This document shows, one piece after another, positions 1-64,000 of a DNA stretch of 64,000 nt; the first letter of the stretch is position 1; the number at the start of each line of letters is the position of its first letter. The stretch lies in contig NZ_AAYC01000003.1 of the NCBI RefSeq assembly GCF_000169455.1, positions 124,001 through 188,000 of the forward strand, read 5' to 3'. The stretch is from Roseobacter sp. SK209-2-6. GTDB taxonomy: Bacteria; Pseudomonadota; Alphaproteobacteria; Rhodobacterales; Rhodobacteraceae. Below the pieces are notes generated by a model. It saw only the letters and a program-made list of their open reading frames with translations. It was not told where the DNA came from and did not search any database. A program made the position numbers and the translations under genes.

Positions 1-858
1 GAAACGGTAGGCTTCATCGGGATTGGGCGCGTCCACCGGGATGGCCATCAGGTCAATCCACATAAGCGTCCCCTCACGTGGAATGGCATAGGCAATCTCC
101 ACACCGTTCTCGGCTTCTATCGCGCGGGCCTGGGCCAGACCGGCATCACCGGAATACATCACCGCCAGGCACAGGTTGCCCGAAGGCAGGTCAACTGCGG
201 CGCGTTGATTGCTGAAATAGGTCACATTCGGCGCCATTCCCGCAAGAAGCTCCTTGGCTTCCGCAAGTTCCGCCTTGGTTTCGGAATAGGGATCCTTACC
301 CAGATAGTTCAGCGTCACCGATAGCATTTCCACCGGGGAATCAAGGACTGCCACACCACAGTTCTTCAGCTTGGAAGCATATTCAGGTTTGAACAAAAGA
401 TCCCAGCTATCGACAGGCAAGTCGCCCAACTGCTCTGAGATTTTGACAGGGTCATAGGCAAGGCCAATCGTGCCCCATGTATAGGGGACCCCCAATTGAC
501 GACCGCCAGGAACCTTATCCAATGCTGCAAGAATTTCCGGATCCAGATTACCGTAGTTCTGCAAACGCGAGGTATCTATCGGCAAAAGCGCACCGGCCTG
601 CAGCTGGCGCTCTGCGTTGGAAGCCGCCGGGAAAACCACATCATAGCCTGATCCCCCTGCCAACATCTTGGTTTCCAGAACCTCATTGCTGTCAAAGTAG
701 TCCAAGGTGACCTTGGTGCCAGAGGCTTCCTCGAACCCGGAAACACTGGTTTCGCCGAAATAGTCAGCCCAGTTATAGATCGAGAGCTCCGCTGCGGTAG
801 CCGGAGCCGCCAATACCGCTGCAACAAGTGCAGCCTGGAGTGAGATAGCTGTTTTCAT
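1..858 (-). CDS. Putrescine/spermidine ABC transporter substrate-binding protein (PotF/PotD family), C-terminus beyond window
   Basis: Periplasmic polyamine-binding protein of the PotD/PotF family; the gene runs off the left edge, leaving about 286 residues. It starts with a clear signal peptide (MKTAISLQAALVAAVLAAPATAA) followed by ELSIYNWADYFGE, the usual first strand of the family, and later SGYDVVFPAAS and LPSGNLCLAVMYSGDAG, where polyamine-contacting acidic and aromatic residues normally lie. A GGGAGA ribosome site lies 9-14 bases before the ATG at 858. It is 25 bases downstream of the agmatinase-family gene on the same strand, so putrescine uptake and production are probably co-expressed. 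Putrescine versus spermidine preference cannot be decided from the fragment. Confidence 0.9.
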   Translation of the reverse strand, partial: MKTAISLQAALVAAVLAAPATAAELSIYNWADYFGETSVSGFEEASGTKVTLDYFDSNEVLETKMLAGGSGYDVVFPAASNAERQLQAGALLPIDTSRLQNYGNLDPEILAALDKVPGGRQLGVPYTWGTIGLAYDPVKISEQLGDLPVDSWDLLFKPEYASKLKNCGVAVLDSPVEMLSVTLNYLGKDPYSETKAELAEAKELLAGMAPNVTYFSNQRAAVDLPSGNLCLAVMYSGDAGLAQARAIEAENGVEIAYAIPREGTLMWIDLMAIPVDAPNPDEAYRF

Positions 859-883
859 GTCTTATTTTCTCCCTTGGAGGGTA

Positions 884-1855
884 TCAGCGGCGGCCTGAAG
901 GACCAGAGGCATAGAGACAGAGCAGATCATTAACGAGGGTCGCCCCGGCAATCGCTGTGATCTCTGATACATCATAGGCTGGGGAAACTTCGACCAGGTC
1001 CATGCCCACCACATTGATCCCCGCAAGCGAGCGTATGATCTCTTGCGCTTGATAGGGGGAGAGCCCGCCAATCACCGGAGTGCCCGTTCCCGGAGCGGAA
1101 GCAGGTTCCAGCGCATCAATGTCGAAAGTGACATAGGTCTTGTTCTCCCCAACAATGGAGAGGATCTTCTCCGCCACCGCTGCAGGCCCCGTTTTGTGAA
1201 CCTCAATGGCATCGATGATATTCATGCCCATCGGGTCAGGGTTGTGGGTACGGATCCCCACTTGTACTGAACGCGCCGGATCAACCAGACCTTCGCGGAT
1301 CGCATGCCAAAGCATTGTGCCATGATCAATGCGCCCTTCTTCATCCGCCCAGGTGTCGGAATGGGCATCAAACTGGATCAGACTTAGGGGGCCGTGCTTT
1401 TCCACATGCGCCTTCAACAGCGGATAGGTGATGAAATGATCCCCACCGATAGAGAGCAACGCAGTATCCGTCGTCAGAACATCACGTGCAGCCTGCGCAA
1501 TCTCTTCTGGCACCTTGTTCGGGTAGCCATAATCGAACTCGCAATCGCCATAGTCCACGATGCTCAGGGCCTCAAAGGGGTCGATCTCCCAGGGCCAGGG
1601 CCGAGACCAGGCGATATGACTGGAACCTGAGCGCACCGCCCTCGGTCCAAGCCGGGTTCCCGAACGGCTGGAGACCGCAAGATCAAAGGGCACCCCCATG
1701 ATCGCGACATCTGCCCCGGATAAATCTCTGGTATAGCGCCGCCGCATAAAGCTGAGCGCTCCAGCATAGCTCGCCTCAGCGATAACTCCGCGATCACTGC
1801 TACGGGTAAAGGCGAGGTCCCCTTGTTCCGGATTCACGCTCGAAGATGTGGACAT
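884..1855 (-). CDS. speB: Agmatinase-family ureohydrolase
   Basis: Manganese-dependent ureohydrolase of the arginase/agmatinase family, 323 aa. The metal-binding motifs are all present: GGDHF, FDAHSD and TFDIDALEPASAPGTGTP. Agmatinase releases urea and putrescine from agmatine. Related enzymes act on guanidinobutyrate or guanidinopropionate, and the motifs alone do not separate these. The adjacent polyamine-binding protein favours agmatine. A GGGAG ribosome site precedes the ATG at 1855. The gene is divergent from a LuxR-type regulator, with about 98 bases between the starts, so that regulator is the likely controller. Confidence 0.88.
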   Translation of the reverse strand: MSTSSSVNPEQGDLAFTRSSDRGVIAEASYAGALSFMRRRYTRDLSGADVAIMGVPFDLAVSSRSGTRLGPRAVRSGSSHIAWSRPWPWEIDPFEALSIVDYGDCEFDYGYPNKVPEEIAQAARDVLTTDTALLSIGGDHFITYPLLKAHVEKHGPLSLIQFDAHSDTWADEEGRIDHGTMLWHAIREGLVDPARSVQVGIRTHNPDPMGMNIIDAIEVHKTGPAAVAEKILSIVGENKTYVTFDIDALEPASAPGTGTPVIGGLSPYQAQEIIRSLAGINVVGMDLVEVSPAYDVSEITAIAGATLVNDLLCLYASGPSGRR

Positions 1856-1923
1856 AAGGAAGCTCCCTGAATTGAGTATATTCAGTGAGCAGCTTGACCC
1901 CTTCCCCTATGCCCGTAAACTTG

Positions 1924-1945
1924 ACCTTAGATATATATCTAAGGT
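1924..1945. promoter_or_regulatory. Perfect 22-bp palindrome in the agmatinase/luxR divergent promoter
   Basis: The sequence from ACCTTAGATAT (1924-1934) is followed directly by its exact reverse complement (1935-1945). It ends 8 bases before the ATG of the LuxR-type gene at 1954. LuxR-family dimers commonly bind palindromes of about 20 bp, so this is a candidate autoregulatory operator that could also control the divergent ureohydrolase gene. The length and position are read directly; the binding protein is inferred. Confidence 0.6.
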
Positions 1946-1953
1946 TATAGAGT

Positions 1954-2748
1954 ATGGCACAACTTCCTGAAGTTCCCAGCGCGGACTGGATTTCGGCCTC
2001 TGCCCAAATCATCCAACAATTGGGGCGCGATGATTTCCCAGAGGTGTTTCGAGCCCTACTTCAGACCTGCTGCCAATTCGAATCTATGATCCTGTCGCGG
2101 TTTTCGGGAACAAGCGCGCCCATTTGCCTCTATCAGGATCTGGATGAAATGCAGGCCGCCATCAGTGTGGAATTCTATGCCAGTGGCCCCTATCTTCTGG
2201 ATCCACTTTACCAAGCCTGCCGCAACAACGCCGAACCTGGGGCCTACCGGCTGCTGGACCTCGCCCCGGAAACCTTTTTTCGCTCTGAGTATTACAAGAC
2301 CTTTTATCGCAAGATCAGCATCAGCGACGAAATCGGTATCCTCATAAAGGAAGATCAGAACCGTTGGATTGTGATCTCGCTCGCCCGCTTTGCCCGGCAG
2401 CCAAAGTTCAAGCCTGAAGATGCACAGCGCCTCAACGCGGTTTTCACGCTCATTTCCTCGGCTGCGCTGAGGCATTGGGGAGAGGCGGTCACCTCTCAGG
2501 AAAAAGAAAACACAGCGGACTGGCAGCAACGCATGCAGACTTTTGGCAATGGCCGCCTCAGCCCGCGTGAAATGGAGGTTGTGCTGTTGGTTCTGCAGGG
2601 GCATTCCAGCCCTACCGCTGCGGCCTACCTGGGTATCACAGTTGGCACCGTCAAAGTGCATCGTCACCATGCCTATGCCAAGCTTGGCGTCGCCAGCCAA
2701 GCGGAACTTTTTGCCATGGCCACACGTCATTTAAGCAGCAGTCAATAA
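1954..2748 (+). CDS. LuxR-family transcriptional regulator
   Basis: A 264-aa regulator with a C-terminal LuxR/GerE helix-turn-helix at about residues 200-258 (LSPREMEVVLLVLQGHSSP, then GITVGTVKVHRHHAYAKLGV). The N-terminal 190 residues carry no motif I recognise as an autoinducer-binding pocket or a phosphoreceiver domain, so the signal is unknown. It is divergent from the ureohydrolase-polyamine transport pair and has a perfect 22-bp palindrome just before its start. I infer a role in controlling polyamine or guanidino metabolism. Confidence 0.85.
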   Translation: MAQLPEVPSADWISASAQIIQQLGRDDFPEVFRALLQTCCQFESMILSRFSGTSAPICLYQDLDEMQAAISVEFYASGPYLLDPLYQACRNNAEPGAYRLLDLAPETFFRSEYYKTFYRKISISDEIGILIKEDQNRWIVISLARFARQPKFKPEDAQRLNAVFTLISSAALRHWGEAVTSQEKENTADWQQRMQTFGNGRLSPREMEVVLLVLQGHSSPTAAAYLGITVGTVKVHRHHAYAKLGVASQAELFAMATRHLSSSQ

Positions 2749-2783
2749 GAAGGATTGCCACCCACTCCTACGTTCGACCGGCA

Positions 2784-3752
2784 CTATCTTCGCTTACGGG
2801 TCGCCAAAACACCAGAGTCCTGAATTATTTCAGAGACCAGATGCTCCTTGCGGTAGGCCATAACATGCACGCCCGAGACACCGGCAATATCTCGTATCTT
2901 CTGGATCAGTTCGACGCAGATTTTCTTGCCCTCCTGCCCTGGTTTCTCCGCCCTTTCCATCCGCTCAATCAGACTATCCGGGATTTGGATTCCCGGCACG
3001 TTCGAACGCATCCAACGCGCGGCCCGCGCCGAGGCAAGTGGGCCAACGCCCGCGAGAATATAGACCTTTTGGTCCAGACCCAGATCCCTGACCCGTTCCA
3101 TGAAACGCTCAAACAAGGGGATGTCGTAGATATAGTTGGTTTGGATAAACTCAGCACCCGCCTCGATCTTCTTTGCAAGCCTTTGCGGCCTCCAATCATA
3201 GGGCGGAATGCAGGGGTTTTCGGCCGCCCCCAGGAACAGATGTGGCGGTTTGGTGATCTTGCGCCCAGAGAGGAATCTACCCTCATCCCGCATCGTTTTG
3301 ATCGTCCGCAACAGCGAGATGGAATCAAAATCGAAAACCGGCTTGGCCCCGGGTTGGTCCCCTGCCCCGGTACCATCCCCTGTCAGACAGAGCACATTGC
3401 TAACCCCCATTGCGGCGGCCCCCAGGACATCGCCCTGAATGGCAATTCGGTTACGGTCCCGGCAGGAGATCTGGTAGACAGGTGAGTACCCCGCCCGGGT
3501 CAGCAGGGCACTGATCCCGATCGAAGACATATGGCAATTGGCACCCGATGCATCCGTCGCATTGATGGCGTCAGCCACCTCTCCCAGTGGCTGTGCTGCA
3601 TCAAAAACATCGGCGGGATCCGCGCTATCGGGCGGGTTCAGCTCGGCGGTGATAGCAAAGCGGCCAGAGCGCAGAACCCGTTCCAGGCGACTATGGGAAA
3701 CATGCCCTTCGGGTGGTGGGGCATAGGGTTGGGACGAATTGTGTTCCATCAC
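2784..3752 (-). CDS. metF: Methylenetetrahydrofolate reductase (MetF family)
   Basis: A 322-aa TIM-barrel flavoprotein of the methylenetetrahydrofolate reductase family, which interconverts methylene- and methyl-tetrahydrofolate. Family features seen are RFAITAELNPP near residue 31, NATDASGANCHMSS, VLCLTGDGTGAGDQPGA (flavin/folate loop) and GAEFIQTNYIYDI. It overlaps the upstream cysteine-rich gene by 4 bases (ATGA), so the two are translationally coupled. That pairing resembles the MetV-MetF two-subunit enzymes of acetogens rather than the single-gene E. coli type. In this lineage it may serve oxidation of methyl groups from methylated compounds instead of methionine synthesis; that is inference. 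Confidence 0.87.
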   Translation of the reverse strand: MMEHNSSQPYAPPPEGHVSHSRLERVLRSGRFAITAELNPPDSADPADVFDAAQPLGEVADAINATDASGANCHMSSIGISALLTRAGYSPVYQISCRDRNRIAIQGDVLGAAAMGVSNVLCLTGDGTGAGDQPGAKPVFDFDSISLLRTIKTMRDEGRFLSGRKITKPPHLFLGAAENPCIPPYDWRPQRLAKKIEAGAEFIQTNYIYDIPLFERFMERVRDLGLDQKVYILAGVGPLASARAARWMRSNVPGIQIPDSLIERMERAEKPGQEGKKICVELIQKIRDIAGVSGVHVMAYRKEHLVSEIIQDSGVLATRKRR

Positions 3753-4321
3753 TTCTCCCCCGTCTGCGCGCGCTCAGGTTCTTCTGCCAGGGGGGCGGTC
3801 GATGGCTCATTCCGCCGCGCATCGGGAAAGGCCTCTGCAATTGCTGTGCGCCGTTTTTCGCGGGCTGCGCGTAGCTGAGCGGCTTTCTCACGGCTGACTC
3901 GCAGCCATGAAGACGACCCTTGCAGGTTTCTCTCGACCGGTGGCAGAACAGAGGCGATCTGATCCCCATGTTTCATGCGAGAGGCGCCATCCCAGGCCAG
4001 AGCCCAGACGCATTTCATCTCTGGTTTCACTTCGCAAAACTCACCGGGTCGCACACCGCCGCAGGGGCCATTGCGCAACTGTTTGGGACAGTTCATGGGG
4101 CAGGACATCCCGGTCGAAGAGAGGACACATTGGCCGCACATCTGACAATCAAACAGCAGCGATTTGACGCCTTTTTCAACTACTGCAATCGGGCGCTCAA
4201 CCCGATCATAGCCAATCTTGTTCAGCAGCGGATCCAGCGCGACCATGACCTGTTCAACGCGCTTGTAAATCCATTCAAAGCTTCGCGAGTGGCGTATAGC
4301 AAAAAGGCGAATTCGGTACAT
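3749..4321 (-). CDS. MetV-like cysteine-rich partner (MTHFR C-terminal zinc-finger family)
   Basis: A 190-aa protein whose middle holds a dense cysteine cluster, LLFDCQMCGQCVLSSTGMSCP, followed by MNCPKQLRNGPCGGV and CEVKPEMKC. This is the signature of the MTHFR C-terminal/MetV family, in which the cysteines bind metal and the protein partners MetF. The last 70 residues are charged and probably disordered. It lies directly upstream of metF with a 4-base overlap. The electron donor is not visible in the neighbourhood. Confidence 0.8.
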   Translation of the reverse strand: MYRIRLFAIRHSRSFEWIYKRVEQVMVALDPLLNKIGYDRVERPIAVVEKGVKSLLFDCQMCGQCVLSSTGMSCPMNCPKQLRNGPCGGVRPGEFCEVKPEMKCVWALAWDGASRMKHGDQIASVLPPVERNLQGSSSWLRVSREKAAQLRAAREKRRTAIAEAFPDARRNEPSTAPLAEEPERAQTGEK

Positions 4322-4622
4322 GGCGCTCCCTATTCCCGCTCTTCTGCAGAAGCTTGTGCCATCCGAAGGGGGGCCTTGGGTGCCTCAGCTATCTGCTGTT
4401 TTGATATTACACCCAATATCTTGAGGTACAGGAGCTAAGCGCAGGTTTTCCCTATCCCCGTGTCACGAAGGACACGGGGATAGCTTAATTCCATGTGAGG
4501 CGACCGTTTTCGCACGGTCACCGGGCAATCAGTCTTCGAATTACAATCTCATGCCAGTTTCACCCCGCGCGATCCAGCTCAATCCGCGAGATAGCGGGAT
4601 TGGCAGCTGCTCGCGAGAGCTA
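4322..4622. other. Gene-free stretch with one strong hairpin
   Basis: No coding region is supported here. It contains a perfect 13-bp inverted repeat, CTATCCCCGTGTC (4452-4464) and its complement (4471-4483), with a 6-base loop. Neither side carries a T-run, so it is not a classical intrinsic terminator. It lies downstream of the ddaH gene on the minus strand, where it could stop transcription or protect the 3' end. Confidence 0.5.
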
Positions 4623-5423
4623 TTAACAGGCAATTTCGGGGGTAAACCTAAGTGATAGGCAAGACATACCCCCATCCAGCTTAGCGGCCTCTGTATTGCC
4701 GACCTTGCGCACATTATATCCAGCCTCAACCAGACGCGCCTCTGTTTCCGGGAAACCATCCGGCATGATCACCAGCTCATTGAAGCGGATTGCATTGGCG
4801 CAGGCTTCTTCGCCTTCTGCTGTCAGGATGACCTCATAACCTTCAAAACAGCCAGACTTTGCCAGGCGTTCAGTCGAAAGAATGGTGTTTTCGTCCAGCA
4901 AAGAGCAATCCGTCTTGAAATGAAGAACGCCTTCTGGGGTTTTCAACTCGCGCACAGTGTAGCCCCAAGGAGTCACGATCTGGCGCAACTCTTCAATGCC
5001 CGTGCTATCAGTTCGGGCCGAGGTCCCCACCAGGATCTCGCGCTCGGTTACCAGAATGTCGCCACCATCAATAAAGCCGGGTCCCTCGACTGTCTGAACG
5101 CTGCCGTAGATCTGTGCCAGAATCGGGGCCATAGCTTCTGCTTCGCGCAACCTGCTTGGTGCGCCTGGACGCATGGCAATTGCCCCCTCGGGCAAGCAAA
5201 GAGCAGCGTCCTCTACAAAGACGGAATCTGGAAATTCTTCCAACGCCTCAAGTGTCACCACCTCAGCCCCGGTAGCTTTGAGGGCAAGGACATAGTCCGC
5301 ATGGTGCTGCTCAAAGAGGGCAAGGTCTGGCGTACCAGTATCAACAGCGCGCAGCCCTTCGATCACGGCTTTGCAGGGTTTGCGCGTGACCGCATGGCTG
5401 AATGTATAAGAACGAGCAGACAA
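4623..5423 (-). CDS. ddaH: Dimethylarginine dimethylaminohydrolase (DDAH)
   Basis: A 266-aa guanidino-group-modifying enzyme that hydrolyses methylated arginines to citrulline and methylamines. It shows FPDSVFVEDAALCLP, GFIDGGDILVTER, the catalytic His in GVLHFKTDCSLLDE, and the nucleophilic Cys in LDGGMSCLSLRF near the C-terminus, the normal DDAH order. It is divergent from a nitrilase-family gene with about 150 bases between starts. Together with the ureohydrolase and creatinase in this window it fits a guanidino-compound catabolic profile. Confidence 0.9.
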   Translation of the reverse strand: MSARSYTFSHAVTRKPCKAVIEGLRAVDTGTPDLALFEQHHADYVLALKATGAEVVTLEALEEFPDSVFVEDAALCLPEGAIAMRPGAPSRLREAEAMAPILAQIYGSVQTVEGPGFIDGGDILVTEREILVGTSARTDSTGIEELRQIVTPWGYTVRELKTPEGVLHFKTDCSLLDENTILSTERLAKSGCFEGYEVILTAEGEEACANAIRFNELVIMPDGFPETEARLVEAGYNVRKVGNTEAAKLDGGMSCLSLRFTPEIAC

Positions 5424-5572
5424 GGTTTACTCCATCGGGTTGGTGAGTGAAAACAACGAGCACATTCTTTTTATACATTTGTATAATTTTGACAAGGCAG
5501 ACAAAAGCATGGCTAGGAAAACCGGTCGAACACCCGCATATTCGGCAAGAACCGGACCTGGGAGAATGTTGC

Positions 5573-6451
5573 ATGAAGATCGCCACCGCCGCCTACCCTC
5601 TAGATTGGCTCGATAGTTGGGCACAATATGAGGACAAGATCGCCAGCTGGGTCTCCACCGCAGCAACCCAGGGCGCTGACCTCTTGGTGTTTCCAGAATA
5701 TGGCGCGATGGAGCTGTCCACCCTCTCAGGCAAAGAGGTCGCCATGGATTTACAGGCCTCAATCCATGCAACCTCTGAGCGGATGGAAGCAGCAGCCGAA
5801 CTGCACCTCAAGTTGGCGGCAGAATATCGCGTTCATATCCTCGGCGCATCGGCCCCCATCGAGGCAGAGTATGCCCTGCCTGTAAATCGGGCCGAGTTCT
5901 ACAGCCCAACCGGCCAACGTGGACATCAAGACAAACAGATCATGACCGTGTTCGAACGCAACCCATGGCATATCGGCTCAGGTGGCCCGTTGAAGATCTT
6001 TGACACAGCGCTTGGCAAAATTGGTGTATTGATCTGCTATGACAGCGAGTTCCCTCTGCTGGGGCGCGCCCTGGCAGAAGTCGATGTCATTCTCGTGCCT
6101 TCCTGCACCGAAGCCCTATCCGGATATTGGCGCGTCCGCATCGGGGCAATGGCCCGCGCTTTGGAAGGACAATGCGTGACCGTGATGTCCTCGATCGTCG
6201 GACCCGCGGATTGGTCAGAGGCCGTCGACATGAATACCGGCACCGGCGGTATCTTTGCGCCACCTGATCTGGGCTTCCCTGCCACTGGGGTGCTGAGCGA
6301 GGGGGAAATGCAAAATCCCGGGTGGACCTATGCAGAGGTTGACCTGAACAGCATTGTCCAGGTGCGCAAAGCCGGGGCTGTGCGCAACCGCAGCCATTGG
6401 CCGGAACAGGAGAGAGAGGCAAAAACACCGACAATTCACCCCATGCGGTGA
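5573..6451 (+). CDS. Carbon-nitrogen hydrolase (nitrilase superfamily)
   Basis: A 292-aa amidase of the nitrilase superfamily. The Glu-Lys-Cys triad is visible: LLVFPEYGAMELS, HQDKQIMTVFER and IGVLICYDSEFPLLGRA. I chose the ATG at 5573 because MKIATAAYPLDW is the normal family start and GGGAGA lies just upstream; an upstream start at 5447 would add 42 residues without homology signal. The substrate is unknown. Divergence from ddaH suggests a nitrogen-compound catabolic role. An AT-rich segment (TATACATTTGTATAATT, 5472-5488) between the two genes is a likely promoter area. Confidence 0.85.
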   Translation: MKIATAAYPLDWLDSWAQYEDKIASWVSTAATQGADLLVFPEYGAMELSTLSGKEVAMDLQASIHATSERMEAAAELHLKLAAEYRVHILGASAPIEAEYALPVNRAEFYSPTGQRGHQDKQIMTVFERNPWHIGSGGPLKIFDTALGKIGVLICYDSEFPLLGRALAEVDVILVPSCTEALSGYWRVRIGAMARALEGQCVTVMSSIVGPADWSEAVDMNTGTGGIFAPPDLGFPATGVLSEGEMQNPGWTYAEVDLNSIVQVRKAGAVRNRSHWPEQEREAKTPTIHPMR

Positions 6452-6536
6452 TTGCACCCTTGAAAAATTGGGAAAATGCGCTCATTTAGGCCCCGTGTCC
6501 CGCCATCGAGCGGGGTAAAGCAACGATGGAGAAAAC

Positions 6537-6755
6537 ATGGCCAAGGAAGATACGCTCGAATTCCCCGGTGTCGTGAAGGAACTCCTGCCCAATGCGACGT
6601 TTCGGGTCGAGCTGGAAAACGGCCATGAAATCATCGCTCATACGGCAGGCAAGATGCGTAAAAACCGCATCCGCGTTCTGGCAGGCGACCGGGTCCAGGT
6701 GGAAATGACCCCCTATGACCTCACCAAAGGCCGGATCAATTATCGCTTCAAATGA
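6537..6755 (+). CDS. infA: Translation initiation factor IF-1
   Basis: A 72-aa single OB-fold protein, full length for IF-1, which binds the 30S A site during initiation. The start [13 protein letters not shown], the central [20 protein letters not shown] and the ending [12 protein letters not shown] are all highly conserved IF-1 segments. It is followed by a clear intrinsic terminator, so it is probably a single-gene transcript. Confidence 0.98.
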
Positions 6756-6779
6756 GCAGGTGATTCGTTTCGCAGACAA

Positions 6780-6812
6780 AGCCCGGCCAAGCAGCCGGGC
6801 TTTTGTTGTTTT
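6780..6812 (+). terminator. Rho-independent terminator after infA
   Basis: Perfect 8-bp stem AGCCCGGC (6780-6787) with GCCGGGCT (6794-6801), a 6-base loop, then TTTGTTGTTTT. A second small hairpin, GCGGCC-CTTC-GGCCGC (6813-6828), follows directly. Confidence 0.9.
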
Positions 6813-6931
6813 GCGGCCCTTCGGCCGCTGCCTCCGGCGGAAATATCTTTGCAAAGGTGATGCTCGCAGCTGCTCTTTCCTGCGCTCCCATTCCCGCCTA
6901 TGACAGAGATAAAGTGAAGAAGGGCCGAAAA

Positions 6932-7513
6932 ATGGCATTCATTCTGGGATCAGGCAGCCCAAGGCGGTTGGAACTTTTGGCACAGCTGGGCATCAAACCG
7001 GACCGGGTCAGCCCGCCGGATATTGATGAGACCCCTCAAAAAGGGGAGCTACCGCGCGACTATTGCACCAGGGTAACCCGCGAAAAAGTCGCCGCTATTC
7101 CTGCTGACCCGCAAGATATCGTTCTATGCGCAGATACCACTGTCGCGCTGGGGCGGCGCATTTTGGGCAAACCAGAGAATGCTGCCGAAGCCGCCGAGTT
7201 CCTGTTGGCGCTATCCGGTCGACGCCATAGAGTCATAACCGCCGTCGCTGTCGCACATGAGGGACAGATCCGGACCAAGGTTGTGGTCAGCCAGGTCAAG
7301 ATGAAACCGCTTTCCGATGAAGAGCTGAATGCCTATTTGGCGACTGGCGACTGGCAGGGAAAGGCAGGCGCCTATGCGATCCAGGGTCCGGCCGGGGCCT
7401 TTGTCCCATGGATCAGTGGCTCTTTTACCGGCATTGTCGGTCTTCCCCTTGCTGAAACCGCAAATCTACTCCGGGCCACCGGCCTGCCGCTTTATCAGGA
7501 GACTGCCGCATGA
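6932..7513 (+). CDS. maf: Maf-family nucleotide pyrophosphatase
   Basis: A 193-aa Maf protein, a house-cleaning nucleoside triphosphate pyrophosphatase acting on non-canonical or modified nucleotides. It begins [16 protein letters not shown], the family's phosphate-binding start, and continues with [23 protein letters not shown] and [14 protein letters not shown] start it at the ATG at 6932; the open frame extends further upstream but runs through the terminator region. It overlaps the RNase gene by 4 bases, forming the maf-RNase E/G-yacG operon common in Rhodobacterales. Confidence 0.93.
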
Positions 7514-8532
7514 AAGGCCGCACGATCATTCTCGACCATATCCAGGGGCGCGAAGCCGCAGCCTTGATGGTGGATGGCAAGCTAGAGGATTTCCTGATCG
7601 ATGGGGACGCCCCTCTACCAGGAACCATCTACCGCGCCAAGGCAGACCGCCCGGTCAAGGGTCAGGGTGGCATGTTCCTGAGCACCCCGGACGGACCCGC
7701 TTTTTTGCGCCAGGTAAAAGGCCTCGCTCCGGGACAAATGCTTCTGGTTCAGGTCACTGGTTACGCTGAACCCGGCAAAGCAATTCCCGTCACACAGAAA
7801 CTTCTGTTCAAGAGCCGCTATGCCATCGCCACCCCGGGTGCGCCTGGGCTGAACATTTCGCGCTCTATCCGCGATGAGGATGAGCGCGACAGACTGCTGG
7901 AAATCGCCCATGAGTGCCTGGGCGATGCTGAACAGAGCATGATCCTGCGTTCTGCCTGCTCCGGCGCCCCTTCCGAGGACATTGCAGAAGACATCGCCGC
8001 AATGGCCAATCTCGCCGCGGAAATCATGTCAGATGAGATCGGGGAGCCAGAGGTTTTGACAGAAGGCGACGGCCCTCATCTGCGCGCATGGCGGGACTGG
8101 GTTGAGCCCGCTGCAATCGAGCAAGAACCCGGCGGGTTCGAGCGCAACGGCGTACTCGATGCACTCGACATTGCCTTGTCCAGCCGCGAGCCTCTTTCTG
8201 GCGGAGCTTTCATCTTTGTCGAACCAACCCGGGCCCTAGTAGCGGTGGATGTAAACACCGGCAAAGACACCTCCTTGGCCGCAGGCCTAAAGGCCAATCT
8301 GGCCTGCGCCAGAGCACTCCCGCGGGCACTGCGCAATCGTGGCCTTGCCGGTCAAATCGTGATCGACCTTGCACCGATGCCAAAGAAAGAACGTCGATCT
8401 TTTGAAAGCGCTTTGCGCGGGGCCCTCAAAGCCGAAGGTGACGATACGGTCATGCTGGGCTGGACCAACCTTGGGCATTTCGAGTTGCAGCGAAAACGTA
8501 GCCGAATCCCGCTGACTGAGGTGCTTTCATGA
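7510..8532 (+). CDS. Ribonuclease E/G-family protein (short form)
   Basis: A 340-aa member of the RNase E/G family, probably acting in RNA processing. It has an N-terminal S1-like region, then the catalytic domain with [24 protein letters not shown], where the Asp residues bind the metal, and [16 protein letters not shown]. It is shorter than E. coli RNase G (about 490 aa) and has no visible zinc-link Cys-x-x-Cys. This compact form is typical between maf and yacG in roseobacters. It overlaps both neighbours by 4 bases. Confidence 0.85.
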
Positions 8533-8732
8533 GTTGCCCAATCTGTGATGCCGAAAGCCAGAAAGCCTATCGCCCATTTTGCTCAAAACGTTGTGCCGAT
8601 CTCGATCTGGCGAAATGGCTAAACGGCAGCTACACGCTGCCAAGCCAAGACCCCGAAGACCTTGAAAAGGCTCTGGAAGCTACGGAAGAGGCTCTTGGAC
8701 AAGGCAAAAACACTCAGACTTTGAAGCATTAG
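8529..8732 (+). CDS. yacG: DNA gyrase inhibitor YacG (zinc-binding)
   Basis: A 67-aa zinc-finger protein. The two cysteine pairs MSCPICDAE and RPFCSKRCADLDLAKWL form the YacG zinc site, and the family's W-x-NG-x-Y segment follows. YacG of E. coli binds GyrB and inhibits gyrase. The C-terminal 25 residues are acidic and variable. It is the last gene of the maf operon. Confidence 0.92.
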   Translation: MSCPICDAESQKAYRPFCSKRCADLDLAKWLNGSYTLPSQDPEDLEKALEATEEALGQGKNTQTLKH

Positions 8733-8812
8733 TATTTTCTTTGAAAAAGCCTCTGGACACCGTCGCACTGACAGCATAGAAGGCCCTCACCCAAGGCGAA
8801 CAGCCTTCCCGT

Positions 8813-8887
8813 GCCCGGGTAGCTCAGGGGTAGAGCAGTGGATTGAAAATCCTCGTGTCGGTGGTTCGATTCCGCCCCCGGGCACCA
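8813..8887 (+). tRNA. tRNA-Phe (anticodon GAA)
   Basis: The acceptor stem GCCCGGG pairs with CCCGGGC. The D arm is GCTC-AGGGGTA-GAGC, the anticodon loop TTGAAAA carries GAA, the T arm is GGTGG-TTCGATT-CCGCC, and the 3' end encodes ACCA. One T-T mismatch is present in the anticodon stem (GTGGA with TCCTC). The tRNA stands at the left boundary of the island that follows. Confidence 0.95.
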
Positions 8888-9178
8888 TCTAACTCCCTGA
8901 ATAAACTTCACTTATTTAGATCCTTATTGTTGAGCGATCACTTCTTGAGTTGTTGGATTACACTGGGGTTACGCAGCGAATGGCTTTCATGGTTGTGTAC
9001 CTTTCAGCAGCATAGGCCGCTTCTCAACCATAAACGACTGCATGCCTATCTAATTCCAATGCTCGTTTTCGAGGAAAGGCTCAGTCAGAAGTTTTCGTAG
9101 GTGGCAATCAAACCAACTTTGTTTGTTTCTCCTTGAACCGAAATTCCTGTCACCAAGCGACGTGTGAAAGGACAGTTC
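8888..9178. other. Gene-free stretch between tRNA-Phe and the AlpA-like gene
   Basis: No coding region, integrase remnant or copy of the tRNA 3' end is evident. The base composition is more AT-rich than in the genes to the left, consistent with foreign DNA next to a tRNA. Confidence 0.4.
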
Positions 9179-9370
9179 ATGGGACAGCAAGGCCAACTTC
9201 TTACGGTGAAGGACCTCTGCAATCGGTTGAAGCGATCACGGGCGAGCATTTACCGTGACATTAAGGCAGGTATATTGGCGAAACCCCTAAAAACTGGAGG
9301 ATCTTCGCGCTGGATCGAAGCTGATATTCAGGACTACGTCGACCGTGCGCTTGCTGCACGGTCAACATAG
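9179..9370 (+). CDS. AlpA-like helix-turn-helix regulator / excisionase-type protein
   Basis: A 63-aa MerR/AlpA-type winged helix protein: LLTVKDLCNRLKRSRASIYR forms the helix-turn-helix, followed by GILAKPLKTGGSSRWIEADI, the wing, and a short C-terminal helix. Such proteins control excision or gene expression of prophages and integrated islands. I chose the ATG at 9179 because GAAAGGA lies 6 bases upstream; a GTG at 9164 would add five residues. No integrase is nearby, so it is probably a relic of an element inserted beside tRNA-Phe. Confidence 0.8.
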   Translation: MGQQGQLLTVKDLCNRLKRSRASIYRDIKAGILAKPLKTGGSSRWIEADIQDYVDRALAARST

Positions 9371-9582
9371 TCTTCCATATCAAATAGGGTGTTCGAAAGC
9401 CGACGTCATAACCAGACTTCGGCTTTTCTCTATTGTGAAAAGAAAGCTGCGAGGCGGGTGGCCCTTCGCCGATCGATCAGAGCTTGTCGGGAAGATTTGA
9501 AAGCTTTTCCAGCATTCCATCAACCAACGTTTCTCATCGAGCTCCTGATCAAACAAATCATCGAAACTCGTGTCGTTAGCTA

Positions 9583-10430
9583 GGTTCCAGACTCATTGAT
9601 TTACAGCCAGAACAAGACCGTGGCTGCAAGTGCTATGGCTGATAGGAACACCTTTGGGCATCTGTCATAGCGGGTGGCGACACGACGCCAGTCCTTCAGG
9701 CGTCCGAACATGATCTCGATCCGGTTGCGTCGTTTGTAGCGCCGCTTGTCATATCGGATGGTTTTGTCGCGTGACTTCCGCCCTAGAATGCAGGGCTTGA
9801 TCCCCTTATCTACAAGGGCTTCGCGGAACCAGTCCGCGTCATAACCGCGGTCTCCCAACAGCCAATCGGCTGATGGCAGGCTGCTGACCAAAGCCCTGGC
9901 TCCGGTGTAGTCGCTGATTTGACCGGCCGTCATAAAGAAGCGGATCGGACGACCGTTGGTGTCAGTGACCGCATGCAGCTTGGTGTTAATCTCCCCCTTT
10001 GTTCGGCCAATCAGCCTGCCACGCCCCCCTTTTTAACCGCAGGCTGGAAGCCGTGCGGTGAGCCTTGAGGTAAGTGGCATCAATCATGATGGTCTTGTGA
10101 TCAGCGGCTTCCGCCTCCAACCCTTCCATGATCCGAGCAAACACGCCCATGTCGCTCCACCGTTTCCAGCGATTGTAGAGTGTCTTGGGCGGACCATATT
10201 CCCTTGGTGCATCGCTCCAACGCAAGCCATTGCGATTGATGAAGATAATGCCACTCAGAACACGCCTATCATCGACGCGTGGCTTGCCATGGCTCTTCGG
10301 AAAGTATGGCCGGAGCCGCGCCATCTGCTCGTCAGTCAGCCAGAAAAGATTGCTCATCACGCCCCCTAAAGTTTGGGAGCTTGAATCAAGATCGCGCGGA
10401 GACCGCAACCAAATCAATGGGTCCAGAGCC
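9583..10430 (-). mobile_element. IS5-family insertion sequence (IS427-like), copy 1
   Basis: An element of about 848 bp with imperfect 20-bp terminal inverted repeats: 9583-9602 (GGTTCCAGACTCATTGATTT) against the complement of 10411-10430, 16 of 20 matching. TA flanks both ends (9581-9582 and 10431-10432), consistent with a short TA target duplication. It carries a two-frame transposase on the minus strand. A related but diverged and truncated copy lies at 20980-21630 in the same orientation. Confidence 0.85.
9601..10357 (-). pseudogene. IS5-family transposase, two frames, probably inactivated by a 1-base deletion
   Basis: The first frame (10357 down to 9986) encodes MSNLFWLTDEQMARLRPYF and the first catalytic Asp in KTIMIDATYLKAHRT. 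The second frame (ending at 9601) encodes RLIGRTKGEINTKLHAVTD, LLGDRGYDADWFREAL (second Asp) and RRNRIEIMFGRLKDWRRVATRYD (catalytic Glu). In this IS group the frames are normally joined by -1 slippage on a run such as AAAAAGGGGGG. Here the first frame enters the run one base off (CGGTTA rather than an expected CGGGTTA), so a +1 change would be needed. I infer a one-base deletion; a sequencing error is possible. Confidence 0.75.
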
Positions 10431-10689
10431 TAATCCTGCCGCGTCGTCGATTGACCGGCTTTGGCATTGAGTTCAGAATCTCGAGAGTATCTTGAAGAAA
10501 ACCCACATAAGCCAATTGGACAATTTGGATCAAACGAGGCCCCTTTCGGGGCCTTCTTTATTCGCAGCCCAATAGCTCGGCTTTCTGCTTACGTGGCATT
10601 CACCGATCAATGCTGGGTGTTCGCCCCATCGTCGTGTAGGGGGCTGTCTCTCAATGCGATCATACTTTGCGGCATTCGCGCCGTGTGGT

Positions 10690-10860
10690 AGTGAGCAGCC
10701 TCATCGGCAATCGTCGCACCTTGTCCCTGCAGAACTTCAACCTGACGAAGCTTCGATACAAACTCTTCGGGTTTCTCTCGTTTCCCAGCCATCGCTGATC
10801 CTCCAATTTGTGGGACAATCTACCCAGTTGGTGGACCACTTTCAGGGGGCTACTCCAGGC
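10690..10860 (-). mobile_element. Remnant of an IS3-family element (left end and start of orfA)
   Basis: Read on the minus strand, the segment starts with an IS3-type end containing TGAAAGTGGTCC. It continues through GGAGGATCAGCG and an ATG at 10792 into MAGKREKPEEFVSKLRQVEV, clearly related to orfA of the intact IS3-family element at 54203-55419 (MGIKRHKPEEIVTKLRQVEV). Homology stops after about 32 codons. The rest of the element is missing. Confidence 0.75.
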
Positions 10861-10868
10861 GTATTGGA

Positions 10869-11201
10869 TTGTCCGATGAGGAGATGCAAAACCTGTCTGA
10901 TGATTTCCTTTATGATCGGATGGTGCACGTTGTAATGGACGGATCTGTAGAATGGTCGCTCAAGTTAGTGGTTGCGGCTGTAGATGATGAGGTCGGGGAT
11001 CCTACGGTACCTTGGCTGGAAGAAAGAACCGAACTTTTGCTGGGTCGCATCCAAATCAATCTACCTGATGCCCAAGCTGGAAGCCTGCGCAGGGTGTTTG
11101 ATCCCGCGCAGATGCCTCAAGGGGTAGATGCGCCTCTGGACCAGGGCTTTGAACTGCGTAGCGTGGCCTATGCGGAGTCCTATCACCAACGCGGTCTCTG
11201 A
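10869..11201 (+). CDS. Hypothetical protein, probably 5'-truncated
   Basis: An open frame of 110 codons beginning at a TTG (10869) or an ATG at 10884, with no convincing ribosome site because the IS3 remnant abuts it. The protein is acidic (VVAAVDDEVGDPTVPWLEER) with no motif I recognise. It is probably the surviving 3' part of a gene cut by the insertion. It lies about 160 bases upstream of the haemoglobin operon and may have belonged to it. Confidence 0.4.
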   Translation: MSDEEMQNLSDDFLYDRMVHVVMDGSVEWSLKLVVAAVDDEVGDPTVPWLEERTELLLGRIQINLPDAQAGSLRRVFDPAQMPQGVDAPLDQGFELRSVAYAESYHQRGL

Positions 11202-11294
11202 AACGGTGGCGGTGCGCTGGCTTTTCCTATGTAGCGATTTTCCTCAGGGGATTGGATAGTTACAGATTTCCGAGTCTCAGTCTGGTGCACAAAA

Positions 11295-11321
11295 TAAAAT
11301 AGGACTTGTAAATACCTATTA
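11295..11321 (+). promoter_or_regulatory. Candidate promoter -10 and operator of the haemoglobin-ccoNOQP operon
   Basis: A TAAAAT -10-like hexamer (11295-11300) overlaps an inverted repeat AATAGG (11298-11303), 11-base spacer, CCTATT (11315-11320). The same arms with the same spacing, and an identical AATACCTATTAT right half, recur before the CuA-subunit gene at 16982-17004. I infer a shared operator for the Rrf2/NsrR-like protein encoded between the two operons. Confidence 0.6.
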
Positions 11322-11362
11322 TATAAAACATGTATGTGGTACTCAAATATGGAGCGATTCTA

Positions 11363-11782
11363 GTGGAAGATTCGACGCGACTGAGGCCTTGTTTATTTGA
11401 TATCACCCCAGCCGAAATCGGCCGGGTTGTTGAACAGTTCTATGCCAGCGTCCGTTCGGACAAGGTGCTGGGCCCGGTCTTTAATGCTGCGATCGAGGAT
11501 TGGCCGGCGCATGAGGCAAAAATTGCATCTTTTTGGCGTGGGGCAATCCTTCGAGAGCCCGGCTATGGCGGCAATCCGATGCAAGTCCACTTGGCCAATT
11601 CTGCAATCAAACCCGCGCATTTTTCACAGTGGCTAGCCCTGTTTCGAGCGACGCTTCAACGCGAACTTAGACCAGAAACAGCCGCTGCATTTTTCCAATT
11701 GGCTGATCGCATCGGCAAGGGAATGTGTTCCGGTATCGAGAACTCTCGCAGACCCGGAGGCTCGCCACCGATACTCACCTGA
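11363..11782 (+). CDS. Group III truncated haemoglobin
   Basis: A protein of about 139 aa of the group III truncated haemoglobin family (FDITPAEIGRVVEQFYASV, FWRGAILREPGYGGNPMQVH, and IKPAHFSQWLALFRATL with the likely proximal His). These bind haem and usually act in NO or oxygen chemistry. I prefer the GTG at 11363, which has GGAG (11351-11354) at good spacing; an ATG at 11330 in frame would add 11 residues but overlaps the promoter region. It is the first gene of an operon running to the cbb3-type oxidase genes, and the operator context points to NO response. Confidence 0.85.
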   Translation: MEDSTRLRPCLFDITPAEIGRVVEQFYASVRSDKVLGPVFNAAIEDWPAHEAKIASFWRGAILREPGYGGNPMQVHLANSAIKPAHFSQWLALFRATLQRELRPETAAAFFQLADRIGKGMCSGIENSRRPGGSPPILT

Positions 11783-11841
11783 ATGACCGCAGAATAGGTC
11801 CGAGAGCGACCTGACCTCACCACTAACCATGAGAGACGGTA

Positions 11842-12579
11842 ATGACTGCAAGCGTCTACAGTAAAGCCCGCATTATCCAGGGCGACTCCAGGCTGATTGT
11901 GCTGCGCTGGTTGACTGCCGGATGGCAGGATCTACGTGCGAACTTAGCGTTTTCTCTGTGTTACGGGACGGCGCTGGTCGTGGCAGGCTGGGTCATCATC
12001 TGGCTACTTTCTGCGACAGATACAGGTTGGATGCTACTGCCTCTATTGGCAGGTGGCGTTTTGGTGGCCCCCCTTGCAACAATTGGCCTGTATTCAATTT
12101 CGCGCGGCCGGAAAGGTGTGGCTTCAAAAGGGCAGATTGCGCTTGTTGGCGGGGTTCTAATGATCTTTGCCCTGACGTGGATACGTGCTGCCACGGTTCT
12201 TTTTGCCATTGCTTTTGGCCTACGACCCTTTGCGGGTTTTACAGAGACGCTGGAGCTTCTTTTCAGCACGCATCAGGGGTGGAGTTTAGTAATCGTCGGG
12301 TCACTGACTGGGGGGCTCTTTGCTGCCCTTGGCTTTGCGATCTCTGCTTTTTCGTTACCGATGCTTGTCGACCGAGAAATCGACGGGTTTTCTGCCATGG
12401 GGCTTAGTTTCAACGCCACTACTCACAACTTTTGGCTGAGCCTCTGGTGGGGAGGCACCATCACCTTTTTGACCGCTGCGGGCATTCTTACAGGATTGTT
12501 GGGACTCGCGGTTGTCTTTCCTCTGCTTGGCTATGCAACCTGGCACGCCTATGCGGATCTGTTTCATGGAGATGCATAA
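11842..12579 (+). CDS. DUF2189-family membrane protein
   Basis: A 245-aa integral membrane protein with about six hydrophobic segments (for example GTALVVAGWVIIWLLSA, LLPLLAGGVLVAPLATIGLY, and the last near TAAGILTGLLGLAVVFPLL). The N-terminal RWLTAGWQDLRANLAFSLCYG is typical of DUF2189 proteins, which have no established function but often accompany cytochrome oxidase or NO-related genes. It is followed immediately by the DUF1971 gene (TAA then ATG). Confidence 0.8.
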   Translation: MTASVYSKARIIQGDSRLIVLRWLTAGWQDLRANLAFSLCYGTALVVAGWVIIWLLSATDTGWMLLPLLAGGVLVAPLATIGLYSISRGRKGVASKGQIALVGGVLMIFALTWIRAATVLFAIAFGLRPFAGFTETLELLFSTHQGWSLVIVGSLTGGLFAALGFAISAFSLPMLVDREIDGFSAMGLSFNATTHNFWLSLWWGGTITFLTAAGILTGLLGLAVVFPLLGYATWHAYADLFHGDA

Positions 12580-12870
12580 ATGACTGACATGCTTCCAAAA
12601 AATGCTGTGCACTACGCAACTTCGCGTTTCACGCATGAAACCCTGCCTGACAAACTGCGCAAAGACCACAGCACCAAAGCCGGAGTCTGGGGGCTGTTGG
12701 TTGTCCAAAGTGGAGAGCTTTTGTTACGGCGTGAGGATAAAGAAGATTTTGTTATCACCGCTGGCGAAGTCGCAGTCTTTGCGCCGCAGGAGGTACATTC
12801 CATCGAGGCGATGGACAACGTGGAGTTCGAAGTCCAGTTTCACCGGCAGGAGGCTCCAGATGCAGCGTAA
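12580..12870 (+). CDS. DUF1971 protein (YeaR/TehB-like cupin fold)
   Basis: A 96-aa small beta-barrel protein. HSTKAGVWGLLVVQSGELLL and VFAPQEVHSIEAMDNVEFEVQF mark the DUF1971 family. E. coli YeaR belongs to this family and is part of the nitrate/NO-regulated yeaR-yoaG operon under NsrR (established knowledge), which fits the cluster here. The biochemical role is unknown; it may bind a metal or a nitrosative product. It overlaps the start of ccoN by 11 bases. Confidence 0.8.
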   Translation: MTDMLPKNAVHYATSRFTHETLPDKLRKDHSTKAGVWGLLVVQSGELLLRREDKEDFVITAGEVAVFAPQEVHSIEAMDNVEFEVQFHRQEAPDAA

Positions 12871-14482
12871 TCTGTCCATCGAAGACCTTGTAATCTTTTC
12901 GGCCCTATTCTTCGTCCTCATGGCTGGCTTGGCAATTTTAGGCTGGGGTGTTCCCATAGCCTATGTGATGCATGGCTGGTTAATCGCCGCCGCTGCGGGC
13001 TGGGGGCTGCTCTGGATGCTGGGCCGAGCTTGTGGTGGGGCCGTCAAGATACCGCTGGAATACAATGATCGGGTTATCCGGTTCGGAATAATTGCGGCTC
13101 TTATCTGGGGCATCATCGGCTTTACGGTTGGAGATATTCTGGCGTGGCAACTGGCCTTTCCGTCGTTAAACGGTGACATGTCCTGGTCCAACTTTGGGCG
13201 GCTCAGACCCGTACACACCTCTGGTGTTATCTTTGGCTTTGGTGGCAATGCTCTGATTGCCACGTCTTTCTTTGTGGTTCAGCGCACTTCACGTGCGCGT
13301 CTGGCCAGTGAGACGCTGCCCTGGGTCATTTTTTGGGGTTACAATCTGTTCATGGTGATCTCTGCTTCTGGCTACCTCTCCGGGATCACCCAATCCAAAG
13401 AATATGCAGAGCCAGAGTGGTATGCGGATCTCTTGTTGTTGATCGTTTGGATTGGGTACCTCACCCTTTACCTGCGAACTCTGGCGAAGCGGGCAGAGCC
13501 CCATATCTATGTAGCAAACTGGTATTACCTAGCCTTTATTGTCGTCATTGCGATGTTGCATGTGGTGAACAATCTCGCGGTCCCTGTTTCTATTGCATAT
13601 CCAAAGAGCTACTCTCTCTTTGCCGGTACCCAGGATGCAATGACCCAATGGTGGTACGGTCACAATGCAGTGGGCTTTTTGCTGACGGCTGGCTTCCTCG
13701 GTATGCTTTATTACTTCCTGCCCAAAGCAGTGAACCGGCCAGTCTATTCCTATCGGATGTCCATTGTCGGCTTTTGGGGGATAACCTTTCTCTATCTTTG
13801 GGCCGGAGCGCATCACCTGCACTACACCGCTCTGCCGGATTGGGTGCAGTACCTGGGCATGACCATGTCAATCATCCTTTTGGTGCCAAGCTGGGCCTCG
13901 GTCTTCAACGGCATTCTCACCCTGAACGGCGCTTGGGATAAGGTGAGAACGGATCCCGCAGTACGCTTCATGATGGTGGCGATCCTGTTCTATGGCCTGT
14001 CAACCTTCGAAGGCTCTTTCATGGCGATCCGACCGGTGAATTCTCTTAGCCATTACACCGATTGGACCGTCGGCCATGTCCATGCTGGGGCCTTGGGTTG
14101 GGTCGCTTTCATTACCTTTGGCACGATGTATAAATTGGTGCCTTGGGTCTGGAAGCGCGAGGGCGTCTACTCGCTGAAACTGGAGGCCTGGCACTTCTGG
14201 CTCGCCCTCATCGGTACGTTAATTTACGTCGGCGCGATGTGGAACAGTGGCATCACCCAATCACTGATGTGGCAGACCTATGATGCAGATGGCGCTTTCC
14301 TCTATTCCTTTCTCGATAGTGTAGTGGAAATGCATCCCTACTATGTTGCGCGCGCGATTGGCGGGCTGCTCTATCTGATTGGCGCCTGTATCGGCGTCTA
14401 CAACATCTACATGACCGTGAGCGGCCCCGAAAAAGTCAAAACCCAGCAAGCCGAGCCATTGGCCTCGCAACCTGCGGAGTAG
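12860..14482 (+). CDS. ccoN: cbb3-type cytochrome c oxidase subunit I
   Basis: A 540-aa haem-copper subunit with about 12 membrane segments. WWYGHNAVGFLLTAGF holds the first CuB His. GFWGITFLYLWAGAHHLHYT holds the C-family active-site Tyr and the CuB His pair, and DWTVGHVHAGALGW holds the haem ligands. FYGLSTFEGSFMAIRP keeps the conserved Glu region. All ligands of a true cbb3 oxidase (oxygen reductase, weak NO reductase) are therefore present. The start ATG at 12860 follows GGCAGGAGG. No ccoGHIS assembly genes are here, so this looks like an accessory oxidase relying on maturation factors elsewhere. Confidence 0.93.
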   Translation: MQRNLSIEDLVIFSALFFVLMAGLAILGWGVPIAYVMHGWLIAAAAGWGLLWMLGRACGGAVKIPLEYNDRVIRFGIIAALIWGIIGFTVGDILAWQLAFPSLNGDMSWSNFGRLRPVHTSGVIFGFGGNALIATSFFVVQRTSRARLASETLPWVIFWGYNLFMVISASGYLSGITQSKEYAEPEWYADLLLLIVWIGYLTLYLRTLAKRAEPHIYVANWYYLAFIVVIAMLHVVNNLAVPVSIAYPKSYSLFAGTQDAMTQWWYGHNAVGFLLTAGFLGMLYYFLPKAVNRPVYSYRMSIVGFWGITFLYLWAGAHHLHYTALPDWVQYLGMTMSIILLVPSWASVFNGILTLNGAWDKVRTDPAVRFMMVAILFYGLSTFEGSFMAIRPVNSLSHYTDWTVGHVHAGALGWVAFITFGTMYKLVPWVWKREGVYSLKLEAWHFWLALIGTLIYVGAMWNSGITQSLMWQTYDADGAFLYSFLDSVVEMHPYYVARAIGGLLYLIGACIGVYNIYMTVSGPEKVKTQQAEPLASQPAE

Positions 14483-14488
14483 CACGTC

Positions 14489-15220
14489 ATGAGCACGCAT
14501 CATCAGAAACTTGAACGCCACTCGCTGGGCTTTGCCATGACAATCCTCGTGGTGGCTTCGATTGGAGGGCTTGTGGAAATTGCCCCGTTGTTCACCATTG
14601 AGAACACCGTGGAGAAGGTAGAGGGCATGCGCCCCTATACACCGCTAGAGCTGGCCGGGCGCGATATCTATGTGCGCGAAGGCTGCTATGCCTGCCACAG
14701 CCAGATGATCCGCACGCTTCGATCTGATGTCGAACGCTATGGCCACTACAGTCTAGCAGCTGAAAGCATGTATGATCACCCGTTTCAATGGGGGTCAAAA
14801 CGCACCGGGCCAGATTTGGCAAGGATCGGCGGAAAATACTCTGACGCTTGGCATGTGGCGCATCTGGAAGCCCCGCGGGAGCTTGTCGAGGGCTCAATTA
14901 TGCCCGGCTATGCCTTCTTATCGGAGGCACGGCTCGCCACCGGTCATCTACCAGCGTCACTTAAAGCGCTGAGCCGGGCAGGTGTGCCTTACACGAAAGC
15001 CCAGATCGAAAATGCGGAAAAGGATGCGGCCCGGCAGGCGGATTTTGAACAGAACTACGAAGGCGAGTTGCAGGACAGTTATGGGGACAATGTGCAGGTG
15101 CGCGATTTTGATGGTGCACCTGGACGCCTGACCGAGATGGATGCCCTTGTGGCCTACCTTCAAATGCTCGGCACCCTTGCTGATCTCGAAACACTGAACC
15201 CTCAGGAGAGCTCCCGATGA
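14489..15220 (+). CDS. ccoO: cbb3-type cytochrome c oxidase subunit II (mono-haem)
   Basis: A 243-aa subunit anchored by one N-terminal membrane helix (SLGFAMTILVVASIGGLVEI), with one haem c motif in YVREGCYACHSQMIRTLRSD and the downstream MIMPGYAF-like loop (EGSIMPGYAFLS) carrying the axial Met. It passes electrons from CcoP to CcoN. The C-terminal 60 residues include an acidic, Gln-rich insertion. The stop overlaps the start of ccoQ (ATGA). Confidence 0.93.
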   Translation: MSTHHQKLERHSLGFAMTILVVASIGGLVEIAPLFTIENTVEKVEGMRPYTPLELAGRDIYVREGCYACHSQMIRTLRSDVERYGHYSLAAESMYDHPFQWGSKRTGPDLARIGGKYSDAWHVAHLEAPRELVEGSIMPGYAFLSEARLATGHLPASLKALSRAGVPYTKAQIENAEKDAARQADFEQNYEGELQDSYGDNVQVRDFDGAPGRLTEMDALVAYLQMLGTLADLETLNPQESSR

Positions 15221-15384
15221 CACATGATGCAGTGTTGGTTTTCTCAAAAACCTGGGGAGCAATCTATCTGATGACCGTGTTTTTGGCGGCTGTGTTCTGG
15301 GTCTATTGGCCCTCGCGGCGGCAGATCTATGACGATGCAGCGCAATCTCCGCTGGACGGGCGGGAGGAACAGCCATGGCGTTAA
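15217..15384 (+). CDS. ccoQ: cbb3-type oxidase small subunit CcoQ
   Basis: A 55-aa protein with a single membrane helix (YLMTVFLAAVFWVYWP) and a short charged tail ending GREEQPWR. Its position between ccoO and ccoP and its size are standard for CcoQ, which stabilises the complex. It overlaps ccoO by 4 bases and ccoP by 10. Confidence 0.88.
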   Translation: MTHDAVLVFSKTWGAIYLMTVFLAAVFWVYWPSRRQIYDDAAQSPLDGREEQPWR

Positions 15385-16247
15385 AGGAAAAGGACCCGGT
15401 CTCAGGAACCAACCTGACAGGGCATGAGTGGGACGGCATCACAGAATTGGACACCCCGGTACCCTGGGCGGCACGCTGGGCGCTGTGGGGAAGCATTGCC
15501 ATCGCGGCTGGGTATTGGGTTTTTTATCCGTCCTTCCCTACGGTGACCGACTATGCAAAAGGGATCTTGGGTTATTCCTCGCGTTTGGAAGTCGTGTCTT
15601 CACTGAAAGAGGCTGAAGCTGAGAGGAGGCAAACTTTTGCTCCTTTTCAGTCGGGAGATATCGCGTCCTTGGCCAAAGATCCCTCGCTTGAGGCACGCTA
15701 TGGAGCGGCCATTTCCAAGCTTTACGAGGACAATTGTGCAGCTTGCCACACAGCAGAGCTGACCGGCCAGGAGGGCTTCCCAAACCTGACCGACAATCAT
15801 TGGCTCTGGTCAGGAACGCCAGAGGAGATTGAGTATACGATCCGCTATGGCATCAATGCCACGCATGACGAAACCCGTATGGCTCAGATGTTGGCTTTTG
15901 GTGCTGATGAGATGTTGGAAAAACCGCAAGTCACAGAAGTGGTCGAGTTTGTGCTGGCCCTTTCTGGGCAGGACCATGATGCGCTGGCAGTAGAGGCGGG
16001 TGAGGTCGTCTTTGAAGAAAACTGCGCCGCTTGCCACGGTGATGATGGTCGTGGCGGCTATGAAAACGGGGCCCCGGACCTGGGAGACGACCAGTGGATC
16101 TACGGTGGTACCCGTAATGATATCTATCATAGCGTCTATTACGGCAGGCAGGGTGTCATGTCGGCCTGGGAAGGTCGCCTGGATGATCCCCAAATCCGAA
16201 TGTTGACTCTGTATCTTTTGTGGAGTGCCGAAGATGCCCCAAGCTGA
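15375..16247 (+). CDS. ccoP: cbb3-type cytochrome c oxidase subunit III (di-haem)
   Basis: A 290-aa di-haem cytochrome. The N-terminus has the family's HEWDGITELDTPVPWAARW just before the membrane helix (ALWGSIAIAAGYWVFYP). Two haem c motifs follow, DNCAACHTAE at about residue 118 and ENCAACHGDDGRGG at about residue 215, each with a downstream axial Met segment. It receives electrons from soluble cytochrome c. The reading frame overlaps the next small gene by 14 bases. Confidence 0.94.
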   Translation: MALKEKDPVSGTNLTGHEWDGITELDTPVPWAARWALWGSIAIAAGYWVFYPSFPTVTDYAKGILGYSSRLEVVSSLKEAEAERRQTFAPFQSGDIASLAKDPSLEARYGAAISKLYEDNCAACHTAELTGQEGFPNLTDNHWLWSGTPEEIEYTIRYGINATHDETRMAQMLAFGADEMLEKPQVTEVVEFVLALSGQDHDALAVEAGEVVFEENCAACHGDDGRGGYENGAPDLGDDQWIYGGTRNDIYHSVYYGRQGVMSAWEGRLDDPQIRMLTLYLLWSAEDAPS

Positions 16248-16398
16248 GGAAGACCCGAAATTTCGGCGGAACATGTACCTGTTGATACTTTTCCTTTTGG
16301 TTGGCTACATTGGGTTCAAAGCTTGGCACCTGTCGGTTGCTTTTGAAGCTTGGGGCAGCCAGCCGTTACCAGGTGAAGTTGTTGGTGCAGCAAAGTAG
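16234..16398 (+). CDS. Small single-helix membrane protein after ccoP
   Basis: A 54-aa protein, MPQAEEDPKFRRNMYLLILF and onward, with one membrane helix (YLLILFLLVGYIGFKAW) and a short periplasmic-type tail. Its ATG overlaps the end of ccoP, so it is translationally coupled to the oxidase operon. I do not recognise a family. It resembles other tiny oxidase-associated subunits in size and topology only. Confidence 0.65.
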   Translation: MPQAEEDPKFRRNMYLLILFLLVGYIGFKAWHLSVAFEAWGSQPLPGEVVGAAK

Positions 16399-16455
16399 GG
16401 GAAATCTACGTAAGGAGAGAGCGCAAAGGACTGGCGGCCTTCGCTCTGTAGGCTG

Positions 16456-16911
16456 TTAGGCAACGCCTTTGTTGATCTCCAAGGCGCGGAGCAAATTCCG
16501 CATTCCTCCATTGCCGCTCAGCACATCGTGCAAAGTCTTACTGTCCAAAGTGGTAAAGAACATCTCCTGCGCCTCGTTCAAAATCGGAAGCAAGCCGCAG
16601 GCAGGCGTCATCACACAACATCCTCCATCTTCCTTCATACACTCGACCAGTGGTGTGCCACGTTCAGATTTACGCAAAAGCCCACCGATTGAAATGGCCT
16701 CTGGCGGCAGGGCCAAACGCATCCCACCGTTTCGACCGCGCAGGGATTCAACATAGCCCTCATGCGTGAGCCACTGGGAAATCTTGGCAAGATGATTGAA
16801 AGGCAATTTCTGCATCTGAGCAATCTCACGTGTCGACATCAAGCCGTCCTCATGGGTGGCCAGGTGAATCAGGATGCGTAGGGCGTAGTCTGAGAACTTG
16901 GAAATCTGCAT
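16456..16911 (-). CDS. nsrR: Rrf2-family regulator, NsrR-like NO sensor
   Basis: A 151-aa Rrf2 winged helix protein. MQISKFSDYALRILIHLATH is the typical N-terminus, and RGRNGGMRLALPPEAIS is the wing. Cys91, Cys98 or Cys99, and Cys105 (ECMKEDGGCC, MTPACGL) match the three-cysteine Fe-S site of NsrR, whose cluster reacts with NO and releases DNA. The gene sits between two operons for NO-related functions, each with the same candidate operator. The symbol is given by family and context, not by experiment. Confidence 0.85.
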   Translation of the reverse strand: MQISKFSDYALRILIHLATHEDGLMSTREIAQMQKLPFNHLAKISQWLTHEGYVESLRGRNGGMRLALPPEAISIGGLLRKSERGTPLVECMKEDGGCCVMTPACGLLPILNEAQEMFFTTLDSKTLHDVLSGNGGMRNLLRALEINKGVA

Positions 16912-16943
16912 ACTTCTCTCTTCTCACAAAAAACACGTATTGG

Positions 16944-16955
16944 AAATACGTATTT
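16944..16955. promoter_or_regulatory. Perfect 12-bp palindrome upstream of the Rrf2 gene
   Basis: AAATACGTATTT is self-complementary and is also part of a larger inverted repeat ACGTATT-GG-AAATACGT (16935-16951). It lies 24-44 bases upstream of the Rrf2-gene start on the minus strand. This suggests autoregulation, possibly by a different operator form from the AATAGG-type repeats. Confidence 0.45.
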
Positions 16956-16957
16956 TA

Positions 16958-17005
16958 TTGACAGGTTTTAGGACTCGCAATAATAGGCAAATAAAATACC
17001 TATTA
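16958..17005 (+). promoter_or_regulatory. Promoter and operator of the norSY-senC-type operon
   Basis: A consensus TTGACA -35 (16958-16963) is followed after 17 bases by TAATAG (16981-16986) as -10. The -10 is the left arm of a perfect inverted repeat, TAATAGG (16981-16987), 11-base spacer, CCTATTA (16999-17005). A repressor bound there would block RNA polymerase. The matching repeat before the haemoglobin gene makes this a strong candidate regulon site. Confidence 0.65.
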
Positions 17006-17017
17006 TGGAGATGGCAC

Positions 17018-17527
17018 ATGCAGCCAGTTGTTCTTTTGATTTCGCTGATACTGATGGCCCTGCTGTCGACTATCTTCTTCCTGGCGGCGAGGGCATCGCG
17101 TGGGCCAGGACCCGGACCCAAAGCCAATGCTAAACGAACAGGGCTAATCTGGGCTCTTACAATCCTTGGGGTGATCGTCTCGGTTGGGTCTCTCCGCAAC
17201 TGGCCACATGCGCTAGCCAGCACCAGCGACGCATTAGAGGTAAATGTCAGCGGTGGTCAGTGGTGGTGGGACATCGACACCACAGAAATTCCGCTCGGCA
17301 AGCCTGTCAATTTCAACGTGACAACCGAAGACGTCACCCACGGTATGGGAATCTATAACCAAGATTTGACCTTGCTAACGCAGGTGCAGGCGATCCCCGG
17401 ATACACCACTCAAATCACCTACACCTTCACGGAACCAGGCAACTACCAAGTCCTGTGCATGGAGTTCTGCGGAGTGGCGCATCACGACATGGTCAACGAA
17501 TTCGAAGTTGTAGTGGTGGAGGAATAA
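17018..17527 (+). CDS. norS: CuA-containing subunit II of a haem-copper NO reductase/oxidase (NorS-like)
   Basis: A 169-aa protein with two N-terminal membrane helices and a cupredoxin domain. The CuA ligands are complete: His108, Cys147, Cys151, His155 and Met158 (LCMEFCGVAHHDM). SGGQWWWDIDT is the conserved aromatic electron-entry patch. It feeds electrons to the subunit I encoded directly downstream. Gene order (CuA subunit, subunit I, SenC, small membrane protein) is that of norSY-senC-orf1 clusters of sNOR-type NO reductases. An oxygen-reducing ba3-like function is the alternative. Confidence 0.8.
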   Translation: MQPVVLLISLILMALLSTIFFLAARASRGPGPGPKANAKRTGLIWALTILGVIVSVGSLRNWPHALASTSDALEVNVSGGQWWWDIDTTEIPLGKPVNFNVTTEDVTHGMGIYNQDLTLLTQVQAIPGYTTQITYTFTEPGNYQVLCMEFCGVAHHDMVNEFEVVVVEE

Positions 17528-18988
17528 ATGAGCATAGCAATAGAACCCGGCGCGGGAGCCCCCGTTGTAACGGTACCCCAGGCTGGCGCGATCAAAGTCA
17601 CGATGATCCTCTCTGGTGCGGTCTTCATGCTGATGATGGTCTTTGGCCTGATCATGCGGGCGGCCCAGGGCCAGTGGATAGAGCTGGACCCGGCCCTGTT
17701 TTACCAGATTTTGACGGCACATGGCGCTGGCATGGTTGGCACAGCAGCGCTCTCTGGCGCGGCTATCCTATGGTACTTCAGTGGTCGCCATGTGGTGCTG
17801 ACTGTTGGTATTTTTTGGGCCTTTCTTGGCCTGTTCCTAGTGGGTGTCGTCTTGATCCTTGGCGCTATCTTTGTCGGTGGTTTTGGGGGTGCTTGGACCT
17901 TCCTGTTCCCGCTCCCCGCCCTGTCCGGCGGCGCGTGGGAGGCAGAGGCTGCGGCAGCCTTCATGCTGGGGTATGTGGCAATTGGAGTTGGCTTCTTGCT
18001 CTACTATCTGGAGCTTGGCCGACAGATCCACGCTCGCTATGGCAGCTTAGTGCGTGCGCTGGGATGGAACCTGATCCTTGGTCGCGAGGATGACAACCCG
18101 CCACCGCCAACAATCGTAGCCGCCGCTGCCGTTACCATTTTTAACTCGATCGGCATCATCTTGGGCGCAGCGGTTCTGGTCGCAAGCCTCGTGCATCTCT
18201 TGGTGCCAGGGTTTGAGGTCAATGCGCTTCTGGCCAAGAACCTGATATATTTCTTTGGCCATGTTTTCATCAATGCCTCGATCTACATGGCGGTGACTGC
18301 AGTTTACGAGATCTTGCCGGAGTACACAGGCAGGCCCTGGAAATCGAACCGGGTGTTTGCACTTGCTTGGAACGCGGTGTTGATCTTTGTGATGGCTGTC
18401 TATTGGCACCACCTGCTTCAAGACGTGGTGATGCCGCCTTGGATGCTTGTCGTGGGACAGCTTGTTTCCTACTTCAGCGGCATTCCCCTAATCGCGGTCA
18501 CGGCCTTCTCCACCTTTCTCTATGTGCGCGGGTCAAAAATGACTTGGGACCTGACCTCTTCTCTGTTGGTCTTGTCAGTGGCTGGCTGGTCTGTGGGATC
18601 CATTCCGGCATCCATCGACGGGATGATCAGCGTCAACAAAGTGATGCATAACACCATGTGGGTGCCCGGCCATTTTCATACCTATCTGCTTCTGGGCGAG
18701 GTCGCTATGGCCTTTGGCTTTATGGCCTGGTTGGTGCGTGGCAAGACCATCTCCGAGATGGGAACCTTGGACCAGGCTGCCTTTGGCACTTATCTGGCGG
18801 GCGCAGCCGGGTTTGTCGCAGTGTTTCTGTTCTCTGGCGCAGCTTCGATCCCACGCCGTTGGGCCGTGCACTACGAACAATGGCTGACCCACGACCGTAT
18901 CGGTACTTTGTTTGGCGTGCTTGTTGTGCTGGCAACACTGGTTTTTGTAGTGCGGTTTGTTGTCGGTTTAGGGCGGAACGACGGCTGA
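17528..18988 (+). CDS. norY: Haem-copper subunit I, probable sNOR-type nitric oxide reductase (NorY-like)
   Basis: A 486-aa membrane protein with about 12 helices and the six invariant histidines: His65 (TAHGAGM), His245 (FFGHVFIN), His294-His295 (YWHHLL), His382 and His384 (PGHFHTY). The position four residues after His245, which is the cross-linked Tyr of A- and B-type oxygen reductases, is Asn249. Loss of the Tyr is the hallmark of NO-reductase branches of this superfamily, and Asn is what I recall for sNOR. An automatic pipeline might label it cytochrome c oxidase subunit I. It abuts the CuA subunit gene and overlaps senC by one base. Confidence 0.82.
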   Translation: MSIAIEPGAGAPVVTVPQAGAIKVTMILSGAVFMLMMVFGLIMRAAQGQWIELDPALFYQILTAHGAGMVGTAALSGAAILWYFSGRHVVLTVGIFWAFLGLFLVGVVLILGAIFVGGFGGAWTFLFPLPALSGGAWEAEAAAAFMLGYVAIGVGFLLYYLELGRQIHARYGSLVRALGWNLILGREDDNPPPPTIVAAAAVTIFNSIGIILGAAVLVASLVHLLVPGFEVNALLAKNLIYFFGHVFINASIYMAVTAVYEILPEYTGRPWKSNRVFALAWNAVLIFVMAVYWHHLLQDVVMPPWMLVVGQLVSYFSGIPLIAVTAFSTFLYVRGSKMTWDLTSSLLVLSVAGWSVGSIPASIDGMISVNKVMHNTMWVPGHFHTYLLLGEVAMAFGFMAWLVRGKTISEMGTLDQAAFGTYLAGAAGFVAVFLFSGAASIPRRWAVHYEQWLTHDRIGTLFGVLVVLATLVFVVRFVVGLGRNDG

Positions 18989-19587
18989 TGTTGATCAGGT
19001 TCCTCCCCTCTATTCTCGCCGCTGCATTAGGCGGCGGGATCTTGTGGCAAACCACGGATGGGGCCCAGGCCTTCACCAGTGAGGCGGCCAGACGGCTGGA
19101 TGTTGTACGTGCGCCTCGTCCGGTTCCTGATCTTATGCTGGAGGATATGAATGGCCGTCAGGTACCTTTGCTACCGCAAAAAGGTGAGGTGGTATTGGTT
19201 GAGTTCATCTACACGGTCTGTGGGGACATTTGCCAGATTGCGGCTACGGATTTTGCGGGTATCCGTGATCAGCTGCACGCGCGAGGGGAAAACGTGAGGC
19301 TCATTTCTGTGAGTTTTGACCCCACGCGCGACACGCCAGAACAAATGGCCATCTACGGAGACGCCCATGAAGCGGATGGCTCAAATTGGACCATAGCCCG
19401 ACCAGAACCGGGTGCATTAGAGATTCTTCTGGATCTGTTTGATGTTGTTGTCATTCCAGACGAATGGGGGGGCTTTCAGCACAACGCTGCAATCCACGTG
19501 ATTTCTACAAAAGGCGAGTTTTCCGCGGTCTATGACACCGATGCGGTAGCGGCAGTGCTTGCACATTTTGACCGGAGGCGGTCATGA
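18988..19587 (+). CDS. senC: SCO1/SenC copper chaperone
   Basis: A 199-aa thioredoxin-fold protein with an N-terminal signal or anchor (MLIRFLPSILAAALGGGIL). The copper-binding Cys78 and Cys82 lie in YTVCGDICQ and the ligand His165 in GGFQHNAAIH. Sco proteins deliver copper to the CuA site, so this one very likely matures the CuA subunit encoded two genes upstream. The stop overlaps the next start by 4 bases. Confidence 0.9.
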   Translation: MLIRFLPSILAAALGGGILWQTTDGAQAFTSEAARRLDVVRAPRPVPDLMLEDMNGRQVPLLPQKGEVVLVEFIYTVCGDICQIAATDFAGIRDQLHARGENVRLISVSFDPTRDTPEQMAIYGDAHEADGSNWTIARPEPGALEILLDLFDVVVIPDEWGGFQHNAAIHVISTKGEFSAVYDTDAVAAVLAHFDRRRS

Positions 19588-20144
19588 AGATGATAGGGCT
19601 TACCGTCCTCGCAATTACTGAGGCCGTCGCTTTGCGGGTAGGAACGATTGAAAGCCCGATCCAGCATGTGCTTGTGCAGATGCCGCTATTGGTCTTGGCG
19701 GGAATAGTGGCGGCCCATGATCTGAGGGTCCGGCAGGATTGGGCTATTCCGCTTCTCTTATTGGCGTTAACTACCTTTTTGTTCTGGATGTTGCCGCGCA
19801 ATGTGGATTGGGCCCTGACCCCAGCCGGAGAATTGTCCAAATACATCTCACTGCCTTTGCTATTGGGTTTGCCTCTGCGCCTTTGCTGGCCTTGGCTTGG
19901 GCCAATTTTGCGAGGCTTCTTGAAAGCTAACGCCCTTTCGATGCTAGGGGTTCTTGGCTTCCTCTATACCCATGCCCCGATCAGGATATGCAATTCCTAT
20001 TTGGTCTCCGCTCAACAGAATCTGGGCTTTGCCTTTCTCTATCTCGCTGCCGTTTTGGCCTGCATCTGGGCTTTTCCGGTTTTGTTTGGATACCCGCGTT
20101 GGCTGCCTGATGCCGCCACCGGGTGCATAAAATACGGAGCATGA
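19584..20144 (+). CDS. Membrane protein of the norSY-senC cluster (orf1-like)
   Basis: A 186-aa protein with about five hydrophobic helices (VQMPLLVLAGIVAAHD, WAIPLLLLALTTFLFWMLP, NLGFAFLYLAAVLACIW). It lies fourth in the operon, the place of orf1 in norSY-senC-orf1 clusters. Features such as HDLRVRQDW and MLPRNVDW recall the CtaG-like membrane copper assembly proteins, but I cannot confirm that by eye. A role in assembly of the reductase is likely. Confidence 0.7.
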   Translation: MKMIGLTVLAITEAVALRVGTIESPIQHVLVQMPLLVLAGIVAAHDLRVRQDWAIPLLLLALTTFLFWMLPRNVDWALTPAGELSKYISLPLLLGLPLRLCWPWLGPILRGFLKANALSMLGVLGFLYTHAPIRICNSYLVSAQQNLGFAFLYLAAVLACIWAFPVLFGYPRWLPDAATGCIKYGA

Positions 20145-20148
20145 TGTG

Positions 20149-20979
20149 ATGACCTATGCTGATACTGTTCTAGGGTTTGCGCAGCTGGCACAGAAGAAAG
20201 GGCAGAATCTGAGATCCGATCCCATGGCCTTTTTGGTGCTTGCCCTCAAGGCAGGTGCCTTTGTTGGAGCGGGTATCCTGTTGATCTTTTCTTTGGGGCA
20301 AGGAGTCGATGGTGCCATCCGCCCAATTGTCATGGGAGGCAGTTTTGGCATTGCGCTCACGCTTGTGGTCTTTGCCGGGGCAGAACTTTTCACCGGGCAT
20401 ACAATGTACATGACCCATGGGCTGTTGACCGGTATTAGCGGAATAGGGGATCTGTTGCGCTGTTGGGGGGCAAGCTGGGCTGGCAACCTGGTTGGAGCTC
20501 TGCTGCTGGCGTTGCTGTTTGTGGCTGGTGGTGGCGGATTGATCTTAGGGGCCGGAGAAGATGCCTTGCTTTACAAGGTCGCAGCCAAGAAAATGCAGGG
20601 TTCCGGACTTGAGCTCTTTGCCAAAGCAATTTTGTGCAACTGGCTCGTTTGTCTTGCTCTGTGGTGCTCAGCCCGAGCTAAAGATGACGTAACCAAATGT
20701 ATCGTGATTTTTTGGTGCCTCTATGCATTCATTGCTGCGGGCTTTGAGCATAGCGTAGCCAATATGACTGTCTTCTCCGTCGCCCTGCTTTCTGACTATC
20801 CAGAAGGCATCTCCCCGGCAGGAGCTGCGCATAATCTGATTTTTGTCACTCTGGGCAATACCTTCGCCGGAGCTGGCATCATGGGATATGGATATTGGCG
20901 TGCTGCCTCGCGGCCGCGGGTTTCGGCTGGACCCACGAGTGAATTCTTGGGTGAGAAAACCCAGACGAAGGCGGGCTGA
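20149..20979 (+). CDS. nirC: Formate/nitrite transporter family protein, NirC-like
   Basis: A 276-aa FNT-family channel with six membrane segments. AGAELFTGHTMYM and SWAGNLVGALLLALLF are the family signatures, followed by CNWLVCLALWCSARAKDD and AAGFEHSVANMTVF. NirC moves nitrite. At the end of an NO-reductase-type operon it would import or expel nitrite linked to nitrosative metabolism. The ATG at 20149 has GGAGC upstream; a GTG at 20146 is also possible. The C-terminus ends exactly where a truncated IS begins, so the last residues may have been altered by that insertion. Confidence 0.88.
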   Translation: MTYADTVLGFAQLAQKKGQNLRSDPMAFLVLALKAGAFVGAGILLIFSLGQGVDGAIRPIVMGGSFGIALTLVVFAGAELFTGHTMYMTHGLLTGISGIGDLLRCWGASWAGNLVGALLLALLFVAGGGGLILGAGEDALLYKVAAKKMQGSGLELFAKAILCNWLVCLALWCSARAKDDVTKCIVIFWCLYAFIAAGFEHSVANMTVFSVALLSDYPEGISPAGAAHNLIFVTLGNTFAGAGIMGYGYWRAASRPRVSAGPTSEFLGEKTQTKAG

Positions 20980-21630
20980 TGCAGGCGCGTATCCCTGTGT
21001 CTTTCAATGCTTCCCGGAACCAATCGGCGTCCTAGCCGCGATCTCCAAGCAGCCGGTCGACATTCGGCAAACTGCTGATCACTGCCCTTGCCCCGATGTA
21101 GTCACTCACCAGTCCAGCGGTGATGAACAGGTTCAGTGGGCGCCCCTGGCTGTCGCAGATGGCATGCAGCTTGGTGTTCTTGCCACCTTTGGTTCGGCCT
21201 ATCAGGCGGCCGCGCCCCCCTTATTAACGCCCATGCTGGTCGCTGTACGATGTGCCCTGAGGTAGGTCACGTCGATCATCACTGTCTTTTCTTCGCCGTT
21301 TTCGGCTGCCAAACTGACCATCATCTGGGCAAAGATACCCTTGTCACTCCAACGTTTCCAGCGGTTGTATGGCATCTTGTGCGAGCTGTATTCCCCTGGT
21401 GCATCGCGCCATCTTAAGCCATTGCGGTTTATGAAGATAATCCCACTCAAGACACGCCGATCATCAACAGGTGGTTTTCCATGGGACTTCGGAAAATAGG
21501 GCTCAAGACGCGCCATCTGCGCATCGCCCAGCCAGAAAAGATCAGACATGTTCACCGCTCGAGTTTCGAACTGTGAATCACGACGCCAGGTGGAAATCAA
21601 TGCCAGGTGGAAATCAATGGGTCCCGATCC
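20980..21630 (-). mobile_element. IS5-family insertion sequence, truncated and decayed copy 2
   Basis: Related to the element at 9583-10430 but clearly diverged. The first transposase frame (MSDLFWLGDAQMARLEPYF, from 21549 down) and part of the second (RLIGRTKGGKNTKLHAICD, LLGDRG) are present. In the second frame the expected Tyr codon after GDRG is TAG, a nonsense change, and homology ends at about 20980. The remaining end is at 21611-21630 (AAATCAATGGGTCCCGATCC). The two frames are joined here by a -1 shift on GGGGGG, the normal arrangement. Confidence 0.8.
21585..21618. repeat. 17-bp direct tandem duplication at the IS end
   Basis: GCCAGGTGGAAATCAAT occurs twice in a row (21585-21601 and 21602-21618), so the outer part of the IS terminal sequence is duplicated. 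This looks like a replication-slippage or aborted-transposition scar. Confidence 0.85.
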
Positions 21631-21731
21631 TAGAGGAATTGATTCAAATTTTCTGATTTATGCGTGGTTAAAGTATTTCATTTTAGTCTCTCTGAGATTC
21701 TGTGCAAAGCCAGTGAGAGACCAGAGCTGCC

Positions 21732-24770
<3,039 letters not shown>

Positions 24771-24887
24771 AATTCGGCGTCGGCATCAGCCAGGGTTTTT
24801 CCAAGGCTCCGAGGTTGGCCAATGCCCATCAAGCAAATAAGAGATGCTTGACTCACGAATTGCCGTTTGCCATTTAGCCAAAGTGAC

Positions 24888-25071
24888 TGGTTCTACGAGT
24901 GCTTCAATGCGCAGTGGAAGAAATAGGGAACACGGTGCGGCGTACCCAAAAGGGACCAAATCCGTGACTGCCCCCGCAACTGTGAGCGGTGAGTGACGCT
25001 GAACAAGCCACTGGGGTTCTCCCGGGAAGGCCAGCTGAACCAAGACCCGTGAGTCAGGAGACCTGCCGGAC
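24888..25071 (+). ncRNA. Cobalamin riboswitch
   Basis: All core elements are in order: ATAGGGAA with CACGGTG, CCGTGACTGCCCCCGCAACTG, the B12 box GCCACTGG, GGGAAGGCC, and GACCCGTGAGTCAGGAGACC followed by TGCC. It precedes the cbi cobalt-transport operon. B12 riboswitches normally reduce expression when adenosylcobalamin is bound. The exact 5' limit of the P1 stem is approximate. Confidence 0.93.
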
Positions 25072-25085
25072 ACAAAGAACGATAG

Positions 25086-25104
25086 CTCCGCTTGCGGGGT
25101 TTTT
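25086..25104 (+). terminator. Probable expression-platform terminator of the riboswitch
   Basis: CTCCGC-TT-GCGGGG forms a short stem (one G-U pair) followed by five T residues, between the riboswitch core and cbiK. It fits control by premature termination. A second hairpin, ATGCAGG-TACG-CCTGCAT (about 25193-25210), lies nearer the start codon. Confidence 0.55.
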
Positions 25105-25227
25105 ACTCTTTTCCACCGGACGCCGGGGTGAGCGTCTGGCGCGATTGCCACAAGGCTAACCCGTGCCACTACTCCCCGTTGTTCATTCCTGAATGCAGGT
25201 ACGCCTGCATCGTCGAATGAGGACGAT

Positions 25228-26025
25228 ATGAAACTGAATGCTATGGCCGCTCTGCTGGCCACTTCCGCAGCAATGCTGAGCCCGGTTGCGGCTTCTGCAC
25301 ATTTCCTGCTGCACTACACTGAGAACTCGATGATCGAACGCCCCGGCGATGTGCCGGTCGGGCTGATTTTCTGGCACCCGATGGCCAATGGCCATGCCAT
25401 GGATATGGGTAAGCCGGAAGAGTTCTACATGATTCACAATGGCGAGAAGACCGATCTGACCGACCGGCTGGCGCCTGCGACCTTCAAAGGCGCGGAAAAC
25501 GAATCCGCCGCCTATACCGCATCAATCCCGGTGAAACGCTCCGGTGACTATGTGCTCGTCACTGTGCCTGCGCCTTACTATGAGGGAAGCGAGGACATCT
25601 ATATCCAGCAGATCACCAAATCTGTTCTGAACCGCAACACGCTGCCCACCGATTGGGACCAGCCCGTTGGCCTGGCCACAGAGATCCTGCCGCTGAATAA
25701 GCCCTATAACGTCATCGTGGGCTCCACCTTCTCCGGTCAGGTCCTGGCCGACGGCAAGCCGGTTCCCGGCGCGGAAATCGAGATCGAATTCATGGCTTCC
25801 GAGCCCAATCTGAAGACCTTTGCCACCACCAATCCTACTGTGGGCGAAATGCCGGGCGGAGCCATTGTGGCCATCGCCGATGATAATGGCGTCTTCTCCT
25901 TTGGCATCCCCAAAGCGGGTTACTGGGGCTTTGCCGCCTTGGGCTCTGGTCCCGCGACCGAGCACGAGGGTAAAGAGCTCAGCCAGGACGCGGTGATCTG
26001 GATCGAAGCGACCGACCTGAAATAA
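25228..26025 (+). CDS. cbiK: DUF4198-family periplasmic component of the cobalt ECF transporter (CbiK-like)
   Basis: A 265-aa secreted protein with a signal peptide (LAATSAAMLSPVAASA-like, mature end AHFLLHYTENS) and the DUF4198 beta-sandwich. HWHPMANGHAMDMG-type His/Met-rich text (seen as FWHPMANGHAMDMG) may bind metal. It is the first gene of the cbi operon behind the cobalamin riboswitch. Related proteins are called NikK or CbiK and are thought to feed metal to the CbiM/NikM channel. The symbol rests on that context; it is unrelated to the cobaltochelatase also named CbiK. Confidence 0.75.
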   Translation: MKLNAMAALLATSAAMLSPVAASAHFLLHYTENSMIERPGDVPVGLIFWHPMANGHAMDMGKPEEFYMIHNGEKTDLTDRLAPATFKGAENESAAYTASIPVKRSGDYVLVTVPAPYYEGSEDIYIQQITKSVLNRNTLPTDWDQPVGLATEILPLNKPYNVIVGSTFSGQVLADGKPVPGAEIEIEFMASEPNLKTFATTNPTVGEMPGGAIVAIADDNGVFSFGIPKAGYWGFAALGSGPATEHEGKELSQDAVIWIEATDLK

Positions 26026-26067
26026 GGCTGACCTGAAGTGAGACTGATCTGAAATGAGGCTGGCCCC
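26020..26067. repeat. Three 16-bp degenerate tandem repeats before cbiM
   Basis: Units begin AAATAAGGCTGACCTG (26020-26035), AAGTGAGACTGATCTG (26036-26051) and AAATGAGGCTGGCCCC (26052-26067), ending directly at the cbiM ATG. The repeat carries a TGAGG/TAAGG purine core, so it may have grown by duplication of a ribosome site. Confidence 0.7.
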
Positions 26068-26685
26068 ATGCATATCGTAGATGGCGCATTGTCAAACCCG
26101 GTTGTGATCGGCGGCGCTGTTGCCGCTGTCGGCGGTATTGCCATGGGGCTGCGCAGCCTGCCGCTGGAGCGTATTCCGGCGGCGGGTGTTCTTTCGGCTT
26201 CATTCTTCGTGGCCTCTCTGATCCATATCCCGATCGGGCCAAGTTCGGTTCATCTAATCTTGAACGGGCTGGCAGGTCTGGTGCTGGGCTGGGCGGCCTT
26301 TCCCGCTCTTTTTGTGGGGCTTTTGCTACAGGCGGTCTTCTTTGGCTTTGGCGGTCTGACCGTGCTAGGGGTCAATGCGGTGAATATCGCCTTGCCCGCT
26401 GTGATCGTTGGACTGATGTTCCGCCCCCTAGTCAGTCGCGGTTCCCCCCTGCATGGGGCTATCTGGGGCGGCATCGGTGGTGGCCTGGCCATCGCCGCGA
26501 CCACCCTGGCGGTTGCAGTTTCGCTGATGCTCTCGGGGGACGAGTTTATCCTGGCGGCGAAACTGGTGTTCTTCTCTCATATCCCTGTGATGATTATCGA
26601 AGCACTCCTCTCCGGGGCGGCCATTTTCCTGGCCCGGCGGGTAAAGCCCGAGCTGTTTATCGACACAAAAGGAAGCCTCGCATGA
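26068..26685 (+). CDS. cbiM: Cobalt ECF transporter substrate-binding membrane protein CbiM
   Basis: A 205-aa CbiM/NikM protein with about six helices. The N-terminal MHIVDGALSNPVV supplies the metal-binding amino terminus and His2, and LIHIPIGPSSVHLILNGLAG holds the other ligands of the family. CbiM captures Co(II) for uptake. It lies between the DUF4198 protein and cbiL and overlaps cbiL by 4 bases. Confidence 0.92.
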   Translation: MHIVDGALSNPVVIGGAVAAVGGIAMGLRSLPLERIPAAGVLSASFFVASLIHIPIGPSSVHLILNGLAGLVLGWAAFPALFVGLLLQAVFFGFGGLTVLGVNAVNIALPAVIVGLMFRPLVSRGSPLHGAIWGGIGGGLAIAATTLAVAVSLMLSGDEFILAAKLVFFSHIPVMIIEALLSGAAIFLARRVKPELFIDTKGSLA

Positions 26686-27257
26686 TCCGCTCTTGCCTCG
26701 TGGCCCTTGTCCTGCTGGCGCCCCTGCCCGCCCTGGCACACAATGTGATTTCCTCTGTCTTTCCTTCTGGTTCGGATATCGAAGGAGAGGTAGGGTTCTC
26801 GAACGGAGACATGGCAACGGACCTGCTGATCGAGGTTTTTGACACGGATGGTACAAAGCTGGGCGAAACGAAAACTGATACCGACGGGTTCTTTCTGTTT
26901 ACCCCATCAAAGCCGGTGACCCATGTCTTCCGTGGCGATCTGGGCGCAGGTCATGAGGCAGAGATTGTGATGGAGGCCGCCGAGGTTGCAGAAATCCTTG
27001 GTGTTGAGCCAATCGAGCAGGCCCCAGCAACAACCAGCGCTGCCGCTGCAACTGATGCTTCAGGTCTTTCTGATCAGGCGCGTGCTGAACTGGCGAAAAT
27101 GCTGCGCACTGAGCTGCGCCCGCTGCGCCAGGAACTGACCGCCTTCAAAAACAAATCGAACTTCCAGTCGGTCCTGGGCGGCATCGGCTATATCCTTGGT
27201 CTCTTCGGATTGGGTTTCTACCTCGCCGCAAGACGCAAAATTGGCAACGACACATGA
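26682..27257 (+). CDS. cbiL: Cobalt ECF transporter auxiliary protein (CbiL/NikL-like)
   Basis: A 191-aa protein with a signal peptide (CLVALVLLAPLPALA), a carboxypeptidase-regulatory-like beta domain (EVFDTDGTKLGETKTDTDGF), an Ala-rich linker, a predicted coiled coil (LRPLRQELTAFKN) and a C-terminal membrane anchor (GGIGYILGLFGLGFYLAARR). This is the NikL/CbiL layout. It probably stabilises CbiM. The name follows transporter usage and is not the methyltransferase CbiL of B12 synthesis. Confidence 0.8.
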   Translation: MIRSCLVALVLLAPLPALAHNVISSVFPSGSDIEGEVGFSNGDMATDLLIEVFDTDGTKLGETKTDTDGFFLFTPSKPVTHVFRGDLGAGHEAEIVMEAAEVAEILGVEPIEQAPATTSAAAATDASGLSDQARAELAKMLRTELRPLRQELTAFKNKSNFQSVLGGIGYILGLFGLGFYLAARRKIGNDT

Positions 27258-28042
27258 CCTATGTCCTGACAGGCAGCGAAAAGCCACTAACAGGATTTGG
27301 TGCATTTCAGGCCAAGATCTCTGGGTTCGATCCACGGATGCGCATCGTTATGACCGGCATCTATGCAGTGGTAATCGTCTCACTCAACAATCTACTGGTT
27401 CTGAGCGCAGCACTCTGCCTGTCTCTGTCGTTACTGGCTTTCTCAGGCCTGCCGCCCCGCAAAACACTGAAACGCATGGCGATGATGGACAGCTTCATCA
27501 TCTTTATGCTGCTGATGCTGCCCTTTACCATTCCCGGTGAACCCATGTTCACTGTCTTAGGGCTCGAGGCTAGCTGGGAGGGACTGCGGCGCGCCATCGA
27601 GATTGCCCTGACCGCCAATGCCGTCATCCTGGCCGTCATGACCCTGGTCGGCACTATGGAGCCGGTGACCATGGGGCATGCGCTCTTTGCCTTGAAAACC
27701 CCAGAGCGACTGGTGCATCTGATGATGTTCACCATCCGCTATATCGACGTGCTGCGCGAAGAGTATCAGCGACTGCGCACCTCGATGAAGCTGCGCGGCT
27801 TTCGCCCCGGCACCAATTGGCACACCTATCGCAGCTTTGGCTATCTGGTGGGCATGATGCTTGTGCGCGCAATCGAGCGCTCAGAACGTATACTTGCCGC
27901 GATGAAATGCCGGGGCTTTTCCGGGCGCATCATGTTGCTGGAGGACTTCCGCTTTCGCCGCGCTGACCTATTGTTCGTCCTGGCGCTTTCCTCAGCACTT
28001 GCTGCCCTGATCTGGGCAGAGGTCACCTATGTCGCTGCTTGA
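27254..28042 (+). CDS. cbiQ: Cobalt ECF transporter transmembrane protein CbiQ
   Basis: A 262-aa EcfT-type protein with about five helices. The two coupling motifs are seen: ALKTPERLVHLMMFTIRYID region followed by RLRTSMKLRGFRPG, and ERSERILAAMKCRGFSG. The Ala-x-x-x-Arg-Gly-type signatures contact the ATPase. It overlaps cbiO by 14 bases. Confidence 0.92.
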   Translation: MTYVLTGSEKPLTGFGAFQAKISGFDPRMRIVMTGIYAVVIVSLNNLLVLSAALCLSLSLLAFSGLPPRKTLKRMAMMDSFIIFMLLMLPFTIPGEPMFTVLGLEASWEGLRRAIEIALTANAVILAVMTLVGTMEPVTMGHALFALKTPERLVHLMMFTIRYIDVLREEYQRLRTSMKLRGFRPGTNWHTYRSFGYLVGMMLVRAIERSERILAAMKCRGFSGRIMLLEDFRFRRADLLFVLALSSALAALIWAEVTYVAA

Positions 28043-28679
28043 GCTGAACGATATTACCTTTGCCTACCCGGGGCTTGAAACGGTGCTGGAAGGCGTCTCT
28101 ATGCGACTGGAGGCAGGAGAGAGGCTGTCGATTGTCGGTCCCAATGGTGCTGGCAAATCAACCCTCCTGAAGATCATCATGGGGCTGCTCACCCCCACCA
28201 GCGGGAGCATTTCCGCATTTGGCAAACCCTGCCGTGTTGAGGCCGATTTTCACGAAATGCGCCGCCGAGTGGGCTTTGTGTTTCAAGATGCCGATGACCA
28301 GTTGTTCTGCCCCACGGTCGCTGAAGATGTTGCCTTTGGCCCTTTGAACCTGGGTAAGACCAAAGAGGACGCACTCGCCATTGTTGACGAGGTACTGCAA
28401 CGCCTTGGCCTTTTGCATTTGCGGGATCGGGTCACGCATAAACTTTCTGGTGGTGAAAAGAGACTGGTGACGCTTGCCACGGTACTGGCAATGGAGCCGG
28501 AAGTGCTGATCCTGGATGAGCCTACAAATGCGCTGGACCCCGACAACTATGCACGGCTGGTAGATATCCTATCCTGCCTGGATCAAGCGATCCTGCTGGT
28601 CAGCCATGATCCCGAGTTTCGGGAGCAGATCGCGCCAGAGTGCTATGTATTGGCGGAACGATCTCTCACCAGGTCCTAG
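28029..28679 (+). CDS. cbiO: Cobalt ECF transporter ATP-binding protein CbiO
   Basis: A 216-aa ABC ATPase. Walker A is GPNGAGKST near residue 38, the Q-loop VGFVFQDADDQLF is typical of ECF ATPases, the signature is KLSGGEKR, Walker B is VLILDEPTNALDPD, and the switch His is in LLVSHDPEF. It energises cobalt uptake with CbiQ. It is short for the family (usually 240-280 aa) but has every motif. Confidence 0.94.
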   Translation: MSLLELNDITFAYPGLETVLEGVSMRLEAGERLSIVGPNGAGKSTLLKIIMGLLTPTSGSISAFGKPCRVEADFHEMRRRVGFVFQDADDQLFCPTVAEDVAFGPLNLGKTKEDALAIVDEVLQRLGLLHLRDRVTHKLSGGEKRLVTLATVLAMEPEVLILDEPTNALDPDNYARLVDILSCLDQAILLVSHDPEFREQIAPECYVLAERSLTRS

Positions 28680-28742
28680 AACATTCCCCTTGCGCCCTCT
28701 CTGAGAGGCCGCAGGAATTCTGGCGCTAAGAGCAAAGAACTA

Positions 28743-28786
28743 TAGGGGTAGCACTGACTTGCCACCCCTAGCTTCTTCTTGTTTTG
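28743..28786 (+). terminator. Intrinsic terminator after the cbi operon
   Basis: TAGGGGTAGCA (28743-28753) pairs with TGCCACCCCTA (28760-28770), 10 of 11 positions, and is followed by a T-rich tail GCTTCTTCTTGTTTT. It lies between cbiO and the convergent sulfotransferase gene. Confidence 0.75.
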
Positions 28787-28800
28787 TCCTGTGCACGAGT

Positions 28801-29619
28801 TCACCCACCCAATTTGGCATGGACTTCGTCTAGGTCGATTTCCCCAATCGGCATCTTGTTGCCGGGGTTTTCGAAATCATATTTGAACAACTCAAAATCA
28901 CGTTTGTAGATCTCATAGATCAGATGCATCGACAAATCGTCAAAGTAATCCTCAACCGGGTGAGCCCGCTTGGGTCCATGACCTTCACTCTCGTTAAACC
29001 GCGGGATCTGGGTCAGATCCACCGCATGCGGTGTCTCAATCGCATCGAACACCTCCTGCATGCCATCGTTGAAAGTTTCGGTCCAAAAGATCTTGTTGTA
29101 GCGTCCCCCATTCCAGATGAAGGTCGAAACATGGCCAGACATGGCCGACCAGTGGATGTCCGGATCCATCGGGCGGCGGAAGCGAATGGTATCGCGTACG
29201 AATAGCAGAAAACGGCGGAAGGATTTGATCTGGTCAAACTCTTGCTTGCCGTCCTCGCCGCCAACCTCGATCCCATAGTCATAGACCAATTTGGGGACCA
29301 GATTGCCACGATAGCGGCGGCCATTGCGCTGAATACCACAGATCTTGTCAAAGAAAGAGCTGAGCACGCGCGTATAGGGGTTTCGTACGCAGGTGAAAGC
29401 ATAGGTCCGCTGCCCCTGCACATTGCGCGTAATAGGCCCCTGGCTGTGGTCCAGCGCCCATTTGTGCAACCCCTGTTTGGCATCATGGATATCACCCTCG
29501 AAAAAGGTGCCATGATCAGAGTAGTAAAGGATCTGGCCAATGGTCGAGCAAGCGCATTTGGGCACGACCCGATAAATGACGCTTTCGCTTTCGGTCATCC
29601 AAGTGCCCGGAAATCCCAT
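28801..29619 (-). CDS. Sulfotransferase-family protein
   Basis: A protein of about 272 aa related to carbohydrate-type sulfotransferases. YRVVPKCACSTIGQIL near the start is the 5'-phosphosulfate-binding loop form seen in the HNK-1/chondroitin type, and FTCVRNPYTRVLSSFFDK is the 3'-phosphate site. I prefer the ATG at 29619, preceded by GGAGGGAGAAG; a further ATG at 29661 lacks such a site. It is divergent from a GT14-type glycosyltransferase, so both may build a sulfated surface polysaccharide. Confidence 0.83.
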   Translation of the reverse strand: MGFPGTWMTESESVIYRVVPKCACSTIGQILYYSDHGTFFEGDIHDAKQGLHKWALDHSQGPITRNVQGQRTYAFTCVRNPYTRVLSSFFDKICGIQRNGRRYRGNLVPKLVYDYGIEVGGEDGKQEFDQIKSFRRFLLFVRDTIRFRRPMDPDIHWSAMSGHVSTFIWNGGRYNKIFWTETFNDGMQEVFDAIETPHAVDLTQIPRFNESEGHGPKRAHPVEDYFDDLSMHLIYEIYKRDFELFKYDFENPGNKMPIGEIDLDEVHAKLGG

Positions 29620-29755
29620 ATCTTCTCCCTCCGCTCCTGCGTCCTGCGCAACAAGCCACATCAGAGCACAAAATACAAATAATCTGGTTTATTCAACGCG
29701 CTCCCCCCTTTATCAAGTAAACAATCAAACCAAAACAGGGTGCTCCGTCTCCGAT

Positions 29756-31333
29756 ATGGCAAAAATCGCGTATATCTTGCTCTGCCACAAGGATCCGGAG
29801 GCGATCATCCAGCAGGCTGAGCAGCTGACCGCTGCGGGCGACTATATGTCGATCCACTTTGACGGTCGTGCGGATCAGGCCGATTTCGATATGATCCACG
29901 ACACCCTGCGCAGCAATCCAAATGTCTGCTTTGCGAAAAAACGCATCAAATGTGGTTGGGGCGAATGGTCCCTGGTGCAGGCCACCTTGCAGACTTTGAA
30001 TACCGCCGCAGAGGAGTTTCCACGGGCGACCCATTTTTACATGCTTTCAGGCGATTGCATGGCGATCAAGACTGCCGAATATGCGCATCAGTTTCTGGAC
30101 GATCACGACAAGGATTTCATCGAAAGTTTCGACTTCTTCGAAAGTGACTGGATCAAAACCGGCATGAAGGAAGAACGGCTGATCTATCGCCATTTCTTCA
30201 ATGAGCGCAAACACAAGGCGCTCTTTTATGCCAGTTTCAACCTGCAGAAAAAACTGGGCCTCACGCGCAAAATCCCTGCGGATTTGCAGGTACAGATTGG
30301 CAGCCAGTGGTGGTGCCTCCGGCGCCAAACCATTGAGGCAATTCTCGAGTTCACCAAGCAGCGTTCTGATGTAATGCGATTTTTCAAAGGGTCCTGGATC
30401 CCGGATGAAACCTTCTTTCAAACCCTTGTCCGACATTTGGTTCCTGGACCGGAGATTGACAGCCGCACCCTTACCTTCTTGATGTTCACCGACTATGGCA
30501 TGCCGGTGAATTTCTACAACGACCACTATGATTTGCTTTTGGGGCAGGATTTCCTCTTTGCCCGCAAGATTAGTCCTGACGCTAAAGAACTAAAGCTACG
30601 CTTGGGTAAGCTCTACGCGGCAACCGGCGTAAGGTTCCAGATCTCAAGCGAAGGCCGCAGTCTGTACCGTTTCCTTGTGCAGCGGGGTCGAATTGGCCGC
30701 CGCTTTGCCCCCCGTTTTTGGGAAACCGAAAGCACATTGGGGCGGGAACGGGAACTGATGATCCTGGTCTGCAAAAAATGGCATGTTGCCAAAAGGCTGA
30801 TTACACAGCTGCGCAAGAGCACCAATATTCCAGCGATCGAGTATCTCTTCCATGAAGAAGGCACCTCACTGCCGGATCTGGGCGGTATTCAGGCGACCCT
30901 GGAAAAACGTACTCGGCACCGCCGGGCCTTGATGCGTATGCTGTTTGAGTACTTTGAAACCGACCGGCTGGTCATCTGCCTCGATCCTTCCGCCTTGGAC
31001 CTGTTGAATGACTTCAACTCTGATCGATCAACCATCAGAACCATGCAGGTAGAGTGCAGCTTTACCGATGAGTATCTGACAGGCCATGCCCATCGCGTTG
31101 GCCTGGCGGGCAACCACACCCCGCAGCAAACGATGGATCGCCTACTGCCGACAATCCGCAATGACATACTGCATGAAGCGGACCGCATCAGAGATGCGGG
31201 TTACAGCAATTATTGCGCGATCAAGGAAGTGAACACCCCGGAAGAGAATGCAGAAAGCGTAATGCGGTTCTTCAGCCTTCCGAAAGACAAAGCCCTGGAA
31301 GTGGCAAATACGCCTTTTCTTTTCGCTGATTGA
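29756..31333 (+). CDS. Core-2/I-branching beta-1,6-N-acetylglucosaminyltransferase-like protein (GT14)
   Basis: A 525-aa cytoplasmic protein. The N-terminal half fits family GT14: KIAYILLCHKDPEAI, YMSIHFDGRAD, CGWGEWSLVQATLQ, HFYMLSGDCMAIK and WIPDETFFQTL. The C-terminal 230 residues form a second domain found with this one in roseobacters, of unknown role. I start at the ATG at 29756, where the homology begins. It pairs divergently with the sulfotransferase. Confidence 0.82.
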   Translation: MAKIAYILLCHKDPEAIIQQAEQLTAAGDYMSIHFDGRADQADFDMIHDTLRSNPNVCFAKKRIKCGWGEWSLVQATLQTLNTAAEEFPRATHFYMLSGDCMAIKTAEYAHQFLDDHDKDFIESFDFFESDWIKTGMKEERLIYRHFFNERKHKALFYASFNLQKKLGLTRKIPADLQVQIGSQWWCLRRQTIEAILEFTKQRSDVMRFFKGSWIPDETFFQTLVRHLVPGPEIDSRTLTFLMFTDYGMPVNFYNDHYDLLLGQDFLFARKISPDAKELKLRLGKLYAATGVRFQISSEGRSLYRFLVQRGRIGRRFAPRFWETESTLGRERELMILVCKKWHVAKRLITQLRKSTNIPAIEYLFHEEGTSLPDLGGIQATLEKRTRHRRALMRMLFEYFETDRLVICLDPSALDLLNDFNSDRSTIRTMQVECSFTDEYLTGHAHRVGLAGNHTPQQTMDRLLPTIRNDILHEADRIRDAGYSNYCAIKEVNTPEENAESVMRFFSLPKDKALEVANTPFLFAD

Positions 31334-31354
31334 CCTAGCGGATTACTGGGCGGA

Positions 31355-31999
31355 TTACTGGTTTTTCTTGCCACCGAACCAACGACGTAGGCGTGATCCG
31401 CTGTCCGAAATAGCGTCACCCGCTGCATAAAGGCCATCTTCGACGTCTTCAATCACGGGATCAATCCGATTGCGCCGGAACCGACGCCAACGCACATAGA
31501 TAGCCCAAAACACAGCCGCCAGAAGGATCAGGATCAGCGGGCTCAGCCAGTTGAGCGGTTTATCCTCGGGCCCAGCAACCGGGGTAATGCTGATCGCATT
31601 GGGGAAAATCGACAGATACTGGTTCCGCCAGCCATAGTGCAGTATCGCCACCCATTCCGGATCATCCTTCGTGGAAATCGCGTTATTGGCTTCAGCATGC
31701 AGGTTCGCGGTGTCGAACTTGAAATAAGGCGGCCAGTTCCAACCTGTATCCTCATTGCGGAAAACGATTGCGTCATCGCCGCCACTGAAGGATTCGATGA
31801 ATTGGACATCGCGATTGGCGAGAACCTCTGCCTGGCTATCCGGAGTGGACCAAAAGATATTGGTCCAACCTCCAAGTTCCATGCGTTTTTCAAAGGTGCC
31901 GACAATGCGCACCACGTCGTACTGAGGCAGCGTATAGTGCAAAAACCCTGCAAAGACGGTCCAGACCGTGATCAGAAAAAACCACTTGATATAGCCCAT
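31355..31999 (-). CDS. DUF1523-family membrane protein
   Basis: A 214-aa protein with an N-terminal membrane helix (IKWFFLITVWTVFAGFLHY), a periplasmic domain with RNEDTGWNWPPYFKFDTANL, and a second helix (SPLILILLAAVFWAIYVRW) followed by a basic tail. This matches DUF1523, which is common in Rhodobacteraceae and has no known function. Confidence 0.82.
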   Translation of the reverse strand: MGYIKWFFLITVWTVFAGFLHYTLPQYDVVRIVGTFEKRMELGGWTNIFWSTPDSQAEVLANRDVQFIESFSGGDDAIVFRNEDTGWNWPPYFKFDTANLHAEANNAISTKDDPEWVAILHYGWRNQYLSIFPNAISITPVAGPEDKPLNWLSPLILILLAAVFWAIYVRWRRFRRNRIDPVIEDVEDGLYAAGDAISDSGSRLRRWFGGKKNQ

Positions 32000-32320
32000 T
32001 GTAATCCGCCTCTCGCCAATACGCTTGCTTTACAGAAGCACAAACTGGCTGACATGGGCTTCAGCTTGCACTCCTTCGCTGGATGCAACTCCGCTGCGTC
32101 CGGGTCAACCCCTGCCTTTGACGCAGGCCACTTTCCACCGCAAAGCCATCCAGCTTCTCCAGCACATAGGGTGTTTGCAGCGGAATACAATCTTGCTTTT
32201 GCAGACCAACGGCAAAGCACGCCACCAGAGGCGTAACAGCGCCTTTAACCACAGTTCGGAAAAGAGGACCCAAAGAACCGCCTCGGGGCCCCTGTCTCCG
32301 TATTACGAGGTGCAAGCAGC
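32000..32320. other. Gene-free stretch of 321 bases
   Basis: No convincing gene. An 84-codon minus-strand frame (32315-32061) starts at GTG without a ribosome site and has no recognisable motif. I looked for tmRNA and other structured RNA features and found none. Confidence 0.4.
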
Positions 32321-32944
32321 CTAGTTCGTGTGCAGCTTTCGCAGAACCAGGAATGTCATCATGCCAAAGGGAGGCAATGATTGCTGCAATTCGAGCTTCA
32401 AGCGCTCCTCCTGCAGCACCGTTTCGATGGCGAAATCGGAGTGCCAGCCAAGCACGTCGGCAAAGGGAGCGGTGAATTTTTCGATCGAAGCAAGGACCCC
32501 TTGGGTGCTTTTGAAGTGGTTCGAGATCACAACACGACCACCGGGTTTTAGGACCCGCTCGATTTCGGACATGACCCTTTTAGGCTCTGGCACAACAGAG
32601 AGCACATGCATGGCGGCAACCATGTCAAAACTGTTGTCGGCAAAATCCAGGCTGCGGGCATCCATCTGCCGCAATTCCTTGATATTGGTGAGCTCGCGCT
32701 CCTCGATGCGAAGCCGGGCCTTTGCCAACATCTCTTCGCTAAAGTCGATGCCCGTCACCTGGACATTCGAAGCATAGTGCGGAAGAGCCAGTCCGGTCCC
32801 GACCCCAACTTCCAATACTGATCCGCCATGATTGTTGATGTATTCAGCAGTTCTTCGGCGGCCTGCGCGGGTTACCGCGCCAAAAGTCTTGTCATAAACT
32901 GGTGCCCACCGGGCATAGGATGCTTCAACAGCCTTGATATCCAA
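32321..32944 (-). CDS. pmtA: Phosphatidylethanolamine N-methyltransferase
   Basis: A 207-aa class I SAM-dependent methyltransferase. SVLEVGVGTGLALPHYA is the SAM-binding motif I, VTGIDFSEEMLAKAR motif post-I, and GGRVVISNHFKS motif III. It is close to the PmtA type of Rhodobacter sphaeroides, which methylates PE three times to phosphatidylcholine. It lies 22 bases downstream of pssA, so PE precursor synthesis and methylation are coupled. Confidence 0.88.
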   Translation of the reverse strand: MDIKAVEASYARWAPVYDKTFGAVTRAGRRRTAEYINNHGGSVLEVGVGTGLALPHYASNVQVTGIDFSEEMLAKARLRIEERELTNIKELRQMDARSLDFADNSFDMVAAMHVLSVVPEPKRVMSEIERVLKPGGRVVISNHFKSTQGVLASIEKFTAPFADVLGWHSDFAIETVLQEERLKLELQQSLPPFGMMTFLVLRKLHTN

Positions 32945-32966
32945 ATCTTCCCCCCTGTTGTCGGAT

Positions 32967-33710
32967 CTAGCCCGACGGTCGTTTTATCAATCCCCAGATC
33001 ACCAGACCCAGGTAACTCACACAGAGGACAACCAGGGTTGTCCACGCGTAGGTCAAAACAGCAGCCCCAGCAAAAGCACAGGCAACCAAGAAATACTTCA
33101 CGTTTTCACGCGAAATCCGCACGGCCTTAGGTGACCATGTGGGTAAGTGGCTTATCATAAGCAAGCCTATGACGATCATGTGAATGCAGATCAGGATACG
33201 AGGCAGGCCCGTTTCCACGTCAAAAGCAAATGAGAAAAACATCGGCAGCATGGCCAGCAAAGCCCCTGCTGGTGAAGGAACTCCAACAAAGTAACCATCT
33301 GGAACTTCTGGATTTTCATCTTCCGATTTGGTCGCGACATTGAACCTCGCCAAGCGCACCACACAGCAGACCGAATAGACAAGGACAGAGATCCATCCGG
33401 CGCTGCTCATATCTTGCAGTGCCCAGAAATAGATCACCAATGGCGCCGCAACACCGAAGTTCAGGAAGTCGGCCAGCGAGTCCAGCTCGGCTCCCATTTT
33501 GCTGTCACTTCCCAGGGCGCGGGCCAAACGACCATCCAGCCCATCGAGGATAGCAGCCAAAAGTATCAGTTGCACAGCCAGCACGTAATGCCCCTGCACC
33601 CCAAAACGGATCGCTGAAAGTCCGGCGCAAATCGCGCCTACAGTCATCAAATTGGGCAAAAGCTGAATGAGTGCAAACTCTGTTTTTTTCTTTTCTGCGG
33701 GTTCGCCCAT
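32967..33710 (-). CDS. pssA: CDP-diacylglycerol-serine O-phosphatidyltransferase
   Basis: A 247-aa membrane enzyme of the CDP-alcohol phosphatidyltransferase family. The motif DGLDGRLARALGSDSKMGAE with DSLAD shows the conserved aspartates. It makes phosphatidylserine, the PE precursor. About seven helices follow. I chose the ATG at 33710 (MGEPAEKKKTEFALIQLLPN); an upstream GTG at 33758 would add 16 residues. It forms an operon with pmtA. Confidence 0.92.
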   Translation of the reverse strand: MGEPAEKKKTEFALIQLLPNLMTVGAICAGLSAIRFGVQGHYVLAVQLILLAAILDGLDGRLARALGSDSKMGAELDSLADFLNFGVAAPLVIYFWALQDMSSAGWISVLVYSVCCVVRLARFNVATKSEDENPEVPDGYFVGVPSPAGALLAMLPMFFSFAFDVETGLPRILICIHMIVIGLLMISHLPTWSPKAVRISRENVKYFLVACAFAGAAVLTYAWTTLVVLCVSYLGLVIWGLIKRPSG

Positions 33711-34057
33711 GGCTGCAGCTGACTTCTCTCTGGTGAGTGCAAAAAACCAATTTCGCACTCTGAATCATAACAGTGCCTCGCAGCACCAAGAGCCGCATTT
33801 TTGCAGCGGCTTGGCTGATACTTCTAAGTTGTTTCAAGATGAACGCAAGGGGAGGCAGGGCACAAAAACAGCCGGGAAGGCGCCGAGTATGGCGCAAATG
33901 CAGTCATATGCGACAAAAAACGTCGCCCACAATCCCAAAGCATACCCCAAGAGAGCAAAATCCTCACCCCTTTCGGTTGAACCTGTTCGGACATTGGGCA
34001 AAGAAAGAGGGGAACAGGCAAGCGTGTCGCCTGTTCTGATTTTCAAACTACCTAGTT
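33711..34057. other. Intergenic stretch of about 350 bases with a minus-strand terminator
   Basis: No gene is supported. GAACAGGC (34012-34019) and GCCTGTTC (34029-34036) form a perfect 8-bp stem. On the minus strand it is followed by CCCTCTTTCTTTG, so it probably ends the creatinase transcript. The rest holds the pssA promoter region. Confidence 0.5.
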
Positions 34058-35266
34058 TTAGCCAACGACGTTGAACTCGGGGCCATAGGGATACTTGGTG
34101 ATGTTTTCGTTGCCATCCTCGTGAATAATCAGGATGTCATGCTCACGATATCCGCCCGCACCGGGCTGACCGTCAGCGATGGTCAACATTGGCTCCATCG
34201 AAATGACCATGCCGGGCTCCAGAACTGTGTCGATGTCTTCGCGCAGCTCAAGGCCAGCTTCACGACCATAGTAATGCGACAGCACCCCAAAGGAGTGACC
34301 ATAGCCAAAGGTCCGATACTGCAGCAGATCCTGCTCTTCAAAGAAGGCGTTGATCTGGTGAGTGATTTCCGCACAGCTCGCGCCGGGCTTCAGCAGCGAG
34401 ATGCCCAGCTCATGCGCTGCCACGTTGGCTTCCCAGATGCGCAGGGAGTCTGCGTCCACCTCTTTGACGAACATAGTCCGCTCCAAGGCGGTGTAATAGC
34501 CAGAGATCATCGGGAAAGTGTTCAGGGACAGGATGTCGCCGCGCTGCAGGGTGCGGGAGGTAACCGGGTTGTGGGCACCATCGGTGTTGATACCGGATTG
34601 GAACCAAACCCAGGTGTCGCGATATTCCGCATCCGGAAAGCGCTTTGCGATTTCCAGCTCCATCGCGTCACGCCCAGCCATTGCCACATCGATCTCACGC
34701 GCGCCTTCTTTCACCGCATCCCGGATAGCAAAGCCACCGACGTCCGCGACCGCAGCACCGGCACGGATCATGTCCAGCTCAGCTGCGGATTTGCCCATGC
34801 GCTGAACCATGGTGGGCTGATACAGATCCACCAGCTTGGAGGGGCTGAGGAAGCTCTCCAGTTTGGCCTTCTGCAGCAGGGTCAGGTGGTCGCTTTCGTA
34901 GCCAACCACAACGCCTTCGCCGGAAACCGATTTGATCGCACGCCAGAAGTTGTCACGCTGCCAGTCGGTATAGGTGATGTTATCGCAGAAGGACCGGCGC
35001 CAGGGCTGGCCCGCGTCAATTCCTGCCGAGATTGTCGCCGCTTCGGTTGCGGTCACCACCATGCCATAGGGACGGCCAAAGGCGCAGTAGGTGAAACCCG
35101 AATAGTAAGAGATATTGTGCATCGAGGTGAAGACAGCGGCGCTCACCCCGTTTTCGGCCATGATCTTGCGCAGACCTGCGATGCGAGCCTCATACTCGGA
35201 GACAGCAAATTGCAGTGGCGCTTTTTCACCATTGTGAAAACGATACATTTCAGGACGTGAAGTCAT
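34058..35266 (-). CDS. Creatinase (creatine amidinohydrolase)
   Basis: A 402-aa M24-fold enzyme that hydrolyses creatine to sarcosine and urea. From memory it closely follows Pseudomonas creatinase along its length: FTSMHNISYYSGFTYCAFGR, GQPWRRSF, WFQSGINTDGAHNPVTSRTL with the catalytic His, TFGYGHSFGVLSHYYGREAG, and GGYREHDILI. The M24 metal ligands of aminopeptidases are partly replaced, as in creatinase. I start at the ATG at 35266 (MTSRPEMYRFHNGEKAP). No sarcosine oxidase or urease genes are in view. Confidence 0.9.
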   Translation of the reverse strand: MTSRPEMYRFHNGEKAPLQFAVSEYEARIAGLRKIMAENGVSAAVFTSMHNISYYSGFTYCAFGRPYGMVVTATEAATISAGIDAGQPWRRSFCDNITYTDWQRDNFWRAIKSVSGEGVVVGYESDHLTLLQKAKLESFLSPSKLVDLYQPTMVQRMGKSAAELDMIRAGAAVADVGGFAIRDAVKEGAREIDVAMAGRDAMELEIAKRFPDAEYRDTWVWFQSGINTDGAHNPVTSRTLQRGDILSLNTFPMISGYYTALERTMFVKEVDADSLRIWEANVAAHELGISLLKPGASCAEITHQINAFFEEQDLLQYRTFGYGHSFGVLSHYYGREAGLELREDIDTVLEPGMVISMEPMLTIADGQPGAGGYREHDILIIHEDGNENITKYPYGPEFNVVG

Positions 35267-35488
35267 ACTAGACCCTTCCTTCTTACAAGAAAGGTCCCGG
35301 CGTTCAGGACTGTTTTGGATTTTTAGAGGGCGGCATGCCTTGCATGCGGCGACGCCATCGCCTGGCCCTTGGCCGGAACATGGGGTCAATTCCGGATTCT
35401 GGCAAGAAAAATATTCCCCGAAATTTCCCCTATCTCTGCCCCAACTCCAGAAAGGGACAGAGATGCTCGACGCAACGCAGGGTAAATC

Positions 35489-36274
35489 TCAGTTCACAAT
35501 CAAAGCGATCAAGTCACTTTCCGGATCGGCCAGCGGATCAATCACATTGAAATGATGCTTGCCCAGCGCGATCACATGATCTGCCTCCCAGGCCTCTGTC
35601 AGCCAGACCGCCTGATCCAAGAAGGCTGGGCGCTCCTCCCCGCCGACCCAGACGGTGACCTCAGCCTCATAACGGTCCTGCATATCGACCGGGCTTTCCG
35701 CAATTGCGGCCGCAGAATCCATCTTGAACTTCTGGTTCATCGAGGTGCGCAAGAGCGGGCGCAGATCGGACAGTGGTGAAATCGGGATCACCGTCTTTAT
35801 CCTCTCCCCGACCTCCGGCGCCAGCAGCGCTTTGTCCAGCATACGCGCAACCAGATGACCGCCAGCGGAATGGCCTGCCAGCGCTATCGGGCCAGAGACC
35901 TCTTCGGCGATACGCGCCACTGCTGCGGTGATTTGGCGGGTAATATCCGCAATCCGGACATCAGGGCAAAGATCATAAGACGGCATCGCCACCGCCCACC
36001 CCTGAGAAACCGCACCCCGCGCCAAATGCGACCAGGAGTTTTTGTCGAAGGCCATCCAATAGCCGCCGTGTACAAAGACAAAGACTCCTTTCGGACTGCC
36101 TTCCGGCAGAAAGAGGTCAAATCGGTGCCGGGGGCCTTCACCATAGGGGATATCCAGCCGCGCCCTATCACGCAGGCTATTGCGGAAATCCTGGGCCGAT
36201 GCCGCCCAGCGCGGCGGGTAGTCTTCCGCGGCCGCTATATAGGCTCCGTTTGCATAGGCATCGTCCAATTCCAT
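35489..36274 (-). CDS. Alpha/beta hydrolase (arylformamidase/esterase-like)
   Basis: A 261-aa hydrolase. VFVHGGYWMAFDKNSW is the oxyanion-hole motif of kynurenine formamidase-like and hormone-sensitive-lipase-like enzymes, and IALAGHSAGGHLVARM carries the nucleophilic Ser. The Asp and His lie in the last 60 residues (GKHHFNVIDPLADPES). The substrate is unknown. It is divergent from the aldehyde dehydrogenase gene. Confidence 0.82.
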   Translation of the reverse strand: MELDDAYANGAYIAAAEDYPPRWAASAQDFRNSLRDRARLDIPYGEGPRHRFDLFLPEGSPKGVFVFVHGGYWMAFDKNSWSHLARGAVSQGWAVAMPSYDLCPDVRIADITRQITAAVARIAEEVSGPIALAGHSAGGHLVARMLDKALLAPEVGERIKTVIPISPLSDLRPLLRTSMNQKFKMDSAAAIAESPVDMQDRYEAEVTVWVGGEERPAFLDQAVWLTEAWEADHVIALGKHHFNVIDPLADPESDLIALIVN

Positions 36275-36461
36275 GAGTGTACTCCCTTATTTTCGCAACA
36301 GGTGACTATCTCACCCCAGCATTGTCAAATGTTCTTATTTCAAACTTTAAAATTTAACTTGTTATCTTTTATTTTGATCAAATTCTGGACTCATGAGAAT
36401 TTCTGGACATATAGAGAAGCACCTGATTTGCATTCCGCGACAGATACCCGGGAGGCCCGCC

Positions 36462-37934
36462 ATGCTTGATACCACAACTGACTTGAAATCCCTGCTCAAA
36501 GACCCCAGCCTGCTGGAGACCCGCGCCTATATCGGCGGTGCCTTCACCGATGGTGAGGGGACTTTTGAGGTGACCAACCCCGCCCGCGGCGATGTGATCG
36601 CCCAGGTCGCGGATGTCAGCCGCGCCCAGGTGGCCGGTGCCATTGCCCAGGCAGAGGCCGCACAAAAGGACTGGGCCGCATGGACCGGCAAGGAACGCGC
36701 CGCCGTGCTGCGCAAATGGTTCGACCTGATGATGGCGAACCAGGAAGACCTGGCAGTGATCCTGACCGCCGAAATGGGCAAGCCCCTGGCTGAAGCCCGC
36801 GGCGAGATCGCCTATGGCGCCTCCTTCATCGAGTTCTTTGCCGAGGAAGCCAAGCGCATCTATGGTGAGACCATTCCCGGCCATCAGCGCGACAAACGCA
36901 TCACCGTGCTGAAACAGCCCATCGGCGTGGCTGCATCGATCACGCCCTGGAACTTCCCCAATGCGATGATCACCCGCAAGGCAGGCCCGGCGCTGGCCGC
37001 TGGCTGCGCCTTTGTCGCCCGCCCAGCAGAGCTGACACCACTCTCAGCCACTGCTCTGGCGGTTCTGGCGGATCGTGCGGGTATTCCCGCAGGTGTCTTC
37101 AGCGTGGTGCCTTCGGCCAATGCTGCTGAGACCGGCAAGGAATTCTGCGAAAACAATGCGGTGCGCAAGCTGACCTTCACCGGCTCCACCGAAGTGGGCC
37201 GCATCCTGATGCGCCAAGCCGCCGACACCGTGATGAAATGCTCGATGGAGCTCGGTGGCAACGCGCCTTTCATCGTCTTTGACGACGCCGATCTCGACGC
37301 CGCCGTCGAAGGCGCCATCATGTGCAAGTTCCGCAACAACGGCCAGACCTGCGTTTGCGCCAACCGGATCTATGTCCAGGCCGGGGTCTATGATGCCTTC
37401 GCCGCCAAACTGAAAGACGCCATCGCCGCCATGAAAGTGGGCGACGGCCTGGAAGATGGCATTCACTTTGGCCCCCTGATCAACGCTAAGGCCGTCACCA
37501 AGGTGCAGGAACACATTGCCGATGCGACCTCCAAAGGCGCAGAGGTGATCCTGGGCGGAAATCCTTCGGAACTCGGCGGCACCTTCTTTGAACCCACCAT
37601 CGTTACCGGCGCCACCCAGGACATGGCCTTTGCCACCGATGAGACCTTTGGCCCCTTGGCGCCGCTGTTCAAATTCGAGGACGAGGATGAAGTCATCGCT
37701 CTGGCCAATGACACCATCTTTGGTCTGGCGTCCTATTTCTACGCCAAGGATCTCTCCCGCGTTTACAAGGTCGCAGAGGCGCTGGAATACGGCATCGTTG
37801 GCGTCAACACCGGCATCATTTCCACCGAAGTTGCCCCCTTTGGCGGGGTAAAGCAATCCGGCCTGGGCCGTGAAGGCAGCCACCACGGCATCGAAGATTA
37901 TCTGGAAATGAAATACATCTGCATGTCGGTCTGA
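36462..37934 (+). CDS. gabD: NAD(P)-dependent succinate-semialdehyde dehydrogenase
   Basis: A 490-aa aldehyde dehydrogenase. TPWNFPNAMITRKAGPALAA is the cofactor site, LTFTGSTEVGR the NAD(P) loop, MELGGNAPFIVFDDAD holds the general base Glu and GQTCVCANRIYVQ the catalytic Cys. The tight Cys-Val-Cys pair is typical of GabD. It oxidises succinic semialdehyde from GABA or putrescine breakdown to succinate. GGAGG stands 7-11 bases before the ATG at 36462. It ends in a clear terminator. Confidence 0.9.
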   Translation: MLDTTTDLKSLLKDPSLLETRAYIGGAFTDGEGTFEVTNPARGDVIAQVADVSRAQVAGAIAQAEAAQKDWAAWTGKERAAVLRKWFDLMMANQEDLAVILTAEMGKPLAEARGEIAYGASFIEFFAEEAKRIYGETIPGHQRDKRITVLKQPIGVAASITPWNFPNAMITRKAGPALAAGCAFVARPAELTPLSATALAVLADRAGIPAGVFSVVPSANAAETGKEFCENNAVRKLTFTGSTEVGRILMRQAADTVMKCSMELGGNAPFIVFDDADLDAAVEGAIMCKFRNNGQTCVCANRIYVQAGVYDAFAAKLKDAIAAMKVGDGLEDGIHFGPLINAKAVTKVQEHIADATSKGAEVILGGNPSELGGTFFEPTIVTGATQDMAFATDETFGPLAPLFKFEDEDEVIALANDTIFGLASYFYAKDLSRVYKVAEALEYGIVGVNTGIISTEVAPFGGVKQSGLGREGSHHGIEDYLEMKYICMSV

Positions 37935-37975
37935 TCCTGCGGCCCTACCCCGGACTAAGACCTCACAGAATAAGG

Positions 37976-38005
37976 ACGCCCCGACGAAAGGCCGGGGCGT
38001 TTTTA
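37976..38005 (+). terminator. Rho-independent terminator after gabD
   Basis: ACGCCCCG (37976-37983) pairs perfectly with CGGGGCGT (37993-38000) around a 9-base loop and is followed by TTTTTA. Confidence 0.92.
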
Positions 38006-38060
38006 TCTCGGCGCATTATTCCCCTCGCTTGGGTCCCCTCGTGCGGGATAGACCGGGCAC

Positions 38061-39089
38061 CTATCCGTCCTCCAGCAGGATCTTGACCGGGAAGTGATCC
38101 GAGAACCCCTCCTCGTTGATATTGCGAGCCGGGTCCCCTTTAGGCAGCCCAAAGCGGATCGGACCCTGGCCGGTGCGGTGGCTGACCATCTCTGGCAAGG
38201 CAAAGATCCCAGCACTGCCCGCAACGGCCTTGAACCCTGCAGCACCACGGTCCAGCAGCGGGCGCGCGGCTAGGATCTGGTCAAACAGGTTGCCGTCATT
38301 CTTGTAGTAAAGCGAGCCGTCAAGCAGCCGCGGGTTGCCTTGGCTATCCACCGCCTCCGTACTCAGATACTCCCAGGTGAAATTGTAGAATTTCGGGCTC
38401 TCTGCCCGCTCCACATCGCCGCGTTCGCGGGTGGCATTGGCATTGAACCGCAGCGAGGGGTCAAAGGGATCGTCGTTGAAATCCCCCAGCGCCAGAATGC
38501 AGGCGCGCTCCTTGTCGCGGGCCTCTTCGCGGATGCGCTGATGCCAGTAGGCCAGCGTTTCCCCCGCGGTGGCCCGGAAGCCCGCGCTTTTCTCTGCCCC
38601 GCCCGACCGGGACGGCCAGTGATTGGCAAGGAGGATCACCTCCCGGTCATCCGCAGTCCGGAATGTCGCTTGCAGAATGTCCCGCGTGCCAGTCCGGCGG
38701 ATCACGAAGTGGCTGAAGATATGAGCAGGATCAACGCTATAGCGACCCTGATCAAACAGAAAGGCGGTATCGATCCCGCGTTTGTCATGCTGATTATCCG
38801 CATGCACGATCCCGTAGTTGCGCCCAAGTTCTTCTCCAACGCGATGCTTCAGATCCTCTAAGACAAAACGGTCCTCCACCTCGCAGAGCCCCAGAATATC
38901 CGGGCCGGCGCCTTCGTTCATCCGGGTGATCACATGGGCCAGACGGTCCTGTTTACGGGCATAGAGTGCTTCGCTCCAGCCCTCGAGATCCCTCGCCATC
39001 CGTTCCGCAACCCAAGGAATACGTTGCGGATGATCCTCCGGTCCAAAGAGGTTCTCGACATTCCAAAACGCAACAAAATGCTGTGCCAT
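38061..39089 (-). CDS. Endonuclease/exonuclease/phosphatase-family protein
   Basis: A 342-aa protein of the EEP superfamily. FWNVENLFGPEDHP near the start, ILGLCEVEDRFVLEDL (metal-binding Glu), ILALGDFNDDPFDPSL and EEGFSDHFPVKILL (catalytic His) appear in the standard order. No signal peptide is visible, so it is probably cytoplasmic. The substrate, whether nucleic acid, nucleotide or lipid head group, cannot be told. It stands alone between oppositely oriented genes. Confidence 0.83.
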   Translation of the reverse strand: MAQHFVAFWNVENLFGPEDHPQRIPWVAERMARDLEGWSEALYARKQDRLAHVITRMNEGAGPDILGLCEVEDRFVLEDLKHRVGEELGRNYGIVHADNQHDKRGIDTAFLFDQGRYSVDPAHIFSHFVIRRTGTRDILQATFRTADDREVILLANHWPSRSGGAEKSAGFRATAGETLAYWHQRIREEARDKERACILALGDFNDDPFDPSLRFNANATRERGDVERAESPKFYNFTWEYLSTEAVDSQGNPRLLDGSLYYKNDGNLFDQILAARPLLDRGAAGFKAVAGSAGIFALPEMVSHRTGQGPIRFGLPKGDPARNINEEGFSDHFPVKILLEDG

Positions 39090-39291
39090 CTCATTCTCCT
39101 AAATACCAATTCAACAATGCACTCGGCAAAACACTATACCAAAAGTTGTGCCTTGAGGCGATTGGTAGCTTCTTCCACCTTGAGTCAGGAGATAGGGAGA
39201 ATTCCTAATCCCATGTCAGCTGCTGACATCGAAAGCGCCTTCCCCAGTTGAACAAAGATGCCGTGGCACCCAAATGGAAAGGTTAAAGTGA

Positions 39292-39978
39292 TTGCAAATA
39301 CCCAGATTCAGGAGCAGCTTTTTGCAGAAATCCTACTTGCGTGGCATGGGTTTGCGTGCCCACATTCTCCTACCATTCATTAGCGGGATGTGGCTGGCGA
39401 TTGGTGTTGGTATCGCCGGCACACTGACCCCGGACTATTCGCATATCAGCCAATTCATGAGTGCTCTCGGGTCCACTGGGGCTCCATATGCGGCTTGGAC
39501 GAACTACGCCGTTTTCGTCCCGACAGAGATCTGGTTCCTGGCTTTCCTGGTCATTCTGAACAGGCGTCTTGGAGCTAGCAGAACAAGGCGTTTTGCGCTG
39601 CTGCTTCTGCTAGCCTATGCAATTCTTTTGTTTCTCGCCGCCTTTCTGCCCTGCGATGCCGGTTGCGAAAGCCCCGGCGGCGACCAGGCAAACACGACTG
39701 TTCACATGGCCCATATGATCATAGCAGCATCGGCCTACCCACTGGCTTTGATCGCCCTGCTTATCCTCGGCTTGACGACTCGGTCGACCTCCCTGCTGCG
39801 CCGTTTCGCGCTGCCTGCCGCTGGGGTGGGGTTTTGCTTGTTCTTTGCAATAGTCCTGCTGCCAGAGGCACAGGGCCTGTTCCAGCGCTTGCTTGAAGGC
39901 TGGATCTATCTCCAGTTCCTTCTGCTGGGAGACTATGTCGCATCAAAGGACACCACAGCGGGCGAAAACAGAACTTAG
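39292..39978 (+). CDS. DUF998-family membrane protein
   Basis: A 228-aa protein with about six membrane helices. GTLTPDYSHISQFMSALGS and LPCDAGCESPGGD are typical of DUF998. Function unknown. The start is uncertain: a TTG at 39292 has GGAAAGG upstream, while the first in-frame ATG is at 39346 and lacks a ribosome site. Confidence 0.75.
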   Translation: MQIPRFRSSFLQKSYLRGMGLRAHILLPFISGMWLAIGVGIAGTLTPDYSHISQFMSALGSTGAPYAAWTNYAVFVPTEIWFLAFLVILNRRLGASRTRRFALLLLLAYAILLFLAAFLPCDAGCESPGGDQANTTVHMAHMIIAASAYPLALIALLILGLTTRSTSLLRRFALPAAGVGFCLFFAIVLLPEAQGLFQRLLEGWIYLQFLLLGDYVASKDTTAGENRT

Positions 39979-39989
39979 GGTCAGAACCC

Positions 39990-40025
39990 AGAAAAAAGAT
40001 AGCCCTCCGGCAGCACCGGAGGGCT
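39990..40025 (-). terminator. Terminator of hsp20 on the minus strand
   Basis: AGCCCTCCGG (40001-40010) and CCGGAGGGCT (40016-40025) form a perfect 10-bp stem with a 5-base loop. Read on the minus strand it is followed by ATCTTTTTTC, a good T-run. It may act for the DUF998 gene as well. Confidence 0.9.
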
Positions 40026-40052
40026 TAATACGTCCAACAACGCCGGGCCGGT

Positions 40053-40517
40053 TCAGTTCACCGGCTTAGCTTCTACCATTTCAGGCTTGGTCGTGCCCGC
40101 AGAAATTTCAATCCGGCGCGGTTTCAGCGCCTCAGGCACTTCGCGCTGCAATTCAATGTGGAGCATGCCATCTGCATGGCTCGCTCCGGTGACACGGACA
40201 TGATCTGCAAGGGTAAAGCGACGCTCAAAGGCGCGGGTTGCAATGCCGCGATGCAGGAAGCTGCGCTCTGCCGCCTCTTCCTTTTTACGAGCGGAAACCA
40301 CCAAGGCGTTTTCCTTGACCTCGACATTCAGATCCTCCTCGGAGAATCCGGCGACGGCAATCGAAATCCGATAGGCATCTGCGGCGGTTTTTTCGATGTT
40401 ATAGGGCGGGTAGCTGGGCTGTGCGACATCCTGGGTCAGGGCGCGATCCATCAGGTCAGCAATCTGATCAAAACCAATGGTGGCACGATGCAACGGTGCA
40501 AAGTCAAAGGTACGCAT
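40053..40517 (-). CDS. Small heat shock protein, Hsp20 family
   Basis: A 154-aa alpha-crystallin-type chaperone. PPYNIEKTAADAYRISIAVA starts the crystallin domain and FERRFTLADHVRVTGASHAD with GMLHIELQREVPE ends it. The N-terminal MRTFDFAPLHRATIGFD matches the IbpA class. It holds unfolded proteins for refolding. It has its own terminator and stands alone. Confidence 0.93.
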   Translation of the reverse strand: MRTFDFAPLHRATIGFDQIADLMDRALTQDVAQPSYPPYNIEKTAADAYRISIAVAGFSEEDLNVEVKENALVVSARKKEEAAERSFLHRGIATRAFERRFTLADHVRVTGASHADGMLHIELQREVPEALKPRRIEISAGTTKPEMVEAKPVN

Positions 40518-40649
40518 ATCTCATCCTCATATCTGAGCGATTTCATCTGGTGCCCTCCCACTTGGGACGGGCAATTTCATTTACGGGTCCCGCAACCGGC
40601 AACCCGATAGAAGAGAGATATGCGCAGTATGTCCGCTTTCAAGGGGCGC

Positions 40650-41468
40650 TCAGCCGCCGGGGCGAACGAACTTCGCGCCAGAGGCACCGCCTCCGGATCC
40701 AACCCTGATCCGCTTGATGCTCTTGCCCGGCGCCACTGCGGAGTTGCGCCGCAGTTTGGCTTTCAATTCCGCCACGCGTTCAGGCAATTTCATTCCATAT
40801 GCAACCTGACGTCCCCGAAACCTGCCGCCGCTTGAGACTAGGGATAGGATCCGGCCGCGCCCACCAACCTGCGAAAACACAGGCGCTCCGGAGGACCCGA
40901 AGGTGACATTGCAATCAATCATCATGATTTCGTGGTACTCGCCCAGGATATTGCAACGACGCTGACGAGATGGTGCAGTTTCGCGTCCCTCGCCATAGGA
41001 TGTGACCGAAATTTCCTCTCCATAGCCACGACCTGAATGCAGGATAAAGGGATCCGCTTCTGCGCTGGTTATGGGGCTTTCGAGCCGGATCAGCGCGACA
41101 TCAAAGGTGATGTTTATTTCATCTGGCCCAATACCGGGCTCATAGGCTTCATGCGCCGCCAGCTGTATGGCTTGCCGTTCTGCAATTGCTTTCTCGTCCT
41201 GCAGCCCAGCCCGAAAGCGGATCTGATCCGCCTGCCGCAGAACGCCATTCTGGTCATAGACGCAGTGCGCCGCCGTCAACACCAGATCCGGCGCAATAAG
41301 AGTGCCACTGCAAAATCCCTGCCCGGCAAGATCCAGACGGCCAACAGCCTCCCAACCCAACAGATCTTCACGATCAACAAGGGCGCGCAACCCACGCCCA
41401 TCCGCATAGGCAGCCCCGCCAAAGGTCACCCCGAGAATAGTCGCTACAGCGAGCAGAGAGAGCTTCAT
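40650..41468 (-). CDS. Secreted trypsin-like serine protease (second of tandem pair)
   Basis: A 272-aa exported protein with a signal peptide (LAVATILGVTFGGAAYA). The S1 triad is visible: VLTAAHCVYD (His), NITFDVALIRLE (Asp) and VTFGSSGAPVFS (Ser). The usual Gly-Asp-Ser-Gly-Gly is GSSGAP here, as in V8/GluSE-like families. A basic C-terminal tail follows. Its ATG overlaps the stop of the upstream paralogue by 4 bases. Confidence 0.85.
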   Translation of the reverse strand: MKLSLLAVATILGVTFGGAAYADGRGLRALVDREDLLGWEAVGRLDLAGQGFCSGTLIAPDLVLTAAHCVYDQNGVLRQADQIRFRAGLQDEKAIAERQAIQLAAHEAYEPGIGPDEINITFDVALIRLESPITSAEADPFILHSGRGYGEEISVTSYGEGRETAPSRQRRCNILGEYHEIMMIDCNVTFGSSGAPVFSQVGGRGRILSLVSSGGRFRGRQVAYGMKLPERVAELKAKLRRNSAVAPGKSIKRIRVGSGGGASGAKFVRPGG

Positions 41469-42274
41469 TGGCGGATGAACTTTGCACCAGAGCTGCGCTG
41501 CCCGTCGCCGACACGCACGCGCCCCACGCCAGTAGGCAGGCGTCCACCTACCTGAACACCGCTGAGCTGAGCCTGCAACAGTTTCAGCTCTTCGGCCAGA
41601 GCAGCGCCAAGCGACACCCTGCGCCCGGCAACCTCTCCCTTAGCAGAGACTACAGAAACGATGCGTGGCTTGCCGCCTTCAAAGGAAAAGACCGGTGCGC
41701 CGGACGATCCGAAATCCACATCACAGGACATCACAAGAACGCCCTCTCGTTTGGCTAGAACAGCGCAGACCTCTTGGATTGATGGTGCTTCTGATCGGTC
41801 ATGTGCATAGGAGACCACTCCGATGTCAGCCCCGGTTCGAGGGCGACTATCGGTTTGGAAAGGAATGACTGTGGTATTCCGAATCGGGCGTTGCAGCTGG
41901 AGTAACGCCAGATCATTGCGCACTCGGCCGGTAGAGACCTCTCCATCAAAGACATAGCCCGGATGCACAATGGCCCGGCGTACAGAGCGATAGGCGGAGG
42001 CCCTACCATTGCGCCAGCCTGCAAGAAACTCAATCGATTGCGGCTCCAGCCGTCCACCGGTGCGTGTATCATAAAGGCAATGGGCCGCTGTCAGAACCAG
42101 ATCTGGCGCAATCAAAGAACCAGTACAAAAGCCCTCTCCATTGACGTCCAGGCGCCCCACGGCCTCCCATTCACGCCCTGCATCGGTGGTTTCCAATGCC
42201 TGCAAGCGACTGTCTTCTGCCCGCAGGCCAAACGGCAACAAAACCGCCAGCATTGCCAAAATCCAAATCCGCAA
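41465..42274 (-). CDS. Secreted trypsin-like serine protease (first of tandem pair)
   Basis: About 269 aa with a signal peptide (ILAMLAVLLPFGLRA). The triad residues are in VLTAAHCLYD, RVRNDLALLQLQ and VDFGSSGAPVFS. It ends GQRSSGAKFIRQ, closely similar to the neighbour's GGASGAKFVRPGG, so the two are products of tandem duplication. I place the start at a TTG (42274) because GGGAG lies 6 bases before it; the ATG at 42253 has no ribosome site and would shorten the signal peptide. Confidence 0.82.
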   Translation of the reverse strand: MRIWILAMLAVLLPFGLRAEDSRLQALETTDAGREWEAVGRLDVNGEGFCTGSLIAPDLVLTAAHCLYDTRTGGRLEPQSIEFLAGWRNGRASAYRSVRRAIVHPGYVFDGEVSTGRVRNDLALLQLQRPIRNTTVIPFQTDSRPRTGADIGVVSYAHDRSEAPSIQEVCAVLAKREGVLVMSCDVDFGSSGAPVFSFEGGKPRIVSVVSAKGEVAGRRVSLGAALAEELKLLQAQLSGVQVGGRLPTGVGRVRVGDGQRSSGAKFIRQ

Positions 42275-42396
42275 ACCAATCTCCCTGCACCGCCCGTGAG
42301 AACACCCTAGGGCCTGCTTACCCAACAGCTTCGGCAAAATTAGGGCAAGCCTGCAGATTACGTAGTTCAAAAACAAGGAGCGAAAAATGCAGCAGG

Positions 42397-43719
42397 CTAT
42401 CGCAGGCGCGGGATCGCTTCTATGCCAGTTCCGGCTTCAGTCAGAGCTCGTGGGACGGGACCCCCGGTCGCCCAGTCCAAGAGCTCAACCGTATGCACAA
42501 CTGGTACTTCACTCCCAGAGCCGATCTGCATCATGCAGCCGATATTGCCTGCAGCGATCACATCCGGCTGTTTTGCTTCCAGGGTCTTGATCTTGCGAGC
42601 CTTCAATTGCCCTGAGATTTCCGGCTGCATCAAGTTGTAGGTCCCGGCGGAGCCGCAGCAGAGATGGCTGTCTGCTGGTTCTACAACCTTAAAACCTGCT
42701 TGTTTCAGCAATGTCTTCGGATGGGTCTTGACCTGTTGCCCATGCTGTAAGGAGCAGGCCGCATGATAGGCAACAGTCACCTCCTGCGCCTCCCCTTTGG
42801 GAATGTCCAACTGCATCAGAAGTTCTGAAACATCCAAAGCCAACCCGGACACGCGGGACGCTTTTTGCGCGAGCGGATCATTGCGGAACATATGCCCGTA
42901 GTCCTTCACCGTGGTGCCGCAACCAGAGGTGTTGATAACAATTGCATCCAGCCCCTGCCCTTCGATCTCGGCGTTCCAGGCGGCAATGTTTGCCGCCGCA
43001 GACCTATGGGCCTCGTCTTCGCGCCCCATATGATGGGTCAGCGCGCCACAGCAGCCTGCGCCCTGTGCCACAACCACTTCGCAGCCAAACCGGGTGAGCA
43101 GACGGATGGTGGCATCATTGATATCGGTGTTCAGCGCCTTTTGCGCACAGCCCGTCATCAGAGCCACACGTTTTTTGCGCGGTGCGACTGGGGCAAAACT
43201 CTGCGGGTCGTCATTGCGGCTGATCGGAGGGATCTGGCGCGGCACCATATCGAGCATCGCCCTGAGCCGCGCATCAGGGACAAGTCGTTTAAAGGGCTGC
43301 GCCAGCTTGGCCCCCAAAAGGGCCAGCCTGAAGCGCCCGGGATAGGGCAGGATCCAGGCCAAAAGCTGGCGCAGCACGCGGTCCGTGAGTGGGCGCGTAT
43401 GGTGTTTTTCGACATAGGCACGGGCATGATCAATGAGATGCATGTAGTGCACCCCAGAGGGGCATGTGCTCATACAGGCGAGGCAACTTAGACAACGGTC
43501 GATATGCTTGACGGTTTTCTCATCCGGGATCCGCTCATTTTCCAGCATATCCTTGATCAGATAGATCCGCCCGCGCGGGCTGTCGAGCTCATCCCCCAGA
43601 ACCTGATAGGTCGGGCAAGTCGCTGTACAAAATCCGCAATGCACGCAGGCGCGCAGGATCTCATTTGCCCGTTCGATTCCAGGATCTTGCAGCTGTTCCT
43701 TGGTGAAATTTGTCTGCAC
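42397..43719 (-). CDS. glcF: Glycolate oxidase iron-sulfur subunit
   Basis: A 440-aa protein with two ferredoxin-type 4Fe-4S motifs near the N-terminus (ACVHCGFCTATCPTY and CLSCLACMSTCPSG) and two CCG domains (GAGCCGALTHHMG and HLCCGSAGTYN). It carries electrons from GlcD/GlcE during glycolate oxidation to glyoxylate at the membrane. The start is a GTG at 43719 with GGAGA upstream; the open frame beyond it has no homology. It is the last gene of glcDE-CPCC-glcF. Confidence 0.93.
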   Translation of the reverse strand: MQTNFTKEQLQDPGIERANEILRACVHCGFCTATCPTYQVLGDELDSPRGRIYLIKDMLENERIPDEKTVKHIDRCLSCLACMSTCPSGVHYMHLIDHARAYVEKHHTRPLTDRVLRQLLAWILPYPGRFRLALLGAKLAQPFKRLVPDARLRAMLDMVPRQIPPISRNDDPQSFAPVAPRKKRVALMTGCAQKALNTDINDATIRLLTRFGCEVVVAQGAGCCGALTHHMGREDEAHRSAAANIAAWNAEIEGQGLDAIVINTSGCGTTVKDYGHMFRNDPLAQKASRVSGLALDVSELLMQLDIPKGEAQEVTVAYHAACSLQHGQQVKTHPKTLLKQAGFKVVEPADSHLCCGSAGTYNLMQPEISGQLKARKIKTLEAKQPDVIAAGNIGCMMQIGSGSEVPVVHTVELLDWATGGPVPRALTEAGTGIEAIPRLR

Positions 43720-43720
43720 T

Positions 43721-44029
43721 TCACATCTCCAGCGGCAATTCTTCAGGGCGGGGTGGGCGAACATGGGACAATATATTTGGCTTCCCGGCGCCGATCTCTT
43801 GGTAAATCCGCCGCGCCTGATCAAGGCCCAGCTGGTTGGCACCACCTTCGTCAAATTCTGGTGTCTGGTCCGGATCATCTTCCCAAAAACAGACCGGGCA
43901 GATCTCAAAGCGCCCGCGTTCGCAGATCGTCAGACAGTCACAGCAGTGGCAGGGTAGATGCGGCTTGGGTCGGGTGTCCCAACGCGCCCGCCAGCGCCTC
44001 ATTTGCCTACGCTTGCCTTTCGTACTCAT
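43721..44029 (-). CDS. CPCC-family cysteine-rich protein inside the glc operon
   Basis: A 102-aa small protein. LPCHCCDCLTICERGRFEIC with PVCFWEDDPDQTPE gives the metal-binding cysteines of the CPCC family, followed by a basic start (RRQMRRWRARW). It overlaps glcE by 4 bases and is one base from glcF, so it is co-translated with the glycolate oxidase subunits. Its function is unknown, and it is not a normal part of glcDEF. Confidence 0.8.
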   Translation of the reverse strand: MSTKGKRRQMRRWRARWDTRPKPHLPCHCCDCLTICERGRFEICPVCFWEDDPDQTPEFDEGGANQLGLDQARRIYQEIGAGKPNILSHVRPPRPEELPLEM

Positions 44030-45153
44030 CCCATCAACCCCAAGTTCAGAATCCCCTTGGGGTCAAATTTCTGGCGCAGACCATGCGAAATCGCCGCGAG
44101 AGGTGCAGGCTGAGGTTGGAACACGCCCAGCTGCGTACGTGTCTCGTCGCTGGCCCGTACCAGCGTGGCGTGCCCTGGCACATCTGTCAGTTTCTCGCGC
44201 AGGTCTACACCTTCAGATACGAGGCTCCAAATCAGCCCGCCGCCCCAGTCAACAACATGTTTGTAGTCCCACATCCCGGTCACCCGGATCATGTCCGTAG
44301 GTTTGACAGACGTTCGCCATACATCTCCAGGCTTATCATGGAAGGGATCAACATCCTGAACAGACTGCCAAATCCGTACATTTGTTTCGCTATTCATGGT
44401 CAACTTTTCCACTGGAAAATCTGAGAACATCTCATACAGTTTATTGAGTCTGTACTTCACCGAGTCCTCGAACCCTTCGACCCGAACGAATGTCCTATCG
44501 TAATCGCCATCGCGCCCTGGTAATCTTGCCACCCCTGTCACGTCGTAGGGCGACTTGAGAACATCGCAAAACACCTTCAGCGCAGCAGTCCACCCAAGCC
44601 CGTACAGAACCATTGTGCCACTACACTCTGGCTTAGGCAGAACCTTCAGCGATACTTCGCTGAGCACCCCCAGGGTGCCGTGAGCACCACACATCAGTTT
44701 GACCAGATCATAGCCGGTTACATTTTTCATCACCCGGCCACCATTCTTTAGCACCTGGCCTGTGCCATCAACAAAGCGGACCCCCAGCAAATGGTCCCGC
44801 GCAGCTCCTACCTGAATCCGGCGAGGACCAGAGATATTGCCCGCAATCACTCCGCCAATTGTTGGCTCACCCTTGGTGCCCAGCAAACCACGATGATCCA
44901 TTGGCTCAAAGGCCAGCCTCTGACCTTCCGATGCCAAAAGGTTTTCCACCTCAGCCAGCGGTGTTCCCGCCTTCACCACCAGGGTCAATGCTCCGGGCTC
45001 GTAGAGCTCAACCCCTGACAGGCCTGTGGTTGACAGGATCTCACCGGGAACTGCCAAACCACGGGTTCCCCCGCCTTGGATACACAAGGGCGCAGAGGCA
45101 GATGCGATGGCTTCGGCCAAGTCATCCTCATTTTCGGGTCGCAGCATCTTCAT
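44026..45153 (-). CDS. glcE: Glycolate oxidase FAD-binding subunit
   Basis: A 375-aa FAD-linked oxidase domain protein. PLCIQGGGTRGLAVPG and GGVIAGNISGPRRIQVGAAR are the FAD-binding (PCMH) signatures, followed by NGGRVMKNVTGYDLVKLMCG. It lacks the full C-terminal catalytic domain of GlcD, as usual for GlcE. It works in complex with GlcD and GlcF. Confidence 0.92.
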   Translation of the reverse strand: MKMLRPENEDDLAEAIASASAPLCIQGGGTRGLAVPGEILSTTGLSGVELYEPGALTLVVKAGTPLAEVENLLASEGQRLAFEPMDHRGLLGTKGEPTIGGVIAGNISGPRRIQVGAARDHLLGVRFVDGTGQVLKNGGRVMKNVTGYDLVKLMCGAHGTLGVLSEVSLKVLPKPECSGTMVLYGLGWTAALKVFCDVLKSPYDVTGVARLPGRDGDYDRTFVRVEGFEDSVKYRLNKLYEMFSDFPVEKLTMNSETNVRIWQSVQDVDPFHDKPGDVWRTSVKPTDMIRVTGMWDYKHVVDWGGGLIWSLVSEGVDLREKLTDVPGHATLVRASDETRTQLGVFQPQPAPLAAISHGLRQKFDPKGILNLGLMG

Positions 45154-45193
45154 CTTTCCAAAATATTTTGGGGGTTTGGGGTCAAAGCCCCCA

Positions 45194-46639
45194 TTACTCA
45201 GCAGCCAATACTTGCCGACGGCTTTGCGTCTCTGACAAAGGAAAAACCTTGGCTGGGTTCAACAACCACTTTGGGTCAAAAACATCTTTGACTTTCAGCT
45301 GGGCCTCCAAGTCTACAGCAGAATACTGGTAGAGCATCAGATCGCGTTTCTCGACACCAACCCCGTGCTCTCCAGTGAGGCAACCGCCTGCATCGACACA
45401 GAGCTTCAGAACCTCAGCACCAAACTCTTCGCAGAGTTCCAAGTCGCCCGGCTTATTGGCATCAAACAGGATGAGCGGATGCATATTGCCATCGCCTGCG
45501 TGAAAGACATTGGCCACATCCAGGCCAAACTCTTTCGAAAGCTCTCCTATACGGCGCAAAACAAAGGGGAGAGAGGAGACCGGGATCGTGCCATCCAAGC
45601 ACATGTAATCATTTATCTGCCCCATGGCGCCAAAGGCGGATTTGCGACCCAGCCAGATACGGGCGGCCTCCTCCGCGTCGCCAGCTTCGCGCAGCTCTAC
45701 CGGGCTGTGGGACTGCGCGATCCCTTTGATGAGGGTCAGCTGATGCGCGATTTCCGCCTCGCTGCCCTCTACCTCGATGATCAGCAGGGCCTCGCAATCG
45801 GGATAGCCCGCCTTGGCAAAGGCCTCGCAGGCGCGGATGCAGGGCCGGTCCATGAATTCAATCGCAACCGGCAGCACGCCCGCCTTGATTATGTCAGAGA
45901 CGCAGGCGCCGGCCACTTCATTGCTGTCAAAGCCGATCAGCACAGGGCGCGCGCCTTCGGGCTTGCGCAGGATCCGCAACGTGGCTTCGGTCACAACACC
46001 CAGCTGGCCCTCGCTGCCGCAGATAACTCCCATGAGATCCAGCCCAGCCGCATCCAGATGGGCACCACCAATCTCAACAATAGTGCCATCCATCATCACC
46101 ATCGTGACCCCCAACAGGTTGTTGGTGGTCACCCCATATTTCAGACAATGCGCCCCGCCAGAGTTCATCGCGATATTGCCAGCGATAGCGCAGGCCAATT
46201 GCGATGAAGGGTCCGGCGCGTAGAAGAACTCGTCTTCCTCGACGGCGCCGGAGACACTCAGATTAGTGCGGCCACTTTGCACACGGATGATGCGATTTTC
46301 ATAATCCGTCTCCAGAACCTCATTCATCCGCGCCACCCCCAGGATGACGCAATCCGCTGTTGGCAGCGCCCCGCCAGCCAATGAGGTTCCAGAGCCGCGT
46401 GGCACCACTGGCACCCCCTCCTCATGGCAGATACGCAGAATATCGGAAACTTCTGCAGTTGTGCGCGGAAGAACGGCCAGCAGCGGCGGGCATTTGTAAG
46501 CGGTCAGCGCATCGCATTCATAAGCGCGGGTCTCTGCTTCGCTGGCGATTATTGCATCCGCAGGCAGCACTGCCCCAAGCCTACGCGAAAGATGCGCTTT
46601 GCGGGACAGGATGGCGGGATCCGGAACGGGCATCTCCAT
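45194..46639 (-). CDS. glcD: Glycolate oxidase catalytic FAD subunit
   Basis: A 481-aa FAD-linked oxidase. VPVVPRGSGTSLAGGALPTA is the pyrophosphate-binding loop, PDPSSQLACAIAGNIAMNSG the second FAD segment, and FHAGDGNMHPLILFD plus CLTGEHGVGVEKRDLM the catalytic C-terminal motifs. It oxidises glycolate to glyoxylate. First gene of the operon, with a near-symmetrical operator-like repeat just upstream. Confidence 0.94.
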   Translation of the reverse strand: MEMPVPDPAILSRKAHLSRRLGAVLPADAIIASEAETRAYECDALTAYKCPPLLAVLPRTTAEVSDILRICHEEGVPVVPRGSGTSLAGGALPTADCVILGVARMNEVLETDYENRIIRVQSGRTNLSVSGAVEEDEFFYAPDPSSQLACAIAGNIAMNSGGAHCLKYGVTTNNLLGVTMVMMDGTIVEIGGAHLDAAGLDLMGVICGSEGQLGVVTEATLRILRKPEGARPVLIGFDSNEVAGACVSDIIKAGVLPVAIEFMDRPCIRACEAFAKAGYPDCEALLIIEVEGSEAEIAHQLTLIKGIAQSHSPVELREAGDAEEAARIWLGRKSAFGAMGQINDYMCLDGTIPVSSLPFVLRRIGELSKEFGLDVANVFHAGDGNMHPLILFDANKPGDLELCEEFGAEVLKLCVDAGGCLTGEHGVGVEKRDLMLYQYSAVDLEAQLKVKDVFDPKWLLNPAKVFPLSETQSRRQVLAAE

Positions 46640-46661
46640 GGAGCTCTCCTGCGATTTTCCA

Positions 46662-46688
46662 ATTTTGGTAAAATAATATTACCAAAAT
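46662..46688. promoter_or_regulatory. Inverted repeat upstream of glcD, candidate operator
   Basis: ATTTTGGTAA (46662-46671) and TTACCAAAAT (46679-46688) are perfect 10-bp arms with a 7-base spacer, 22-49 bases before the glcD ATG. The TGGT-N-ACCA core resembles sites of FadR/GlcC-type GntR regulators. No such regulator gene is adjacent, so the partner is inferred. Confidence 0.6.
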
Positions 46689-46795
46689 ATCAGATCTGGC
46701 AAGTCCCATTTCCGAATTGACCATCATTGAGAACTTTCCTCCTCAAACACAGCATCGTGACTGATGAACCGCGTCAAGGTTGCTAAGTTGCTACG

Positions 46796-47161
46796 ATGAC
46801 AACACGCGTGCTTATTTCAACTTCCGCCCTTTGCCTCTCACTTGCCTCAGCCGCTCTGGCGGATCCCGCCAGAATAGAGGCCGCGACAGCCCAGAAACAA
46901 GGCGATGCCTGGCGCTTTGATGTTACCCTTTCTCATCCCGACACCGGTTGGGACCACTATGCGGATGGCTGGCGAGTGCTTGATATGTCGGGCAAAGAGT
47001 TGGGCCTTAGGGTTCTTGCCCATCCCCATGTGAACGAACAGCCCTTTACCCGCTCTCTGACGGTTCGCGGCCTGCCAGAAGGAATTGGCCAGGTTCAAAT
47101 CGAGGCGCGTTGTCTTGTTGATGGCTGGGGCACTCAGCGCGTTACAGTCGCATTGGAGTAG
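46796..47161 (+). CDS. Secreted hypothetical protein
   Basis: A 121-aa protein with a clear signal peptide (STSALCLSLASAALA). The mature part is a small beta-rich domain (WRFDVTLSHPDTGWDHYADG, then RSLTVRGLPEGIGQVQIEAR). I do not recognise a named family with certainty. It stands upstream of rpiB, divergent from glcD. Confidence 0.75.
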   Translation: MTTRVLISTSALCLSLASAALADPARIEAATAQKQGDAWRFDVTLSHPDTGWDHYADGWRVLDMSGKELGLRVLAHPHVNEQPFTRSLTVRGLPEGIGQVQIEARCLVDGWGTQRVTVALE

Positions 47162-47299
47162 CTCCAAATTCGCCTTGCCGGTGTCCTTTCGGCTCCATTG
47201 CCCCAAAATGCCGCGTTCGGGCGGATTGACATGCCGGGGCAGAGGCCCCATCAGTCCCGTGATTTCGCCGATACTCCATGGACAACGGGAACCCACCCT

Positions 47300-47749
47300 A
47301 TGACCACCAGCAAACGCATCGTCATTTCCAGCGACCACGCTGATATCCCACTTCGCCAGGCCATTGCCGAGCATGTCGCAGCAAAGGGCTGGGAGGTCAC
47401 CGATATTGGGCCTGTCACCGCCGAAAGCACCCATTATCCCAAGCATGGGAAAGAAGCTGCAGAGCGCGTTGCCTCGGGTGAATGCCAGTTTGGCATCATT
47501 GTCTGTGGCACCGGCCAGGGCATCATGATGGCTGCAAACAAGGTCAAAGGCATCCGCTGCGGCGTCTGCTCCGACACGTTTTCGGCCCGCATGATCCGCG
47601 AACACAATGACGCCAATATGCTCTCAATCGGTGCGCGCGTTGTGGGCAAAGGCCTGGCCTTTGACATTGTCGACGCTTTCCTGGATGCCAAATTTGAAGG
47701 CGGGCGTCATGCAACCCGCGTTGACATGATCGAGCCCGCTGAGGACTGA
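47300..47749 (+). CDS. rpiB: Ribose 5-phosphate isomerase B
   Basis: A 149-aa RpiB/LacAB isomerase, interconverting ribose 5-phosphate and ribulose 5-phosphate. RIVISSDHADIPLRQAIAEH at the N-terminus, FGIIVCGTGQGIMMAANKV with the catalytic Cys, and ANMLSIGARVVG are the conserved segments. The ATG at 47300 gives the normal length. Confidence 0.92.
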   Translation: MTTSKRIVISSDHADIPLRQAIAEHVAAKGWEVTDIGPVTAESTHYPKHGKEAAERVASGECQFGIIVCGTGQGIMMAANKVKGIRCGVCSDTFSARMIREHNDANMLSIGARVVGKGLAFDIVDAFLDAKFEGGRHATRVDMIEPAED

Positions 47750-47761
47750 GCATAAGAACAA

Positions 47762-47804
47762 CTGTAGGGGCTAAGCCAGCCATCAGGGCTGTGCGCCCCT
47801 ACAG
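47762..47804. terminator. Large hairpin between rpiB and rlmH
   Basis: CTGTAGGGGC (47762-47771) and GCCCCTACAG (47795-47804) are perfect 10-bp arms enclosing a smaller AGCC/GGCT stem. There is no T-run, so termination is only probable. It separates convergent genes. Confidence 0.5.
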
Positions 47805-47821
47805 AATTCTTCCCGGAAATC

Positions 47822-48292
47822 TTATACCCGGTGATAGGGGCTGCCTGACAGATTGTAGCGGCGCGGTAGAACTGCTCGGCCAGCATCACCCGCACCAGCT
47901 ATGCGGGCCGACCATCTTGCCAAAAAGAAGATGGAGAAATCCGCTCAGCCCGCAGCGCCGGGTCAATTCTGTCAGCCCCGCCGATCACAAAGGCCCAGAT
48001 CCTGGCGCCCGCTGTCGCGCCAATCGCCCAAACGTTGGAAAAAATCGGGGGAACTGAGCAGCTTGCCGCGCTCATCCAGGGTGCAGATCACCGCGCCTTT
48101 GGGCAGAGCCTTGCGCAGAAGCGTGGCTTCCGCACCCATGCCTGCGTTTTTCTTATCCTCGACCTCGATCACCCGTGCAGGCCCCAGGCCCAAAGCGCGG
48201 CCGGTGCGATCAAAGCGGGTCAGATAGTCATCGATGAGATCTTTCTCAGGGCCCGAACGCAGACGTCCAACCGCACAGATATGCACACGCAT
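47822..48292 (-). pseudogene. rlmH: rlmH, 23S rRNA pseudouridine-1915 N3-methyltransferase, frame disrupted several times
   Basis: The first 96 codons (MRVHICAVGRLRSGPEKDLI to LGDWRDSGRQDL) are normal RlmH. After that an extra G shifts the frame, and the rest is spread over several frames: FVIGGADRIDPALRAE, then ISPSSFWQ in place of FSISFGKM, then MRVMLAEQFYRAATI, then SPYHRV and a TAA at 47822. I count about seven one- or two-base indels in 180 bases, with a net change of zero: the total length of 471 bases is exactly that of an intact 156-aa gene. Real decay or a poor consensus sequence are both possible; the pattern favours the latter. Confidence 0.8.
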
Positions 48293-48354
48293 GTTACAGC
48301 GCCCTTTTCACAGCAGGAGCGGTCCAACAAGGACCGTCCACAGCCTTACCCGTC

Positions 48355-48804
48355 TCAGGCGGTTTCCGGAGAGGGTCCCGCACCTGGCTGCCACATCTTC
48401 TCGAGCTGATAGAACTCACGCACTTCAGGACGGAAGATATGCACGATGACATCACCGGTATCGATCAACACCCAATCGCCAGTATCCTTGCCCTCAATCT
48501 TGCTGAGGATACCATATTCCTGCTTCAGGCGGTCAGTCAGTTTCTCGGACATCGCCGCAACCTGCCGGGTGGACCGACCAGAGGCAATGACCATGAAATC
48601 CGCAATGGCCGTCTTGCCGCGCAGATCGATCTGCACAACATCTTCGGCCTTGTCATCATCCAGAGAAGAAAGGATCCGCTCCAACAGCACCGTGTTGGTA
48701 GGACGGGTTTTGGCAGCGCTCACCGCTGCCTCAGTTTCTGCGGCACCAGCCGCCAGAGGTTCGCTCGACAGGACACAGTCCTCCATATGGCGCGCCGAAC
48801 ACAC
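48355..48804 (-). CDS. rsfS: Ribosomal silencing factor RsfS
   Basis: A 149-aa protein of the RsfS/Iojap family, which binds L14 and blocks subunit joining. LSSLDDDKAEDVVQIDLRGK, DFMVIASGRSTRQVAAM and DTGDVIVHIFRPEVREFYQL are conserved. The first 35 residues are variable and the start is uncertain: GTG at 48804 or ATG at 48786. It lies upstream of rlmH, the usual neighbour. Confidence 0.92.
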   Translation of the reverse strand: MCSARHMEDCVLSSEPLAAGAAETEAAVSAAKTRPTNTVLLERILSSLDDDKAEDVVQIDLRGKTAIADFMVIASGRSTRQVAAMSEKLTDRLKQEYGILSKIEGKDTGDWVLIDTGDVIVHIFRPEVREFYQLEKMWQPGAGPSPETA

Positions 48805-48888
48805 CCCGGCGCAGGGCCTATTAAGAATGTAGCAAGCAGAGGATGAATTTTCAATAAAACCCAGCCCGGACGATGCAAAGCCCGTGCT

Positions 48889-50316
48889 TTATCCGCCATT
48901 TTCTTCAGACGCAACCCTGACTGACATGGGATCATTCAGCAATCGCACTTCGCGCTGTGGGAAGGGAATTGAGACACCCGCGGCCTGGAAGGCATCCCAG
49001 AGCGCCAGGAAGACAGCGCCGCGAATATTGGTCAGCCCACCGGAGGGATCATCAATCCAGATCCGCAACACATAGTCGACGCTGCTGTCGCCAAAGCCCG
49101 TCACATGGCAAACCGGCTTTTTGCCATCGCTACTCAGCACTCGGGGTACCTGCTGAGCGGCCTCGATGGCGATCCGGCGCACCTGATGTGGATCATCGCC
49201 ATATCCGGTGCCAAAGCGCAGGTCCAGACGCACATAGTTGTCGGAATGGGACCAGTTCACCACCTGGCTTGTGATCAGATCCTCGTTTGGGATCAGATAC
49301 TCCCGCCCGTCCCGTGTCACCACCGAGACATAGCGCGCACCCAAGGAATTGATCCAGCCAAAGGTCTCTCCCAGGCTGATGACATCACCAGGTTTGATCG
49401 ATTTATCCAAGAGGATGATTAGACCGGATACGAGGTTCGAGACCACCTTTTGCAAGCCAAACCCCAGGCCCACGCCGATCGCACCTGACAGCACCGCAAG
49501 CCCGGTCAGGTCGATTCCCAGTGCCTTGAGGCCCATAAAGAAGGCAGCGCCATAAAGCAGGATCTGTGCCAGCTTGACCCCCAACACCTGCATTGAGGGC
49601 GAAATATCCGCATTCCGTTTGATCCGATTGGCCGCGGTGCCGGAGATGAAGCGCGCCAGGGCAAAGAGCACCCCAAGGATGACGGCCGCCTGCACCAGCA
49701 ACAAAAGCGAAATCCGGGTATCGCCGAGATGCACCGCCAAGCCGTCCAGCAGGCTCTCCACCTCTTCTGTGACATTCAGAATGCGCAGGGTGATCCATGT
49801 CCAGGCGCCATATTTCACCATGCTCCGCAGGAGGCTATTGCCCACTAGTCGCGTTGCAAAGGCAACGATCAGCCATGCCAGTGCAAGATTGCCAAAGACA
49901 CCTAGCAACCATGAGCGACTGGGCCAAGTCAGCTCTTGCATGATCAGCACCGTGGCCCAGATCAAAAAAACAAAGAGAATGGCGCGAATACGTTTATGCA
50001 GGACCAGAGCCACTCGCATCCGCCAGCGCGGCCAACCGCTGCGATGGCGGAGCCAATTGTGAAACGCCGCTCCAATCGGGCGCGACAAGAGTACTGCCAA
50101 GAGATAAAGACCAACTGCAATGCCAACCTGATAGGCATTCCAAGGCCGCAGCAGGATTTCCCCTGCCTCACTTAGCAGCGCAACCACACGTTGGCCAAAT
50201 TCCAATGCCTCTGCGGTGCTTTCGGCAATGGCATCCTTGGGCTGGTCCTGCTCTTCCTCCATCATCCCCCCTTTTTCAGCAGTTTGCCGTCCGCGCTCCT
50301 TTAGATCAAGAAACAT
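48889..50316 (-). CDS. Mechanosensitive ion channel of the MscS family
   Basis: A 475-aa membrane protein with about six helices before the MscS core. GLAVLSGAIGVGLGFGLQKV is the pore helix TM3, followed by SGLIILLDKSIKPGDVISLG and the beta domain (GREYLIPNEDLITSQVVNWS). It releases solutes under osmotic downshift. The extended N-terminus places it in the larger MscS paralogue group. An alternative ATG at 50265 has a purine-rich stretch just before it. Confidence 0.88.
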   Translation of the reverse strand: MFLDLKERGRQTAEKGGMMEEEQDQPKDAIAESTAEALEFGQRVVALLSEAGEILLRPWNAYQVGIAVGLYLLAVLLSRPIGAAFHNWLRHRSGWPRWRMRVALVLHKRIRAILFVFLIWATVLIMQELTWPSRSWLLGVFGNLALAWLIVAFATRLVGNSLLRSMVKYGAWTWITLRILNVTEEVESLLDGLAVHLGDTRISLLLLVQAAVILGVLFALARFISGTAANRIKRNADISPSMQVLGVKLAQILLYGAAFFMGLKALGIDLTGLAVLSGAIGVGLGFGLQKVVSNLVSGLIILLDKSIKPGDVISLGETFGWINSLGARYVSVVTRDGREYLIPNEDLITSQVVNWSHSDNYVRLDLRFGTGYGDDPHQVRRIAIEAAQQVPRVLSSDGKKPVCHVTGFGDSSVDYVLRIWIDDPSGGLTNIRGAVFLALWDAFQAAGVSIPFPQREVRLLNDPMSVRVASEENGG

Positions 50317-50413
50317 GACAAAGAGCGAAAAGGGTCAGAACTGTGAAAGGCGCAAAGTTTGGTTAACAACAGCGCCTTCGCAAAGAAAGTAAGCGCTTGA
50401 AGAAGGCAAGCCT

Positions 50414-50821
50414 CTAGGCGGCACCACCCTCGGGTGAGAGCTGCACCGCCCCCGCGTCTTGCGACCGGAGGGCCTTTACCAAGTTCGCAACAATCACAAA
50501 GGCGGCCAGCTGCCCCAGGATCACCGCAGGCCAGATCAGTCCAAACTGAGCATCGAGAAACTTTTGCGGCCCAAAGGACACCAAACCCAGAACGGCAGCG
50601 AGTAGGCTTAGCCACCGCCCCTCTCTGCTTGCCAGTGGGTCAACAAGGATCGCGGCCAGGGCAATCGCGGTAGCGGCCCCAATAAAGGGCGCAATCCCAA
50701 ACAGAGGTGTTGCCTCTGGCGGGTGCGGGGGAATGCCCGCGTAAAGCGCTGATAGCATGACCCCCTGAAGCAAAATGAGAACGGCCAGGGCCGCGGTTGT
50801 TTGTCGGTTTGTCTTGGTCAT
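50414..50821 (-). CDS. Small membrane protein divergent from a TetR regulator
   Basis: A 135-aa protein with four hydrophobic helices (ALAVLILLQGVMLSALYAG, FGIAPFIGAATAIALAAILV, LSLLAAVLGLVSFGPQK, WPAVILGQLAAFVIVANLV). No family recognised. The ATG at 50821 follows GGAGG at 6 bases. Two palindromic operators lie in the divergent promoter, so it is the likely target of the adjacent TetR repressor. Confidence 0.75.
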   Translation of the reverse strand: MTKTNRQTTAALAVLILLQGVMLSALYAGIPPHPPEATPLFGIAPFIGAATAIALAAILVDPLASREGRWLSLLAAVLGLVSFGPQKFLDAQFGLIWPAVILGQLAAFVIVANLVKALRSQDAGAVQLSPEGGAA

Positions 50822-50839
50822 TTCAGCCTCCACCAAAAG

Positions 50840-50884
50840 CGTAATTGAAGTTACGGTTGTACCAATCCGTAATTTGAGTTACGG
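50840..50884. promoter_or_regulatory. Two TetR-type palindromes in the divergent promoter
   Basis: CGTAA-N6-TTACG (50840-50855) and CCGTAA-N6-TTACGG (50867-50884) are near-identical perfect palindromes with related spacers (TTGAAG and TTTGAG), 27 bases apart. Both fit the size of TetR-family operators and would control both genes. Confidence 0.7.
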
Positions 50885-50911
50885 ATTCTGTCAAGCCTAG
50901 GGGAGCTAGCA

Positions 50912-51511
50912 ATGCGTGAGGACAAACGATCACAGCGCCAGGCGCAGATCGAAACAGCGGCCTATGTGGTCCTAGAGGCAAAGGGCTATGAAGGCACCTC
51001 GATGAGCAGCATCGCGCGCCAGGCGCGAGCCTCCAATGAAACCCTCTACAATTGGTACGGAGACAAAAAAGGGTTGTTTCAAGCTCTGGTCACCCGCAAT
51101 GCCGCCGAAGTGAAAGAACACTTGGAAGAGGAATTGCGGACCCGCACCGACGCGCTTTCGATCCTTGCAACATTGGGCCCTAAACTCCTTGACCTCCTGA
51201 CAGGGGACCGGGCTGTCGCCTTGAACCGAGCGGCCGCCGCAGATGGTTCTGGTGAGCTGGGAGCCACACTTGGCCAAGCGGGGCGCGAAACTGTTTTCCC
51301 CTTATTGGAAAAGGTATTACTCCGCGCCAAGGAAGAGGATCTGCTCTCGTTTGAGGACAGCATCGAAGCGGTGTCGCTCTATCTTGATCTGCTCATAGGG
51401 GATCAACAAATCCGTCGCGTGATTGGGCGGTTGCCGCAACCCACCCCACAGGCCCGCGCCGACAGATCTGCCCGCGCCTTGCGAATGTTAAGGCGATTGC
51501 TCACCAAATAG
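50912..51511 (+). CDS. TetR/AcrR-family transcriptional regulator
   Basis: A 199-aa repressor. The helix-turn-helix lies at about residues 13-55 (GYEGTSMSSIARQARASNET and LYNWYGDKKGLFQALV). The C-terminal ligand domain is generic. It is divergent from the 135-aa membrane protein, with two palindromes in between, so autoregulation is likely. The ligand is unknown. Confidence 0.9.
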   Translation: MREDKRSQRQAQIETAAYVVLEAKGYEGTSMSSIARQARASNETLYNWYGDKKGLFQALVTRNAAEVKEHLEEELRTRTDALSILATLGPKLLDLLTGDRAVALNRAAAADGSGELGATLGQAGRETVFPLLEKVLLRAKEEDLLSFEDSIEAVSLYLDLLIGDQQIRRVIGRLPQPTPQARADRSARALRMLRRLLTK

Positions 51512-51760
51512 CCCGCATCATGACAGCAGCTCGAGCTGATCAGTGTTGGAAATGCCTTCTGGGTAGAACGAATCTTGATTACCAGCCCGTCGGGATGTAT
51601 CTGACAGCCATGACCTTCGTATTGGCCCAGAATATCGAACTGCAAGATCGCGCCCGTCTGCGCGAGCGGTTCTTTGGCGCCGCCCGCACGGTCCTGGCGC
51701 GGCTATAAGGCTGCCGCCCAGCCCAAAGCCAGCATTTCCAATACATACGGGAGAGGACCC

Positions 51761-53167
51761 ATGTCCCCCAAAACGCTCTATGACAAGATCTGGGATGCGC
51801 ATGTTGCGCATGAAGCAGAAGATGGCACCTGCCTTCTTTATATCGACCGCCACCTGGTTCACGAAGTGACCAGCCCGCAGGCCTTTGAGGGTCTGCGCAT
51901 GGCCGGCCGCAAGGTGCATGCCCCGGATAAGACCATCGCGGTACCTGATCACAACGTGCCCACGACTGCGGGACGGGAAGATCCCGCACAGATGACTGCA
52001 GAAAGCCGCATCCAGGTCGAAGCCCTCGACAAGAACGCGCGCGAATTCGGCGTGCATTACTATCCGGTCTCTGACGTGCGTCAGGGCATCGTGCATATCG
52101 TCGGCCCGGAAAACGGCTGGACCCTGCCCGGCATGACCGTGGTCTGCGGCGATAGCCACACCGCCACCCATGGCGCGTTCGGCGCGCTGGCCCATGGCAT
52201 CGGCACCTCCGAGGTGGAGCACGTTCTGGCCACTCAGACGCTGATCCAGAAGAAATCCAAGAACATGAAGGTGGAGATCACCGGCAAGCTGAAGCCGGGT
52301 GTCACCGCCAAGGACATTACCCTCGCCGTGATCGGTGAGACCGGCACCGGCGGCGGCACCGGCTATGTGATCGAGTATTGCGGTGAAGCCATCCGCGACC
52401 TTTCCATGGAAGGCCGCATGACCGTCTGCAACATGGCCATCGAGGGCGGCGCCCGCGCCGGCCTGATCGCACCGGATCAGACCACCTTTGATTACTGCAA
52501 TGGCCGCACCCACGCCCCGAAAGGCGCCCAGTGGGAAGCCGCTCTGACCTGGTGGAAGACCCTCTACACCGATGAAGGCGCGCATTTCGACAAGGTTGTC
52601 ACCCTGCGCGGCGAAGACATCGAACCGGTTGTGACCTGGGGCACCTCCCCTGAGGACGTGCTGCCGATCACCGGCATTGTGCCGGCTCCGGAAGATTTCG
52701 AAGGCGGCAAAGTCGAAGCGGCGCGCCGTTCTATCGAATACATGGGCCTGACCCCGGGTCAGAAACTCTCTGACATCGAAATAGACACCGTCTTCATTGG
52801 CTCCTGCACCAATGGCCGCATCGAAGACATGCGCGCCGTGGCGGAGGTGGTCAAAGGCAAGAAGATCAAGGAAGGCATCCGTGCCATGATCGTTCCGGGC
52901 TCCGGCCTGGTTCGCGCCCAGGCCGAAGAGGAAGGTCTCGCAGAGATCTTTGAGGCGGCTGGCTTTGAATGGCGCCTTGCGGGCTGCTCCATGTGTCTGG
53001 CGATGAACCCTGATCAGTTGGCCGAGAACGAGCGCTGCGCTTCGACCTCGAACCGCAACTTCGAAGGCCGCCAAGGCTACAAGGGCCGCACTCATCTGGT
53101 CTCCCCTGCCATGGCCGCCGCCGCTGCCCTCACCGGCAAACTCACCGATGTTCGCGAGCTGATGTAA
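51761..53167 (+). CDS. leuC: 3-isopropylmalate dehydratase large subunit
   Basis: A 468-aa aconitase-family enzyme of leucine biosynthesis. It isomerises 2- and 3-isopropylmalate with LeuD. The 4Fe-4S cysteines are in [34 protein letters not shown] and [22 protein letters not shown] precedes the ATG at 51761. leuD follows after 12 bases. Confidence 0.97.
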
Positions 53168-53179
53168 GGAGCCAGCACA

Positions 53180-53785
53180 ATGGAAAAGTTCGAAAAACTG
53201 CAGGGCGTTGCTGCCCCCATGCCGCTGGTCAATATCGACACCGACATGATCATCCCCAAGGTTTTCTTGAAATCCATCGCCCGCACCGGCTTTGGCAAGA
53301 ACCTGTTTGACGAAATGCGTTACAACCGCGACGGCACCGAGATCGAAGATTTTGTGCTGAACAAACCGCAGTACCGCAATGCAGAGATCCTGGTGGCCGG
53401 TGACAACTTCGGCTGCGGCTCCTCGCGCGAGCACGCGCCTTGGGCCATCGCAGACTTCGGCATCAAATGTGTTGTCTCAACCTCCTTTGCAGACATCTTC
53501 TTCAACAACTGCTTCAAGAACGGCATCCTGCCCATTGTCCTGCCGCAGGAGCAGGTCGATGTGCTGATGGCGGATGCGGAAAAGGGCGAAAACGCCCGTA
53601 TGACCGTGGATCTGGAAGCGCAGGAAATCACCACCTCGGATGGTGACGTGATCAAGTTCGAAGTTGATGCCTTCAAAAAGCACTGCCTGCTGGAAGGCCT
53701 CGACGACATTGGCCAGACCCTGCAAAAGCAGAGCTCAATCCAGACCTACGAAGAGCAGATGTCACAGTCCCGTCCGTGGGTCTGA
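53180..53785 (+). CDS. leuD: 3-isopropylmalate dehydratase small subunit
   Basis: A 201-aa swivelling domain subunit. [19 protein letters not shown] and [20 protein letters not shown] are the substrate-binding motifs. It completes the LeuCD enzyme and ends at a good terminator. Confidence 0.97.
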
Positions 53786-53834
53786 GGATCACAACCTGAT
53801 CTCTCTCGCAGGCACTGCGTTTCTACTCGCTACA

Positions 53835-53867
53835 AAAGGCCGTCTGAGTTTCTCAGGCGGCCTTTTG
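53835..53867 (+). terminator. Rho-independent terminator after leuCD
   Basis: AAAAGGCCG-T-CTGAG and CTCAG-G-CGGCCTTTT pair around a TTT loop, with one mismatch, and the right arm ends in a T-run (53863-53866). Confidence 0.88.
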
Positions 53868-54202
53868 CATTTCTAAAAAGTCATTTGAAATGAGATCGAA
53901 ACGCACCGGGACTGCAGGAGCCTGAGCAATCTGCAAGGCCCGCCCCCCCGGTAAATCACAACTCAGCAAGCCGCTAACGACGCCCTAAGCAAGCTGCACG
54001 GCCTTGCCCGCGACGGCATCGCCGCGCGAGGTTACTCTTTCCTCTCGCGTGGCTTTGTCGCGGGAACCCATGACCCGTGACGGGGCCGACGAAGCGTCAG
54101 GTTGCGGCTTCCCGGTTTTGTCGGCCCCAACAAAAATCGAAAATTGCAAAGAATTAGAAGTCGCGCATCCAAGTCTGGCTCACGTTGTTGTTTCGTTGGC
54201 AT
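53868..54202. other. Gene-free stretch between leuD and the IS3-family element
   Basis: No supported gene. The short open frames here have no ribosome site or recognisable sequence. GC-rich repeated words around 53996-54065 (GCCCGCGACGGC, CTCTCGCGTGGC) suggest a degenerate non-coding segment. Confidence 0.35.
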
Positions 54203-54258
54203 TGATCCTCCCCCACTGAAGTGATCCGCCCGTATAGTTAGGAAACGGAGGATCAGAT

Positions 54259-54537
54259 ATGGGAATCAAGCGACACAAGCCCGAAGAGATTGTCACGAAG
54301 TTACGGCAGGTTGAGGTGCTTTGCGGCCAAGGGATGCCGCGCGTAGACGCCATTCGACAGGTGCAGATTACAGAACAAACCTTCTATCTCTGGCGCAAGC
54401 AATATGGCGGTATGGGAACCGACCAACTGAAGGAACTAAAGCGACTTCAGAAGGAGAATGACCGGCTGCGTCGGGCAGTTTCTGATCTGACATTGGACAA
54501 GCTCATTCTGTCGGAAGCTGCACGGGGAAACTTCTGA
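54259..54537 (+). CDS. IS3-family transposase OrfA
   Basis: A 92-aa helix-turn-helix and leucine-zipper protein: HKPEEIVTKLRQVEVLCGQG, TEQTFYLWRKQYGGMG, then the heptad LKELKRLQKENDRLRRAV. GGAGG lies upstream of the ATG. It is fused to OrfB by -1 slippage near its end, around GGGGAAAC at 54524-54531, giving the full transposase. Confidence 0.93.
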   Translation: MGIKRHKPEEIVTKLRQVEVLCGQGMPRVDAIRQVQITEQTFYLWRKQYGGMGTDQLKELKRLQKENDRLRRAVSDLTLDKLILSEAARGNF

Positions 54538-54569
54538 GCCCCTCGCGCCGCCGTAACTGCATTGATCAT

Positions 54570-55385
54570 GTGCGACGCCAGTTCCACGTCTCAGAGCGTC
54601 GCGCCTGCCGTGTTCTGGGACAGCACCGTTCCACACAGAGGCGGGTGCCTGTTGGACGTGCTGACGAAGACCGGTTGGTGTCTGACATGATCGAACTGAC
54701 ACGCCAATATGGTCGATACGGTTACCGTCGGATAGCGGCTCTTCTGAGAGACGCCGGCTGGCAAATCAACGACAAACGTGTTGAGCGCCTATGGCGGCGT
54801 GAGGGGCTGAAAGTTCCAATGAAACAACCGAAGAAAGGACGGCTCTGGCTGAACGACGGGTCGTGTGTTCGACTCCGGCCCGAATATCGTGACCATGTCT
54901 GGTCCTATGACTTCGTGCACCATCGAACGGATGACGGGAAAGCGTTCCGGACACTGAACATTCTGGATGAACACAGCCGGGAATGCCTGGCGATCCGGGT
55001 GAAGAGGCGCTTGAACTCGGCAGAAGTTATTGACGCGCTGACAGATCTTTTCATCCTGCGTGGCGTTCCTGCTTTCATCAGATCAGATAATGGCCCAGAG
55101 TTCATTGCTCAGGCCGTTCGAGATTGGATCGCAGCGGTCGGTGCCCAAACGGCCTACATTGAACCAGGATCACCTTGGGAGAACGGATACTGTGAAAGCT
55201 TCAACGCGCGCTTCAGAGACGAGCTGCTGAATGGAGAGGTATTTTACAGCCTGCGTGAAGCCCAGATCCTGATTGAACAATGGAGAAATCACTACAACAC
55301 AAAACGGCCGCATAGTGCTCTGGGCTATCGCCCACCGGCTCCGGAAGCCATCGTTCCGGTGGAAACCAGGCCGATCATGCACTAA
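54570..55385 (+). CDS. IS3-family transposase OrfB (DDE integrase domain)
   Basis: A 271-aa catalytic part. The DDE residues are in VWSYDFVHHRTDDGKAFR (Asp), FIRSDNGPEFIAQAV (Asp) and GSPWENGYCESFNARFRDEL (Glu). The frame is open from before 54537, so it is normally translated as the end of an OrfA-OrfB fusion; the GTG at 54570 is only the first possible free start. No disruption is visible, so the element may be active. Confidence 0.93.
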   Translation: MRRQFHVSERRACRVLGQHRSTQRRVPVGRADEDRLVSDMIELTRQYGRYGYRRIAALLRDAGWQINDKRVERLWRREGLKVPMKQPKKGRLWLNDGSCVRLRPEYRDHVWSYDFVHHRTDDGKAFRTLNILDEHSRECLAIRVKRRLNSAEVIDALTDLFILRGVPAFIRSDNGPEFIAQAVRDWIAAVGAQTAYIEPGSPWENGYCESFNARFRDELLNGEVFYSLREAQILIEQWRNHYNTKRPHSALGYRPPAPEAIVPVETRPIMH

Positions 55386-55576
55386 CACTCACACTGGACC
55401 ACTTCGATGGGGCTGATCAGGCTTATCTACGCATCACAGCGCTACTCACCTCAATATTTGGATACATGAAAGAACTTGGGCCCGCAAGTGCACATGCGGC
55501 TGCCAATGACTACGCCTCAAGCTACAGGCCAATGGCAAGGAAACAAATCAAGCAGGCAATGCGATGCTGTCGGGGG

Positions 55577-55966
55577 TTAACTTTTCTTTTCCCAAGGAGC
55601 GCGAACCGGCAGAGACCCGATATCAAAGTAGGGGCCGTCACCAAATTTCAATGACGCCTTGATCTCGCCCGGCCTTTCCAATGTAACCAGCAAACCTGCA
55701 TAGACCAATGACGTGACCCTATTTGGTTCTTTAACGCTTACCTGCCCATCAACCTCAATGTGTTTTTCGTTAGGAAAATCAAACCTCAAGCGCATTTTGT
55801 GAACCCCAACGCTCAGTTCCTTTATAGAAATCCAAACGCTCATGAGGATATTTGAAGGCAAAGCCGAGGGAACTAGGTCCTCGGGATAGACCCCAACAAA
55901 TAGGAGCTTCCCATTGTCCTCTCGCCTAATATCATCGCAGAAAACAATTTGAACATCATGGGTCAT
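55577..55966 (-). CDS. DUF6941-like protein
   Basis: A 129-aa beta-rich protein. VQIVFCDDIRREDNGKLLFV and PSALPSNILMSVWI suit the DUF6941 family, whose function is unknown. It lies 2 bases downstream of an XRE-type regulator gene, third in a minus-strand trio. The trio's base composition is lower in GC than the surrounding core genes. Confidence 0.65.
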   Translation of the reverse strand: MTHDVQIVFCDDIRREDNGKLLFVGVYPEDLVPSALPSNILMSVWISIKELSVGVHKMRLRFDFPNEKHIEVDGQVSVKEPNRVTSLVYAGLLVTLERPGEIKASLKFGDGPYFDIGSLPVRAPWEKKS

Positions 55967-55968
55967 AG

Positions 55969-56370
55969 TTACTGACCATCCATTGGTAATTGTACAGGTT
56001 GATTGGCCGCAAACTCAGAGGTTTGAAAAAAACTAGCCCCACTAGAGCCAGGTCGATCAACCCGTAGGTCTTGTTGGTAGTGGTTGTTTCCCGGGAAATC
56101 CTTTGGAGCCGCATTGGAGAAAACTAGATCAGGACGTAGGCCTAGAACCCACGAAATCTCGCCAATGGTCTGGAGTGTTAAATTTCCTTTGCCATTCAGG
56201 ATTCTGGAAACTACCGATTTGTCCACTCCCATGGATTCGGCAATATCCGATTGTGTCAGCCCCCTGCTTTCCTTAGCTTCTCGAACGGCCCGAACGATCG
56301 CACGATGGGCCCGGCCCTTAAAACGACCTGTTGCCCGCTCTTTATCAGAAACTTTAAACTTAAAGGACAT
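55969..56370 (-). CDS. XRE-family helix-turn-helix protein, possible antitoxin
   Basis: A 133-aa protein. The helix-turn-helix at residues 36-72 reads RGLTQSDIAESMGVDKSVVS then RILNGKGNLTLQTIGEISWV. I start at the ATG at 56370 with GGAGA upstream at 8 bases; the N-terminal start of the upstream gene overlaps by 11 bases. The order, putative toxin first and XRE second, is that of HigBA systems. A Gln/Asn-rich tail follows. Confidence 0.75.
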   Translation of the reverse strand: MSFKFKVSDKERATGRFKGRAHRAIVRAVREAKESRGLTQSDIAESMGVDKSVVSRILNGKGNLTLQTIGEISWVLGLRPDLVFSNAAPKDFPGNNHYQQDLRVDRPGSSGASFFQTSEFAANQPVQLPMDGQ

Positions 56371-56848
56371 CTGAGGTTTCTCCAGTAATAAAGGGTGGTG
56401 GCGTAAGATCAAAGCCCTCTCGATCCCTAACACACTGTTCACGGTATCCTGCATACAGGCTATGTTGCTTGCACCGGCATGCCGTATCTACAGCTGAAAC
56501 GATGAAAACACCTTTACGCCAGAACCAACCAAAAAAACGTAAATCATAAGTGCACAGCTCCCACACGCCTGCCTCTTTTGGCTGCATTGAATGAGGTGGC
56601 AAGTCTGCAATGTCGTCTTCCCCCGACACAAATCGATACACCAGATCTTCAGCTTGGTCTTCGGGGGACTGCACACTCTCCCAGAAGCCATCCGCATCCA
56701 AATTCGGCAGTTCAGAAGTGAACCAATTTTCTACTCTAGGGTGAACATACAAACACCTAAACTCTTGTTCCCATTCTTCAAGCGCAGCATCAATCTTTAC
56801 AAGCTGACCCTGAGCTTCTAACTCACTTGGAGTTGGCATATAAGTCAA
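56360..56848 (-). CDS. Hypothetical protein, possible HigB/RelE-like toxin
   Basis: A 162-aa protein. The C-terminal half (GVWELCTYDLRFFGWFWRKG, then VFIVSAVDTACRCKQHS) loosely recalls the gp49/HigB-type RelE fold (Gly-Val-Trp-Glu-Leu-Arg, aromatic strands). The N-terminal half is acidic and unlike RelE. The stop overlaps the XRE gene's start by 11 bases, so the two are co-expressed. The toxin call is inference from a weak motif plus gene order. Confidence 0.5.
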   Translation of the reverse strand: MTYMPTPSELEAQGQLVKIDAALEEWEQEFRCLYVHPRVENWFTSELPNLDADGFWESVQSPEDQAEDLVYRFVSGEDDIADLPPHSMQPKEAGVWELCTYDLRFFGWFWRKGVFIVSAVDTACRCKQHSLYAGYREQCVRDREGFDLTPPPFITGETSDVL

Positions 56849-57074
56849 CCCCCTCTTCTGGTCAATGTATGGCTACTTGGTGAGAGGTGCTTTTCTCTAA
56901 ACAATTTGATCACATTAAATTCAAAACTCTGTTGCAAGAGCCACAACACCATCAATCAAAAGGAGAGTCAAATCCTCTAATCACCTAGTATCAAACTGCA
57001 TTCGTCGTCTGGCTGCGTAACACTTCACAGAATGTCCTAAGGGCATCTTGTCAGTTGGTTCCGCAAAGCGCCAT

Positions 57075-57245
57075 CCAATCAAAAGCACAAGGATCTTGGC
57101 GATCCCACCATTCACCTCCGCAACATCAACCACCCAATCGTACTTAGGGCCATCATCCAGAATTCTCCTTGTCTCCAGTCTTGACCAACTTAGAAGCCTG
57201 CGCGTCGACATAAATCTACTGCACAATCTTCGGCAGCTCAGACGC
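57075..57245 (-). pseudogene. Decayed 3' fragment of a NusG-like gene (copy A)
   Basis: Read on the minus strand it encodes LPKIVQ-stop-IYVDAQASKLVKTGD, then after a one-base shift RILDDGPKYDWVVDVAEVNG and GIAKILVLLIG. This is homologous to the C-terminal KOW region of the intact NusG-like gene at 63053-63661. A TAG replaces a Lys codon, and the frame is broken before RILDD. It is more diverged than copy B at 60208-60441. Confidence 0.75.
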
Positions 57246-57647
57246 GGCCGGACCACTCGAACGCTGTTCGCAAAGCCAGGGTAATCCTCTGCGTCCGAAT
57301 TCGCGAAGAGAGAGCTCTTTGCAAAGTCTGGCTGTTTGCCCGAAACAGACATCAGAGTGGACATAGCGGTTGATCGGTATGGCGCCACAGCCACAGTTGA
57401 CCCCATACTTGCTCCTCGCCTGCGCAGCACGTCACAAACGGCGCAAAGCGGCTGCTCAACGCTGGGCCACGGCAAGACTGCTCCGCGGGACAAAGCATCA
57501 TTTCACTGCAATTGGGTCAAGGCCTACTTAGGGCGAAGGAGTATGTTTGAGCCAGTCGTCGAACGTCCTTTTCTAAATTCCATAACAGTTGCAAGATGTA
57601 GCGACCCAGAACTTTGGGACTAGACAAGTAGTGTTGGCTCATCGAGT

Positions 57648-58421
57648 GTGGTTCAAACCTGCTATAGCCAAGGATTTTTTTTGACGAACGAGCTTTTTAG
57701 AAAGGGACTTATTTCGGTGCCTTTGGGGACTCGCCCAAAGCCAAACGAACTTCCCAAGTACCTGGCGGCATTCCAGTCGCACGCGATTGATCTCTCGCTC
57801 CGGGCAATCGATGACGAAAGCCTAAAGCAGTCTAACATCCTTCCTCCTGACCTCACAACAACACTGCAAAGACTAGTCACCTCTCTGTCAACTGACCTAG
57901 AGCACATCAGAATTCCGATCGTTTGGGCGATGTCTAATAAACTCGTTCATACAATTGAGCCGATTAAAAGTGATCTCCTTGAGGATCAACTATCAGGCTT
58001 TCAAGAGCTAACTGATACAGTTGGAATATTACTATCCCACTTCGATCTGGCTCAGCATTTGACTGATGCAGAGAAGCGCGTTGCAATCGGTGATGACGGC
58101 GTTGATGAGGCCCTTTTTGTTGAGCTAGATGAGCTTGTTCAAGAGTTTGATGAAAGTCGGGCGAGGATCTATACGAATGCTGCTGAGAGAACTAATAGAA
58201 TTGGGGCTGTACTGGCTTTACCGAGGGGCATTGTTCCTGAGGTTACCGTTATTTCGTACAAGTTTTTCAAGCTATTTTCGAAGTTATTAGATCGTAGTTT
58301 TGGCCTTATTTTCAAATCTGTAGGCGCTGGATTTGGAGTTTATTCCGCATTCGTGTTGACAGGGCTGCACAACATTCCCGCCGTTCGCGCGCTGCTGGAA
58401 TGGATTGGCAAATTCCTATGA
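57648..58421 (+). CDS. Hypothetical membrane-anchored protein
   Basis: A protein of up to 257 aa. The first 190 residues are soluble and helical (QSNILPPDLTTTLQRLVTSL, EDQLSGFQELTDTVGILLSH), followed by one or two membrane helices near the end (GLIFKSVGAGFGVYSAFVLTG). No family recognised. The start is uncertain: GTG at 57648, or a TTG downstream near 57684. It is coupled to the next gene by ATGA overlap. Confidence 0.65.
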   Translation: MVQTCYSQGFFLTNELFRKGLISVPLGTRPKPNELPKYLAAFQSHAIDLSLRAIDDESLKQSNILPPDLTTTLQRLVTSLSTDLEHIRIPIVWAMSNKLVHTIEPIKSDLLEDQLSGFQELTDTVGILLSHFDLAQHLTDAEKRVAIGDDGVDEALFVELDELVQEFDESRARIYTNAAERTNRIGAVLALPRGIVPEVTVISYKFFKLFSKLLDRSFGLIFKSVGAGFGVYSAFVLTGLHNIPAVRALLEWIGKFL

Positions 58422-58762
58422 TTGAATGGTATGTCACAAATTATGTGGTTATCGCGGCAGGACTCTTTTTCCTCGGCCCGATTGTCCACTTCTTCACCAA
58501 TTGCTTCAAGCTGGACGACGACTGGCAGCTAGGAACGTTTGTGTCGAAAGGTCTGGCAACTGGAACCGCTGCAATTATCCCACCTTTCTTCTTTGTGTTT
58601 AAGGACAAATCGATATTGGAGCGAATAGATGGGATAGAATACTATCTAGCAATCGCGGCTTTGGTGATATTCTATTTCTCTGTACAAGCACTCATCCCTA
58701 GCTCCATACAAACAAGCACCAATCAGAGAAATCGCCAGTCGAGCAATCGCAAACAAACTTAG
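58418..58762 (+). CDS. Small hypothetical membrane protein
   Basis: About 114 aa with three hydrophobic helices (VTNYVVIAAGLFFLGPIVHF, GLATGTAAIIPPFFFVF, YYLAIAALVIFYFSVQALI). The ATG at 58418 overlaps the stop of the upstream gene (ATGA), the preferred start. It is probably the membrane partner of the previous protein. No family recognised. Confidence 0.65.
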   Translation: MIEWYVTNYVVIAAGLFFLGPIVHFFTNCFKLDDDWQLGTFVSKGLATGTAAIIPPFFFVFKDKSILERIDGIEYYLAIAALVIFYFSVQALIPSSIQTSTNQRNRQSSNRKQT

Positions 58763-59103
58763 CCAATAACGAGGTTCAACGTCACACAAGTTGTCTGACC
58801 CTGAAAATGTAAGCGTGAGGTAACTCTTGCCTAGTAGCCGTTAGCGCACGCCGTAGCTTAGCGGATTTGTGCTTTCTCATTCCTTCCACCGTAATGAGCT
58901 CCGGTGCCCTTTCCGGGCATCCTCTCGCATGCGCCACACGTCTCTAGCAGCTCTTGGTAACATTTGTGATGCCTCCCCCACTGCGCAACCCTAAGCGGAA
59001 CTACTCCGAGCAATCGACGCCCCTAAGACGTTAGACCATGGCTGCGCCATCGTAAAATCCGTATAGATAGATATGTTAGTAGTAGTGATTGTTAGAGGAT
59101 TAT
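58763..59103. other. Gene-free stretch of about 340 bases
   Basis: I see no supported gene or stable RNA here. The last 60 bases are AT-rich and should hold the promoter of the restriction-endonuclease-like gene. Confidence 0.4.
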
Positions 59104-59862
59104 ATGGGACGAACTTTTTTTGACAAACCTCCTGCAGACTGGCAAGAGCTCGAAGAGCTCGTAACTCAAGCATTTTTTGAAATGGGTTATGAAAGTTATC
59201 GAAATTACAAGCTCTGTACAGTACGAGGTGCAGCAAATATTGATGTCCACGCGGTGAAAAAGACTGCACCAATACCAATCGTTGTTTTGTGTGAATGCAA
59301 GTATTGGAACCAACCGGTTCCTCAACAAGTGGTTCATAGCTTTCGAACGATATGTTCCGATTCAGGTGCGCATTTTGGCCTAATAATTTCCAAAGCGGGC
59401 TTCCAGTCTGGTGCAGAGCTATCCCGGGCGTCAACTAATGTTCACTTGATGGATTTTGATCAATTTCAGGAAACGTTCTTTCAAGAGTGGCACGCGGGTG
59501 TTTTTACCTTGTTGACAAAAATGCATGATCAACTCTTGCCAATTCTTCGAGCTTGGTCAGGAGTAGAGAGTAATGGGGTAGATTTAGTTGGTAAAAATAA
59601 AATAGGAAACGTAAATGCATTCAGGAAATACGATATATTCTTTGGCTCCGAAGGAAATTTTTCCCGATATTTTTCAGGAAACTCCTCTTTTCCTGCAGTA
59701 ATAAATGACCCCAGGGGGGACCCTGAGAGAATAGAACAAGTAACAGTGTCTTCACACCGTGAGTATCTGGAGATCGCACGTGAAGCAGTGATTGATGGAA
59801 CAAATCACTTCGAGCTTCCTCAAATATATTTCTCCAGTCAAGGACGTTTGCTGGACTGCTAG
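59104..59862 (+). CDS. Mrr-type restriction endonuclease-like protein
   Basis: A 252-aa protein whose N-terminal domain (about 12-125) fits the PD-(D/E)xK Mrr-type nuclease fold. Asp47 is in NIDVHA, Glu64-Cys-Lys66 in VLCECKYWN, and a Val-Pro-Gln-Gln-Val-Val helix and GLIISKAGFQSGA follow, as in Mrr catalytic domains. The second half is of unknown type and may recognise modified DNA or partner proteins. AGAGGA precedes the ATG at 59104. It stands alone, with no methyltransferase, consistent with a type IV or other anti-phage role. Confidence 0.75.
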   Translation: MGRTFFDKPPADWQELEELVTQAFFEMGYESYRNYKLCTVRGAANIDVHAVKKTAPIPIVVLCECKYWNQPVPQQVVHSFRTICSDSGAHFGLIISKAGFQSGAELSRASTNVHLMDFDQFQETFFQEWHAGVFTLLTKMHDQLLPILRAWSGVESNGVDLVGKNKIGNVNAFRKYDIFFGSEGNFSRYFSGNSSFPAVINDPRGDPERIEQVTVSSHREYLEIAREAVIDGTNHFELPQIYFSSQGRLLDC

Positions 59863-60207
59863 GCTTCAAAGCCATCCTAAGCTGTATTTTGCTATTACTG
59901 TAGCTGTCAGTTTGAGGCATTTGGTTGCCATGCCAGTCCTAGCTGTAGCAAAACCGTTGCTGCGCAAGCTATGGGATACACTTTCTCGCCGCGAAAGTGC
60001 TGAAGCTCGAAATCTGCAGTAGACAACGTCCGCGTTCAGAGAGAAATCTCACAAGCGTTAAGGCCAGTGATACGACTGCGGCGAAGGTCCGCAAGGTCTG
60101 CTCTAGAACCTGTGCCGATGAGCATAGAGATGAGCATAGAAAGGTCCGCTTTAGAGTAATTGCTTTCGAAGCAATGGCTGCTTTGGGCTGATAGCCTCCT
60201 GAGCAAC
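59863..60207. other. Gene-free stretch of about 345 bases
   Basis: No supported gene. Short words such as GATGAGCATAGA repeat twice in tandem (about 60117-60139). It connects the nuclease gene to NusG-like fragment B. Confidence 0.35.
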
Positions 60208-60441
60208 TCAAGCTTGAACCCTTTCCAACTGCTCCATGGATATCAACGCCTCTCGCTCCCCCAGCAAGGGCACCAGGATCCTGGCAATTCCACCGTTCAC
60301 CTCAGTCACATCCACCACCCAATCACACATTGGGCCATCATCCAGAATGCGCACTTTGTTACCGGGCCTGACCAGCTTGGCCGATTGTGCATCAGCATAG
60401 ACCTTCTGAACGATCTTCGACAGCTTATTCATGGCGCACAT
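60208..60441 (-). pseudogene. NusG-like 3'-end duplicate (copy B)
   Basis: An intact 77-codon frame covering only the KOW part of the NusG-like protein (KLVRPGNKVRILDDGPMCDW, then VVDVTEVNGGIARILVPLLG). Its DNA is close to identical to 63058-63290 over about 235 bases, and the match ends just upstream of the internal ATG. It lacks the NGN domain, so it is a displaced gene end rather than a gene, although a short protein could still be made. Confidence 0.8.
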
Positions 60442-60589
60442 CTGAATTGCCGGGACGAGTAAAGTGGTTTGCCTAGAGTAACAGTTCGTTCTTGCCTTCT
60501 TGCCGCTGTCTGCTGTTAGATCGACCTAGAAGGTCTATAGAGCGGGCAGCTTTGCACGCAGAGTATTTCATTCCGAAGCGGATCATATT

Positions 60590-62964
60590 TTGAGCGATTC
60601 ATACAAATTCGGGCAACTGGCCGATTTCGATCAGAGAACAGATCTCTGCCGAGCAGCAAAAGATGCGGAGTGGCGAGGTGCAAAAGGTCCCTATGAGGGC
60701 GTAATAAGACAGCTGCGGTTTCGTGGATATCAATTCACCCAACGCGCAACTTGGATTTATCGCGGCTTATTGTTGGTGATCTTTCTTGGCCTCCTATTTT
60801 ACCTCGGCCTGCCTTATTGGGAGAAATATGTGGATGGCACTAGAGAGACACTAAAAAATCAACAAGCTGCCCATTTGGCTGAGCATAAAAAGCTCGATCA
60901 ACAGCGAGACGCGATTATTCATGGAAGTGAAGCCAGTGAGGGACTTGTGCAGATGCTGGCGCTTAGTACCGAACTTGTTTCCTCAGATGTTTCAGAGACA
61001 TTGAACAATGCTATCATAGATGGTGAAAACGTCCTTTTGTTTGGGGATGGTGGTTCCATTACGCGCTCTACCGATGGCGGCCGTACCTTTGAACTGGTCT
61101 CTTCGGAAGTTCAATCCGACCTCAAGTATTCAATTGTCAATTCCGAGAGTATAATTTTGTTTGGTAGTGGAGAAGAGATAACAAGATCTACCGATGGGGG
61201 AAAAACCTTTTCCTCCGTTTCATCAGACCTTCAGAACAACCACTTTTCAATCACAGTTCAGATTCCGGCATCGGAATCGACCGATTTTGATCTCTACGTC
61301 ACTGGGGTCTCAAGGGCACCAAGAGGTTTCAATGGATCGGTGGAAAGCGGCAAAAACATCTTATTATTTGGAGACAAAGGTACAATATTGAGATCCACAG
61401 ATCAGGGCCGATCATTTTCGCAAATTCCATTCAGTTCGGAAGTGGATTTCACTGATGCGTTCACTAACGGTGAAAAAATTCTTCTAACTGGACGTTCTGC
61501 CCAAATTGCCCTCTCTAAAGACGGAGGTGCGACTTTCCATACTGCATCGAACGGCTTTAGGGAAAATGAGTTGATCGATACCATAATCAGGCAGGGTGAC
61601 GGCCTGTTCTTCGCAAACTTAAGGTTCAACGATGCCGTTTGGGACAACAATACGGTTCTACTGTTTGGTGACTCTGGTACAATTTTCCGCTCCATTGATG
61701 GGGGACAGACTTTTGAGTACGTGTCGGCTGAGATTGGAGACAGCCTCCTGGGTTCCGTTGCCCAAGAAAATAGTATTATTCTCTTTGGTGCTGGAGGAAC
61801 AATCACCCGTTCGACTGATGGGGGGGAACTTTTTTTCCGATACAATCCGGTGTAACGACAAACCTTCGCGATTTCGTTGTCGATGGTCAGAATATTTTGC
61901 TGTTTGGAAACCATGGGCCTGCAACTCTTTCGAGAGATGGTGGTCAGAGTTTTGCCCCTATCACGGACAACGCACAGGTATTGCAAACCATCGCAGATTG
62001 GGCAAACGGGAAAACCCTCAAAGCTCTTCCAACATCTTTTCCGCCGACGAAGCTGACAAGCACGAACCCCCGATACAGAACCATTGGCGGGAGGTCCATT
62101 GGCTCTGAAGCTGAAACCATTTCAAATAAGGAAATTATCCTTTCCTACGAGATCAACCATTTAAAGTTTTTCCCTAGCAAAACGACCCTTACCAGCTCAA
62201 AAGATGGAGGCCGCACGTTTCGAAATCTGCCCACCGATAATTGGCCATCTTTTGAGGCGGCAATATCTGTTGAATCTGATTTTCTTTTTTTTGGCCAGCA
62301 GGGTATTATTGTACGTGTGGACTCCAGTAAAAAAGGAGCTCTTTCTGCCCTACATATTGAAAATGGGACGCGTGGTGATAGCACGCTAGCTGATTTTCTT
62401 GATAGTGAACTACCTAAGCATGTTCAAGGATGGCCACCTGTCCAAGGCGCTCGCCTTTCTCTCTCATTGATTGAGTCGCGTAGAGAGGTACTGACAGCCT
62501 TAGGACGTGAAACACAGAAAAAACTTAATGCCCATTGGAATGAACCAGAACTATTAAAGCGAGAAGAGGTCAAACAAGCTTTCGAGGATTTTCTTGAGAC
62601 CTGTAGAGGCAAAAACACCGATCCAGAATTGACCCAATCATGCCTCGAGGGTTGGCGTGTCCAACGTGACAATGAGGTTGATAATTGGTGGCGCACGCTA
62701 GCAGTGCAGGTCCCTCCAGGCGTGCTCCTGCTCTTCCTACTGTCAACACTCAGCGCTCTTTATCGATACTCTTTGCGTATGTCTGGTTTTTATCATTCCC
62801 GTGCTGATGCTTTAGAGCTTTTGCAAGCGGGGTTAGATGAAAAGCAGAAAGTCGCACTGACGGCGCTTGCAACGGATTTGGCAGCGGACAAAGTTGAGTT
62901 TGGCAAGGCCAACACGCCGACGGATCAGGCTGTAGAACTAGCCAAAGCAATTTCTGGGAAGTAA
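60590..62964 (+). pseudogene. Asp-box (BNR/Ycf48-like) repeat membrane protein, split by a frameshift
   Basis: Two consecutive frames (60590-61855 and on to 62964) encode one protein of about 791 aa once a single base is added. The join lies at DGGELFF, where a run of seven G (61820-61826) is followed by seven T (61830-61836). One more T restores the repeat pattern. The protein has an N-terminal membrane helix (about 57-75, YRGLLLVIFLGLLFYLGLP), eight Asp-box motifs of the type S-x-D-x-G-x-x-F spaced about 45-60 residues, a C-terminal helix (VQVPPGVLLLFLLSTLSALY) and a coiled tail. It probably forms a beta-propeller outside the membrane. Function unknown. Phase variation, decay or sequencing error could explain the break. 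Confidence 0.75.
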
Positions 62965-63052
62965 TTGCTTCTCATCACTCTCGTTACAAAGCCCAAGCTC
63001 TGCTTAGCTCGAATTTCAGGAACGGAATGCCCCACCTCCAAGGGGCCCAGGG

Positions 63053-63661
63053 CTACAACCTTTCCAACTGCTCCATGGATATCTGCGCCTCCCGCTCTCC
63101 CAGCAAGGGCACAAGGATCTTGGCAATCCCACCGTTAACCTCGGTCACATCCACGACCCAATCACACATTGGGCCATCATCCAGAATGCGCGCTTTGTCA
63201 CCGGGCCTGACCAGTTTGGCCGATTGTGCATCGGCATAGATCTTTTGAACGATCTTCGGCAGCTTCTTCATGGCGCGCATCTGCTCTTTTGGAACAGGCA
63301 GTGGACGGCCATTGTGGCCAACCACGCCAAGCACCTTGCCGTTTGAGCGGCGCTTCAGCAGATCCCAGGCTACCCTACGCTCTACGCAGCCAAAGACATA
63401 GCCAGGCGCGATCTTCTGGCGGTACTGGATCTTGCGCCGATGCCCGCGGGCCTGGTTGCGCCATGCTTTGTTGGTTGGCAACCACGCCTCAAGCACGCCC
63501 TCCTGATGCGCAAGCCATGTCTCTACCTCAAACTCTTTCATGGGCTGCACCTTGAGAACGAACCAGCGGTTGATCTTGCGCCCTTCCCTGTCCCGAAACT
63601 CTTCACCCATCAGCGCGCGACGCTCCTGCGCATCGATCTGCTGCCCAATCTCGTAGGTCAT
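63053..63661 (-). CDS. NusG-like transcription antitermination protein, phage type
   Basis: A 202-aa protein with an N-terminal NGN domain (NRWFVLKVQPMKEFEVETWL, QKIAPGYVFG) and a C-terminal KOW-like domain (AKLVRPGDKARILDDGPMCD, then VVDVTEVNGGIAKILV). It is distinct from housekeeping NusG and probably antiterminates an element's own transcript. It is next to a phage-type gene. Fragments of its 3' end recur at 60208-60441 and 57075-57245. Confidence 0.82.
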   Translation of the reverse strand: MTYEIGQQIDAQERRALMGEEFRDREGRKINRWFVLKVQPMKEFEVETWLAHQEGVLEAWLPTNKAWRNQARGHRRKIQYRQKIAPGYVFGCVERRVAWDLLKRRSNGKVLGVVGHNGRPLPVPKEQMRAMKKLPKIVQKIYADAQSAKLVRPGDKARILDDGPMCDWVVDVTEVNGGIAKILVPLLGEREAQISMEQLERL

Positions 63662-63724
63662 TGCCTGCCTCTTCTACTTTTCAGATTTCTTTGATCCGCT
63701 CCCCGGCAAACCCGGCGACCAGCC

Positions 63725-64000
63725 CTATGCTGCCCAGCGCCCAACGAATTCAGGGTTGCGGTGATAGCCGCGGCAGCGCTGATCAAAGAGATACCAAGCG
63801 GCATTGTCCTTGCCAGTGTTGGCAGAACCCGCGATCCACTTCACTCGGCCGACTGCCACATAGCGGCGCCACAGAGGACGAAACTTGGCAGACTGCAGGG
63901 TAAAGGCCCAGTCCGCATCAAACAGCAACCAGGTGGGCGCCATAGCGGCAAAGTGGTTGATCAATGGATGCAGCGCCACCGGATCAAAGGGGGTCCGATA
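63725..64000 (-). CDS. Phage-type protein, 5' end beyond window
   Basis: The last 91 residues of a protein whose 5' end lies past the right edge. FDPVALHPLINHFAAMAPTW with LLFDADWAF and KWIAGSANTGKDNAAWYLFD resemble phage-encoded proteins of Rhodobacteraceae, but I cannot assign a function. The TPFDP segment could be part of a methyltransferase-like fold; this is not secure. Confidence 0.6.
   Translation of the reverse strand, partial: YRTPFDPVALHPLINHFAAMAPTWLLFDADWAFTLQSAKFRPLWRRYVAVGRVKWIAGSANTGKDNAAWYLFDQRCRGYHRNPEFVGRWAA

Follow-up and report, generated by a model that had tools for sequence, protein, structure and literature searches.

The locus raises the question of why genes for a cbb3 oxidase and for a probable nitric oxide reductase of the sNOR type lie on either side of a single Rrf2 regulator gene in Roseobacter sp. 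SK209-2-6, and whether they act as one unit. In the window (the whole stretch of 64,000 nucleotides that was analysed) the gene order is trHb(III)-DUF2189-DUF1971-ccoNOQP, a divergent Rrf2 gene, and CuA subunit-subunit I-senC-orf1-nirC, and profile matches (DUF2189, DUF1971, ccoN, FixO, FixQ, FixP, Rrf2, COX2, COX1, SCO1/SenC and Form_Nir_trans) agree with the genes, order, strands and coordinates given in the original prediction. We regard it as likely that this is a horizontally acquired, NO-inducible respiratory island in which an sNOR and a cbb3 oxidase share NsrR-type control, NO sensing and NO reduction being the parts that we infer from sequence.

The catalytic pair consists of subunit II (norS, 17018..17527, forward strand), a CuA-domain protein (PF00116) with the CuA motif CMEFCGVAHHDM (C147-x3-C151-x3-H155-x2-M158), and subunit I (norY, 17528..18988, forward strand), a COX1-type protein whose metal ligands are H65, H245, H294, H295, H382 and H384. 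Four residues past H245 is Asn249, which in alignment with ba3 falls on the active-site Tyr (GHVFIN versus GHPIVY). The six metal-binding His and Asn249 are identical in 89/89 aligned subunit I proteins (window included), so the replacement of the Tyr of oxygen reductases extends to every one of them. Table A4 of PMC8756737 gives the same change from Tyr to Asn for sNOR, in agreement with the window subunit I, and because it has Asn there in the Bacillus CuA enzyme too, the distinction of sNOR from bNOR rests on kinship with Nitrosomonas.

That kinship is seen in the tree of subunit I with haem-copper references that had been proposed as a check, where a 100/99 branch separates 35 sNOR rows, the window and Nitrosomonas norSY among them, from the eNOR-like, ba3 and aa3 sequences; outgroup branches in this tree are very long, and bNOR, gNOR and nNOR references are absent because a phylum-wide search for distant NOR types (6/398 genomes) returned only strong sNOR-like matches. 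Tree, Asn and the norSY-senC-orf1 gene order bear out the sNOR-type assignment, which for subunits I and II is supported by these sequence features. Nitrosomonas norSY-senC-orf1, as described in PMC4940428 and Table A4 of PMC8756737, falls in the same clade and has the same four genes in the same order (those for the CuA subunit and subunit I, senC and orf1), with Asn in place of Tyr in subunit I. In the window, by contrast, nirC follows downstream, the adjoining divergent gene is of NsrR type, and a cbb3-haemoglobin operon bearing these operators too is joined on.

Downstream of subunit I, and likewise on the forward strand, are a gene for a senC/SCO1-type copper chaperone (18988..19587; PF02630), orf1 (19584..20144), encoding a helical membrane protein, and a gene for a nirC-type formate/nitrite transporter (20146..20979; PF01226, 207 bits), whose product scores 255 bits on the NirC model, below the cut-off of 293. 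The orf1 gene is a neighbour of the CuA, subunit I and SCO genes, all four being present in 82/85 loci; its best Pfam E-value over 18 members is 0.006, and a fold search gave 0 matches at E<=0.001. A suspected likeness of orf1 to CtaG was dropped, unconfirmed by Pfam or fold search.

The role of sNOR is disputed between NO reductase and oxidase: PMC6967387 proposes the latter, gives a 2.7- to 10.8-fold rise of the N. europaea sNOR genes under O2 limitation, and cites indirect evidence for NO reduction by sNOR in Nitrococcus. The window sNOR could accordingly be mainly a high-affinity, NO-tolerant oxygen reductase in a microoxic respiration kit that NO turns on as a sign of oxygen limitation, and its pairing with a cbb3 oxidase would suit such a respiratory theme. 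We consider this unlikely, as the active-site Tyr is missing in all 89 proteins and two further ba3 positions are hydrophobic in 89/89 (Y244 to V/I, S309 to L/V/I; Y248 and T312 are kept in 89/89), NsrR-type control points to NO, and a second oxidase would look redundant beside the separate one already in the island. In ba3 the Tyr244 and Ser309 positions are taken to belong to the K-pathway. To our knowledge, no assay of a purified sNOR has been published. Since the sNOR is separate from the neighbouring oxidase, single deletions can decide its function, and the island ties sNOR to predicted NO sensing in hosts that are probably easier to handle than ammonia oxidisers.

The other operon, also on the forward strand, begins with a gene for a group III truncated haemoglobin (11330..11782; an alternative GTG start at 11363 is possible). 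From the ATG start the protein has no Pfam match and from GTG 11363 it scores 19.9 bits on Bac_globin, just below the cut-off of 21; it matches the group III truncated haemoglobin structure 2ig3 (PDB) at E=2e-17, the runner-up standing at 0.0085. There follow genes for a DUF2189 membrane protein (11842..12579; PF09955, 76.8 bits) and a DUF1971 cupin-like protein that we take to be of the YeaR/TehB-N type (12580..12870; PF09313, 66.5 bits), ccoN for cbb3 subunit I (12857..14482; TIGR00780, 661 bits against a cut-off of 583), ccoO (14489..15220; PF02433, 309.7 bits), ccoQ (15217..15384; PF05545, 64.6 bits), and ccoP with its cytochrome c domains (15375..16247; PF13442 in two stretches, PF00034 in two stretches, and PF14715). 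An ORF that was not part of the earlier annotation (16234..16398, forward strand), conserved after ccoP, encodes a 54-aa one-helix protein with no Pfam match, the R. pomeroyi counterpart of which (SPO_RS23450) is annotated ‘hypothetical protein’.

With CcoN above its cut-off, CcoO, CcoP, CcoQ, the active-site Tyr and the CuB His all present, the enzyme belongs to the cbb3 oxidases, and it shares the N, O, Q and P subunits, the HH ligands, Tyr313, Glu182 and Glu185 with canonical ccoNOQP (e.g. on contig C22 of the same genome). It differs from these in forming a separate clade, in having Gly (Ser in locus L123) for His305 and the signature GFWGITFLYLW.G.HHLH, and in carrying haemoglobin-DUF2189(-DUF1971) in front and, within the window, no ccoGHIS behind. 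The description ‘canonical’ is thus not simply right; judged by tree and signature residues, the sNOR-linked cbb3 forms a lineage of its own, distinct from the other cbb3 of the organism, and may tolerate or use NO.

The regulator gene (16456..16911, reverse strand) encodes an Rrf2 protein with D8, C91, C99 and C105 that matches the NsrR structure 5n07 at E=7e-22; among its relatives D8 is present in 46/48 and the three Cys in 47/48, as in NsrR. It scores 101.7 bits on the NCBIfam NsrR model, below the cut-off of 182, and for that reason we call it NsrR-type. The arms of the NsrR operator have the consensus AAGATG; those of the window system are AATAGG, and its predicted targets, an sNOR and a cbb3 oxidase, are a further difference. 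The window system has the Rrf2 family, D8 with three Cys, and a 23-bp palindrome in common with the NsrR regulon as presented in PMC1274295, where the regulons described take in haemoglobins, norB, nirK and also a terminal oxidase, Aox of V. fischeri. Among the alphaproteobacteria studied in that paper, nsrR is reported only for R. capsulatus E1F1.

Three predicted operators of NsrR type, also new to the annotation, are O1 (AATAGG-N11-CCTATT, 11298..11320) before the haemoglobin gene, O2 (AACACG-N11-CGTATT, 16932..16954) between the Rrf2 and CuA genes, and O3 (AATAGG-N11-CCTATT, 16982..17004) before the CuA gene, so that the 6-11-6 geometry of NsrR is found at both target promoters. The perfect palindrome occurs at 3 places genome-wide, 2 of them the island promoters, and a 17-base operator pattern with <=2 mismatches finds only the three island sites in the 4.55 Mb genome. 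The third perfect palindrome (C22:45031), which has a GC-rich spacer and lies between two ORFs, presumably COQ9-like and rpsU-like, was taken as chance. A loose 12-base pattern is common, with 92 places at <=2 mismatches against 71 for a reversed control, and within the window at <=3 mismatches 23 against 15.0 expected, a count reached by 4/100 shuffles.

In 13/13 window-type islands a site precedes the haemoglobin gene by 24-32 bp, and 19/21 testable sNOR-linked cbb3 operons, over four gene arrangements, have a site; at two linked loci (L044 and L085) no operator was found before cbb3. Nor was such a site found before norSY in the Nitrosomonas loci L104 and L109, or in the available DNA surrounding the cbb3 operons of 3 family genomes without sNOR (one with <450 bp upstream). 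Locus L069 has a palindrome with the canonical NsrR arms before DUF2189-cbb3. Scores from the operator matrix, set against a null of one mononucleotide shuffle, are partly circular for the loci that supplied its 12 training sites (the window, L023, L033, L034, L035 and L039); outside the training set are L055, L063, L064, L069, L149, L150 and L158.

Before the CuA gene we read a likely sigma-70 promoter, TTGACA-17-TAATAG (16958..16986, forward strand), with a -10 element overlapping O3. A consensus promoter scan gave 5 matches against 6.0 expected with TTGACA-17-TAATAG absent from the list, so this reading rests on a conserved footprint of palindrome-TTGACA-spacer-TAATAGG-palindrome, in which spacer length varies (18 is needed in 3/11 aligned rows, window included) and TTGACA is present in 9/11 and TTGACT in 2/11. 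The shared predicted operators lend sequence support to the original prediction of a single Rrf2 regulon over both operons.

In the mechanism that we propose, the NsrR-type Fe-S Rrf2 repressor would bind the 23-bp palindromes at its own, the sNOR and the haemoglobin-cbb3 promoters, and damage to the Fe-S cluster by NO would release both operons. The sNOR would then draw electrons from cytochrome c through CuA and turn NO into N2O, presumably without pumping because of Asn249 and the replaced K-pathway residues, while the haemoglobin may scavenge NO, SenC would load copper and NirC would move nitrite. With the main oxidases inhibited, the dedicated cbb3 could sustain oxygen respiration, and some NO may be reduced by this cbb3 as well. 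In marine roseobacters the island may be a source of N2O. NO detoxification needs to be qualified here because PMC6967387 favours an oxidase role and because the window genome also carries nirK, and a norB-like gene that lies near nnrS.

The Ruegeria pomeroyi DSS-3 megaplasmid (NC_006569) has an island with the gene order of the window and operators in matching places, but with DUF1971 unannotated and with a hydroxylamine-dehydrogenase cluster including cytochrome c/haem maturation genes (hao-haoB-...-hemA-ccmE) directly before it. Together with hao clusters near sNOR at loci L059 and L068, and Nitrosomonas having both, this would fit an island that mainly handles NO from hydroxylamine oxidation, HAO making NO, sNOR removing it and cbb3 passing HAO electrons to O2. 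That seems to us quite improbable for the window: a search at E<=1e-20 found hao in 3/28 genomes (those of L059, L068 and L104; R. pomeroyi is outside the set), and the window genome was not among them.

The original prediction was aware of no earlier description of such a pairing with a dedicated cbb3 in one regulon. A literature search (best-ranked matches where many were returned, subscription journals mostly outside) found no description of sNOR and cbb3 as a joint unit in one NsrR regulon, although sNOR in Silicibacter (= Ruegeria) is already listed in Table A4 of PMC8756737. The pairing is not confined to the window genome: four gene arrangements of it are seen among Alphaproteobacteria, Leisingera and Ruegeria included. 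The linked cbb3 type is patchy, being present in 7/394 family genomes, 3/7 of them without sNOR, and the sole congener in the set lacks it; it accompanies sNOR in 4/4 genomes versus 3/390 of the others (the rows are related, and the P value is only indicative). A tentative extension, about which we have some doubt, is that the sNOR-linked cbb3 is an NO-adapted lineage that has travelled together with sNOR. The two would form a paired terminal-reductase module for O2 and NO, subject to NsrR-type control and passed on mobile DNA among denitrifying, hydroxylamine-oxidising or plain aerobic hosts.

The block looks mobile. A plasmid search matched 13 records, 0 of them above 80% of the query; the best, R. 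pomeroyi, covers 32% at 76%. Both flanks carry transposase remnants that we take to be IS5-type, also an addition to the annotation, at 9788..10432 and 20979..21632 (both on the reverse strand), which form a direct repeat at 70-74% with a 22-nt repeat at 91%. Insertion-sequence moves could have brought together two operons of no joint function, as these remnants and the patchy distribution would allow, but the shared operators, the four arrangements and the co-occurrence (in related rows) make this very improbable. At the right edge, homology of the window with locus L033 stops at 20985.

The gene list of the original prediction, in which truncated haemoglobin, DUF2189, DUF1971 and ccoNOQP genes are followed by a divergent Rrf2 gene and then by CuA subunit (17018-17527), subunit I (17528-18988), senC, orf1 and nirC genes, is correct in content, order, strand and coordinates according to gene calls and profile matches; a conserved one-helix ORF of 54 residues after ccoP (16234-16398) was missed. 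The haemoglobin belongs to group III (structure match 2ig3, E=2e-17). The best solved relative of the regulator is NsrR (5n07, E=7e-22); since the regulator does not reach the NCBIfam NsrR cut-off, it is referred to as NsrR-type. In a set of 48 Rrf2 proteins, each the nearest to a CuA gene at distances of up to 3.8 kb, 46 have D8 and 47 the three cysteines; the one without the full cysteine set is truncated. At 36 of 85 loci, some outside the Alphaproteobacteria, the CuA gene has a divergent Rrf2 gene no more than 200 bp away. According to PMC1274295, the alphaproteobacteria studied there lack NsrR, with one exception, and one oxidase, Aox of V. fischeri, falls within an NsrR regulon; this is the nearest precedent.

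Perfect copies of AATAGG-N11-CCTATT occur at three genome sites, two of which are the promoters of both island operons. Allowing up to two mismatches makes the 12-base pattern unselective (92 places versus 71 for the reversed control). At the same tolerance the 17-base pattern AATANGNATTNNNAATNCNTATT has exactly three genome matches, all in the island, one before the haemoglobin gene and two between the Rrf2 and CuA genes; raising the tolerance to three mismatches gives 8 places versus 1 for the reversed control. Three sites are present in each of the 13 islands with the cbb3 operon in tandem before sNOR, the putative norSY-type NO reductase (the window and loci L023 and L033-L043), six of which supplied the 12 close sites used to train an operator matrix (null: 4 matches scoring at least 11 in 1.46 Mb of shuffled sequence). 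Outside the training set, a site precedes the cbb3 operon at L055, L063, L064 (weak, 12.2), L069 (13.6), L149 (an extension of L049) and in Ruegeria pomeroyi, and the matrix scan found none at this position in L044 and L085. The proposal that both operons form a single regulon is supported at the level of predicted sites, with the same operators at both promoters and before 19 of 21 testable linked cbb3 operons (upstream DNA is missing for L045 and L070, which stand outside the count). L150 (genome G139) also has a site and was left out because its linkage to sNOR is not established: the contig with cbb3 and the adjacent nirC is not the one that carries sNOR. In the Rrf2-CuA gap, two palindromes flank a TTGACA box and a TAATAG-like -10, which the second overlaps, and in 11 rows the palindromes are retained with a drifting spacer; this is a repressor-type layout. 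L149 contains a tandem pair of truncated haemoglobin-like ORFs ahead of DUF2189-cbb3 (5256-6563), with an operator before the first, and L085 has a near-canonical NsrR palindrome, AAGATGTATTGTCAATACATCTT, at position 3811, removed from both the sNOR and the cbb3 start.

A ccoN gene of at least 60% identity lies inside the fetched DNA at 22 of 85 loci, many of which end early at contig ends, and R. pomeroyi (L158) brings the linked loci to 23. Four layouts are seen: cbb3 may precede sNOR, either in tandem (window type) or divergently (L063, L069, L085), follow it convergently (L045, L049, L070), or lie in tandem behind nirC (L044, L055, L064). Of 394 family genomes, counting the window's own, seven carry sNOR at E<=1e-60 and seven a ccoN of the linked type at E<=1e-230. 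Both occur together in four, namely those whose sNOR reaches 67% identity; the three remaining sNORs (48-51%) lack a linked-type cbb3 in their genomes, and three further genomes have that type without sNOR at E<=1e-60. Fisher P values for co-occurrence are 1e-6 with all seven sNOR genomes and 3.5e-8 with the close four, and are indicative only, because the genomes are kin. Linked-type cbb3 operons at L146, L147 and L148, whose genomes lack sNOR, have the small ORF behind ccoP and no NsrR-type site; in L146 and L147 a 702-aa ORF resembling a metal P-type ATPase takes the ccoI position.

The linked cbb3, described as canonical in the original prediction, forms by sequence a lineage of its own. 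A tree of 38 rows shows that sNOR-linked ccoN clusters apart from the other cbb3 of the same genomes, in a group of 20 rows (99/99) comprising 16 linked rows, L122 (G139) and L143-L145, which lack sNOR. The linked Marinicaulis row L125 adjoins this group alongside the unlinked, long-branched L129, so that the linked label corresponds to four changes on the tree rather than one. At 49 positions the 11 linked-type rows compared differ from 14 others, allowing no more than one exception in either group, and near the active site linked rows have SI[VLI]GFWGITFLYLW[AV]G[SA]HHLH in place of the canonical 21-residue stretch; L123 departs from this by a Ser and a Met, and L125 and L132 escaped the search motif. 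Linked rows retain the Tyr, both CuB His and Glu182/Glu185, and the His that is lost presumably sits on the cbb3 K-pathway. NO reduction is possible for a published cbb3 enzyme, according to PMC8780969 and PMC3431322.

The six metal-binding histidines and Asn249 originally read in subunit I hold throughout, with H65, H245, H294, H295, H382, H384 and N249 invariant in 89/89 extracted proteins. By ba3 residue numbering, N249 aligns with the active-site Tyr of ba3; of the ba3 K-pathway, two further positions are hydrophobic in all 89 and two are kept. Loss of the Tyr of oxygen reductases argues against the chief rival explanation, that sNOR is an NO-tolerant oxidase, a reading for which PMC6967387 is cited. 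In Table A4 of PMC8756737 the residue for sNOR is Asn and Silicibacter is named as a host; the presence of sNOR in this group was thus already known, and the enzyme itself is of a known kind. The table likewise gives Asn for the Bacillus CuA enzyme, and Asn by itself is therefore insufficient to assign sNOR. The tree placement called for originally puts the window protein with Nitrosomonas halophila and Nitrosomonas sp. Nm33: a branch with 100/99 support separates all 35 rows picked from the 89 from three other haem-copper enzymes (eNOR-like, ba3 and aa3). These outgroups sit on very long branches and include no bNOR, gNOR or nNOR. The AlphaFold model (mean pLDDT 82) matches haem-copper oxidases in general, with no finer discrimination. 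L026 (G040) encodes an eNOR-like subunit I (about 10440-12300) with GHSSQQ at the active-site helix and a CuA-like gene in front, and G040 also holds a more distant sNOR.

The operators and proteins are established by sequence; beyond that, the island probably works as an NO-responsive unit. NO would nitrosylate the regulator's cluster, upon which both operons would open; sNOR would convert NO to N2O with electrons from cytochrome c, the haemoglobin would act as scavenger, and the extra cbb3 would sustain oxygen respiration under NO. Consistent with the earlier statement that no such combination was known, no paper describing sNOR, cbb3 and haemoglobin as one unit controlled by an NsrR-type regulator was found among the matches listed in full-text literature searches.

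In R. pomeroyi the island is on a megaplasmid (NC_006569; locus L158, 185721-216869), directly preceded by hao-haoB, a PLP protein gene, ccmF/dsbE/ccmH, hemA and ccmE. The cytochrome in the hao position has eight CxxCH motifs, with a counterpart in the genome of Nitrosomonas halophila that matches it at 55%, and hao clusters also lie near sNOR in L059 and L068; this setting suggests a link with hydroxylamine oxidation. Thirteen sNOR genomes were tested for nitrite reductases: nirK is above cut-off in four and cytochrome d1 has a full-length match in three others, a distribution that does not tie the island to denitrification; four more have weak d1-family matches only. The window genome (4.55 Mb, 29 contigs) has nirK above the family cut-off on contig C14, no match to nirS, and none to hao at E<=1e-20. 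Of its five COX1-family matches, two belong to the island; the others are an aa3-like gene (C29), another cbb3 (C22) and a norB-like gene (C25). By position only, 264- and 661-aa ORFs behind the last occupy the norQ and norD places and a CxxCH reading ahead of it the norC place; NnrS (350 bits) is nearby.

Roseobacter, Leisingera and Ruegeria provide the nearest named matches to the window subunit I. Homology to the nearest relative, L033 (92%), spans 11182 to 20985, and the sole congener searched (G340) has neither sNOR nor the linked cbb3 type. IS5-type remnants in the same orientation (9788-10432 and 20979-21632; 70-74% alike) bracket the island much as the termini of a degenerate composite transposon would. 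Adjoining the island is a gene for a 1012-aa RTX-like repeat protein (21732-24770), with an alanine/lysine/glutamate and poly-Asp stretch at its N-terminus.
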